A stretch of 64,000 nt of DNA from Centroberyx gerrardi (taxonomy: Eukaryota; Chordata; Actinopteri; Beryciformes; Berycidae). The notes beneath the pieces were generated by a model. That model ran no database searches, was not told the origin of the DNA, and saw only the letters and a list, made by a program, of their open reading frames with translations. The position numbers and the translations under genes were made by a program. Positions within the stretch are counted from its first letter, which is position 1. Each line of letters begins with the position of its first letter. The DNA lies in contig NC_136019.1 of the NCBI RefSeq assembly GCF_048128805.1, forward strand, positions 11,642,905 to 11,706,904, given 5' to 3'. Below are positions 1-64,000 of the stretch, piece by piece.

Positions 1-47
1 ACCAGTAATGCCTGAGGTACAAACTCAAATAGCACACGGATGAAGCA

Positions 48-48
<1 letters not shown>

Positions 49-102
<54 letters not shown>
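49..102. repeat. (CA)n microsatellite
   Basis: An uninterrupted CA run of about 27 units. The corresponding run in copy B (39243-39268) is half as long, so the two block copies are distinguishable here. Confidence 0.97.
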
Positions 103-105
<3 letters not shown>

Positions 106-1173
106 GTAAAGTAACAGGCATACTGACGCAAACACGCAGGAAGAAAGTACTTTGACGTTATTTAATGCTTGACTTTACGTTCCACAGCATTGTATTAGGT
201 GACAGACAGATCTATTTGTAGCTATACACTGTATGCTTGACAGCTGCCTCTTTACAGCGCTTTACAGTCCAGTGCACTTGAGGTTTGGACAAGCTAAGAA
301 TTAGCAACAGTGTGAGAAAATGTTGGTGTAACAGTGTTGAAAAGATCATGGTGGTTGATGTTGTTATATCCACCTATTTTGAGATGCAGGCATCCTTCAT
401 GTTATATAATATCGCTTCAGTAAACCAGTCACAGTTCTTGAGTGTGGCAAGTGCTTTGTAATTTTCAGTTGGACTTGTTTTTCTTTCTGGATTTGCTCAT
501 GTTATGAGTCATTTAGAAACATTCAAGTGTCTTCCACACTTTCCTCAGAGTGTGCGGTGGTTTGGGTGTGTAGGTGGCCCATTGAAGAGTGCTACTGTAA
601 CTCCAGAGACCATCAACCAGACTGACACCCCATCCTCTCTAGAAGGCTTCAGTGTCTAATTGTTCTGGCGGTCTGTATCTGTGTATGAGAAAGATGAATG
701 TGTTTACTGCAGAGAATGCCTTTACACGATTGGTACAACAATCTGTCCATGGCTTGTAATATTTTATATGATTGGTTGGTACTTACTTGCGATGATGCTA
801 GTTGGTATAATATCCAGAGAAGTCTCTCTAGCATTTAATGAGTCTTTAATGACTTGTACTGCTGTGTTGCTGCTTGGAACCGATTCCTGATTCCTGAAGG
901 TTAGAGTCATATCCACTCCCACCGAGCCGTTCCTGCAGAGAAAACAAAATAGTTAAAATAAAGTAATATGAAAGACAGATTTAACCTATTGCATATTTAA
1001 TTCTGAAATCAAATCTTACCAGAATCTGTTTATTGTGCTTTTAAGAAACGACTCTGGATATTTCTTCCTGAAAGCATTGCCAACCTGTGAACAAGACATA
1101 TTAAGGACACACACTGAGCACATAGCTGAACACATACACTCACACTCACATATCACAACATATATACAATATA

Positions 1174-1544
1174 CAGTACCAGTCAAACGTTTGGACACAC
1201 CTGATTGAACATCTGCTATGTTTTTCATTATCTTAAAGCCATTTTGATCTAAAGGCTTATGCTTAAATGTTTGAAATTTGTTTCTTAGATAAATATAAAT
1301 AGTGAAGTTGATGCCTATGTATGAATTTCTTTCCAAAGCCTTTGCCTTTCCATCAAGGCAAAGGGCGGCTACTTTAAAGAATCTAAAATATAAGATAGTT
1401 TTGATTTGTCTAACACTTTTTTGGTCACTGCATAATTCCATTTGTGTTATTTCATAGTTTTGATGTCTTTACTATTATTCTAAAATGTGGAAAATAGTAA
1501 AAATAAAGGAAAATGTGGTGTGTCCAAACTTTTGACTGGTAGTG
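1174..1544. mobile_element. Tc1-like non-autonomous element in an intron (copy A)
   Basis: The element has inverted ends of about 28 bp (CAGTACCAGTCAAACGTTTG at the left; the right end is its near-complement ending GACTGGTAGTG) and is flanked by TA on both sides, as expected for Tc1/mariner insertion. The 371-bp body has no transposase frame. It lies in the intron between the giant exon and the first small SEA exon and is also present in copy B at 40340-40709, so it predates the block duplication. Confidence 0.85.
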
Positions 1545-4500
1545 TACACACAGCATACCCACATTGTTTAAGAAAAAAAAAGAAAAAAGAATAAGGTAAT
1601 AAGAATAAGGTAATTACCTCTCTTGTGATGTTCTGAGCGAGCCTTTGGTGCTCTGTGGTGTTTGGATTCAAGAGTGCAGAGTTGAATTCATCATTTAACC
1701 GCATCTGCATGTGCAGCGTTCCCTCTGACTCTTCTGAGTCCTCATTTCCCACATTGCTGCTGTTGGATGTTTTGGTGAGAGGAAATGTCCCAGAGTTCGT
1801 TGCATTAAGGGACTCAGTGGCCAAGGTTGTATCATTGGCCTTTGAAACAGGGAATGTGGCGCGGATAACAGTTGGATAAGCAAAGACAATGGGGACAATT
1901 TTTGGGGTATGTCTGAAGAACACAATGGTTTCCCTAGAGGATGGGATAAAAGTAGGCATTGCTTGCTCTTGTGTTGTGTTGACTGCCGTAGGTTTGAGGG
2001 CTGATGCTTCAGAGGAAAATGAGGATGTCGGCTCCAGTCGGTGGTAACATCCGTGTTCGCTGTCACAGGGTGGAAGGTTGAATTTGATGTTTTTCGGGTG
2101 GCGGCTAAAGTGGTTTGAGACACAAGTTCAGGTGTAGGTAAAGAGCTGGCATCCACTGTCTCAAGTGTGGGTCTTAGATCTGATGAAACGGGGGCAACAG
2201 TTGAAAATGTCTGAATCTCGGTGCTTCTCAGAGCGCTTACTGGAGTTCCACTTTTGGGAGTTGTTGAGGTAGCTGTCGAAGAGCTACGGTTCATCACTCC
2301 TGTAACAGTAACTTGAGGGCTTTGGGTAGGCGTCCCATCTGTTGATACAGGCATTGAAGTCCTCTCCACATTTGTAGTCTGAACTGAAAATGAATCCACT
2401 GTTCCTGATGTTGAGGAAGATGTAATGGATGTCGAGTTTGGAGATGTGGTGTTGTACGGTACTGTGTTGGGGGCAGTTGAGCCTGTTTGTGTAGTTTGTA
2501 ATGGCAAAGCTGATGTTGCGAGGGATGTCTGTAATGTAGATGATGACTTTAAAAATGTTGAGGATGAGGATGATGCTGCCTGTGTGTTGTGTGTCATGGA
2601 TGCAGCTGAATCTAATGAGTGAGTGGCTGTATTAGTTGGCAATTCAGTGGATGATATATGGGCGGCAACTGAAGAGTGTCTAGTCTGTGTGTGTACTGGT
2701 GTAGTCATTGTAGCCGAAGGGATACCTAACGATGCACTTAATGTGTTGGGAGATGCTGATGTTGACCTCTGTGTAGGAGTGTTGATCACAGCCGAATTTG
2801 GGGATGTTGTTCCTGGTTGTTTGGTAGTCTCTACATCTGTGCTCAGGACCGGTGACACAGTAGATTTAGTTTGTAACACTGCTGTAGAGGTGTTGGTTTC
2901 AGAAGTCACTTGTGGCTTGTTTGTGGTTTGCGCTGCTGTGGAAGTAGTTGTCTCGGGGATTGGTTGTACTGTTGTGGCTACTGAAGGTTGTGGTGATATT
3001 GCTGTATTGGGAGTACTTAATGTAAAAGAGTTTGTTGTTTGTGATGTATTTCTTAAATCACTTTTAAGATCAAGAGTAGATGCTAAAGTTTCTGTTGGTG
3101 TGGTGAATACTGTCGCCACGGGCGGTGTAGTTTGTGTCATTATTGTGGTTGACTCTGTTGTGGATGCTGTGGGTTGTGTTGATGTTGCTGTGGATACTGT
3201 TGTCAAAGATGCTGTAGCTTGTGCTGGTGTGTTGGTGTAATTTGTTGTAGATAGAATATTTTGTGTTGGTGTTGTGGTTGATGTTTCTTCAGATGGTACA
3301 ATTTGTGTTAGTGATGTGATTGGTTCTGTTGTTATCGATGCTGTAGTTTGTTTCAGTGTTGTGGTGGATTCTGTTACTACAGATATTGTTTCAGCTGGTG
3401 TTGTGGTGTAATCTGTAGGTGCTATAGATTCTGCTGTTACAGATGCTATAGTTTCTAGTGGAGTTGTTGATGGCGTTGTTACAAATGCAGTTTGTATTGG
3501 TCTTGATTCTGTTGCAATAGACGCTGCAGTTTGTACTGGTGTTGTGGCAGATTTTGTTGTTATCATTTGTGTTGGTGTTGCGGTGGAGGCTGTAGTTTGT
3601 GATAGAGTTGAAATGTACTGAGTTATTGCAGATCCTGTGGCCTCTTCTGGTGGTGCAGTGAGTTCTGTTGATGCTGTGGCTTGTGGTGGTGTTAAGATAG
3701 GTACTGTTGCCACGGATCCAGTATTTTGTAATGGTGTTGTGGCAGAAATTGTTCTTACAGATGTTGTACTATGTGTTGATACAGATGGTATAGTTGGTAA
3801 TGGTGTTGTGGTGGGTTCTGTTGCCACAGAAGTTGTAGTTTGTGTTGGTGTTGTGATTGATTCTGTTGTGGATGTTGTAGTTTGTGTTGGTGTTGCTGTG
3901 GATACTGTTGCCACTGATGCTGTAGTTTGTGTTAGTGTTGCAGTGTAATTTGTTGTGGATATATTAGTTTGGGTTGGTGTTGTGCTTGATACTGTTGTGG
4001 ATGTTGTAGTTTGTGTTGGTGTTGCTGTAGATGCTGTTGATGGTGTAGTTTGTCCTGGTATAGTTGCTGATTCTGTTGTAAATGATATACTGTGTGTTGG
4101 TGCTGTGGTGTGAATTGTTGTCGATGTAGTACTTTGTTTTGGTGCTGTGGGTGATACTGCTGCTACAGATGATGAACTTTGTGTTGGTGATGTGATTGAT
4201 TCTGTTGTAACAGATGCTGTAGTTTGTGCTGGAGTTGTTGACTGTGTTGTTACAACTGTGGGTTGTGTTGGTGTTTCCTCTGTTGTTTTGGTAGCTGTAG
4301 TTTCTAGTGGTGCTGCCATGGATGGTGTAGTTTGTGTTGCTGTTAAGTTTGATAATGTCACGGATCCAGTATTTTGCAGTGGTGTTGTGGTGGATTTTGT
4401 AGCTGTAGATATTGTATTTTGTGTTGGTGTTGTGGTGGATTCTGTCACTACAGATGCTATTGTTGTGGCTGGTGTTGTGGTGTAATTTGTTGTAGATACA

Positions 4501-7172
4501 ATAGTCTGGGTTGGTGTTATGGTTGATACTGTTGCCAGATATGATGAACTTTGTGTTGGTGATGTGATTGGTTCTGTTGTTATCGATGCTGTAGTTTGTT
4601 TCAGTGTTGTGGTGGATTCTGTTACTACAGATATTGTTTCAGCTGGTGTTGTGGTGTAATCTGTAGATGCTATAGATTCTGTTGTTACTGATGCTGTAGT
4701 TTGTACTGGAGTTGTGATTGATTGTGTTGTTACAAATGCAGTTTGTATTGGTCTTGATTCTGTTGTGATAGTTGCTGTAGTTTGTACTGGTCTTGTGGCA
4801 GATTTTGTTGTTACTGTTTGTGTTGGTGTAACAGTGGATGCTGTAGTTTGCGATAGAGTTGAAATGTACTGAGTTGTTGCAAAGCCTGTGGCCTCTACTG
4901 GTGGTGCAGTGAGTTCTGTTGTTACTGATGCTGTGGCTTGTGGTGGTGTAAAGTTAGATAATGTTGTCACGGATCCAGAATTTTGTAATGGTGTAGTTGT
5001 GGATATTGCTGCTACAGATGCTATACTATGTGTTGATGCAGATGTTATAGTTTGTAACGTTGTTGCGGTGGGTTCTTTTACTCCAGATATTGTTTCTGTT
5101 GGTGCTGTGGGGAATCCTGTTGCTACTTTAGTTGTAGTTTGGGTTGGTGTTGTGGTTGATTCTGTTGTGGATGTTGTAGTTTGTATTGGTGTCGCTGTGG
5201 ATACTGTTGCCACAGATGGTGCAGTTTGTGTTGGTATAGTCATTGATTCTGTTGTAAAAAGTATACTGTGTGTTGGTGTTGTGGTGTAAATTGTTGATGC
5301 AGTAGTTTGTTTTGGTGCTGTGGAAGATACTGTTGTTACAGATGCTGTAGTTTGTGCTGGAGTTGTTGATTTCCTTGTTATATTTGTTGTTTGTGTTGGT
5401 GTTGCCACAGATGGTAAAGTTTGTGTTTGTGTTGAGGTGGATAATGTTCTCATGGATCCCGTATTTTGTAATGGTGTTGGGGTGGAACTTGTTACAGATG
5501 TAGTACTATGTGTTGATACAGATGTTATAGTTGGTATTGGTGTTGTGGTGGATTCTGTAACTACAGATATTGTTTCAGCTGGTGTTGTGGTGAATCCTGT
5601 TGCCATGGACGATGTTGTTTGTGTTGGCATTGTGGTTGATTCTCTTGTGGATGCTACAGACTGTGTGGGTGTTACTGTGGAGACTGCTGCCATGGATGCT
5701 GTAGTTTGAGTCTGTGTTGTGGTGTAATTTCTTGCAGATACATTAGTTTGGGTTGGCGTTGTGGTTGATACTGTTGCCACAAATGGTGAACTTTGTGTTG
5801 GTGACATGATTGATTCTGTGCTTACAGATGCTGTAGTTTGTGCTGGAGTTGTGGTTGAAAGTGTTGCTATGAATTTGGTAGTTTGTGTTGGTGTTGGTGT
5901 TGTTGTGGATACTATTGCTATGGATGCTGTCGTTTGTGTCTGTATAGTCGCTGATGCTGTTGGTGTTGGTGTTGTGGTGTGAAGTGTTGATGCAGTATTT
6001 TGTTTTGGTGCTGTGGGCGATACTGTCCTTACAGATGATGAACTTTGTGTTGATGATGTGATTGATTCTGTTGTTGCAGATGCTGTAGTTTGTGCTGGAG
6101 TTGTTGATTGTGTTATTGCATTTGTTGTTTGTGTTGGTGTTGCCACAGATGGTGAAGTTTGTGTTGATTTTGTTGTTATAGTTTGTAATGGTGTTGTGGT
6201 GGAGGATGTAGTTTGTGATGGAGTTGAAATGTACTGAGTTGTTGCAGATCCTGTGGCCTCTATTGGCATTGCCACCGTTGATGTAGTTTGTGTTGGTGTT
6301 AAGATAGACATTGTTGCCACAGATCCAGAATTTCGTAATGGTGTTGTTGTGGATTCTGTCACTACAGATGCTATAATTCTGGCCGGTGTTGTGGTGTCAT
6401 TTGTAGATGCTAAAGTTTCTGTTGGTGTTGTGGTGGAGGATGTAGTTTGTGATAGAGTTGAAATGTACTGAGTTGTTGCAGATCCTGTGGCCTCTACTGG
6501 TGGTGCAGTGAGTTCTGTTGTTGCAGATGCTGTAGTTTGTGCTGGAGTTGTTGTGATATTACATTTGTTGTTTGTGTTGGTGTTGCCACGGCTGGTGAGG
6601 TTTGTGTTGGTGTTAAGTTAGATAATGTTGTCATGGATCCAGTAATTTGTAATGGTGTTGTAGTGGATTTTGTTGCTACAGATGTTGTGCTTTGTGTTGC
6701 TACAGATTTTGTAGTTTCTGTTGGTGTTGTGGTGGATTCTGTCACTACAGATATTGTTTCAGTTGGTGTTGTGGTGAGTTCTGTTGTCATGGATAGTGTA
6801 GTTTGTGTTGGTATTGTGGTTGATCCTGTTGTGGATGCTATGGATTGTGTTGGTGTTGCTGTGAATTCTGTTGTTGTTGATTTTATTGTTACAGATGCTG
6901 TAGTTTGTCCTGGAGTTGTTGACTGTGCAACTGTGGTTTGTGTTGGTATTTCCTCTGTTCTTCTTGTAGCTGTAGTTTCTATTGGCATTGCCACCATTGG
7001 TGTAGTTTGTGTTGGTGTTAAGATAGACATTGTTGCCACACATCCAGAATTTCGTAATGGTGTTGTTGTGGATTCTGTCACTACAGATGCTATAGTTCTG
7101 GCCGGTGTTGTGGTGTCATTTGTAGATGCTAAAGTTTCTGTTGGTGTTGTGGTGGAGGATGTAGTTTGTGAT

Positions 7173-9028
7173 TAGGGCTGGGTTTAAAAAATCGATTTTC
7201 CGATTCAAATCGATCTTCATTTGAATGATCCCATATCGATTCATAAAATCCCGAGATCGATCTTTTAATATATGCCCAATATATCCCTGTAGAGTCTGTA
7301 GAGTTGCACAACTTGCTAGCGCCGGCTGCCGGCTATTTAGCCATCTACTCACATCTGTCTGGCCGGCCGCTTTTATAGCTGAATGTCACTAAATATTCAC
7401 ACTACCAGAATTTGGTGGGGACAACAGAATTTTTGAATGAGAGTGACTGCGCATGTCTGGTAGCCTACATACTGGAGCAGACTAGTAAAATAAACTGACT
7501 CAATAACTAGACTCAGACTGTCTGTACGGGTAACAGGAGTCACTCCACTCCTCCGATCTCACGATGGCTGGAAATAATGTCTGTAACCATAGTAACGTTT
7601 ACTTCAGACCAATATTGCGGCTACCATCGCCTGTATTTTCAGTTCATTTGACACCAGTAACACCAGTAACCAGCGGCGTCAGTTTATCCATAAGATCTTA
7701 ATAAACCGCCATTGACAGCGGCGTCATATTCTCTTTTTCCATCACAGGAACTTCATACTTATAACAGCAACATTTGGGCTGAAGGCCGCAGAACTGGAAC
7801 AACCGCAATGTTGAGGAAACAGACTGGATCGAAAAATTGAGAATATCTCACAACACTTACCTCCGTCTCTTTCAAATTAAGGATGATAATGTTACGTAAC
7901 ATAACGAGTGTTGAGCCACGTAACAACCAGCTGTCCAGTCCCGTTCTGGTTCACACTACTCGGACTAACCGAATCCGCTCTCAAATTCAGTATCAGTACC
8001 TGAATTTTTCAGGTAGTGAGTTTGGTTATAGAATGCGGTTGTCACTCTCCTTAATAACTGAACTGTGCGTGAAATTGCAAGGGGAGTTGTGCGTTTTTTT
8101 AGATGTTTCAAAATAATAGCGATCTCTGCCGAGCTTCTGCGCAACGCGCAGCGAACGGTTGCCATGGTAACGACGGACTCAACTGAAGTGTTACAGCTGA
8201 AACTACTGTATAACGCTAAATACAAGGCCTTAGCTGAGGAGATCATTTTAGGGGCTTCATTACCATGACCATGTAAAATCATTATTTAAACTGATTTATG
8301 TTTCCATCATTATTGGATCTCAGTTCTGTGAGTGCAGTAGTACTCAGGAGAGAGATCCAGCCTTGCTCTGAGAAGACTATAATATGCACTTTGGTATTAT
8401 ATTTATTACTATTTGTAATCATATTTTTATTTTAGACTACTTATTTCTTCTGCACTGACTGAAGAAAGTACATTAAACATTCACAATTAAAAAACATAAT
8501 CAGTTTATTTTTCAATTGAGCATTGATCCTGTAATAAAAATGTTTATGTTATTTTAAGTCATGCTTTCATAAACATATTTAAGGTTTGTTTATTAATTCG
8601 GTAAAAATGCATCACCGGAAAAATGTATCTTGCCATCGCAAACATCCCTTAGCCGGCTACTTTTCCCATCTGGCTGGCTACTCAAAAATTTGGGGAACCC
8701 CCTGCTTGCACTATATTGTGTTGACTGCTGTAGTGTGTTGGTCATGTTAAATAAAAAGTACATTAATGTAACTGCTTTGGGGTCAATTCTTAATGTAAAC
8801 ATTAATATTTTTAATAATGCACCAGGTTAGAGGGTTCCTTGTACAATTTACAGCATTAGTTCAATGAGAATCTCTTTCATATCCAAGCAAAATTGATATT
8901 GTAACTGAAATATCCCTAACCGAATCGATATTGAATCGAATCGAATCGAATCGGAAATCAAATCGAATCGGGACCTTGTGAATCGGAATCGAATCGATTC
9001 AGGAAATCAGTGGCGATACCCAGCCCTA
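7173..9028. mobile_element. hAT-like non-autonomous element inserted in the giant exon of copy A
   Basis: The 1856-bp insert begins TAGGGCTGGGT and ends ACCCAGCCCTA. It is flanked by 8-bp near-identical target duplications, tttgtgat (7165-7172) and attgtgat (9029-9036), that fit the hAT pattern nTnnnnAn. Subterminal regions are rich in GAATCGAATC-type repeats. No transposase-length frame is present, so it would need a transposase in trans. The uninterrupted sequence (tttgtgatagagttg) is present many times in copy B, which proves insertion. The first 0.83 kb recurs at 15929-16755. Confidence 0.85.
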
Positions 9029-11365
9029 ATTGTGATAGAGTTGAAATGTACTGAGTTGTTGCAGATCCTGTGGCCTCTACTGGGGGTGCAGTGAGTTCTG
9101 TTGTTGCAGATGCTGTAGTTTGTCCTGGAGTTGTTGACTGTGTTGTTGCAACTGTGGTTTGTGTTGGTGTTTCCTCTGTTCTTCTTGTAGCTGTAGTTTC
9201 TATTGGCATTGCCACTGTTGGTGTAGTTTGTGTTGGTGTTAAGATAGACATTGTTGCCACAGATCCAGAATTTCGTAATGGTGTTGTTGTGGATTCTGCC
9301 ACTACAGATGCTATAGTTCTGGCCGGTGTTGTGGTGTCATTTGTAGATGCTGAAGTTTCTGTTGGTGCTACTACAGATGGTGACATTTGCCAAGATGCTG
9401 TGGTTTGTTTCTGGGTGATTTGACTAGACTGCAAATTTTGCACTTGAGTGACGTTTGTGGATAAGGAATTTGCACCACGAGTGGATGATTTATATTGTGG
9501 GAATGTTGTACTGTTCCTGGTGGTGGAGGAAGTAGTTTGCTGATGGAAAGTTCCTTGTGTTGTTGTGTTAAGGCCTGAGGTTGACTTTGTGTTCTCAGTG
9601 GCAGTTTCATTGTTAAGACTTGGACTACTCATGTTCTCATTTGTAAATGTTTGGTTAAGCGTTGAAGCCCTGCTTGAGCTACTCCTAACCAGTCGGGTTT
9701 TCACTGAATTCAGTGTATCTACAGTGGAAACATTTTGAGTAGAATTTGTTAAAAACATGGAATTCATGGCAGATGAATTCCATGTTTGATCTGATGGATT
9801 GGAGGTTTTTGATACCTCTGAATCTGAATTAATGGTCACAGCAGTTAAATGTATGCTTCCATCTCTCAGTGTGTGTTGGCAGGGGTTACATTCAGATCCT
9901 CTGTGGCATTTTTCATGGATAGGTTTGTCTGTGTTTTGTTTAGGAATGTGTGCGTGGCTGTGGTTGTGACGACAGACAGAGTTCTTGTAATTGTGGATGC
10001 TGAATTGTTGTCTCTGGCATCCAAATCCCTAGGTGTGGCTGGCCTGGCCATCACAGAAGTCTTTGTAGGTGAGTAACTTGTGTGTGCAGTTTGTGTAGAG
10101 TTCATGGTTGTATGTGTGGGAACTTGATGCATCGATGCTGAAGGGGTGTCACTGGTTGTTGATGTATTCACCACAGTTGAATTCAGCATAGGGGAGGGCA
10201 GGGTCAGAGCTTGGGTAGAGTGAGTTTTAGTTGAGGCTGAGACTGTCGGTGCATTTGTCCCATTGGAGCTAGTATGAGTCACTTCCCTGTCATGTTCCGC
10301 TGCAGAAGTGCTAGGTCCAACAAAACCGTCCACTGGGGTTGTCGATAGGCTTACAGATGTCGAAGACAGATTCTGATCTTCGTCCGTCAAAGAACTGCTA
10401 AGGTTTACTACTGATGCCTCTGAAGCCAATTTGCCTGTGGTCATGTCAGGTGAAGAACTGGTTTGGGCAGGTGTGTGGAAAGCAGTCACAGGTGTAGAGT
10501 CAGAGCGCTCAGTGATACTGGAAGCAGTATTTCTTTCATTGGCAAAGGCTATATTCTGACTTGTCATTTTCTCTGTTGATGTTGCATTCATTTCCTGCTT
10601 TGGGTCTGATGTAAGTCCCATGAACTCAGATGTATTTGTCATGGCTGGAGCTCCTGCTGTATCTTCTTGTCTGTTAGAGCTAGATGTGGATACCCCAGTT
10701 GGAGTATTCATATCCGCCTGTGTGGTTGCAAACATTGGAGTGGTCTGTGTTTTTGGTGTAGGCGAATATTGCCCATCAAATGATTGAACAACTTGTGTTG
10801 AAAGTGCACTGACCTCTGTCACTGCGCTTGTCGGAGAAGCCACATCTGTTGTGTTAATTTCTGGAGTCTCTGTATGGGATGTAGCACTGAGCTGAGTTGG
10901 AATGAAAGCTGAGAGAGAGGGAAAAGTGGAAGGTTTCATATCAATTAATAATGCACAAGAACCGTCATTTATTACAAGCATTAGCGGCAATCAATATTAT
11001 GGCTAAGATATATGACTTTTTATCTTGGAAACTGGGTACAACACTGTAACTGGGCAAATTAATTGACTGTATAATCCCTTAGGTGATTTTCTTTTTCCAG
11101 GTCCCTTTTTTTCCAGAATGTGGCAGTCTGATAAAGGCATCTGACGTCAGCTGAGGAGTTGTGTATTTTAAGTGCAGCTATTACGTCTAGTCATGGAAAA
11201 GTCGGCATTGCGTAACCTGACTCACCCATTAGGAAGCTGAGCACAATTCCACAATTCATGGTGGCATTTCATGGGTTTGCACAGGCAGCGGGGATATCTG
11301 ATCACAAAGCAGACAAAGTTAGCAATGTATTCAAGCTATCCGTCACCTGTTATTTGTAGTTACAC

Positions 11366-11407
11366 ACCATACAGATACAATAGCATACCATACAGATACA
11401 ATAGCAT
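11366..11407. repeat. 21-bp tandem repeat, two units (copy A)
   Basis: Two units of accatacagatacaatagc-at lie just upstream of the signal-peptide exon of the broken gene. Copy B has three units at 52688-52750. Confidence 0.85.
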
Positions 11408-11426
11408 ATCGTACATTTCTTGCATA

Positions 11427-12692
11427 TGTGATACTCACAAAAAGGGTTTTGAGATATATATATATTTTTGTTTTCATAAAAGGTTTTATTGTTTATTTTT
11501 GAAGATGTATTTTCTTTATTTTTGTCAAACTTTATTTATAGACTTACTTATTTACTATTACAGATTTATGGGTCAAATAATACCATGCTATTTTATTTCA
11601 CAACAGTAGGGGGCAGTACCTCTCTAAGGGGTCACTGGGACTGGGAAAGTGCATGTGGGCACTGATCGCGTCCATTACCCAGTAGTTGGGGAAAGGGACA
11701 GTCGTGTGCTGTCTCAATAACTTTCCCTACTGTGTACAGGTTGGTTGGAACCTAAAAATCACTCAAAATTGATGTAGAAAATGTATAAGTGTTGTGTGTA
11801 TGTAATGTAAGTTCATCGTTATACTACACAGTTGATAACTAGGTTAAAATACTGTAATAGTAGCTTCCATTGTGTACCCTGTAATGGCGGTTTTGCCACG
11901 TACTGCTTTCTTTGTCCTTTTATATCAGTTGGCAGCTCCTGGGCATTTACATTACCATTTTTCAAGGTAGCATAATTTGTAGAAACAATTGAGCGTATTT
12001 ACATATAATTTACATTGTCAGGTTAGTTAAGAGTTACCGGTGGCTAATTTAATGTAGTCCGGTTAGCTTAAATTTAGCTGTTAGCCTCTATTCACATTAG
12101 CATTTTTCCGCCTCGTTGTAATGGTCGGCGATGTTCAGACCCTTACCAGTTTACATGGGCACTTGACTACTTTATGTGTTGAGCTTTATGTATTTTGACA
12201 ATTATCTCAGGTGCAAGCATCTTAATTCTGTTTTTAGTATACACTAGTATGTATGAGTATGGTAAACTATTTACATTAATGTCTTCTTCTATAAGAAGTT
12301 TATTTGATTGAAGAGTATGCTACATCTGGTGTATGGTGAGGATGATATGTGAAACTATAGAGAAATAGAGACTGTGTGTTGGACTGAGATGTTTATTTTT
12401 GTTATACAAAGCTGAATTAATTGGTGATAAATACAATAGGGTACTATTAAGACATATAGGGAACTATATTCTGTTGGTTTTCTTTAAGAGAAGAATGTCT
12501 GGTTATGCCTAACCTGAATTTATGCGAATGCATACCGAGAAAAACAAGAAAATAATATGATGATGTATGTGAGAAATAAACATTATCCAGTAGTTGGAGA
12601 AAGGGACAGTCGTGTGCCGTCTCAATAACTTTCCCTACTGTGTACAGGATTTCTTTAATCTGTTAACGGCACCAAACCTGGGACCCGTTACA
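11427..12692. mobile_element. 1266-bp insertion specific to copy A (solo-LTR-like)
   Basis: Copy B reads straight through this point (cttgcatatttcttgcatat). Here an insert starting TGTGATACTCAC and ending GACCCGTTACA is flanked by a 4- to 5-bp duplication (CATA or CATAT), so it behaves like a transposed element. TG...CA ends and the short target duplication suggest a solo LTR, but the family is not recognised. Inside are two near-identical copies of a segment of about 63 bp (around 11679-11741 and 12589-12651) containing gtctcaataactttccctac. It sits about 170 bp upstream of the signal-peptide exon of the broken gene and might have disturbed its promoter. Confidence 0.6.
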
Positions 12693-15600
12693 CATATTTC
12701 TTGCATATTTCCATACTTTGTGTGTCCCCCACTTTAACAAAAGGGATGAGATGATGTACTGGAGATTGCATTCTGCATTCTTCCACCCAGACTGGACAAA
12801 TTGCAGCCCTATGTTATATGGCAGCTCCATCCATCCCCAGTCAGTACTTTATACATTTTTACAGGGTTTGCATAGTAGGAACAAGGTTCACCACTTGAAG
12901 GATAATGCTGGTGGTTTTTAAAGTGTGTGCTAATTGTCTAGGTTGCCCGTCTTTACATTATTCCTGGTGTTGTCTGCACCGTCAGCATAGTTGGAGATAT
13001 CAGGGCTCATTTTCCTCCCTTCAGAAGAAGCTGTTTGCTGCTATGAAAAACAACTTCCACAGATTTGAAAATTGCCTATAAGCTAAATAATCCATCACAA
13101 TGAGCATGGAGCCTTAATTTGGTTTTGTCAAAGTTTCATTGTCAAAGTACATTGTGTACTGTGAATCACCTAACACCCACAGGAAGAAATGTAAGTCTCC
13201 GCCAGGAAATAATACATTAATAAAACTTGTTGCCTTACTTACCAATCGTCACATCTATGTCTTTTTTTATTTAGGGCATCTTTGATGGCCAGGACAGCAG
13301 TTAATTTCAAGCCAGGTTTGACACCGTAAAGTTTGTATGTAAAAATGCTAAAAGCCGAGTATGCACTGCAAAATGACTGTAATCTAGACATGGCCAAAAG
13401 TAAATGGTTATATAACTCTATATGACACAAGTATTCTCGTTTAATGCATGATACATTCAAATAAACAACCAGCATTCATATCGGCTTCAATGTACATTTC
13501 CGTCACAACAAAATTACATAGCTGTACATTACTATCAAATTTGTATGTTAACTGGTCCTAAACAAGCTGTCTCTCTGTTGGGATCAAGAATCATTTCTGT
13601 CAAACTGACTTATGCCTGTACAGGAGAGTGGAGGGGAGTCATTTTGTGAAATTGAGAATGATTTTGAATGATTTCATATACAGTAAATGTGACAAATGTG
13701 TATTGAAGCTGGTAAATCGTGATTGTTCCATGAATAGCATGAATCATGTTATAAGACTGAATGTCTCATATGTTCCTTTACTCATTTACAAAACTGTTTG
13801 CCCCAACACCACAGTTCAAAACTTCAATTTGGAAAACAGCTTTTAAACAGTCTGGTAGCATGTGTGGGGATAATTATATTTTACAAATATCCCTATTATC
13901 CAAACCTCATCTCTCACCTCACTTGAACTGCTGACGTTTACGTATTGCAGTGACCATATAATATGTTTTGTGTCAGCCCCATTTGAGATATATGCTTTCT
14001 GCTTTCATTACCCTGTCAAAGTTGTCATTTTCCGCAACAATTACTCTCCAACATAACATCAATTAGCATGCTTTTATTTTGCTTTTCAAAATAATGTGTC
14101 TCTGGTGATGGATGTGAAAGGGTTCTTCATTTCCTTGTAGTGAAAAATGTCAGTAAACACAGTACGGGTGTGGGAAATAACCTGCTGTCTTGGGCAGAAT
14201 GTTGCTATGCAGGGATGGTGAAGAGAAGTCTGCACACTGCTCTTGCAACGCCACATGGATCATTTCAGTGAACACAGTACTAATGTTTCAGACCCATCTC
14301 GTCTTTCATCAGAGTTTATCAGATACAGTTTCAGATTTTGATTAAAGACCAGACTGGTCTGAAACGTTAGTACCGTGTTCAGTAAAATAACTGATGTATT
14401 GCAAGAGCAATGTGCAGAGTTCCCTCTACCAAGTTTGATGTTTTCCCTCGTCTAGTCTAGATGCAAATAACTACCTGCTGCTATATGTCATTAGTCAGGA
14501 AAGTGAGGTCTCCCCTTGTCCCCTTAAATATCACTATTGTTTAATTGCATTGTCAGAATCTATTTATGTCTTTCACTCTCTCCACTTTTAGTTCCCTACC
14601 TACAACATATAAAATATGATTCAGGACAGAATAATTTCTAAAAGCCCAAAATATTATCAGAAAGTGGTTCAGGGCTTAGATGGCAATCTTCGAATGTTTA
14701 TTATTTTATGGCTCTTGGTTTGAAAAAGGTTTGAGAACCCCTGATTTAGTTGAATCAAAAGTACTGTTGGGTGGCACCCAAGGAAAATGACAAAATGCAT
14801 ATTTGCCACAAGAGATAATTACTATTCAGACTACTATTAATTACTATTAGCCTATAGTAATTCTCAAGAGTTTCCAGGAGGTGTGGAAGTCCCACCCCAC
14901 CCTGCCAGAAAGACTACATTTGATTCCTGAAAATGCCAAGTCATTTGGACCGATCAAAATTTACTGTCTCTAACATGTCCTCCCAGATTTGAAAACTGAT
15001 ACCTGTGTCGCATGAGCCTCCGCTTTCCTGCCTCTCCCTAGTTAGACTATTGAATAAAGCAAAAACTCCCCAAATCTATTACAAGAAAACCCTCAGCGAA
15101 ATGTAACTTCCAAACGATGCAACTTAAATAAATGGCATCTCAACTGATCTTTGAGTGGGCAGGTAAAAGAGTGCAAAGAATGTGAAGGTTGTCATTGCAA
15201 AATCCAAAAATCACTCACCTTTCAATACCAATGAACCGTCACCTTACGCAAGTCTAGAATAGACCGATAAAGCTAGACAAAAATAAAGAAGCCCATCTTA
15301 GCCTGTCTCATCACACCAGTTTTACCTGCTGTAATCACGTCACTCCACCCTGTTCTGTGTTCTTGCTCTTAAACTCTGGTGTCTGCCTCAGCCCTTGTCG
15401 CATTCATACATGAAAATATCCCATCCACTAAACAACATATAGGGAATGCTCTACAGCATATGAAGGAAGAACTGTTTATTTTCTTTATTCAAAGTTAGCT
15501 AATACCATGTTTCACTACATTCAAATGTTCATTTCGGTTTGTCAAAGAGATGCTCTGATGGTGATAGCAGTGAGCAGGAAGAGGTCCAACCTGTTCTGCA

Positions 15601-15750
15601 GCAATCCGTTCAGTGCCAGAGTTTGTTCCTAACTTGGCCAATGCCAAGGAGCCATGAGACTGCAACTTAAAAATACCCTTGAGCTAAGTTAACCATGACC
15701 TGATGCACTTGTCAATGACTTGATTGTGGATAAATAAACAGCATTGGGTC
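12693..15750. other. Non-coding 5' flank of the block, copy A
   Basis: No frame with coding character or credible exon signals was found. The stretch is collinear with 52770-55833. The only recognisable structure is the fold-back repeat at 14230-14417. Confidence 0.6.
14230..14417. repeat. Imperfect fold-back repeat (copy A)
   Basis: Two arms of about 62-65 bp are imperfect reverse complements. The left arm starts ctgcacactgctcttgca and includes acagtactaatgtttcagac; the right arm has gtctgaaacgttagtaccgt and ends tgcaagagcaatgtgcag. A spacer of about 60 bp separates them. It is probably a foldback or miniature element; the same structure is at 54303-54490. Confidence 0.75.
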
Positions 15751-15928
15751 TAGGGCTGGGTTTAAAAAACAAGCACAAGATTTAGAGAATGAGGAACCTA
15801 ACCACACTGTCCTACCCAACACATCTCACTACCTGAGCCCGAGCCCCACCCTACCTTACCACATTTTTCTCATTCAGCTTGGCCAATGCCAAGGAGCCAT
15901 GAGACTGCAACTTAAAAATACCCTTGAG
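15751..15928. other. Mosaic junction at the right edge of copy A
   Basis: Three short pieces are joined in order. 15751-15769 is the first 19 bp of the hAT-like element (tagggctgggtttaaaaaa). 15772-15879 matches 56527-56634, which in copy B lies about 0.7 kb beyond the end of the block. 15878-15928 repeats 15633-15683 from the block itself. The hAT fragment 15929-16755 then follows. The overlaps at the joins are only about 2 bp. Nothing here is coding. Confidence 0.8.
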
Positions 15929-16755
15929 TAGGGCTGGGTTTAAAAAATCGATTTTCCGATTCAAATCGATCTTCATTTGAATGATCCCATATCGATTCAT
16001 AAAATCCCGAGATCGATCTTTTAATATATGCCCAATATATCCCTGTAGAGTCTGTAGAGTTGCACAACTTGCTAGCGCCGGCTGCCGGCTATTTAGCCAT
16101 CTACTCACATCTGTCTGGCCGGCCGCTTTTATAGCTGAATGTCACTAAATATTCACACTACCAGAATTTGGTGGGGACAACAGAATTTTTGAATGAGAGT
16201 GACTGCGCATGTCTGGTAGCCTACATACTGGAGCAGACTGAAGTAAAATAACTAGACTCAGACTGTCTGTACGGGTAACAGGAGTCACTCCACTCCTCCG
16301 ATCTCACGATGGCTGGAAATAATGTCTGTAACCATAGTAACGTTTACTTCAGACCAATATTGCGGCTACCATCGCCTGTATTTTCAGTTTATTTGACACC
16401 AGTAACACCAGTAACCAGCGGCGTCAGTTTATCCATAAGATCTTAATAAACCGCCATTGACAGCGGCGTCATATTCTCTTTTTCCATCACAGGAACTTCA
16501 TACTTATAACAGCAACATTTGGGCTGAAGGCCGCAGAACTGGAACAACCGCAATGTTGAGGAAACAGACTGGATCGAAAAATTGAGAATATCTCACAACA
16601 CTTACCTCCGTCTCTTTCAAATTAAGGATGATAATGTTACGTAACATAACGAGTGTTGAGCCACGTAACAACCAGCTGTCCAGTCCCGTTCTGGTTCACA
16701 CTACTCGGACTAACCGAATCCGCTCTCAAATTCAGTATCAGTACCTGAATTTTTC
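15929..16755. mobile_element. Truncated hAT-like element (5' 0.83 kb)
   Basis: This matches 7173-8010 closely from the terminal TAGGGCTGGG up to cctgaatttttc, then breaks abruptly into unrelated sequence. There is no second terminus and no target duplication, so it was probably copied or joined as part of the junction rather than transposed. A small internal indel (near 16240) separates it from the 7173-9028 copy. Confidence 0.85.
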
Positions 16756-17002
16756 CACTGTAGCAGTTACTGCAGTGTAGTAAAGTAGTGCAGTATCAAT
16801 CACAAAAATGATTTATAATTTGATGTTTTTAGTTATCTGTTATGTATTCGTGAAACACACCCAACTACAACCTGACCTCATGCCAGATAACCAAAACAAC
16901 AAAAGAAGAGACTAAGTATTCAAATGAAATATATTGACAGTATGTGTACCCTCTTCTCAGTGTCTAGCCTACAGATCCTTTGTCAGCTAGTGCTGGGGCT
17001 TT

Positions 17003-17267
17003 CTAGGTCGCAGGGTCAGAGTAGTGATACCAGTGTGTGCGATGCTGTGCATATGCTGTGAGCTCCCTGATGCTGCCAGCTACGTCGGGTTCAGACTGCC
17101 TCTTGATTGAACCGAGACACGTGGCTGCAATGACGTCCTCCTTGGCTGGCCTGTCAGACTGGGCGCACGGGTCTTCTGGGACGGGGATCTTCAAAACCTG
17201 GCTCACATAAGGTGCAGGTCCTGGAACACGTGATCAAAGATGAGGTCCATCAACTCATCGACGTAAT
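17003..17267 (-). pseudogene. Unidentified coding relic
   Basis: On the minus strand an acceptor-like site (ttgttactccacag) is followed by a frame reading DYVDELMDLIFDHVFQD. A single-base shift at about 17217 then leads into a second frame reading SQVLKIPVPEDPCAQ and ending at a TAG at 17003. The two halves read like one protein interrupted by a 1-bp deletion, so a pseudogene or a relic of a domesticated transposon gene is suspected. A further acidic frame (reading MEEEEDEEDPGSA then a stop) lies upstream at about 17510-17560 and may be another exon. The family is not recognised. Confidence 0.3.
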
Positions 17268-17967
17268 CTGTGGAGTAACAAACACAGAAATCATAAGTTC
17301 CATTACAAGAGTGTACATCACATACTAGTGTGTAGCAAATTTGCAATTTTCATTTATAGATTACTTTATACTATAGTTTATACTTTATGACATTTGTATA
17401 TTTATTGAATTTTCATATTTACAAAGTTTTGTGTGTGCAATAAAAATGTGTGTTGGTAAACATACTGAAAGTTGGCTCAGGGGGTCGGCTAAGCAGACCC
17501 AGGGTCCTCCTCATCCTCTTCCTCCTCCATTAGGTCAAGACGGGTCTCCTGCATGGTCTCTTGGTAGGTGGGGAGGTCAGGCTAGGTTGTGGAGGAACAA
17601 AGGGGACAGCTGAAGATCCAACTCTGAAATCTCTGCAATCCAAAACTACATTACCACAAACTACAGCCCCAATAATTACTATGTAGTTGATTCTAAATGT
17701 CTCCAACACAGTCTCAAGGAAAATAGTACATTATAACCTCCAGAGAGGTAGTATTTCTTGTAGTGTCGTTGTTCAGGTTTTCTAGGTTGCCACAACCCCA
17801 GCTGATTACAAGACTAGACTTACAAGACTAGGTGCAAAGACAGAACGTGAAATGTTACATCTCATCAGCCAGTAACTCCCTTCCATTCATTTGGCGTTAG
17901 AAGTGAAATATTCATGAGTGACAAGAGTCCCTGATCGACAAAGTACTTTTCGAGTTTTGCCACGTTA

Positions 17968-18382
17968 CAGTTGCGGTTGTCTCGTGTAAGGAGATGTGTC
18001 CGCAAAGTGAGCCAGAGGAGCTAACCTTAGCTAGCGGCTAGCGCTAGCGGCTAACGCTAGATTAGCTTGCTGCAAGTGGCACTAGCCCCTAACCTTGAGT
18101 ACGTGTGTCCCAACGGCACCAGGTTAACGAGACGAGGTGCTCGTTTTGGCCGGCTGAGGTAGCCTACAACCGACTCTAGCTACACATGTTTTTGTCCCTA
18201 TTGCTAACTGTTGTCGTTGTGGCCAACAGGCTTCCTCGTATTCACAGGCCCGCATCTGTCTCATCAGGACTGGAGCTAAGTCGCTACCCGATGCTAATCG
18301 GACTGAAATACCATAAACTACCGTATCCATTTCTCATTCTCAAGTTATGTTAGCGGACACATCTCTCCACATAAGGCAACTG
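17968..18382. mobile_element. Candidate miniature inverted-repeat element
   Basis: Imperfect inverted ends face each other 415 bp apart. Left is cagttgc (17968-17974) followed by gagatgtgtccgc (17991-18003). Right is gcggacacatctc (18353-18365) followed by gcaactg (18376-18382). The two matched words and their spacing are conserved in both ends. The interior has a cluster of gctagcg/cgctagc motifs near 18030-18060. No clear target duplication was found, so the class is unknown. Confidence 0.45.
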
Positions 18383-18799
18383 ATTTAGCAACAAAGCATC
18401 ATAGAGTGTAAAATAAACAAGAACACAATGTCGCAAACAAGCAAATGGAACATAACTTTACACGTTAGTAAACCTTGACATGTTCTCAACAGCTGACTGT
18501 ACTTGGAATAAACTGTAAATATAATCACAAAGTGGCGACACTTACCGATTGCACGTTTGCTGTTGAGTCACGTCCAGTTAGGATAGATCCATCTTTCAGG
18601 TGCAGTTGATTGTTTTCTGGACATTTTTCCGTGCTAGGCTAAGCTACAGACAACAGGGTTTTGGTCTTCCGCATTCAGTTGCCGGGCACCACCCCGTCTA
18701 TTACGAGATTGGAAGAAAACATGAATGCTCTTAGTCCTATTTAGAACATGGGGTAGTGGTGCACTCTTGTGGCCGAAATGAGTATTACAACAACAAACA

Positions 18800-19190
18800 C
18801 TTAGAAAAATGAGCCTGACAAAAAAAAACTTTTTTTCCACCTGTTTTCCCAGATGGAAAAAAAAAAAAGTGAACTTAGAAAAAAATGATCCTGGCAAAAC
18901 TTTTTTTTTTTTCACCTGCCAAAACTTTTTTTTTCCACCTGTTTTGACAGATGAAAAAAAAAAAAAAAATTAACTTAGAAAAAAACGATCCTGGCAAAAC
19001 TTTTTTTTTCTTCACCTGCCAAAACTATTTTTTCCACCTGTTTTCACAGATGAAAAAAAAAAAATAATTAACTTAGAAAAAAACGATCCTGGCAAAACCT
19101 TTTTTTTTTTCACCTGGCAAAACTTTTTTTTCCACCTATTTCACAGATGAAAAAAAAAATTAAGGAACTTAGAAAGATTATCCTGGCACC
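18800..19190. repeat. Tandem repeat with alternating poly-T and poly-A runs
   Basis: About four units of roughly 100 bp, each starting acttagaaaaaaa-gatcctggcaaaac, followed by T runs, cacctgccaaaac, more T, ccacctgtttt-acagatg and an A run. T and A runs alternate within a unit, so each can fold into long hairpins. Flanking partial units extend to about 19290. Confidence 0.8.
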
Positions 19191-19647
19191 ACCTGTTCTT
19201 AAGTCATAAACACAGGAGAGAAAACAATTTAGATCAGACTTAGAAAATGGATCACCAGATTTTTTTTTTTTTCTCACTTGCCTCTCAGGGCTTCCGTAAA
19301 TGAAAGTCAAGTCAGAAGGATAAATTAAAATCACTCATAATATCTTCAATTATGTTGTGTTGTGTCTTTTTCCTTTTTGCTGAAGGGAGGGTAGTCGGAT
19401 TTATTTAGGAAAGCAGATGAGGATGAGGATTTGATTTTATTTAGATTTTTAATATTTTATTTCAGCATTTCGAAATAAATACTTGCATCAATGGCTTCTA
19501 AGTATGGTAGATAGTACATATGGTACAGCCCTCTTTGTATCAGGCCTTTATTTGTCCTCATCACAGTTTACAATATGCCCAATATGACAATTCTGAGAAA
19601 CAGAATACACGTGGATCTTTATAGCTAGTTATTAGTGATTTAACATC

Positions 19648-20100
19648 AGTGGTGGAATGTACATTTACTCAAGTACTGTGCTACAATTTTGAGTTACTTG
19701 TATTTTACTTGAGTACATGTATTCTGTTACTTATACTTATGCTTCACTACATTTCAGAAGCATATATTGTACTTTTTACTCCACTACATTCATCTGACAG
19801 CTGGAGTTACTTTGAGATTAAGATTTTACATACAAACCATATGTCAGTTTATAAAATACAATGAATTGTTAAGATTAACTGCCGACAACATTAAAATGCT
19901 CCTTACACATTTTTATATTAATAGTAAAATATATAATATAATATAACACCTTGAAAGGGTCCATTCTGCATAAGAAATACTTTTACTTTTGATACTTTAA
20001 GACATTTTGCTGAAAATACTTCTGCACTTTTACTTGTAAGTAAATTTTTTTATCTAAGTAATTTTTTTATCTGTACTAATGAGTGCATTACTTTTTCATC
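19648..20100. mobile_element. hAT-type non-autonomous dispersed repeat, right end lost
   Basis: It begins CAGTGGTGGAATGTACATTTA and has repeated tactccactacatt and ttactcaagtac-type words, later aatacttttacttttgatac. This composition is familiar from abundant teleost repeats that end in TTCCACCACTG. That right end is not visible before about 20110, so this copy is truncated or diverged. The family assignment is from memory of the pattern. Confidence 0.65.
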
Positions 20101-20931
20101 AACCAGCTCATATCTTCACTTTATTCCGCAACATAGCAGAAAGCAGAACACGAGTAAAGTTAAATGTGTCGTCTTAACTGTTACGGTTTTGAATGTTACC
20201 AATAGGATCAGTCCATAAATGTGCACACCTTCCTTCAGTCCAACTGAAATCTGAAAACACAAACTTTATCATACATTCTTCAATTTGTCCTGTCAACTAT
20301 GGTCAATTAAAAATACTTTTTTTCATCTCTAAGCCACATTTATTATGATTATATATGCACATTTACCTATCATATGGCCAAAATGCAGAAAACAATACAA
20401 GCAAACAATTGAAATATGAGATAAGATATAAGTCAAGTCATTTTAGCCTGGGTTCATTCCTTACATCAAAGCTGAGGTTGGTTAGTCAACTTCTCTGCAG
20501 TAAAAGTTGTGTTAAAGTTGTGGCAGCTGAGGTTTCTTGGATAACTGATGATTCTGTGTTGAAATCAGAGTAACACAGCATTTTTGATAAAAATCAGAAT
20601 TATCAGGACAATTGAGAATTATCGGGACCATGTGACGGTCAGCCAATCAAAAGCTGCGAAACATACACATGTGTGAATTATTCATGAGGGGGTGCAGTAG
20701 CACAGAACCACCTCCAGGGGCGCTGTGTTGATACACAGATTATACACAAAGTCTGGTAAATGTGAATTAGACAGACATTTGCGGATTTTTTGGAATTGAG
20801 CTCTCTACACCTATAGAAACACTTCTACACTTTTAGAATTAGCAGGACACTGACCCTGTCCTGCTAATCCGAAATGTCCGCCTAATGCTGGTACGTATTC
20901 ATATCAAATGTCTGCTTAAATCACAAAAACC

Positions 20932-20932
<1 letters not shown>

Positions 20933-20974
<42 letters not shown>
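20933..20974. repeat. (CA)n microsatellite
   Basis: A pure CA run of about 21 units. Confidence 0.97.
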
Positions 20975-20977
<3 letters not shown>

Positions 20978-22217
20978 CCCCAAAGTTACAAAGTTAGACA
21001 GACTTTTTTAAAAGAAATTTGTATTTTGCTCATCATGAAGATCTACTATTTCTTACATAAAGTATACAAAATTATAATGTGAGCTCACAGAATACACTTA
21101 TGTATGACAGTATAAATATATGTATAAATAAGCAAATTGACTGGATAATCATACAGGACATTGTTCTGATATCATACATTTCTTAATTACGATGGCTTTT
21201 GACTTACAGTATATCTGACTCACTGGGTTTTGCACATTTCTCTATCTATTGGTAAACATGGAGGAATTCATGTATGCACACACTTATCTTCAGAGGCAGT
21301 GGAGGTGTGACCCATCTAACTTTGTTAATGTGAACTAAATGATCTTTGATTAAAGCCCCAATCCATAATCACAGTATTATGCTCCTGCAGCTGCTACAAG
21401 GACTGAATGTATGTGAAACCTAAACATGAATTTCACATGCATTTTGAGACTATATAAAGGTGTTCATGTTTATGTTAAACAGAGCTGTATGTTGAGTAAT
21501 CGTGGGTTAGGCAAGCTGTAAAAGAGCTATTTCCATATTCCAAGACAAACTCCCCAAGGATCTGTGTGACTGGATCTGACATTTCTTACAGATAACTAAA
21601 TTCTGGATTGAGGCTTTAATTTAAACGTTGGGTAATGTATACATTAACCATTTGATAGACAAATGTGGTCTAGAGTTACACAAAAAGTCATGGGCCATGA
21701 TAACTATAAGATAAACTATAAAATATAAGGATACATTGTTGCTCAAGCATTCACACTGCAGCGATATCTGTGATCAGTTCCTCAGCAAACGAAGCGTCAC
21801 TGCAGGGAGCGACTGAATCCTCCCCGCCCCCTTCTTTCTTACAACTTTAATTTGATTGGTTGAAAATGTTTTATCTTTGCCTCTGCATCCAAAATAATCA
21901 CTCTGAGATCGAGCCAAAAATATAGTTATCGTTTTGGATGTTTTTATAGTTATCGTTGTAGTGGGAACACAGATATTGTATTTACTTAGAACAATTTAAA
22001 TCTTTTTATAGTTGTGGTTATATTTATAGTTTTCATTCTAGATGTGAATTGGCCTTTAAAGTCAATCATTCTAAAGTTATTTAGTTCTAAATGTTGCTAT
22101 AGCACATGGTATTCAATGAGGCAAATTGTATATATATTGTACATAGTGCAATTATTTTGGATGGACTATCTGGATATCCCACAGTTCAAATGATTTAAAT
22201 AATCATATTATTGTACT

Positions 22218-22223
22218 TTTATT
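22218..22223 (-). promoter_or_regulatory. Candidate polyadenylation signal of the triple-SEA gene
   Basis: AATAAA on the minus strand, about 390 bp downstream of the stop codon at 22611-22613. It is a plausible end for the last exon; other signals cannot be excluded. Confidence 0.35.
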
Positions 22224-22610
22224 TCTAGTATTGCCATATTATTTTCTTTTCATTGGACCAGGTGCTTAAAGCTGGCTGCATCCTGGATTGAGCTCATTCT
22301 GTCCTCTTGGTCCATCCCACAGTGCAACGTGTGTTCAGTGTTTTCCAACTGGCGTTCCAAGGCGTATGCTGTCATTTGCACAGTTGGATAGTGACTGAAA
22401 TCAAACCAGGAAGCCATCCTCTGAATGTGCCTGCTCCATTGTCCTTAATGTGTCTGGCCATTACAATTTAGAATTTAATATCTGGAAGTTATTCCCAAGC
22501 CATCAATGCTTGAGACCCTCACAAATCTCGTATTTTTAATGACAACAAAGTCCTTTCTCATACCAGTGACGGTGGCCATTGTCCTTTGACATTTATGTCT
22601 CCGCTGACAC

Positions 22611-25600
22611 TTATTGCTGGTTTGACAGTAGCCATGACAACGCCACCAAGAAGGATGCAGTGAGGAGACTGATCTTATGGCTTACTCCACTTGAAACCTC
22701 TGTAAATGAAGAAAGAAGAAAAAGAAACATGTATTTAAAAAAAGGGTGGTAAGTTTTTGCACTTTTTGATCAGGTAGTACTCAATATTGCTTACGCGTGC
22801 CATCCACAGAAACAGAGTTGGGGTCAATGTTGAAGGCTGTAATGCTTGAAGCTGCATTGATCAAAATATTTCCAATCTGGGTAGCATTAGGAACAGATGA
22901 GGCCGCGAAAGTAACGTCCATGTTATTGACGATTGATCCATTTCTGCAAATGGAATTACAGAAAAAAATATTGTTTCAATCATCATGACTTTCTGGCCAT
23001 TATTCGTTCATTCTAGCAAAGCTGAACATCAACAAATTACCTGAATGACACCACTGTCAAGGAGTTGAAGGAGGAGAACGCTGTTCTGTAAAGAGGCTCA
23101 AGCTGCAGGAATAAAAGCAAGTTGTAAGCATATTTATGTTGGCTATATTCTTAATGTTTTTTCCTTAGTCTTTTTAATTATACTATTTAATTTTCACATT
23201 ATTTACTTACACTATTTCATTTCCTTCTTTTCATAATTTTCTTTATTAGTTCTTTATTGACTACCACAGTAAAATTACAGAAGGGGAAGTGCACTGAGAG
23301 TGTATCTTTGTCCTTTTATATATAGTGATGGAGGGATGATTTTAAATTTTTTCTTTGAAACCCCAGCAACTGGAATCAAATCTATATTTTCAATCCTTTG
23401 AGCAATGAATGACCTGATCTCTTTGATATCAGAATACAATAGATGCTACCACAGGCTTCATTTTAAGTGGGAGACTTACCTCTGTTCTTATCAGTGTGGC
23501 TCGAGTTCCAAAAGCTGAAGATGATGAATCCAGCAGATCACTTGTAAATGTCTCAGCAGATGAGAAACTGACCCGCCTCGAAGTGAGTGCTACTGTAGTT
23601 GTAGCTGTAGTTGTAGTTGCAGCAGCTGTGGTGGCAGCAGGTGTGGTTGCAGCAGCTGTAGTGGCAGCAGCTGTAGTTGCAGCAGCTGTAGTGGTAGCAG
23701 CTGTAGTGGCAGTAGCTGTGGTTGCAGCAGCTGTAGTGGCAGCAGCTGTAGTGGCAGCAGCTGTAGTGGCAGCAGCTGTGGTGGCAGCAGCTGTAGTGGT
23801 AGCAGCTGTAGTGGCAGTAGCTGTGGTTGCAGCAGCAGTGGTTGCTGTAGTTCCATTGTTTGAAAATGCTGTGAAATGTTTTTTTCAAGAATAAATTAGT
23901 AATAGCTTGCCCTTACATTGTGAGTATATCAATAATGCATTGTACTCTCATGTCCAAGGCAAAAAGATGCCTGATGTCATATAGACCTTGATGCCAGTTC
24001 CACAGTGCTGCACGCTGCATCAAAACAATACTGAGGAAGAGAATTGCTTTTGCAAACTAGGAAGCGTCTTATCTAATTCTGAGTTTGCTAGTGTCAAGAA
24101 TCTTGAAGTTAGTCACAAGCTAGTGGCAAGCCGTTCTACTAAATGGCTGTTCTTGAGAAATTCTGTTATTCATTAACTTTTCACTGCCATAGTGTTTGAG
24201 TGATGTTTCTGTAATTTCTTTATTGTTACGTGGTTACTGTGTTTTTATGTGTGGTGTTGTTGTTTGTGATGGATTTTGTTGCAAACCAAATTGCCCTCTG
24301 GGATTATAATAAAGACTAAACTGAACTGAAGCAAATTCATTGAATGCAAGATATTTTACAGAATAGCTAATCCTGCCACACATTGAGCTGTTGAAATGGT
24401 GTGGTGAACTGTATAATACTGAACAGTGTGACAGATGTCTTTTTGTATCTGGTCCCTAAGCTACATCCATTTCACATTTACCAGCATAGTTTTGTTCCCA
24501 ACTTTTCAGTTCAGGCAATTATTTAAAATTCTGTTTCAAATAATGAGTGGAGTGAAATTTAGCCTCATGTGTTAACTGTTAACTTACCTGTTACTTGGAG
24601 GGAGTTGGGCTCAATAGTGAGGTTGAAGGTATTGTTGGGGTTATTCACAGCTTCTCTCACAGCCTCTATAATGGTATCACTCTGTGGGATAGCTTCAACT
24701 GGAGTAGTCCTATTGAACTCAATCCCCACATTTGCTTCAGTGTTATTAGTTCGTGTTCTGGCTCCAGCAGCGCTGCATCACAAATGCCAATATCATAAAG
24801 TCAAGAGTCAAATTATGAAAATAATAAATTATATTGATAACTTCTTCAAATATGTAACTTATAGGTGACGTACAGATATAGCTAACTTATTCATTATCCA
24901 CATAGAAACATATATTTACTTATGACAGGCATGTTAGCTAATGTCAGACAGAGACTTTAAAACAAGGTAGAATTTGAAGTTTACCTAAATGATATAACGA
25001 AGCTGCGGACGAAGAGAGCACCAAATCTTTCACTGAAGATTATATCATACTGTAAGAAGAAAAATGCAAAAATTAGACATATTGAGTGGATTTCAAATAC
25101 AATATTCTCCAAATGAAATCAAATGGAATGGTAAATTTCATGTGAAATTACATCCGCATTAGAATGATTTGTTTTTCAGTTGCAATGAACAGTGTAATGA
25201 TTTGCTTAACAAAACAACACCAACAAAACAATGAAATTATTCTTACCACACGAACAACTGTCACTGCAAGATCTCTGAATTGTTGGCTCATGGGGTTATT
25301 GAGTTCTGATGTGAACGGAACTGCCAAGGTTGATCTGAGAACTGCAACTGGTGCAGGAGCTGTTGTAACTGCAGCTGTGGTGGCAGCAGCTGTGGTGGCA
25401 GCGGCTGTAGTTGCACCAGCAAGCGTGCCATCCACAGAAACAGTGTTGGTGTCAATGTTGAAGGCTGTAATGCTTGAAGCTGCATTGATCAAAACATTTC
25501 CAATCTGGGCAGCATTAGGAACAGATGAGGCCGCGAAAGTAACGTCCACGTCACTGATGATTGATCCATTTCTGCAAATGGAATTACAGAAAAAAATATT

Positions 25601-28600
25601 GTTTCAATCATCATGACTTTCTGGCCATTATTCGTTCATTCTAGCAAAGCTGAACATCAACAAATTACCTGAATGACACCACTGTCAAGGAGTTGAAGGA
25701 GGAGAACGCTGCTCTGTAAAGAGGCTCAAGCTGCAGGAATAAAAGCAGGTTGTAAGCATATTTATGTTGGCTATATTCTTAATGTTTTTTCCTTAGTCTT
25801 TTTAATTTTAAGTCTTTTTAATTATACTATTTCATTTTCACATTGTTTAATTACACTATTCCATTTCCTTCTTTTCATAATTTTCTTTATTAGTTCTTTA
25901 TTGACTACCACAGTAAAATTACAGAAGGGGAAGTGCACTGAGTGTATCTTTGTCCTTTTATATATAGTGATGGAGGGATGATTTTTAATTTTTCCTTTGA
26001 AACCTCAGCAACTGGAATCAAATGCCATCCCATAAGAGACACAGGCATTCCACTGTATGATCCAGCATTGTGAAGCAGAAAACAACCTATACCCATTAAG
26101 GCGTACTGAAAAGACCAAGTATAAGACTACCTAGCAAGAACGGTAAAAGTGGAATTAGGCTTGGAAAAAAATGGGCAATTCTGAAACCTGAATATATTGA
26201 AAATGTCTTGCTAATAGTTTTTGCCAGTGAAACAATATAGCCCAAAGTGAATAGAGAGGGTGAATGCTATTGCAAACTAGATTGAAATTTGATTTGAAAT
26301 TTTATACTGTCACATACATTTCTTGAATTTCCACTCCATTTAGATTGGTGTAGACTTAACACCAAAATCCCAAATAAATGTATTTTGACACTGACAAAAA
26401 TGATTGTTGGAAGATGAGTACATCATGAATGAAATTAAAAGAAGGCTTATTGTAGAATATTAGGTAGTTATTAGATATCTTAAGACATTTGTGTACTAAA
26501 AAAACATTATTAGGATACAGCAATCTATATTTTCAATCCTTTGAGCAATGAATGACCTGATCTCTCTGATATCAGAATACAATAGATGCTACCACAGGCT
26601 TCATTTTAAGTGGGAGACTTACCTCTGTTCTTATCAGTGCGGCTCGAGCTCCAAAAGCTGAAGATGATGAATTCAACAGATCACTTGTAAATGTCTCAGC
26701 AGATGAGAAACTGACCCGCCTCGAAGTGAGTGCTACTGTAGCTGTAATTGCAGCGGCTGTGGTGACAGCGGCTGTTGCTCCAGTTGTTGACGCTCCAGTT
26801 GTTGACCCAACAGTTGTAGTTGATCCACCAGTTGTGGTTGACCCACCAGTTATGGTTGACCCACCAGTTGTGGTTGAGCCACCAGTTGTCGTTGAGCCAC
26901 CAGTTGTTGTTGATGCACCGGTTGTTGTTGAGCCTCCAGTTGTTGTTGATGCACCGGTTGTTGTTGATCCACTGGTTGTTGTTGAGCCTCCAGTTGTTGT
27001 TGATCCACCAGTTGTCGTTGATCCACCAGTTGTCGTTGACCCACCGGTTGTTGTTGATCCACCAGTTGTGGTTGACCCACCAGTTGTGGTTGAGCCACCA
27101 GTTGTCGTTGAGCCTCCAGTTGTTGTTGAGCCACCAGTTGTTGTTGACCCACTAGTTGTTGTTGATGCACCGGTTGTTGTTGAGCCTCCAGTTGTTGTTG
27201 ATGCACCGGTTGTTGTTGATCCACTGGTTGTTGTTGAGCCTCCAGTTGTTGTTGATCCACCAGTTGTCGTTGATCCACCAGTTGTGGTTGACCCACCAGT
27301 TGTTGTTGACCCACCGGTTGTTGTTGATCCACCAGTTGTTGTTGACCCACTAGTTGTTGTTGATGCACCGGTTGTTGTTGAGCCTCCAGTTGTTGTTGAT
27401 GCACCGGTTGTTGTTGACCCACCGGTTGTTGTTGATCCACCAGTTGTCGTTGACCCACCAGTTGTGGTTGACCCACCAGTTGTGGTTGAGCCACCAGTTG
27501 TCGTTGAGCCTCCAGTTGTTGTTGAGCCACCAGTTGTTGTTGACCCACTAGTTGTTGTTGATGCACCGGTTGTTGTTGAGCCTCCAGTTGTTGTTGATGC
27601 ACCGGTTGTTGTTGATCCACTGGTTGTTGTTGAGCCTCCAGTTGTTGTTGATCCACCAGTTGTCGTTGATCCACCAGTTGTCGTTGACCCACCAGTTGTT
27701 GTTGACCCACCGGTTGTTGTTGATCCACCAGTTGTCGTTGACCCACCAGTTGTGGTTGACCCACCAGTTGTGGTTGAGCCACCAGTTGTCGTTGAGCCTC
27801 CAGTTGTTGTTGAGCCTCCAGTTGTTGTTGATCCACTGGTTGTTGTTGAGCCTCCAGTTGTTGTTGATCCACCAGTTGTCGTTGACCCACTAGTCGTTGT
27901 TGATGCTCCAGTTGTGGTGGATCCACCAGTTGTTGTTGAGCCTCCAGTTGTAGTTGATGCACCAGTTGTTGTTGAGCCTCCAGTTGTCGTTGACCCACCG
28001 GTTGTTGTTGAACCTCCAGTTGTTGTTGACCCACCAGTTGTCGTTGACCCACCAGTTGTAGTTGATCCACCGGTTGTTGTTGACCCACCAGTTGTTGAGC
28101 CTCCAGTTGTCGTTGACCCACCGGTTGTTGTTGAACCTCCAGTTGTTGTTGACCCACCAGTTGTTGTTGAGCCTTCAGTTGTCGTTGACCCACCAGTTGT
28201 GGTTGACCCACCAGTTGTAGTTGATCCACCAGTTGTGGTTGACCCACCAGTTGTAGTTGATCCATCAGTTGTCGTTGAGGCTCCAGTTGTCGTTGATCCA
28301 TCAGTTGTCGTTGATCCACCAGTTGTTGTTGAGCCTGCAGTTGTTGTTGACCCAGCAGTTGTTGTTGATGCTTCAGTTGTGGTTGACCCACCAGTTGTTG
28401 TTGAACCTCCAGTTGTTGTTGAGCCTCCAGTTGTTGTTGAGCCTTCAGTTGTCGTTGACCCACCAGTTGTGGTTGACCCACCAGTTGTCGTTGATCCATC
28501 AGTTGTCGTTGATCCACCAGTTGTCGTTGAGCCTCCAGTTGTCGTTGACCCACCAGTTGTTGTTGATGCTTCAGTTGTGGTTGACCCACCAGTTGTTGTT

Positions 28601-31550
28601 GAACCTCCGGTTGTTGTTGACCCACCAGTTGTTGAGCCTTCAGTTGTCGTTGACCCACCAGTTGTGGTTGACCCACCAGTTGTAGTTGATCCACCAGTTG
28701 TTGTTGAACCTCCAGTTGTTGTTGAGCCTGCAGTTGTTGTTGACCCAGCAGTTGTTGTTGATGCTTCAGTTGTGGTTGACCCACCAGTTGTTGTTGAACC
28801 TCCAGTTGTTGTTGACCCAGCAGTTGTTGTTGAGCCTTCAGTTGTCGTTGACCCACCAGTTGTGGTTGACCCACCAGTTGTAGTTGATCCATCAGTTGTC
28901 GTTGAGGCTCCAGTTGTCGTTGATCCATCAGTTGTCGTTGATCCACCAGTTGTCGTTGAGCCTCCAGTTGTCGTTGACCCAGCAGTTGTTGTTGATGCTT
29001 CAGTTGTGGTTGACCCACCAGTTGTTGTTGAACCTCCAGTTGTTGTTGACCCACCAGTTGTTGTTGAGCCTTCAGTTGTCGTTGACCCACCAGTTGTGGT
29101 TGACCCACCAGTTGTAGTTGATCCATCAGTTGTCGTTGAGGCTCCAGTTGTCGTTGATCCATCAGTTGTCGTTGAGCCTCCAGTTGTCGTTGACCCACCA
29201 GTTGTTGTTGATGCTTCAGTTGTGGTTGACCCACCAGTTGTTGTTGAACCTCCGGTTGTTGTTGACCCACCAGTTGTTGAGCCTTCAGTTGTCGTTGACC
29301 CACCAGTTGTGGTTGACCCACCAGTTGTAGTTGATCCACCAGTTGTTGTTGAACCTCCAGTTGTTGTTGAGCCTGCAGTTGTTGTTGACCCAGCAGTTGT
29401 TGTTGATGCTTCAGTTGTGGTTGACCCACCAGTTGTTGTTGAACCTCCAGTTGTTGTTGACCCACCAGTTGTTGTTGAGCCTTCAGTTGTCGTTGACCCA
29501 CCAGTTGTGGTTGACCCACCAGTTGTAGTTGATCCATCAGTTGTCGTTGAGGCTCCAGTTGTCGTTGATCCATCAGTTGTCGTTGATCCACCAGTTGTTG
29601 TTGAGCCTGCAGTTGTTGTTGACCCAGCAGTTGTTGTTGATGCTTCAGTTGTGGTTGACCCACCAGTTGTTGTTGAACCTCCAGTTGTTGTTGAGCCTCC
29701 AGTTGTCGTTGATCCACCAGTTGTGGTTGACCCACCAGTTGTAGTTGATCCATCAGTTGTCGTTGAGGCTCCAGTTGTCGTTGAGGCTCCAGTTGTCGTT
29801 GATCCATCAGTTGTTGTTGATCCACCAGTTGTCGTTGAGCCTCCAGTTGTCGTTGAGCCTCCAGTTGTTGAGCCTCCAGTTGTCGTTGACCCACCAGTTG
29901 TGGTTGACCCACCAGTTGTTGTTGATCCACCAGTTGTTGTTGAGCCTCCAGTTGTTGTTGAACCTCCAGTTGTTGTTGACCCACCAGTTGTCGTTGACCC
30001 ACCAGTTGTAGTTGATCCACCGGTTGTTGTTGACCCACCAGTTGTTGACCCACCAGTTGTTGTTGAGCCTTCAGTTGTCGTTGACCCACCAGTTGTGGTT
30101 GACCCACCAGTTGTAGTTGATCCACCAGTTGTTGTTGAGCCTCCAGTTGTTGTTGAGCCTGCAGTTGTTGTTGACCCACCAGTTGTTGTTGATGCTTCAG
30201 TTGTGGTTGACCCACCAGTTGTTGTTGAACCTCCAGTTGTTGACCCACCAGTTGTTGTTGAGCCACCAGTTGTTGTTGATCCACCAGTTGTCGTTGACCC
30301 ATCAGTTGTTGTTGAGCCACCAGTTGTCGTTGACCCACCAGTTGTCGTTGAGCTACCAGTTGTGGTTGACCCTCCAGTTGTCGTTGAGCCTCCAGTTGTT
30401 GTTGACCCACCAGTTGTTGTTGAGCCACCAGTTGTAGTTGACCCACCGGTTGTTGTTGATCCATCAGTTGTTGTTGAGCCTCCAGTTGTTGTTGATGCTC
30501 CAGTTGTGGTCGATCCACCAGTTGTTGTTGAGCCTCCAGTTGTAGTTGATCCACCAGTTGTTGTTGACCCTCCAGTTGTCGTTGACCCACCGGTTGTTGT
30601 TGAACCTCCAGTTGTTGTTGACCCACCAGTTGTTGTTGAGCCTCCAGTTGTTGTTGAACCTCCAGTTGTGGTGGATCCACCAGTTGTTGTTGAGCCTCCA
30701 GTTGTAGTTGACCCATCAGTTGTTGTTGAGCCACCAGTTGTTGTTGAGCCACCAGTTGTGGTTGACCCACCAGTTGTAGTTGATCCATCAGTTGTCGTTG
30801 ATCCACCAGTTGTCGTTGAGCCTCCAGTTGTTGTTGAGCCTCCAGTTGTCGTTGAGCCTCCAGTTGTCGTTGACCCACCGGTTGTTGTTGAGCCTCCAGT
30901 GGTTGTTGATCCACCAGTTGTCGTTGAGCCTCCAGTTGTTGTTGACCCACCAGTTGTTGTTGAGCCACCAGTTGTAGTTGACCCACCAGTTGTTGTTGAT
31001 CCACCAGTTGTTGTTGAGCCTCCAGTTGTTGATGCTCCAGTTGTGGTGGATCCACCAGTTGTTGTTGAGCCTCCAGTTGTCGTTGATCCACCAGTTGTTG
31101 TTGAACCATCAGTTGTGGTTGATCCACCAGTTGTCGTTGACCCACCAGTTGTTGTTGATCCACCAGTTGTGGTTGACACACCAGTTGTAGTTGATCCATC
31201 AGTTGTCGTTGATCCACCAGTTGTCGTTGACCCACCAGTTGTCGTTGAGGCTCCAGTTGTCGTTGACCCACCAGTTGTTGTTGACCCACCAGTTGTCGTT
31301 GACCCACCAGTTGTTGTTGACCCACCAGTTGTCGTTGAGGCTCCAGTTGTCGTTGCCCCAACAGTTGTAGATGATCCACCAGTTGCTTGTGTGGTAGCCA
31401 AATCAAAGGCCACTATTTGTAAGGAATAGAAAGTGAATATGATTAAAATAATAATATTGCTTTATAGGACAATAGTCTTTCACTTCATGTCACATAGATC
31501 AACTTACCCACAAGAATTAGCAAAATGGATACGATTGGTCCAAAACCCAT
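22611..31550 (-). CDS. GPI-anchored mucin-like protein with TTTGGS repeats and three SEA domains
   Basis: Ten exons with GT-AG borders keep one open frame of 6159 nt (2052 aa): 31508-31550, 26623-31412, 25669-25730, 25247-25571, 24985-25049, 24588-24772, 23480-23868, 23041-23102, 22795-22943 and 22611-22699. Residues 1-24 are a signal peptide (MGFGPIVSILLILV then an A-F-D-L stretch). About 25-1570 is the six-residue repeat TTTGGS with G/A/D/E variants, a dense substrate for O-glycosylation. SEA1 is about 1576-1681, SEA2 1708-1822, SEA3 1918-2021; Thr/Ala linkers (TTAAA type) lie between. SEA1 and SEA3 keep an NGSI cleavage-type site; SEA2 lacks it. The last exon encodes SSGVSHK followed by a hydrophobic tail (ISLLTASFLVALSWLL) and ends six residues after it with no basic cytoplasmic tail, as in GPI-attachment signals. 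SEA domains are known to be held together after autoproteolysis in mucins; a surface-coat or shed-mucin role is inference. The start is the only ATG preceding a signal-like exon. Confidence 0.87.
22795..23590 (-). repeat. Intragenic SEA cassette duplication, unit 2 (SEA3)
   Basis: Exons and introns here match 25432-26730 closely, including intron text such as the acaggcttcattttaagtgg segment. Unit 1 carries about 0.5 kb of extra intron sequence (around 26029-26526) that is absent here. Confidence 0.85.
24225..24330. repeat. LINE 3'-tail-like fragment in an intron
   Basis: The segment ends attgccctctgggattataa, then taaagactaaactgaactgaa. This resembles the 3' ends of teleost non-LTR retrotransposons (a ccctctgggat...aataaag motif followed by a short repeat). 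It is only a tail fragment and the family is uncertain. Confidence 0.4.
25432..26730 (-). repeat. Intragenic SEA cassette duplication, unit 1 (SEA1)
   Basis: Partner of 22795-23590. The SEA exon reading LEPLYRAAFSSFNSLTVVSF (unit 2 has T for the first A) is identical but for one residue. Where unit 2 has a splice donor after GGCACGC, unit 1 reads on (GGCACGCTTGC) into a Thr/Ala linker and the next SEA domain. Confidence 0.85.
26820..31375 (-). repeat. 18-bp coding minisatellite (TTTGGS), about 250 units
   Basis: Units on the plus strand read ccaccagttgttgttga with third-position variants (gtcgtt, gtggtt, gtagtt; ccacca, gcctcc, ccatca). The 18-bp length keeps the frame. Some units are 15 bp (TTGGS). 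Units are organised into higher-order blocks of 11 units (198 bp), seen for example at 27156-27353, 27354-27551, 28686-28883 and 29331-29528. The array carries no stop in several frames on both strands, so long antisense frames here are not genes. Confidence 0.97.
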
Positions 31551-31656
31551 CCTGTCTTCTGTTGATTCTATAAAATTAAACACCACAGTGACCAACATGC
31601 AAAACCAGCATATAAATCAAAAGCCTCTACAACATGTTGGTAGAGTCAACATTTAC

Positions 31657-31662
31657 TTTATA
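31657..31662 (-). promoter_or_regulatory. Candidate TATA box of the triple-SEA gene
   Basis: TATAAA on the minus strand, about 107 bp upstream of the start codon. An acceptor-like site (ttaattttatag) 18 bases upstream of the ATG could instead mean that a separate 5' non-coding exon exists, in which case the promoter lies further away. Confidence 0.3.
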
Positions 31663-31940
31663 ATGATAGTATGGAATCTATGGCACTTATAGCATTTTAA
31701 CATAGTATATGCTGTGATATCATGCTGTCATATCCTATATTAAAATCCATAAGCAAAAGTTGTCCGGATCATATTTCACTTACAGATTTAGAATATTAGT
31801 AACCCAAGAACTCTCCTTACAGTATCAAAAATGATAGCAAACACCTGGTTCATCAAAAGTAGTTTGTTTTGATCAACAGAATTAGATTTTTTTTTTTTTT
31901 GAAATGGTCCTATGCATGTGCTATTTTCAATCGGCACATG

Positions 31941-31961
31941 AACCCTAACCCTAACCCTAAA
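31941..31961. repeat. Short telomere-like repeat
   Basis: Three tandem CCCTAA hexamers (aaccctaaccctaaccctaa). This is too short to indicate a telomere or fusion point. Confidence 0.9.
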
Positions 31962-32460
31962 CTTGGCATGTTAAGAGTTTATTTTCTTTGAGCACCTATA
32001 ATTCAAGGGTCAATTTCGACGACCACCTGCTTTATGCCACTGTAAAACCTTCTAAACCCAGAATGAAACTACAGATACACATGAAGAGGTAGGGCTTGGT
32101 GGGAAAACCACCTTATCAGGGTACATGTGTCCCTTACTCATATTAATTCCTACGCAGAACCATATATTTTTAGATAGTATACTGTGGCATACGGGAATGA
32201 GGCTTTGACTTTTTCTTTTTCTTTATCTCTAGCTTTGCTTTGGTATAGAAATTTGACTTTCTCTTTGAAGTCCTGGTGGCCTGACAAAATGGTTAAAAGA
32301 AGCTGGATTTGTTTCATGTCTGGCTCATACAATATAAACATGTGCACATTGAGGTACTGTTTCCTGGTTTGAAGAAAATTGAAGAAACTATGGTCACCCT
32401 ACAACAGAAGTCCCATAGAGTTCAATTTATAGCATCTCTGATGAATGGACAATACACAGT

Positions 32461-32758
32461 CAAGGGCGGATATTTCATTTCACTGTTGGGGGGGACAATA
32501 AACAGAAAAATTTCTCAAGAGCAATTCCTGAAGGGGACACCAAAGATGCCGCCAAAAGTACTGTTGTATTAAATGTATATAGAGGTCCATTATGAAACAT
32601 TTCCATAAGCACTTCATTCCTTTCTTATGAAGATTTTATCAAATTGCCTTTGATATTACTGGGGTCTTTCTACTTGGCGTTTCGGTGCACTGAAAAATGA
32701 TCGGATGTCTGTTTTTCTTTTCTCTGCCATTTTAACTGACCTGGCTGGCTGACAAATA

Positions 32759-32803
<45 letters not shown>

Positions 32804-33794
32804 CATGCAGGTTATTTACAGTAGTAGGTGAGATGCAACACCCATTAACTGAACTAAAGCTAATATATGCCTAATTAGATTTTGTTTTCCCGAAAAAGCA
32901 GATCTCTAATGTTTTGCTGTCAATGTGTAAAAGTCCAGAACGCTATGAAGCCTGCCAGAAACGTACTTATATTTAACATAATGTTTGTTGTAATTATGTC
33001 TTTTTTATTAAGTCTTCATTTATTTCCAAAATTATGAACAAAATAACATAGTGGCAGCCATTTTACATGCAGTAAGAAAAAAATAATATACTTAGAACCT
33101 AATTACATAGGGTAAGTTAATCTTAAATAATTTTGATATGAAAACCCGCATTTTAATTTAACCAAGTATCCTGTATCATAAATACATGTCTGGCATTTGT
33201 AACAAACCAAACCGCTTGAAAATCGGTCGAAAATTCAGCGAGTTATGATGATTTTAATTGTGGACAGACCTCCTGCCTCCATACACATACATGCATTAGG
33301 AGACGCGGCTCCGTACCAACACGCTGACGCACGAGATTCAACCGCGAGGTAACGGAACAAAATGTAGTCTGATTACAATTGTGAATGTGTTTTATTCTAT
33401 TGAGTGGTAGAAGTAAAGAAAAATGTCTGACACATCCTTTGTTTTAAGTTAACCTCAGCTACTTACTGGAGGTCTGCCACCACTGACACACTTCCAGAGA
33501 TCCTCCACACACACTCGTACAGAGGGCTAATGTGTGTGTGTGGGGGTTCGGGGAGGCAGGTAGGCAGTGGACCAAACCACTGTGAGGCATATGAGAGAGG
33601 GACTCAATCTTTCGAAACTTAAAAACGCATTGTTTTGCGTCTATAATTAGCACAAGTGCTTTCAATGCATATTATTATATTATTTAAAATTATATAGTTA
33701 TGTTTACAATGATATATTGAGGGGGACAACTCTCTGTTAGTCCCAGGAAGGGGGGGTCCGGACCCCCCTGTCCCCCCCGTGATTTCCGCCCCTG
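32461..33794. mobile_element. hAT-like non-autonomous element
   Basis: Left end CAAGGGCGGATATTTC and right end (reverse complement) CAGGGGCGGAAATCAC form imperfect inverted termini. Each is followed by a G-run (ttgggggggacaataaac on the left; acgggggggacag on the right, as complement). The flanks tacacagt (32453-32460) and tacacaat (33795-33802) are an 8-bp target duplication with one mismatch. No transposase frame is present. It contains a CA run at 32761-32802. Confidence 0.75.
32761..32802. repeat. (CA)n microsatellite
   Basis: A pure CA run of 21 units inside the hAT-like element. Confidence 0.97.
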
Positions 33795-35364
33795 TACACA
33801 ATCATTAATTTAGGCTGCTTTGCTGCTTCAGTATCTCAGTGGCATAAACTGATGCCATCTCATTCCAGGATCTAAAGGCATAAAAAAGTTGTATCTATTC
33901 TAGATTTTTATACTGGGTGGGACTGAAAATGGGACTCAGAGAAACTAGATACCAATAAAAAAGTACACCATATTACTTGTTAAATCAGTACAGGTATGAA
34001 ACTGCACTGCCTCTTTTTGCTTGCTTTTTCAGTTACCATTTAGCCCATAATGAGAGTCTCTGGTTGAAGAAGAATTACAGTTAATTATGTATTTGTCATC
34101 CAAACCTATATGTGAATAGCTGACAAGCTAGTTATCTGTGATATGATATGAAAGTAACAAATACGTTATATCAACTTACCTATGGGTTTAAAGTTGGACT
34201 GAAATAAAAGCAGAAAAATGGTTGTGAAAAGGCAATGCACAATTATGTTACAGGGTAAATCTTTTGTTTTCAATAATAATGAAATGACAATAATAAGTAA
34301 ATGTTATTCTGCCACCAAGTAATATAGGCCTTGCACAGTAGCTAAACAAAGAGGTGGCTCGTTAATAAGTTAAAAGTTATATGGTTATTTTACAGCTTCT
34401 ATTTGACTCAGCTAATCAGAATTGAAGATTAGATCTATCCGGTTCATGAATGAAATTTATTTGTGGGATATTGCCAATAAAAGGTTGTAGGAAAACAGTG
34501 CACCGCTTACTGTAATTTAGGTGTATCATTAAACTGCAAATTATACTGAATTGTTTGAATTCAGCCAATTGGGTGTCAATTGTGGATATGCACAGCAAAT
34601 CCAGTTACGGATTCCTTGAAATGAATATTCATTTCTTAGGTGAACATTCCCTTTCAAACTAAGCTGCTCTGAGTGGAGGATGTACAAATATTAACCGAAA
34701 ATGCTTTGATATAAATATTGTTTAAAAGTGCACACACTGGTAACACATTTCCAGATTCTAAACAAAAATAATGGTCATCAATTTCTCATTTCATTTGAAC
34801 TTGAATGTACTTGAATTTGAACCATTTATACTTTACTTTTGACTTATTACGAAAATGTCAATGAGATCAGATGGAATAAGCTGCAGTTAACGCATGACAA
34901 ATCATGAAGGATTAAATCATGATCTAGTCATAGTTGAAGCAATCACACTAATATAGAACATTCATCATCATTACCATTTTCTAGGGCTCTGTGATATGTA
35001 TTTTTTTTCTTCCTGTTTTTGTAATGTAATATTTCTTTCCTGTCTTGTTCATATGTGTCTGTCTTAAGAACGGATTGCTGTAAAATTCGGCTCAGTTTCA
35101 GTCTCTGCTGCTAGCACAAAGCTCAATTCAAGTCAAGTCAAATCCTGGTTGAGGTCTTATTCCAGACAGGCTGTTTGTCTGCTTCTTCATTCCCCACTCG
35201 CAAGAATCTCTGTCTACATGAAGAATATTAGAAAACGAGCTCATGCAGATACCGACAGTAGATGGAAGAAAGCGTATGCATGCCTCAGCTTCCCATTTCT
35301 CCTTATTGGGATAAGAGCGTATCCAGGTTATTGCTGATGGGATATGATGTCTAAATGCTTTAAC

Positions 35365-35495
35365 TGTAGTATAGTGAGTAAGGAGACTGCAGGATCCAGG
35401 TTCAATCAACGAGCATCTGCCCTGCTGAAGTGTCCTTGAGCAAGACACTGAATCCTTACAAGCTACAGAGGAGCTGTTGTCTAGCTGACACTGAT
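35365..35495. mobile_element. tRNA-derived SINE-like repeat
   Basis: The stretch has an A-box-like part (tagtgagtaaggagactgc) and a B-box-like part (ggttcaatcaa), then tgtccttgagcaagacactg, a phrase I recognise from abundant teleost SINEs. The family is not assigned. Confidence 0.5.
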
Positions 35496-38400
35496 TTTTT
35501 AATATCAATAATTATATCCAGAATGAACAGGATATTGGTGTACATGTAAATAATTGTGTTTTTATCATTTTGGTGAAAAAAAAAAGGCTCTTTGTGTCAT
35601 CATAAGCTCTCAAATTGTCTAAGTGAGTTGTAGCTACAGGATGGATGAAAAAAAAAAAAGAAATACATTTAAATTCTAAAGATAAGATATTAGGGGAAAA
35701 AAATAGTACATTAATAACAACATGTAATGTTAAATATATTATAATGAGACATTATTTACAATTAAATTAAAAAGTGAAGATTTGTAAAGATGAGGGTAGA
35801 AAAATCTGTTACCCTTCACTTTCAGCTATGGGAGAATATGGTGACACCTAAGAAATGCCATTTGATTTATCTGTTAATAAAATAAAATAAAATTTAAAAA
35901 AAGTAGAATATCGACATAAAGATGTACTTACCCAAAAAGAAAGTCACCGATTATAAATTCTGCTGTTTGACGTATTTCAAATTCGTATTCTTTTTTTTAA
36001 TACTATTTCCTGATATACCGATTTAATCCATTTTACATCTGTGGTGCACACCTTTTGTGGCAGGCCACAGTCAGGCCTTATATATTGTGCAGGGAAGGGA
36101 AGTGACGTGACGTGACAGACAGGTGATGACTTTTTTCAGAAATGGTTTCACACATTAGTGAAAGACAAAACAAAACAAAAAAAAGAAAAATCACAGGATA
36201 TAGGCTGTCAGTTACCAGCTCTGTCAGTTCCTTGGCTCAGTCCCATACCAGAGAGCCTTCCTTTGTTCTGCCCTTTAAGGTGTGTTGTTGATGCATTCCA
36301 CTTACGTGCCCTAACCAGATGTGTTATCTCGTGTCACAGGCTCGAGGAAGTTCCACCAAATGGGACAGTAAGTGATGGCATTATGGGTGCCAATCAATTT
36401 AATACAATAGAAATGTAACAAAATAAAAAGTAACAGGGAAAAAAGGTGTCTAATGTGATCCTTTCATCAAATTCCTCCAGACAAAGAACAAACCATGATG
36501 CTAACCATAAACCAACACAGCATCATTACTTCAGTCCTTAAATTTCTACTTGATGGATGATTATTTAATGTACAAAACTTATTTCCTGGACTCTTTCAAA
36601 ATCAGATGTTTTGAAAAAAAAAACAAATGGTGAAACTGCTCCTGTATTCAGCTGCCAACCTCAGTGTCAGTGGAAAATACAGAATTTTGAAAGTTGACTA
36701 ATGCAGCATGTGGGGAGTAAATTGAAGATTATCAATGTACAGATACACAGAAAATGAAAGGGAAACAATGGACAAGGCAACTCACTGATTATATAAAGCT
36801 AAGTTGAATATACAAATTCATTGAAATACTCAAACTTGACTGTCCTATTCCATAGAAATAACATAAGAAGTATAATTCCAATTTAGCTTTTCTTCTTTTC
36901 ATGAAAGCCGACATTGTCCTCCACATGCAGAGTGTGACCCTGTGACCAAAGCAGCCTATTGAATATGCATAGTAAAATGTGGCCAGTATTTTATTATTGT
37001 ATTTTAAAGTGGTAAATCCTCAAGATCTTTATTTTTTTATTTTGATGTCATCTTTGGTGCTAATTGATCACTTGTCAATCAAACAGTGTGTCCAGTACTG
37101 TGACGTCTTTTTTCCTTGGATTTCCTGTTGAAGTTTGAGTTTGTGTGGGCAGCGCTCTTTTCTTCGTCTGTTCAGTCATTATGGCTGTCGCTGCTCATGC
37201 TAATTACCCAGTTCTTCTGTTTATTTCAAACAAACCGCTGTTGCTGCACTGCAGGAAACAGAAAATGCATCACTTCATGTGTGTCAGAGGATTTTTCCCG
37301 GGAAAGACCTACCCGACCCGAACAGCCAAGTGGACATAGGCTGAATCATTCGGCGATAGAGTGAAATGGACATTTATTTCTATGAAAATGTCACTGATTA
37401 TTACTTTAAAACTCCTTTAGTTTTTAATTTGAGTATATATTAATTATTTGCAATGAATGTACGGAATTGGATAGAAAACAATAATTCAAGGGACATCGGT
37501 GCAACTGCAATTTTCTTTCTCCTCTCTCTCATTTGAAGGTCATTGCAAGTCATGGATTTTAGTTTGGTGATAAACCAGTCTTGATAAAACCTTGACTTGT
37601 AAAATACTCACACAAAGAGAAGGCAACAACATTGTTTCCTTCAGTCTGACCTGAGTATCGAATCCAAATTTAGCATCGACTCAACCTGTTTTTAGATTGT
37701 AAATCGTAGATTATGAGATGTCTTTGGTAGGCAGGGGTTACTGCAAGTTTATGTCCAAATACTTTCATACAGTACCTGGTGTGTCTGTACGTCACCTTCC
37801 CAGCTCAAGACAATAAAGCACCAGGATATATTTTTATTCTGTGAAGGAAGTAATGACGGGTTTTTTTGCAGCCTCAGAGCCAACGGTAAACACTTCCTCC
37901 TTTGTTCTCACCTGATGGGATCTTGAGATATGGCTCTGAATCCCACTAAAGATCTGCTGTGAGAAATGTTATAAGATGCCTAATGCTTGTCATGCACATT
38001 AACAATAAAATGGGAAACTCAAGTATTCTGTATAAGAGATGTATCATAAGCTCATATCCCAATCATAGAAAACCAGGATATGAAAGCTGTGACTTCTGCT
38101 GTTGCAAAGACATTATGGCATTGGTTGTTGTTTGTAGTCTGTAGTACATTTTGTTTCCGTGCTAATGTTAAGAACATTTTCTTTAACCATCTATACACGG
38201 CTATTTGTGATCAGGATGTGAAGATACATATGGATCATCCTTAACACGACCTTAACAAGAATATGATTTAATATATGGAATACTGCTTGTAAATGTTAAT
38301 ACACTCACTGGGTTCAAAATATTTATTTCCTTAGTGCACCTATATAGATCAAAAGCCTCGGGCTCAGGATCAATTGACTGCCAAAATCCTGTGGATTGAG

Positions 38401-39242
38401 AGTGAAATGCCTTTACAAGACACATTTTCATAACGAATAATTTTAATGGTGAATCAATAGTCTATAATCATGACAATATCAGATACAGTAGAAGTCCATT
38501 TCACATAATTATGGTGAAAGGTCTGTCTTACAAGTACATATTCAACAACATAAGGAATATAATCATAAGGTAATAAAAACCAGACTAATACATGTAACTA
38601 CAACAATTAGACCAGAAGTACACATATTGGGATGTGAGCATTCATACATTTAAAGAAAATATGTATCTTTCGAATCCTTCTTGCTGGATTCGAAAGAGGT
38701 GACAGTGCAAACCGCTGAGTCACTGCGGCGACCTGCAGCTAAATAATTAAACAAAAAAATTCATGATACATGCATGCACTTTTCGTGAGCAAACTTTGTA
38801 TTGGAATTGCAGTTGATTACTGTGTCTTCAACATTTCATTTTCCCACACAACCTGAGGGGTTTGGATAATTAAGGTCCACTGTAATGTATCTTTACATAT
38901 AGAAATGATAAAACACAGAAATTAAAAATCAAAAGATCTCACCTTAAGATAGAAAAAAAAATGCAAATGACAGAGACACAACTGAAATGTACACTAAATG
39001 GCAACAAAAAGAAAACAATAAAACAAAAAATTGCATAAATGTCAGGTAAGAGAATAAAATCATCAAGGCCATTCCATATAATATGCAGAGAATGATTATT
39101 TTTGTGTTCGCCTGTGTTTAAAAATAGAATTAGCATTCAAGTGTTCTGTTATCTTAAAACACAAAGGACATCTTGCTGAAACACATGCTCTATTACCAGT
39201 AATGCCTGAGGTACAAACTCAAATAGCACACGGATGAAGCAT

Positions 39243-39268
39243 CACACACACACACACACACACACACA
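39243..39268. repeat. (CA)n microsatellite
   Basis: About 13 CA units; the copy A counterpart is about twice as long. Confidence 0.95.
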
Positions 39269-39710
39269 GAGGTAAAGTAACAGGCATACCGACGCAATCA
39301 CGCAGGAAGAAAGTACTTTGACGTCATTTAATGCTTGACTTTACGTTCCACAGCATTGTATTAGGTGACAGACAGATCTATTTGTAGCTATACACTGTAT
39401 GCTTGACAGCTGCCTCTTTACAGCGCTTTACAGTCCAGTGCACTTGAGGTTTGGACAAGCTAAGAATTAGCAACAGTGTGAGAAAATGTTGGTGTAACAG
39501 TGTTGAAAAGATCATGGTGGTTGATGTTGTTATATCCACCTATTTTGAGATGCAGGCATCCTTCATGTTATATAATATCGCTTCAGTAAACCAGTCACAG
39601 TTCTTGAGTGTGGCAAGTGCTTTGTAATTTTCAGTTGGACTTGTTTTTCTTTCTGGATTTGCTCATGTTATGAGTCATTTAGAAACATTCAAGTGTCTTC
39701 CACACTTTCC

Positions 39711-42700
39711 TCAGAGTGTGCGGTGGTTTGGGTGTGTAGGTGGCCCATTGAAGAGTGCTACTGTAACTCCAGAGACCATCAACCAGACTGACACCCCATC
39801 CTCTCTAGAAGGCTTCAGTGTCTAATTGTTCTGGCGGTCTGTATCTGTGTATGAGAAAGATGAATGTGTTTACTGCAGAGAATGCCTTTACACGATTGGT
39901 ACAACAATCTGTCCATGGCTTGTAATATTTTATATGATTGGTTGGTACTTACTTGCGATGATGCTAGTTGGTATAATATCCAGAGAAGTCTCTCTAGCAT
40001 TTAATGAGTCTTTAATGACTTGTACTGCTGTGTTGCTGCTTGGAACCGATTCCTGATTCCTGAAGGTTAGAGTCATATCCACTCCCACCGAGCCGTTCCT
40101 GCAGAGAAAACAAAATAGTTAAAATAAAGTAATATGAAAGACAGATTTAACCTATTGCATATTTAATTCTGAAATCAAATCTTACCAGAATCTGTTTATT
40201 GTGCTTTTAAGAAACGACTCTGGATATTTCTTCCTGAAAGCATTGCCAACCTGTGAACAAGACATATTAAGGACACACACTGAGCACATAGCTGAACACA
40301 TACACTCACACTCACATATCACAACATATATACAATATACAGTACCAGTCAAACGTTTGGACACACCTGATTGAACATCTGCTATGTTTTTCATTATCTT
40401 AAAGCCATTTTGATCTAAAGGCTTATGCTTAAATGTTTGAAATTTGTTTCTTAGATAAATATAAATAGTGAAGTTGATCCTATGTATGAATTTCTTTCCA
40501 AAGCATTTGCCTTTCCATCAAGGCAAAGGGCGGCTACTTTAAAGAATCTAAAATATAAGATAGTTTTGATTTGTCTAACACTTTTTTGGTCACTGCATAA
40601 TTCCATTTGTGTTATTTCATAGTTTTGATGTCTTTACTATTATTCTAAAATGTGGAAAATAGTAAAAATAAAGGAAAATGTGGTGTGTCCAAACTTTTGA
40701 CTGGTAGTGTACACACAGCATACCCACATTGTTTAAAAAAAAGAAAAGAAAAAAGAATAAGGTAATAAGAATAAGGTAATTACCTCTCTTGTGATGTTCT
40801 GAGCGAGCCTTTGGTGCTCTGCGGTGTTTGGATTCAAGAGTGCAGAGTTGAATTCATCATTTAACCGCATCTGCATGTGCAGCGTTCCCTCTGACTCTTC
40901 TGAGTCCTCATTTCCCACATTGCTGCTGTTGGATGTTTTGGTGAGAGGAAATGTCCCAGAGTTCGTTGCATTAAGGGACTCAGTGGCCAAGGTTGTATCA
41001 TTGGCCTTTGAAACAGGGAATGTGGCGCGGATAACAGTTGGATAAGCAAAGACAATGGGCCTAAAAACAGCAATTTTTGGGGTATGTCTGAAGAACACAA
41101 TGGTTTCCCTAGAGGATGGGATAAAAGTAGGCGTTGCTTGCTCTTGTGTTGTGTTGACTGCCGTAGGTTTGAGGGCTGATGCTTCAGAGGAAAATGAGGA
41201 TGTCGGCTCCAGTGAACCTCTGTCGGTGGTAACATCCGTGTTCGCTGTCACAGGGTGGAAGGTTGAATTTGATGTTTTTCGGGTGGCGGCTAAAGTGGTT
41301 TGAGACACAAGTTCAGGTGTAGGTAAAGAGCTGGCATCCACTGTCTCAAGTGTGGGTCTTAGATCTGATGAAACGGGGGCAACAGTTGAAAATGTCTGAA
41401 TCTCGGTGCTTCTCAGAGCGCTTACTGGAGTTCCACTTTTGGGAGTTGTTGAGGTAGCTGTCGAAGAGCTACGGTTCATCACTCCTGTAACAGTAACTTG
41501 AGGGCTTTGGGTAGGCGTCCCATCTGTTGATACAGGCATTGAAGTCCTCTCCACATTTGTAGTCTGAACTGAAAATGAATCCACTGTTCCTGATGTTGAG
41601 GAAGATGTAATGGATGTCGAGTTTGGAGATGTGGTGTTGTACGGTACTGTGTTGGGGGCAGATGAGCCTGTTTGTGTAGTTTGTAATGGCAAAGCTGATG
41701 TTGCGAGGGATGTCTGTAATGTAGATGATGACTTTAAAAATGTTGAGGATGAGGATGATGCTGCCTGTGTGTTGTGTGTCATGGATGCAGCTGAATCTAA
41801 TGAGTGAGTGGCTGTATTAGTTGGCAATTCAGTGGATGATATATGGGCGGCAACTGAAGAGTGTCTAGTCTGTGTGTGTACTGGTGTAGTCATTGTAGCC
41901 GAAGGGATACCTAACGATGCACTTAATGTGATGGGAGATGCTGATGTTGACCTCTGTGTAGGAGTGTTGATCACAGCCGAATTTGGGGATGTTGTTCCTG
42001 GTTGTTTGGTAGTCTCTACATCTGTGCTCAGGACCGGTGACACAGTAGATTTAGTTTGTAACACTGCTGTAGAGGTGTTGGTTTCAGAAGTCACTTGTGG
42101 CTTGTTTGTGGTTTGCGCTGCTGTGGAAGTAGTTGTCTCGGGGATTGGTTGTACTGTTGTGGCTACTGAAGGTTGTGGTGATATTGCTGTATTGGGAGTA
42201 CTTAATGTAAAAGAGTTTGTTGTTTGTGATGTATTTCTTAAATCACTTTTAAGATCAAGAGTAGATGCTAAAGTTTCTGTTGGTGTGGTGAATACTGTCG
42301 CCACGGGCGGTGTAGTTTGTGTCATTATTGTGGTTGACTCTGTTGTGGATGCTGTGGGTTGTGTTGATGTTGCTGTGGATACTGTTGTCAAAGATGCTGT
42401 AGCTTGTGCTGGTGTGTTGGTGTAATTTGTTGTAGATAGAATATTTTGTGTTGGTGTTGTGGTTGATGTTTCTTCAGATGGTACAATTTGTGTTAGTGAT
42501 GTGATTGGTTCTGTTGTTATCGATGCTGTAGTTTGTTTTAGTGTTGTGGTGGATTCTGTTACTACAGATATTGTTTCAGCTGGTGTTGTGGTGTAATCTG
42601 TAGGTGCTATAGATTCTGCTGTTACAGATGCTATAGTTTCTAGTGGAGTTGTTGATGGCGTTGTTACAAATGCAGTTTGTATTGGTCTTGATTCTGTTGC

Positions 42701-45700
42701 AATAGACGCTGCAGTTTGTACTGGTGTTGTGGCAGATTTTGTTGTTATCATTTGTGTTGGTGTTGCGGTGGAGGCTGTAGTTTGTGATAGAGTTGAAATG
42801 TACTGAGTTATTGCAGATCCTGTGGCCTCTTCTGGTGGTGCAGTGAGTTCTGTTGATGCTGTGGCTTGTGGTGGTGTTAAGATAGGTACTGTTGCCACGG
42901 ATCCAGTATTTTGTAATGGTGTTGTGGCAGAAATTGTTCTTACAGATGTTGTACTATGTGTTGATACAGATGGTATAGTTGGTAATGGTGTTGTGGTGGG
43001 TTCTGTTGCCACAGAAGTTGTAGTTTGTGTTGGTGTTGTGATTGATTCTGTTGTGGATGTTGTAGTTTGTGTTGGTGTTGCTGTGGATACTGTTGCCACT
43101 GATGCTGTAGTTTGTGTTAGTGTTGCAGTGTAATTTGTTGTGGATATATTAGTTTGGGTTGGTGTTGTGCTTGATACTGTTGTGGATGTTGTAGTTTGTG
43201 TTGGTGTTGCTGTAGATGCTGTTGATGGTGTAGTTTGTCCTGGTATAGTTGCTGATTCTGTTGTAAATGATATACTGTGTGTTGGTGCTGTGGTGTGAAT
43301 TGTTGTCGATGTAGTACTTTGTTTTGGTGCTGTGGGTGATACTGCTGCTACAGATGATGAACTTTGTGTTGGTGATGTGATTGATTCTGTTGTAACAGAT
43401 GCTGTAGTTTGTGCTGGAGTTGTTGACTGTGTTGTTACAACTGTGGGTTGTGTTGGTGTTTCCTCTGTTGTTTTGGTAGCTGTAGTTTCTAGTGGTGCTG
43501 CCATGGATGGTGTAGTTTGTGTTGCTGTTAAGTTTGATAATGTCACGGATCCAGTATTTTGCAGTGGTGTTGTGGTGGATTTTGTAGCTGTAGATATTGT
43601 ATTTTGTGTTGGTGTTGTGGTGGATTCTGTCACTACAGATGCTATTGTTGTGGCTGGTGTTGTGGTGTAATTTGTTGTAGATACAATAGTCTGGGTTGGT
43701 GTTATGGTTGATACTGTTGCCAGATATGATGAACTTTGTGTTGGTGATGTGATTGGTTCTGTTGTTATCGATGCTGTAGTTTGTTTCAGTGTTGTGGTGG
43801 ATTCTGTTACTACAGATATTGTTTCAGCTGGTGTTGTGGTGTAATCTGTAGATGCTATAGATTCTGTTGTTACTGATGCTGTAGTTTGTACTGGAGTTGT
43901 GATTGATTGTGTTGTTACAAATGCAGTTTGTATTGGTCTTGATTCTGTTGTGATAGTTGCTGTAGTTTGTACTGGTCTTGTGGCAGATTTTGTTGTTACT
44001 GTTTGTGTTGGTGTAACAGTGGATGCTGTAGTTTGCGATAGAGTTGAAATGTACTGAGTTGTTGCAAAGCCTGTGGCCTCTACTGGTGGTGCAGTGAGTT
44101 CTGTTGTTACTGATGCTGTGGCTTGTGGTGGTGTAAAGTTAGATAATGTTGTCACGGATCCAGAATTTTGTAATGGTGTAGTTGTGGATATTGCTGCTAC
44201 AGATGCTATACTATGTGTTGATGCAGATGTTATAGTTTGTAACGTTGTTGCGGTGGGTTCTTTTACTCCAGATATTGTTTCTGTTGGTGCTGTGGGGAAT
44301 CCTGTTGCTACTTTAGTTGTAGTTTGGGTTGGTGTTGTGGTTGATTCTGTTGTGGATGTTGTAGTTTGTATTGGTGTCGCTGTGGATACTGTTGCCACAG
44401 ATGGTGCAGTTTGTGTTGGTATAGTCATTGATTCTGTTGTAAAAAGTATACTGTGTGTTGGTGTTGTGGTGTAAATTGTTGATGCAGTAGTTTGTTTTGG
44501 TGCTGTGGAAGATACTGTTGTTACAGATGCTGTAGTTTGTGCTGGAGTTGTTGATTTCCTTGTTATATTTGTTGTTTGTGTTGGTGTTGCCACAGATGGT
44601 AAAGTTTGTGTTTGTGTTGAGGTGGATAATGTTCTCATGGATCCCGTATTTTGTAATGGTGTTGGGGTGGAACTTGTTACAGATGTAGTACTATGTGTTG
44701 ATACAGATGTTATAGTTGGTATTGGTGTTGTGGTGGATTCTGTAACTACAGATATTGTTTCAGCTGGTGTTGTGGTGAATCCTGTTGCCATGGACGATGT
44801 TGTTTGTGTTGGCATTGTGGTTGATTCTCTTGTGGATGCTACAGACTGTGTGGGTGTTACTGTGGAGACTGCTGCCATGGATGCTGTAGTTTGAGTCTGT
44901 GTTGTGGTGTAATTTCTTGCAGATACATTAGTTTGGGTTGGCGTTGTGGTTGATACTGTTGCCACAAATGGTGAACTTTGTGTTGGTGACATGATTGATT
45001 CTGTGCTTACAGACGCTGTAGTTTGTGCTGGAGTTGTGGTTGAAAGTGTTGCTATGAATTTGGTAGTTTGTGTTGGTGTTGGTGTTGCTGTGGATACTAT
45101 TGCTATGGATGCTGTAGTTTGTGTCTGTATAGTCGCTGATGCTGTTGGTGTTGGTGTTGTGGTGTGAAGTGTTGATGCAGTAGTTTGTTTTGGTGCTGTG
45201 GGCGATACTGTTCTTACAGATGATGAACTTTGTGTTGATGATGTGATTGATTCTGTTGTTGCAGATGCTGTAGTTTGTGCTGGAGTTGTTGATTGTGTTA
45301 TTGCATTTGTTGTTTGTGTTGGTGTTGCCACAGATGGTGAAGTTTGTGTTGATTTTGTTGTTATAGTTTGTAATGGTGTTGTGGTGGAGGATGTAGTTTG
45401 TGATGGAGTTGAAATGTATTGAGTTGTTGCAGATCCTGTGGCCTCTATTGGCATTGCCACCGTTGATGTAGTTTGTGTTGGTGTTAAGATAGACATTGTT
45501 GCCACAGATCCAGAATTTTGTAATGGTGTTGTTGTGGATTCTGTCACTACAGATGCTATAGTTCTGGCCGGTGTTGTGGTGTCATTTGTAGATGCTAAAG
45601 TTTCTGTTGGTGTTGTGGTGGAGGATGTAGTTTGTGATAGAGTTGAAATGTACTGAGTTGTTGCAGATCCTGTGGCCTCTACTGGTGGTGCAGTGAGTTC

Positions 45701-48700
45701 TGTTGTTGCAGATGCTGTAGTTTGTGCTGGAGTTGTTGATTGTGTTATTACATTTGTTGTTTGTGTTGGTGTTGCCACGGATGGTGAGGTTTGTGTTGGT
45801 GTTAAGTTAGATGATGTTGTCATGGATCCAGGAATTTGTAATGGTGTTGTAGTGGATTTTGTTGCGACAGATGTTGTGCTTTGTGTTGCTACAGATTTTG
45901 TAGTTTCTGTTGGTGTTGTGGTGGATTCTGTCACTACAGATATTGTTTCAGTTGGTGTTGTGGTGAGTTCTGTTGCCATGGATAGTGTAGTTTGTGTTGG
46001 TATTGTGGTTGATCCTGTTGTGGATGCTACAGACTGTGTGGGTGTTACTGTGGAGACTGCTGCCATGGATGCTGTAGTTTGAGTCTGTGTTGTGGTGTAA
46101 TTTCTTGCAGATACATTAGTTTCAGTTGGAGTTGTGGTTGATACTGCTGTGACAGACACTGAACTTTGTGTTGGTGACGTAATTGATTCTGTTGTAACAG
46201 ATGCTGTAGTTTGTGCTGGAGTTGTTGACTGTGTTGTTACAACTGTGGGTTGTGTTGGTGTTTCCTCTGTTGTTTTGGTAGCTGTAGTTTCTAGTGGTGC
46301 TGCCATGGATGGTGTAGTTTGTGTTGCTGTTAAGTTTGATAATGTCACGGATCCAGTATTTTGCAGTGGTGTTGTGGTGGATTTTGTAGCTGCAGATGTT
46401 GTATTTTGTGTTGGTGTTGTGGTGGATTCTGTCACTACAGATGCTATTGTTGTGGCTGGTGTTGTGGTGTAATTTGTTGTAGATACAATAGTCTGGGTTG
46501 GTGTTATGGTTGATACTGTTGCCACATATGGTGAACTTTGTGTTGGTGATGTGATTGATTCTGTTGTTACTGATACTGTAGTTTGTACTGGAGTTGTAAT
46601 TGATAGTGTTGTTACAAATATAGTTTGTATTGGTCTTGATTCTGTTGTGATAGTTGCTGTAGTTTGTACTGGTCTTGTGGCAGATTTTGTTGTTACTGTT
46701 TGTGTTGGTGTAACAGTGGATGCTGTAGTTTGCGATAGAGTTGAAATGTACTGAGTTGTTGCAGATCCTGTGGCCTCTACTGGTGGTGCAGTGAGTTCTG
46801 TTGTTACTGATGCTGTGGCTTGTGGTGGTGTAAAGTTAGATAATGTTGTCACGGATCCAGAATTTTGTAATGGTGTAGTTGTGGATATTGCTGCTACAGA
46901 TGCTATACTATGTGTTGATGCAGATGTTATAGTTTGTAACGTTGTTGCGGTGGGTTCTTTTACTCCAGATATTGTTTCTGTTGGTGTTGTGGGGAATCCT
47001 GTTGCTACTTTAGCTGTAGTTTGGGTTGGTGTTGTGGTTGATTCTGTTGTGGATGTTGTAGTTTGTATTGGTGTCGCTGTGGATACTGTTGCCACAGATG
47101 GTGCAGTTTGTGTTGGTATAGTCATTGATTCTATTGTAAAAAGTATACTGTGTGTTGGTGTTGTGGTGTAAATTGTTGATGCAGTAGTTTGTTTTGGTGC
47201 TGTGGAAGATACTGTTGTTACAGATGCTGTAGTTTGTGCTGGAGTTGTTGATTTCCTTGTTATATTTGTTGTTTGTGTTGGTGTTGCCACAGATGGTAAA
47301 GTTTGTGTTTGTGTTGAGGTGGATAATGTTCTCATGGATCTCGTATTTTGTAATGGTGTTGGGGTGGAACTTGTTACAGATGTAGTACTATGTGTTGATA
47401 CAGATGTTATAGTTGGTATTGGTGTTGTGGTGGATTCTGTTACTACAGATATTGTTTCAGCTGGTGTTGTGGTGAATCCTGTTGCCATGGACGATGTTGT
47501 TTGTGTTGGCATTGTGGTTGATTCTCTTGTGGATGCTACAGACTGTGTGGGTGTTACTGTGGAGACTGCTGCCATGGATGCTGTAGTTTGAGTCTGTGTC
47601 GTGGTGTAATTTCTTGCAGATACATTAGTTTGGGTTGGCGTTGTGGTTGATACTGTTGCCACAAATGGTGAACTTTGTGTTGGTGACATGATTAATTCTG
47701 TGCTTACAGACGCTGTAGTTTGTGCTGGAGTTGTGGTTGAAAGTGTTGCTATGAATTTGGTAGTTTGTGTTGGTGTTGGTGTTGTTGTGGATACTATTGC
47801 TATGGATGCTGTAGTTTGTGTCTGTATAGTCGCTGATGCTGTTGGTGTTGTGGTGTGAAGTGTTGATGCAGTATTTTGTTTTGGTGCTGTGGGCGATACT
47901 GTCCTTACAGATGATGAACTTTGTGTTGATGATGTGATTGATTCTGTTGTTGCAGATGCTGTAGTTTGTGCTGGAGTTGTTGATTGTGTTATTGCATTTG
48001 TTGTTTGTGTTGGTGTTGCCACAGATGGTGAAGTTTGTGTTGATTTTGTTGTTATAGTTTGTAATGGTGTTGTGGTGGAGGATGTAGTTTGTGATGGAGT
48101 TGAAATGTATTGAGTTGTTGCAGATCCTGTGGCCTCTATTGGCATTGCCACCGTTGATGTAGTTTGTGTTGGTGTTAAGATAGACATTGTTGCCACAGAT
48201 CCAGAATTTCGTAATGGTGTTGTTGTGGATTCTGTCACTACAGATGCTATAATTCTGGCCGGTGTTGTGGTGTCATTTGTAGATGCTAAAGTTTCTGTTG
48301 GTGTTGTGGTGGAGGATGTAGTTTGTGATAGAGTTGAAATGTACTGAGTTGTTGCAGATCCTGTGGCCGCTACTGGTGGTGCAGTGAGTTCTGTTGTTGC
48401 AGATGCTGTAGTTTGTGCTGGAGTTGTTGACTGTGTTATTACATTTGTTGTTTGTGTTGGTGTTGCCACGGCTGGTGAGGTTTGTGTTGGTGTTAAGTTA
48501 GATACTGTTGTCATGGACCCAGTAATTTGTAATGGTGTTGTAGTGGATTTTGTTGCTACAGATGTTGTGCTTTGTGTTGCTACAGATTTTGTAGTTTCTG
48601 TTGGTGTTGTGGTGGATTCTGTCACTACAGATATTGTTTCAGTTGGTGTTGTGGTGAGTTCTGTTGTCATGGATAGTGTAGTTTGTGTTGGTATTGTGGT

Positions 48701-51700
48701 TGATCCTGTTGTGGATGCTATGGATTGTGTTGGTGTTGCTGTGGATTCTGTTGTTGTTGATTTTATTGTTACAGATGCTGTAGTTTGTCCTGGAGTTGTT
48801 GATTGTGCAACTGTGGTTTGTGTTGGTGTTTCCTCTGTTCTTCTTGTAGCTGTAGTTTCTATTGGCATTGCCACCGTTGGTGTAGTTTGTGTTGGTGTTA
48901 AGATAGACATTGTTGCCACAGATCCAGAATTTCGTAATAGTGTTGTTGTGGATTCTGTCACTACAGATGCTACAGTTCTGGCCGGTGTTGTGGTGTCATT
49001 TGTAGATGCTAAAGTTTCTGTTGGTGTTGTGGTGGATTCTGTCACTACAGATATTGTTTCAGTTGGTGTTGTGGTGAATCCTGTTGTCATGGATAGTGTA
49101 GTTTGTGTTGGTATTGTGGTTGATCCTGTTGTGGATGCTATGGATTGTGTTGGTGTTGCTGTGGATTCTGTTGTTGCTGATTTTATTGTTCCAGATGCTG
49201 TAGTTTGTCCTGGAGTTGTTGACTGTGTTGTTGCAACTGTGGTTTGTGTTGGTGTTTCCTCTGTTCTTCTTGTAGCTGTAGTTTCTATTGGCATTGCCAC
49301 CGTTGGTGTAGTGGTGTCATTTGTAGATGCTAAAGTTTCTGTTGGTGTTGTGGTGGAGGATGTAGTTTGTGATAGAGTTGAAATGTACTGAGTTGTTGCA
49401 GATCCTGTGGCCTCTACTGGTGGTGCAGTGAGTTCTGTTGTTGCAGATGCTGTAGTTTGTCCTGGAGTTGTTGATTGTGTTATTACATTTGTTGTTTGTG
49501 TTGGTGTTGCCACGGATGGTGAGGTTTGTGTTGGTGTTAAGTTAGATAATGTTGTCATGGATCCAGTAATTTGTAATGGTGTTGTAGTGGATTTTGTTGC
49601 TACAGATGTTGTGCTTTGTGTTGCTACAGATTTTGTAGTTTCTGTTGGTGTTGTGGTGGATTCTGTCACTACAGATATTGTTTCAGTTGGTGTTGTGGTG
49701 AATCCTGTTGTCATGGATAGTGTAGTTTGTGTTGGTATTGTGGTTGATCCTGTTGTGGATGCTATGGATTGTGTTGGTGTTGCTGTGGATTCTGTTGTTG
49801 CTGATTTTATTGTTCCAGATGCTGTAGTTTGTCCTGGAGTTGTTGGCTGTGTTGTTGCAACTGTGGTTTGTGTTGGTGTTTCCTCTGTTCTTCTTGTAGC
49901 TGTAGTTTCTATTGGCATTGCCACTGTTGGTGTAGTTTGTGTTGGTGTTAAGATAGACATTGTTGCCACAGATCCAGAATTTCGTAATGGTGTTGTTGTG
50001 GATTCTGTCACTACAGATGCTATAGTTCTGGCCGGTGTTGTGGTGTCATTTGTAGATGTTGAAGTTTCTGTTGGTGTTGTGGTGGAGGATGTAGTTTGTG
50101 ATGGAGTTGAAATGTACAGAGTTGTTGCAGATCCTGTGGCCTCTACTGGGGGTGCAGTGAGTTCTGTTGTTGCAGATGCTGTAGTTTGTCCTGGAGTTGT
50201 TGACTGTGTTGTTGCAACTGTGGTTTGTGTTGGTGTTTCCTCTGTTCTTCTTGTAGCTGTAGTTTCTATTGGCATTGCCACCGTTGGTGTAGTTTGTGTT
50301 GGTGTTAAGATAGACATTGTTGCCACAGATCCAGAATTTCGTAATGGTGTTGTTGTGGATTCTGCCACTACAGATGCTATAGTTCTGGCCGGTGTTGTGG
50401 TGTCATTTGTAGATGCTGTAATTTCTGTTGGTGCTACTACAGATGGTGACATTTGCCAAGATGCTGTGGTTTGTTTCTGGGTGATTTGACTAGATTGCAA
50501 ATTTTGCACTTGAGTGACGTTTGTGGATAAGGAATTTTCACCACGAGTGGATGATTTATATTGTGGGAATGTTGTACTGTTCCTGGTGGTGGAGGAAGTA
50601 GTTTGCTGATGGAAAGTTCCTTGTGTTGTTGTGTTAAGGCCTGAGGTTGACTTTGTGTTCTCGGTGGCAGTTTCATTGTTAAGACTTGGACTACTCATGT
50701 TCTCATTTGTAAATGTTTGGTTAAGCGTTGAAGCCCTGCTTGAGCTATTCCTAACCAGTCGGGTTTTCACTGAATTCAGTGTATCTACAGTGGAAACATT
50801 TTGAGTAGAATTTGTTAAAAACATGGAATTCATGGCAGATGAATTTACAGTTGTTGCATCTGATGGATTGGAGGTTTTTGATACCTCTGAATCTGAATTA
50901 ATGGTCGCAGCAGTTAAATGTATGCTTCCATCTCTCAGTGTGCTTGTAGTGGATGAACCATTCTTTGATCCTGCTGGTACTGGGGTAAACACTGGTGTTG
51001 AACCTTTATCAGTTGAATATCCAAATGCCGAAGAGGATAAATTCAATACTGCATCAACAGAGGCTGTATTTGACTGTGTGCCAGGGAACCCAGAAACAAC
51101 TTCTGTAGCAGATGAATTCAGAGATGCACTTCTGGTTTTGAATGTGGTCACAATTGATGAATTCAGTGAAGTAACTGCATGAACTAGATTTCTTGATTTG
51201 TTGGCAGGGGTTACATTCAGATCCTCTGTGGCATTTTTCATGGATAGGTTTGTCTGTGTTTTGTTTAGGAATGTGTGCGTGGCTGTGGTTGTGACGACAG
51301 ACAGAGTTCTTGTAATTGTGGATGCTGAATTGTTGTCTCTGGCATCCAAATCCCTAGGTGTGGCTGGCCTGGCCATCACAGAAGTCTTTGTAGGTGAGTA
51401 ACTTGTGTGTGCAGTTTGTGTAGAGTTCATGGTTGTATGTGTGGGAACTTGATGCATCGATGCTGAAGGGGTGTCACTGGTTGTTGATGTATTCACCACA
51501 GTTGAATTCAGCATAGGGGAGGGCAGGGTCAGAGCTTGGGTAGAGTGAGTTTTAGTTGAGGCTGAGACTGTCGGTGCATTTGTCCCATTGGAGCTAGTAT
51601 GAGTCACTTCCCTGTCATGTTCCGCTGCAGAAGTGCTAGGTCCAACAAAACCGTCCACTGGGGTTGTCGATAGGCTTACAGATGTCGAAGACAGATTCTG

Positions 51701-52581
51701 ATCTTCGTCTGTCAAAGAACTGCTAAGGTTTACTACTGATGCCTCTGAAGCCAATTTGCCTGTGGTCATGTCAGGTGAAGAACTGGTTTGGGCAGGTGTG
51801 TGGAAAGCAGTCACAGGTGTAGAGTCAGAGCGCTCAGTGATACTGGAAGCAGTATTTCTTTCATTGGCAAAGGCTATATTCTGACTTGTCATTTTCTCTG
51901 TTGATGTTGCATTCATTTCCTGCTTTGGGTCTGATGTAAGTCCCATGAACTCAGATGTATTTGTCATGGCTGGAGCTCCTGCTGTATCTTCTTGTCTGTT
52001 AGAGCTAGATGTGGATACCCCAGTTGGAGTATTCATATCCGCCTGTGTGGTTGCAAACATTGGAGTGGTCTGTGTTTTTGGTGTCGGCGAATATTGCCCA
52101 TCAAATGATTGAACAACTTGTGTTGAAAGTGCACTGACCTCTGTCACTGCGCTTGTCGGAGAAGCCACATCTGTTGTGTTAATTTCTGGAGTCTCTGTAT
52201 GGGATGTAGCACTGAGCTGAGTTGGAATGAAAGCTGAGAGAGAGGGAAAAGTGGAAGGTTTCATATCAATTAATAATGCACAAGAACCGTCATTTATTAC
52301 AAGCATTAGCGGCAATCAATATTATGGCTAAGATATATGACTTTTTATCTTGGAAACTGGGTACAACACTGTAACTGGGCAAATTAATTGACTGTATAAT
52401 CCCTTAGGTGATTTTCTTTTTCCAGGTCCCTTTTTTTCCAGAATGTGGCAGTCTGATAAAGGCATCTGACGTCAGCTGAGGAGTGTATTTTAAGTGCAGC
52501 TATTACGTCTAGTCATGGAAAAGTCAGCATTGCGTAACCTGACTCACCCATTAGGAAGCTGAGCACAATTCCACAATTCAT
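39711..52581 (-). CDS. Giant Ser/Thr/Pro-rich mucin-like protein with one SEA domain
   Basis: Exons: 52548-52581 (start codon, signal peptide MNCGIVLSFLM), 40784-52233 (a single 11450-bp exon, open throughout), 40186-40250, 39953-40098 and a tentative last exon. All borders are GT-AG and phases agree (1, 0, 2, 1). After the signal peptide (completed by AFIPTQLSA), about 3750 residues are dominated by Thr, Ser, Pro, Ala and Gln in loose eight- to nine-residue motifs such as TPTQTTASV, typical of an O-glycosylated PTS domain. A SEA domain follows at about 3793-3895, spanning three exons, with an NGSVGVDM site close to the G-SVVV autocleavage consensus. The last exon is uncertain. 39711-39802 would add KDGVSVWLMVSGVTVALF and a 12-residue end (3928 aa total, GPI-signal-like or a short anchor). 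An alternative acceptor gives 39805-39872 with a polar end. A membrane or secreted surface mucin is inferred; no orthologue name is justified. Confidence 0.78.
40340..40709. mobile_element. Tc1-like non-autonomous element in an intron (copy B)
   Basis: Counterpart of 1174-1544: same inverted ends, TA flanks, and one base shorter. It lies in the intron between the giant exon and the first small SEA exon. Confidence 0.85.
43330..48350 (-). repeat. Higher-order repeat of about 2.7 kb inside the giant exon
   Basis: Two long, nearly identical stretches occur in tandem. The segment starting at 44073 (to about 45656) recurs at 46770 (to about 48347), an offset of about 2.7 kb; the segment at 43332-43670 recurs at 46134-46472. 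Each unit is built from diverged 8- to 9-codon Thr/Ser motifs. Copy A has only one such unit, so the array changed by one unit after or during duplication. Confidence 0.85.
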
Positions 52582-52687
52582 GGTGGCATTTCATGGGTTT
52601 GCACAGGCAGCGGGGATATCTGATCACAAAGCAGACAAAGTTAGCAATGTATTCAAGCTATCCGTCACCTGTTATTTGTAGTTACAC

Positions 52688-52750
52688 ACCATACAGATAC
52701 AATAGCATACCATACAGATACAATAGCATACCATACAGATACAACAGCAT
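52688..52750. repeat. 21-bp tandem repeat, three units (copy B)
   Basis: Three units of accatacagatacaatagc-at, the last with one substitution, lie about 110 bp upstream of the start codon of the giant mucin-like gene. Copy A has two units. Confidence 0.9.
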
Positions 52751-52769
52751 ATCGTACATTTCTTGCATA

Positions 52770-55700
52770 TTTCTTGCATATTTCCATACTTTGTGTGTCC
52801 CCCACTTTAACAAAAGGGATGAGATGATGCACTGGAGATTGCATTCTGCATTCTTCCACCCAGACTGGACAAATTGCAGCCCTATGTTATATGGCAGCTC
52901 CATCCATCCCCAGTCAGTACTTTATACATTTTTACAGGGTTTGCATAGTAGGAACAAGGTTCACCACTTGAAGGATAATGCTGGTGGTTTTTAAAGTGTG
53001 TGCTAATTGTCTAGGTTGCCCGTCTTTACATTATTCCTGGTGTTGTCTGCACCGTCAGCATAGTTGGAGATATCAGGGCTCATTTTCCTCCCTTCAGAAG
53101 AAGCTGTTTGCTGCTATGAAAAACAACTTCCACAGATTTGAAAATTGCCTATAAGCTAAATAATCCATCACAATGAGCATGGAGCCTTAATTTGGTTTTG
53201 TCAAAGTTTCATTGTCAAAGTACATTGTGTACTGTGAATCACCTAACACCCACAGGAAGAAATGTAAGTCTCCGCCAGGAAATAATACATTAATAAAACT
53301 TGTTGCCTTACTTACTAATCGTCACATCTATGTCTTTTTTTATTTAGGGCGTCTTTGATGGCCAGGACAGCAGTTAATTTCAAGCCAGGTTTGACACCGT
53401 AAAGTTTGTATGTAAAAATGCTAAAAGCCAAGTATGCACTGCAAAATGACTGTAATCTAGACATGGCCAAAAGTAAATGGTTATATAACTCTATATGACA
53501 CAAGTATTCTCGTTTAATGCATGATACATTCAAATAAACAACCAGCATTCATATCGGCTTCAATGTACATTTCCGTCACAACAAAATTACATAGCTGTAC
53601 ATTACTATCAAATTTGTATGTTAACTGGTCCTAAACAAGCTGTCTCTCTGTTGGGATCAAGAATCATTTCTGTCAAACTGACTTATGCCTGTACAGGAGA
53701 GTGGAGGGGAGTCATTTTGTGAAATTGAGAATGATTTTGAATGATTTCATATACAGTAAATGTGACAAATGTGTATTGAAGCTGGTAAATCGTGATTGTT
53801 CCATGAATAGCATGAATCATGTTATAAGACTGAATGTCTCATATGTTCCTTTACTCATTTACAAAACTGTTTGCCCCAACACCACAGTTCAAAACTTCAA
53901 TTTGGAAAACAGCTTTTAAACAGTCTGGTAGCATGTGTGGGGATAATTATATTTTACAAATATCCCTATTATCCAAACCTCATCTCTCACCTCACTTGAA
54001 CTGCTGACGTTTACGTATTGCAGTGACCATATAATATGTTTTGTGTCAGCCCCATTTGAGATAGATGCTTTCTGCTTTCATTACCCTGTCAAAGTTGTCA
54101 TTTTCCGCAACAATTACTCTCCAACATAACATCAATTAGCATGCTTTTATTTTGCTTTTCAAAATAATGTGTCTCTGGTGATGGATGTGAAAGGGTTCTT
54201 CATTTCCTTGTAGTGAAAAATTTCAGTAAACACAGTACGGGTGTGGGAAATAACCTGCTGTCTTGGGCAGAATGTTGCTATGCAGGGATGGTGAAGAGAA
54301 GTCTGCACACTGCTCTTGCAACGCCACATGGATCATTTCAGTGAACACAGTACTAATGTTTCAGACCCATCTCGTCTTTCATCAGAGTTTATCAGATACA
54401 GTTTCAGATTTTGATTAAAGACCAGACTGGTCTGAAACGTTAGTACCGTGTTCAGTAAAATAACTGATGTATTGCAAGAGCAATGTGCAGAGTTCCCTCT
54501 ACCAAGTTTGATGTTTTCCCTCGTGCATCTGCACCAAGTCTAGATGCAAATAACTACCTGCTGCTATATGTCATTAGTCAGGAAAGTGAGGTCTCCCCTT
54601 GTCCCCTTAAATATCACTATTGTTTAATTGCATTGTCAGAATCTATTTATGTCTTTCACTCTCTCCACTTTTAGTTCCCTACCTACAACATATAAAATAT
54701 GATTCAGGACAGAATAATTTCTAAAAGCCCAAAATATTATCAGAAAGTGGTTCAGGGCTTAGATGGCAATCTTCGAATGTTTATTATTTTATGGTTCTTG
54801 GTTTGAAAAAGGTTTGAGAAACCCTGATTTAGTTAAATCAAAAGTACTGTTGGGTGGCACCCAAGGAAAATGACAAAATGCATATTTGCCACAAGAGATA
54901 ATTACTATTCAGACTACTATTAATTACTATTAGCCTATAGTAATTCTCAAGAGTTTCCAGGAGGTGTGGAAGTCCCACCCCACCCTGCCAGAAAGACTAC
55001 ATTTGATTCCTGAAAATGCCAAGTCATTTGGACCGATCAAAATTTACTGTCTCTAACATGTCCTCCCAGATTTGAAAACTGATACCTGTGTCGCATGAGC
55101 CTCCGCTTTCCTGCCTCTCCCTAGTTAGACTATTGAATAAAGCAAAAACTCCCCAAATCTATTACAAGAAAACCCTCAGCGAAATGTAACTTCCAAACGA
55201 TGCAACTTAAATAAATGGCATCTCAACTGGTCTTTGAGTGGGCAGGTAAAAGAGTGCAAAGAATGTGAAGGTTGTCATTGCAAAATCCAAAAATCACTCA
55301 CCTTTCAATACCAATGAACCGTCACCTTACGCAAGTCTAGGATAGACCGATAAAGCTAGACAAAAATAAAGAAGCCCATCTTAGCCTGTCTCATCACACC
55401 AGTTTTACCTGCTGTAATCACGTCACTCCACCCTGTTCTGTGTTCTTGCTCTTAAACTCTGGTGTCTGCCTCAGCCCTTGTCGCATTCATACATGAAAAT
55501 ATCCCATCCACTAAACAACATATAGGGAATGCTCTACAGCATATGAAGGAAGAACTGTTTATTTTCTTTATTCAAAGTTAGCTAATACCATGTTTCACTA
55601 CATTCAAATGTTCATTTCGGTTTGTCAAAGAGATGCTCTGATGGTGATAGCAGTGAGCAGGAAGAGGTCCAACCTGTTCTGCAGCAATCCGTTCAGTGCC

Positions 55701-55833
55701 AGAGTTTGTTCCTAACTTGGCCAATGCCAAGGAGCCATGAGACTGCAACTTAAAAATACCCTTGAGCTAAGTTAACCATGACCTGATGCACTTGTCAATG
55801 ACTTGATTGTGGATAAATAAACAGCATTGGGTC
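52770..55833. other. Non-coding 5' flank of the block, copy B
   Basis: No gene was found. It contains the fold-back repeat at 54303-54490. A TATAAA word on the minus strand at 52921-52926 lies about 340 bp upstream of the giant gene's start codon and could serve a spliced 5' end, but support is weak. Confidence 0.5.
54303..54490. repeat. Imperfect fold-back repeat (copy B)
   Basis: Counterpart of 14230-14417, with the same two arms of about 62-65 bp around a spacer of about 60 bp. Confidence 0.75.
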
Positions 55834-58776
55834 TGTACAAGTGTCTTGTTTCTGTTGTTATTAATATTCCCATGATTGAAAACATTTCATGCTAGATTTG
55901 TGTACATAAAAAAATCTATCTAATCCCAAATCTAGAAACAAGAGAGCCAACACTCTTGTCTGATGTCCTCCAGAGACACAGCCTGTAGTTGCAATGTAGA
56001 TAATAAATAGGAGAATGTCTTTATGGACGGTTGACTACCCAGGGCAAGTTGTCAAATTCTGTTAAAGATAGAAATAACAAATATGAATATTGTTTTGAGG
56101 TCAAATGTTCCATTAATTGAATACTTTAATTATACCTCTACTCTAAATTGCAGCAACTCAGGTAACAAACAACAACACAAGATAGGAATGACAAATATGG
56201 ATTTCGTTTTCCAAAAACTAATAATTTAATTACACCTTTACTCCAAACTGCAGCAATGCAGATATTCTAGAATATGTGACTGGACAAGTATCGTTTAATC
56301 ATATGAGGCTTTATGTGACTGACGCATCAAGCTAGATTTGATTATACTTCTGTGCCAAGTTTCATCAAACAACAATAGCTGACTGTTTCTAAGCATGTGC
56401 GTTGATCTAACCTTGACTGACAGGGCAGTGTTGGCACATCAAGGATTAGCTGGAAATCATTTTCAGTATGTGTAATGTAGATAACTATCGTATTTACATG
56501 ACTCAGATTGGCCTTCCTGTAAACGGAGCACAAGATTTAGAGAATGAGGAACCTAACCACACTGTCCTACCCAACACATCTCACTACCTGAGCCCGAGCC
56601 CCACCCTACCTCACCACATTTTTCTCATTCAGCTGAAGACACTATCCGTGCTATCACTTCATCTGTGCCTACCCACGTAGGTGACACGTCGTCCAGCACA
56701 GTCACAATGGTTGAAGCAGCCATGCCTTGGATCAAACTTTGAGCTTTTTGTCTGGAAGTGAGACATTTTAAAGTTTTAACTTGTGAGTCATTCCATGTCA
56801 AATCATCATGATGCCATGACACCCACCACCTCTGATTGCTCTGAAAGGGTTCCTGTAGTTACAAACCAATGACACAGGTTTTTCTGTGACATAATTTTTT
56901 TTATTTTGAACTTAGAGAAATTAAGCTAACTGACTGCACCCAAATTGGACATTTTAATTGGGAAGGATTCATATAATAGTGAATATGGTATCCAACATAC
57001 GATTTGGACCAAAGTCATTCTTGTTAATGATTCAGATATGAGTCCAAATAAATTGTCATAATCAACCCACATATCCCCCCAACCCCATGTCAATCCCACC
57101 CCAACAGACAGTGTAACATCAGTTCTCCATGTTTGAAAAGTGGCATGAAGCTGGGCCTTACATGTTTTGCTTCTTCATACTATCTGATGTATTCTCAGTG
57201 AATATGGTGATGTTTTTATTTTTCCCCTGTGCAGATTAATGAGATATTAAGTTGTCATTTCATCTTCGTGTGATAATACTAGGTTCTAACGACCAGATGG
57301 TTCTATTCCTGTTATTTAGTAAAAAAGTGAGAAGCAGAAATTTTTTTTTAATTTAAAGCTTTACCTTTAACTGATAATGATTTAGACATGTAGATTTAAG
57401 AAGTAATGTTAGAGAATTTATTTGTCAACCGTCAAAGCAACATTTCAAACAGATTATCATTTAGTAGCCTCACTAGTCAGGCATTAAGGATTCATGTCAT
57501 TGTCACTTTTGGACATATCAGCAGGGCATGTTGGACACAGCTTGTTTCCAGGGATGACAGTGACATTTAACATGTCTTGTAATTCTTAGCCACATCTTAG
57601 ACTAATTTCTCTGGGTGATCTTTTTGCTTGTTTCTTATGTTTGTTAAACATAAGATCACAACAGTTTGTGTGAAATTTGGGCTAGGAAGCCAATATGTTT
57701 AGCTCATGATGAAAACAAATTGTGTGGTCATCTTCACATGCTGACCCAATCCTTCATGACAGCAATTTGGTTTGTTCATCTCCAAGCAAACTCAAATGCT
57801 ACCTCCAATAAATGACAGCTCTCTGAGAGGGCTATATACCGTACAGAACAATCTCAGATGGTGTCGAAAGTCACTTTTCTGTATTTTTTTTTGTACAATT
57901 GTAATTTTACTTTGTATCTATTCAATATTCTAATCCTGATTATTTCACATTTAACTGGTAAATTGCTATTTTTATTTATTTTTAGGACCTGATTGCTCTG
58001 TTTTGTGTGTCCCATGGAGGGATGGTGGAAGGGGGATGGGGGGCGAAATATAATCTTTTTTTGTATGCTCTTATGTATGTAATCACCCCCTTAAAGGGAA
58101 TAAAAAACACTTAATTACAAAAAAAGAAAACGATATTGTAGAACCTCTTTAACTAAAATAAATTATTTTGAACAGAATGTACATGTGCCAAATAAACATA
58201 CTAGAGGCTACTTAATGTATAACAGTTAGAAACATAATAATCTGCCATTTCATTATACATAGGACCAAAAAACCTGGGGGGGACGTTAACAGGTTTAGTG
58301 TCATTGTCTGTATGTTTGTTATGATTTATGCATTCTTAAATTGTCACTAAATGTGTTTGTATCAATGATAACTACATTTCCCATGACCACGCTAGTTCAT
58401 CAGTATGGGAGCCTGTGTGTCCAAATGTGATAGTTGCGTGCACTGTTTGTTCTAACCGTTCTTAAAGGAGACGCAACTTATACAGGCCTTACCTCGGCCA
58501 AAGGAAATTTCAGGTTTGCTATAGCTTTAAGAAAGACCGTAAATATTGCTGAATCTTTATAACGTAAACATTTCTTATAAAACGTAACTTTTTTATTTAA
58601 AATGCTGGTAAATGTAAGGTTTGCGCGGAGATGGACAGTTTAATATTGACCTAGCTGGTCCACCAGGGCCTTACTACGTTGCTCATAACGTTAATTTTCC
58701 TATTTTGTCTCGACTGTATTAATATTACAAACTTAACTAATTACCAAACTCAGTGAAAGGCGTAGCAAAGAGGGGC
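55834..58776. other. Intergenic region upstream of zfp91
   Basis: No gene was found. Two diverged copies of a segment of about 90 bp ending in aa(a/c)tgcagcaa sit at roughly 56063-56155 and 56180-56262. The segment 56527-56634 is the one found misplaced at 15772-15879 in copy A. Around 57.9-58.1 kb an AT-rich tail with gggaataaaaaac may be a retrotransposon end. The zfp91 promoter should lie close to 58.4-58.77 kb; no clear TATA box was seen. Confidence 0.5.
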
Positions 58777-61700
58777 ATGGACTCGGGGGAAGACGAGTTT
58801 CCCGGCTCCAGTCCTGGGACAGGGACTAGCAGAGACACTGGGGTTTGTCCAGCGGAGGCCGCAAAACCATCCCCGATCTCGAGTGAAACGTCAGCCGGGA
58901 GGAGAGGGACTAAGAGGCGGGTGAAAGCTGGAGTAAACTCCCCGGGCTCCACTGACGCTGGGTCTGGTACCGGGGGTCCTGGACGTGTTTTGCGAGCCCG
59001 GACAGCCCGGGGAACTGTGGCTGACAGGACTAGCAAGTCCAAGAATGACTCTGGCCAGAGGAAACCTGAAAATGTCCACCGTCGCCGTGGGAGACCCGCC
59101 GGACCACGCTCCAAAAACACAGATGCCATGGAGTAAGTGCATGCACAGGCACGTGTTGCTGCCCTTTACTGTTCATAAGTATCACAACGAGATACAGTAT
59201 TTGTTACATGCTGGTTAGAAGCAAGCACTCATCATTACTGGGTGTCAGTGCGATTGCAGTAGGAGGCTTGGAGCTGTAATTGTAGGAAGTGTCTTGTATC
59301 GCTGAGGGTTCTTAAAGCTATAGGTTAACCAAAACACTGAGTTCAATACATGTGTTTTCGTGCCTGTGTTCTTGTTATAATATTCTTGTACATAGTCATA
59401 GGGTACTGCATAAACTGTGTAACATTGTCATATACTACAGTAGATTTATTTTGCTTTGCACCTGGCTATCACTTACTGTAGACCTTTTTTCTCACACAGT
59501 GATGCGAAAAAGAAATCCACAGCCAAAAAAGGTAAAAAGACACCCATTTTATACAGTGTCACTTTGAGTCTGTCTCACCCTATGGGGAGGAGACCTCTGC
59601 TGGTAATTAATTACACTTGTCAATTAATACGTGGCCATACTGTCTACCTCAGCATCCTTGCACACTCTTGGACCAAAGCTGTCCAAGTCTAGAAAGGGCC
59701 AACAGGGAGCCTCGACCCGAGCGCCTCGCTCCGCACCAGCACCGGTGTGCAAGACTGAACCAGAGACGGAGGCTGCATCATGTGGTAGGAGAAAGTTGAC
59801 ATTCATACATTCATCAGCTTAATATGTAATCTACCTAACCTGTCTAGACTGCAAATGCCCCGAAATGACTTGGCAAAATGTTAAATGGAGACAATCATGT
59901 CAAAATGAGGTGACAAATCATTACCTGTTTTTTTCAGGAGTGGAAAAAGGAACTTCTAAAGGAAGCAATGAGAAGTGAGTGATATTGAACTTATCAAAGC
60001 ACTAGCAGAAGAAATTTTTGACTTTTGTTTAATTTGCCATTGTGAATTTCATTGTGGCTAATATTCTGTTGTTGATGTCCATGTTAGTATTGCAGATGAG
60101 GAGCCTCTTGACGAGGACCCTCCATTCAGAGACAACCCAAATTATCTCATCGATAAACCTGAGGCAAAGAAGTACGCTGACTTGACTGCCTTTCCATTAT
60201 GAATATTAGTCTGTTATTATGTGAAAATACTTTGGAGTTGAAGCATCATAATGAGAAAACCAGTATGATGAATGTGATATATTAATGTTCATTTCAAAAG
60301 TAATTTATGCTTTATCTCCCTCTCTCAACTCTTTAGGGAGAAATCAAGGCGACGTCCGACGTTAAAGCAGAAGGAGGACAAGAAGGAGAAGGAGTCAGAA
60401 AAGGAGGATGAGGAAAATGAGATTAAAAAAGAGGAATCGCCAAAGATGGCTGTAAAGATGGAAGTTGAAATGGAAATGGGAGACGATGAAGTGGGAGATG
60501 ATGTAGAGCCACCCAGGAAGTAAGTGAAGTATGGGTGGGTGACTATTTAGTTGAAAGAAGGCATAGAAGGACTGAGGGCTGAATGCAAGTTTAGAAAGAG
60601 GGACGAATGTATGAACTGTTAAACAATGTTAAGTCCATACTAAGCTGTTGAATTTGTTTTCATCTTAGGAGAGGAAGGCGACGAAAAGATGAAAAGCTGC
60701 CCAAACGAAGGTAATGAGAAGGCTGCAATGTTAGACCTTCTAGTTATATTATATATTGTTAACAAGTATTACTTGAATACAACATGTTTATTACATGAAT
60801 TTCCTCTTTTCCGTGCTCATAGGAAGAAGCCCCCAGTGCAGTATGTCCGCTGTGAGATGGAGGGCTGTGGTACTATCTTAGCCCACCCACGCTACCTCCA
60901 GGTCTGCCATCCTGTCAGCTGTAACCATGACAACCCCAATTCCTATAAATATTTTTAAAGCCACTATCTGTAATTTGACACGGTACAATGGCTACAGTAT
61001 CAGCTTACACTGAGGTGCAAAACATCAGAAGGTCGGTGTGTTGATTATAGGATGTGGAAGGAAAGCCAGTGCTGTTAATGTTTTAAATAGCAGTGTTATT
61101 TCAGTGCACACCAATTTGGCTGCAGCAGTTTCACCAGTAAAGGATTCTGACTTTCATTGTACCTTTAACCAATTTGCTTCTTCTTTCTCCCCCATCTCTT
61201 TATTTCAGCACCATATAAAATACCAGCACTTGCTGAAAAAGAAGTATGTGTGTAGTCACCCCTCGTGTGGTCGCCTGTTTCGTCTGCAGAAGCAGCTGCT
61301 GCGCCATGCTAAGCACCACACAGGTGACGCCATGGCACACTTGTCTATTTACACAGACTTTGCATTGGCACCATACGGTGTATTTGTTTGCATTTCATTA
61401 GGCAAGTAATGTTACCACTTCCGAGGCTGTTGAAATGCCTGGCAGGGCAAATCAAGGTCAACTTAATTAATTCAAACAATTTTGCAAGATATTATTTGCC
61501 AGTCTAATGAGCTTAACACCACTACTATCTATATATCCCTTTCTGTATTCTGTCGTCTAATTCTTGTCTATTTCTGTTTGTCATCTGTCTTTCAGATCAG
61601 AGGGACTTTATTTGTGAGTACTGTGCCCGCGCCTTCAAGAGCTCCCATAACCTGGCTGTGCACAGGATGATCCACACAGGAGAGAAGCCAATACAGTGAG

Positions 61701-63424
61701 TAGGCATGACATTTAACAAAATGCCATTCAACAAAATGTCATCATACGCACTGTGGGAAAGGAAGATCTTTTACAATACACTGCTTACAAAAACTTTTGC
61801 TACAGTCAGTCCACTCTTGAAAAAAGGAAGCCAACAGGCGTGAAACTAATTCCAGTCGGTGCACAATCTTATTTATTTAGGCAAGATCGATTTAAAATAA
61901 TCACATAATAAAAAATCTTTTGTTAAGTGCAATTCAAACATTCCTAGTTTTGCTTACATATTTTGTAACTAAGAAAGAAAGAAAGTAAACCTTTATTTAT
62001 ACAGCACCTTTTAAAACCAAAGTTACAAAGTGCTTTACAAATAATAGAACAAAAGCAGGAGAAGCATAACAGTGGTCAAAGGTAAAACATAAAACATCAT
62101 AAGACAATTAAAATGAAAAGTGTAAAATAGAGATATAGTAAAAGGGTAAAAGGATCATGAAACTATAAATGAAAAGAATAGAACTGTCAAAGGCTAAATA
62201 AAAAAACAGAGGCTCTCAACAGATTAGAAAAAATAATATTCACATCAAACTTGGAACTCAATATGTATTGAAGCTAATTGTGTGCTCAGCCCATCATGTC
62301 ACTCTAGTTGACATGATACAACCTCAGCCAAGTGGTGCTCAGTTACTTGAATCCTGTCCACTGCATGGGATTCACAGTATAATAATTATTTACATTGTCC
62401 GGTAACAATTTACTGTCTTAGTTACAGTTCAAACCCATTGGAATGGAGAGAGAGGGAAATGCCAAGGAGAGAAAAGTGTCATGGATGAGCTTTCCAGCCA
62501 GTGTTGACTATAACCCGTTCTCTGTCTCCCCCCTGTGGCAGGTGTGAGATCTGCGGCTTCACCTGCCGTCAGAAGGCCTCCCTGAACTGGCACATGAAGA
62601 AGCACGACGCTGATGCCTCCTACCAGTTCTCTTGCTCCATTTGTGGCAAAAAGTTTGAGAAAAAGGACTCCGTGGTCGCCCATAAGGCCAAGAGCCACCC
62701 CGAGGTGCTCATAGCCGAAGCCTTAGCAGCCAACGGCGGCACCGTCATAACCAGCCCCGCCCCGGTCATGGAGGCCGTCCCTGAGCTCACTTCGCCTGCC
62801 GCCCAGCCCTCCATCAGCCAGGAGAGCCAGGCAATGGAGCGCTCGACCCCCTGCGAGCGCTCCATTCCCTGGGTGGAGCGCTCGCCAGGTGGAGCGCTCG
62901 CCCCCCTGCAGCAGGTGGTGCTGCCCCTCGCCCCGCAGACTCAGATGGTTGCGTCCCAGGGCCAGCTCCTCCAGCTGGCCCCGCATCACGTGGCGCAGGT
63001 GAGGCAGGAGCAGGAGACCTCCGCCCTGCTGCACCTCACCGCCGCCACCACTTCCGCCGCCTACCTCTCAGCCACCTGCCACCCGCAGCTCGTCCAGCTG
63101 ACCGCCCTGCCGATCGCCACCGCCGTGCCCATGGTCACCACGGACTGCCAGAGCACCCTGCTCACCCTGAGCTCTGTCACCACCCTGGCCCCCCAGCAGC
63201 CCGTGGAGTGGGTCAGGGAGGCGGATGAGGAGGTGCAGCTGGCCGGGGAGGGGGACCTGTGGGAGAGGGTGATAGTGGACGGGGATCACCAGGATGTGGG
63301 GGAAATGGTGTGGGAGGGCGATGGGGAGAGGAGGAAGGAAGACGAGGGGATAGTGTGGGAGAGGGAAGGCGAGAGGCAGATACTGTTAGAAAGTGCCGAG
63401 GTGCATGGCGATAGATTGATCTAG
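58777..63424 (+). CDS. zfp91: Zinc finger protein Zfp91
   Basis: Eleven exons: 58777-59132, 59500-59531, 59653-59784, 59938-59974, 60088-60171, 60337-60519, 60669-60710, 60823-60901, 61209-61323, 61596-61695 and 62542-63424. They total 2043 nt, 680 aa, with consistent phases. The ATG is the first in frame after a TAA at 58738. The N-terminal half is basic and low-complexity, followed by acidic/Lys-rich stretches (about 190-275) and the basic motif KRGRRRKDEKLPKRRKK. Five C2H2 fingers follow: about 299-322, 330-352, 360-380, 388-408 and 418-439. Finger text such as CEMEGCG, CEYCARAF and CEICGFTC matches vertebrate ZFP91. In mammals ZFP91 is a nuclear protein described as an atypical E3 ligase that promotes Lys63 ubiquitination of NIK and as a transcription factor; I assume the same here. 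The tail after KSHPEVLIAEALAANGG (about 240 aa) is Gln/Pro/Ala- then Glu-rich and seems unlike the mammalian tail. The donor after exon 8 (GTCTGC) is weak but the exon joins the conserved text exactly. Confidence 0.95.
61971..62180. repeat. Dispersed repeat in zfp91 intron 10
   Basis: A GAAA run is followed by ctttatttatacagcacctt and ttacaaagtgctttacaaat. I recognise this phrase from very common fish interspersed repeats. The class is not assigned. Confidence 0.5.
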
Positions 63425-63726
63425 ATGGGACGGGGTGGAGAGGAACCGTAGGTATGGCAAGCTGAAGGGGACACAAAGAAGTGGAAGTGGAAAGGATGGG
63501 AAGAGACAAGAGCGTGTCAGAATTTACTAAGCTTACATATGAAGAACAATTCAAATGTATATGAGTTAATTAGAGTTTGTCTCCATGGAGTGTATTGCAG
63601 TACTCACTTAGATACCTACACAGTACTACTTTATATCAGGGAGTATGATTTACAATAGATTGTGTACACTGACTATTTTATCACTTATTGAATATTTTAA
63701 CACATAGCCTAGTTTGGTTCTGTCAC

Positions 63727-63785
<59 letters not shown>

Positions 63786-64000
63786 GAGAGAGACCTTAAA
63801 CATATAATGCATATATTTACATTTGTTAGCAATGCAAAGACTGAAAGACGATTGTGCATAATGCAAGAAAATCCCTCATGCCGTTTATATCCCCAAAGTA
63901 TTCCCATTCTTCCAGTTTGTATGGCTTTCATTGCAAGGTGAATGATAACGTACGAGTGTCACTGAATTACAGCTCATTCAACTTTTATTTATTCAGCATG
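63425..64000. other. 3' UTR and downstream flank of zfp91
   Basis: Sequence after the TAG stop. No AATAAA was found before the window end, so the transcript end may lie outside. A TG microsatellite lies at 63731-63782. Confidence 0.6.
63731..63782. repeat. (TG)n microsatellite
   Basis: A pure TG run of about 26 units in the zfp91 3' region. Confidence 0.97.

Follow-up and report, generated by a model that had tools for sequence, protein, structure and literature searches.

A predicted GPI-anchored mucin with three SEA domains in Centroberyx gerrardi, with SEA modules that suggest diversifying selection

We describe a gene of the fish Centroberyx gerrardi that, by its sequence, is an intact cell-surface mucin gene, lying in a window of 64,000 nucleotides (the whole stretch of DNA that was analysed, C23:11642905-11706904; positions below are window coordinates unless a contig is named). 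With a probability of about 0.55, its product would be a GPI-anchored, self-cleaving and sheddable surface mucin, the SEA modules of which evolve against a changing partner.

The target gene occupies 31550-22611 of the minus strand. Its ten exons, rebuilt one by one, join into a single frame of 2052 codons plus stop, which runs from the ATG at 31550 to the TAA at 22611 with no stop other than the terminal one. All nine introns are GT-AG, and the 2052-aa product contains no cysteine. This agrees with the ten-exon model of the sequence-only reading, which had been proposed to be in frame from signal peptide to stop. A C2H2 zinc-finger ORF at 62501-63424 of the window is a neighbour of the gene. 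The parts of the gene are as follows.

Exon 1, 31508..31550, minus strand: start codon and signal peptide (MGFGPIVSILLILV...); the tandem paralogue, copy B, has a like exon.
Exon 2, 26623..31412, minus strand: 4790 nt, with the TTTGGS-type array (~254 units with 0.0% Pro), followed by the N-terminal portion of SEA1.
Exon 3, 25669..25730, minus strand: middle of SEA1 as far as the cleavage motif.
Exon 4, 25247..25571, minus strand: remainder of SEA1 with (FR)NGSIIS, Thr/Ala linker and start of SEA2.
Exon 5, 24985..25049, minus strand: middle of SEA2, highly variable between modules.
Exon 6, 24588..24772, minus strand: remainder of SEA2, with a loop longer by ~11 residues in place of the G-S motif.
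Exon 7, 23480..23868, minus strand: Ala/Thr linker (ATTAA-type units) and N-terminal part of SEA3.
Exon 8, 23041..23102, minus strand: middle of SEA3.
Exon 9, 22795..22943, minus strand: remainder of SEA3 with (FR)NGSIVN.
Exon 10, 22611..22699, minus strand: GPI-type tail of 29 residues, QVSSGVSHKISLLTASFLVALSWLLSNQQ, and stop; the tail takes its first base from exon 9.
AATAAA, 22218..22223, minus strand: possible polyadenylation signal ~390 nt past the stop, one of eight AATAAA/ATTAAA hexamers in 22610-19500 (3.1 kb).

The array of about 250 TTTGGS repeats noted earlier is borne out by two counts, 254 units (171 being STTTGG) in a pattern match and 256.3 copies of an 18-bp unit by Tandem Repeats Finder (26798-31390), and the spacing between unit starts is exactly six residues in 246 of 255 cases. 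Because the array is also open in two other frames (1567 aa on the plus strand and 1518 aa in a second minus frame), an open frame by itself is little proof that it is coding. Support for the sense frame comes from variation by codon position, with amino acids kept and silent sites varying: over the 246 six-residue units, diversity is 0.012, 0.087 and 0.337 at positions 1, 2 and 3, and the codon after Ser encodes Thr in 246 of 246 units while being spelled ACA (122), ACG (68), ACC (37) or ACT (19). An antisense gene in the plus-strand ORF of 1567 aa was considered and rejected, as the pattern of variation across codon positions agrees with the minus-strand sense frame. The 1548 aa between residue 25 and SEA1 are composed of 49.4% Thr, 17.2% Ser (66.6% Ser+Thr) and 27.8% Gly, with Pro and Cys both at 0.0%, so that the array has the Thr/Ser part of a mucin PTS domain and lacks the Pro part. 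The classical Pro/Thr/Ser mucin domain is rich in proline, whereas this one is proline-free and glycine-rich, and the array exon (1596 aa) matches no Pfam family at E 0.1.

The three SEA domains with Thr/Ala linkers that had been read downstream of the array are each recovered by profile search: scanned singly, SEA1, SEA2 and SEA3 score 35.2, 28.5 and 34.6 bits against a Pfam cut-off of 26.4, and SEA is the sole Pfam family above its own cut-off in the C-terminal 495 aa. As in membrane-bound mucins, they sit between the array and the inferred anchor tail. SEA1 and SEA3 are near-copies of each other. Across the translations of target and copy B, the cleavage motif FRNGSI is kept in all four SEA1/SEA3 modules and is present in none of the five SEA2 modules. 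The G-S in the beta2-beta3 loop that characterizes self-cleaving SEA domains is accordingly found in SEA1 and SEA3, and SEA2 has no G-S and a loop longer by ~11 residues. Among solved structures the best match of SEA1 is ADGRF1 (E 1.7e-6), the FRNGSI loop being common to both; PDB chain 8hc0_B, a separate 57-residue ADGRF1 chain comprising the N-terminal SEA half, ends at FRNG. SEA2 has a weak match to TMPRSS11D (E 0.016), and a profile of eight SEA sequences has a weak match to MUC1 (E 0.25). The linker between SEA2 and SEA3 (23612-23836) is a run of ATTAA-type pentapeptides with a 15-bp period. Antifreeze glycoproteins consist of long runs of the Ala-Ala-Thr tripeptide; the Ala/Thr linkers are superficially alike, but their period is five residues and not three, and an antifreeze glycoprotein was rejected.

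That the molecule is shed, as had been suggested, is plausible, since SEA1 and SEA3 carry FRNGSI like the ADGRF1 SEA domain with its self-cleavage motif. For ADGRF1 and ADGRF5, the available part of PMC6954182 describes autoproteolysis with GSVVV or GSIVA and cleaved SEA halves that remain joined until force is applied. The corresponding motifs of the target, GSIIS in SEA1 and GSIVN in SEA3, are near but not identical to these. The FRNGS motif doubles as an N-glycosylation sequon (NGS) at 25562-25570 and 22934-22942 of the minus strand, an overlap also seen in ADGRF1, and glycosylation could for this reason compete with SEA cleavage. The analogous cleavage site of MUC16 was found uncleaved in one study, according to the part of PMC4456727 at hand. 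Given the motif differences, the sequon overlap and the MUC16 precedent, cleavage in the target may fail.

The C-terminal tail is best read, from its sequence, as a GPI signal. By inspection, small residues (SSG) that could form an omega site are followed by a short spacer and then by a hydrophobic stretch of 16 residues (mean Kyte-Doolittle of the best 16 residues, 2.1); a Lys precedes this stretch and no basic residue comes after it. The tail exon is identical in copy B (0/89 nt differ). On inspection, the 29-aa tail and its counterpart in the paralogue are consistent with the earlier prediction of a GPI-anchored surface mucin. A transmembrane exon after SEA3, the structure named beforehand as speaking against this prediction, was sought in 22794-16500: five hydrophobic frames there follow an AG, all with a pyrimidine fraction below 0.7, so that a transmembrane segment with a cytoplasmic tail is provided neither by the model nor, in this interval, by any other exon with a good acceptor. 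The hydrophobic stretch stops four polar residues short of the stop codon, which is not ideal for a GPI signal and would suit a second explanation, namely the same mucin without GPI, its C-terminus being a short transmembrane anchor, or being cleaved so that the protein is secreted. The neighbouring SEA mucin described below, which by eye seems anchorless right after its SEA domain, points in the same direction. A length of only ~16 hydrophobic residues with Lys in front and nothing basic behind, the small residues at the plausible omega site and the failure of all five alternative exon candidates to offer a good acceptor argue against this explanation, which we hold to be unlikely. The further suggestion of a gel-forming molecule is unsupported, and a gel-forming mucin was rejected: the 2052 residues include no Cys, no VWD or CK match was found, only SEA exceeds its cut-off in the C-terminal 495 aa, and the array exon is without a Pfam family at E 0.1.

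Examination of the flanks (60 kb to the left of the window and 140 kb to the right) and of the genome assembly (778.9 Mb in 278 contigs) placed the gene in a tandem duplication, in which about -37609..15879 (53 kb) matches 20944..56634 (36 kb). The whole-genome DNA search with the SEA region gave at least 18 matches and the protein search at least 22; all 18 and all 22 fall in C23:11607104-11669640, in the target and its tandem paralogue, copy B, and among the matches listed the SEA region is found only in these two genes of this genome. The Pfam SEA profile at E 0.001 has three matches elsewhere in the genome, one on C21, which by eye we take to resemble IMPG2, and two lying near each other on C22; this search did not return the target, in which the SEA domains are intron-split. 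The 100 kb of right flank beyond the window contain no further copy, all tblastn matches having E > 1.

Copy B lies outside the window, ~53 kb leftward of the target, and runs from an ATG at -21411 to a stop codon whose last base is at -35982 (C23:11606922-11621493). It comprises 19 exons with GT-AG introns that encode, in order, a like signal exon, an array of ~73 units, three extra SEA2-type modules, an array of ~220 units, SEA1-SEA2-SEA3 and the same tail. By homology it has six SEA modules versus three in the target; five of the six score above the Pfam cut-off and one reaches 25.1 versus 26.4 bits (an identical pair was scanned once). Its frame is broken once, in the first array exon; from the third exon onward an uninterrupted frame of 2268 codons leads to the stop. 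Three SEA modules, SEA3 of the target (600 nt) and two of those extra in copy B (426 nt each), consist of three exons that together make up whole codons and are flanked by phase-1 introns. Gain or loss of such a module would therefore keep the reading frame intact; SEA1 and SEA2, in the target, have exon 4 in common.

The two units could also be two haplotypes of one gene with allelic variation in SEA number, misplaced in tandem by the assembler. Their non-coding divergence is only 12/3059 and 7/2371, which falls in the range of allelic variation. However, the 164 kb examined contain no N, the units are separated by ~5 kb outside the duplicated block (15880-20943), and target and copy B differ structurally, all of which makes misassembly rather unlikely; if it were true, the selection result given below would stand, as allelic diversity. 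An 842-bp element, possibly a mobile element, occurs with 98% identity at 7169-8010, within the broken copy of the neighbouring mucin, and at 15925-16755.

The duplication also includes a neighbouring Thr/Ser-rich SEA mucin, present in two copies (window 1-15879 and 39195-56634) that are ~98-99% identical in the matched pieces. In the right copy, at ~52581 to 39822 on the minus strand, 3860 codons form an open frame, and the left copy is broken into pieces; both genes of the left unit have broken frames and both of the right unit are open. The SEA domain of this mucin scores 50.5 bits (39822-40250, minus strand), and its cleavage loop retains an NGSV motif. Directly after it the C-terminus, read by eye, is NTDRQNN plus stop, with no anchor apparent, and the protein may be secreted.

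The co-duplicated neighbour provides an internal reference for the rate of change in the SEA exons of the target and copy B. For the latter, four SEA1/3 modules and five SEA2 modules (four distinct, two of the five having identical coding sequence) were compared, with 18 nonsynonymous and one synonymous change in the first group and 27 and two in the second. Pooled, nonsynonymous changes affect 45/511 sites (8.8%), synonymous changes 3/167 (1.8%) and intron changes 27/1598 (1.7%), with P 9e-4 for nonsynonymous versus synonymous and P 1e-12 for nonsynonymous versus synonymous plus intron; these are counts of changes over few, closely related modules with a shared history. Each group alone gives P 0.02-0.03 for nonsynonymous versus synonymous, and 45 nonsynonymous out of 48 changes under five transition biases, from 1 to 10, gives P from 0.001 down to 3e-5. 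The same excess appears between target and copy B over SEA1-3 (15 nonsynonymous and one synonymous, at ~750 and 252 sites, versus 11/1790 summed over seven in-gene introns), a comparison which, like part of the pooled one, uses a copy B that is possibly non-functional given its frame break. Within the target, SEA1 and SEA3 differ by 12 nonsynonymous and one synonymous change, and their introns by 9/472.

The changes are unevenly placed. The three SEA2 exons differ at 14/105, 12/65 and 3/185 positions (sums counted by hand), and the introns at 5/197 (the first, between exons 1 and 2), 2/212 (the second) and 6/718 (the third); change is thus concentrated in exons 1 and 2, with the intron between them conserved. 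In SEA1/3, codons 65-68, four in a row directly after the cleavage site, each have an amino-acid change. Variable residues show a non-significant tendency to lie on the exposed helix face (P 0.097). In the neighbouring mucin, copy versus copy, SEA exons 2 and 3 have 0/65 and 0/146 differences, the stretch with the first SEA exon has 1/144 (an Ala/Thr change), 1111 nt of the large exon have no nonsynonymous and two synonymous changes, a further 1320 nt have five differences, and the introns have 2/532, 0/87 and 3/413. Since this co-duplicated gene has no nonsynonymous excess, the excess in the target SEA domains is not a property of the locus.

Taken together, these sequence comparisons suggest that the SEA domains are under diversifying selection, in the manner of an arms race. 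In an ordinary SEA mucin under weak constraint, chance or unequal gene conversion might produce a similar amino-acid excess, given the small numbers, with three synonymous changes in total, and several modules that are near-identical by recent duplication or conversion. However, conversion is hard to reconcile with an intron that is conserved between exons diverging on both sides of it, lost constraint would bring exon rates to the level of intron rates and not above it, and the pooled P is at most 0.001 under all five transition biases. We regard this explanation as the least probable of those considered, and favour diversifying selection.

A mechanism for the favoured reading, a sheddable surface mucin with SEA modules under selection, can be proposed as follows. 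The Thr/Ser/Gly repeat of ~1550 residues (67% Ser+Thr) would be a continuous substrate for O-glycosylation, and dense O-glycans would turn it into a long brush held by GPI on the outer leaflet. SEA1 and SEA3 would cut themselves at the Gly-Ser of FRNGSI during folding, with the halves staying non-covalently joined, and the brush could then be stripped off by pulling or by a bound parasite or microbe. SEA2, which has no such site, may serve as an uncut spacer or a recognition module. Array length and module number would shift by frame-neutral duplication, and diversifying selection would act mainly on the N-terminal part of SEA2 and on the residues just past the SEA1/SEA3 cleavage site. Such selection is most simply explained by contact with a fast-changing partner, for instance a pathogen adhesin or protease. 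The gene would thereby supply a renewable, sheddable decoy coat.

The SEA changes could instead be driven by sperm-egg coevolution and not by pathogens, the protein belonging to gametes or the egg coat. Exons that diverge beyond their introns, as found here, also mark reproductive proteins. Mucins usually guard mucosal surfaces, for which reason we favour a pathogen over a gamete as the partner; moreover, no egg-coat domain was found, only SEA reaching its Pfam cut-off, and we consider a gamete role quite unlikely. In the available portion of PMC3680472, a sea urchin sperm protein is partly behind the name SEA, a point in favour of the gamete role. The sheddable decoy coat, which we prefer, has a precedent in cell-surface mucins that act as releasable decoys, as stated in the accessible text of PMC6491460.

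A wider interpretation is offered tentatively, as one that may well prove wrong: the SEA domains could be the hypervariable recognition part of a GPI-tethered, proline-free brush, in which cleaving and non-cleaving modules are duplicated frame-neutrally and driven apart by positive selection to yield a rapidly renewed decoy repertoire against parasites or microbes, or gamete recognition surfaces. SEA domains are usually seen as modules for cleavage and force release in surface proteins. In the target and copy B, tandem genes with three versus six SEA domains and almost identical introns, they seem to be the fastest-changing part. If the interpretation is true, SEA domains gain a fast-evolving recognition role, the locus offers a natural series of SEA variants for tests of cleavage and binding, and the MUC16-like multi-SEA design exists with a terminus of the GPI type. 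The lack of proline in the array also suggests how searches tuned to Pro/Thr/Ser-rich domains could miss such genes.

Comparison with known systems places the target closest in layout to the multi-SEA mucins. Gel-forming mucins (MUC2, MUC5) share with it only a long Thr/Ser-rich domain and differ in being Cys-rich with VWD/CK domains, whereas the target has no cysteine and no VWD or cystine-knot match. The ADGRF1 SEA domain is the best structural-database match of SEA1 and shares its FRNGSI loop, but belongs to a GPCR and not to a mucin. The single-SEA surface mucins (MUC1, MUC13, sea bream I-Muc) have the same succession of mucin stretch, SEA and membrane anchor (the last inferred for the target), with one SEA each versus three. 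In sea bream I-Muc and Muc13, the available part of PMC3680472 describes SEA next to a transmembrane domain and, together with Muc18, cytoplasmic tails of 26-52 aa; for puffer fish a single transmembrane mucin has been reported, as cited in the accessible text of PMC1552070.

MUC16 (CA125) resembles the target in that several SEA plus linker modules come after a long mucin region; in the excerpts of PMC1552070 and PMC10829539, multiple SEA domains with Pro/Ser/Thr-rich linkers follow the mucin region and SEA plus linker forms the repeat module. The target repeats this layout with three SEA domains and Ser/Thr-rich linkers after its predicted glycosylated region. It differs in its proline-free TTTGGS array, in the lack of cysteine and in its GPI-type end, where MUC16 has a transmembrane segment and a cytoplasmic tail (PMC4456727, in the part available). 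No MUC16 chain occurs among the PDB matches of SEA1, SEA2 and the SEA profile, which include ADGRF1, TMPRSS11D and MUC1. Among the open-access matches listed, judged by titles and the starts of abstracts, the architecture is not described. The earlier view that the architecture is new holds in part: the layout is that of MUC16, so far as the partial text of PMC1552070 goes, and the target is set apart by its GPI-type end, an array without proline and its lack of cysteine. Because it has neither a transmembrane segment nor the proline of a PTS domain, the target is filed not as a transmembrane mucin but as a variant of the SEA surface mucins.
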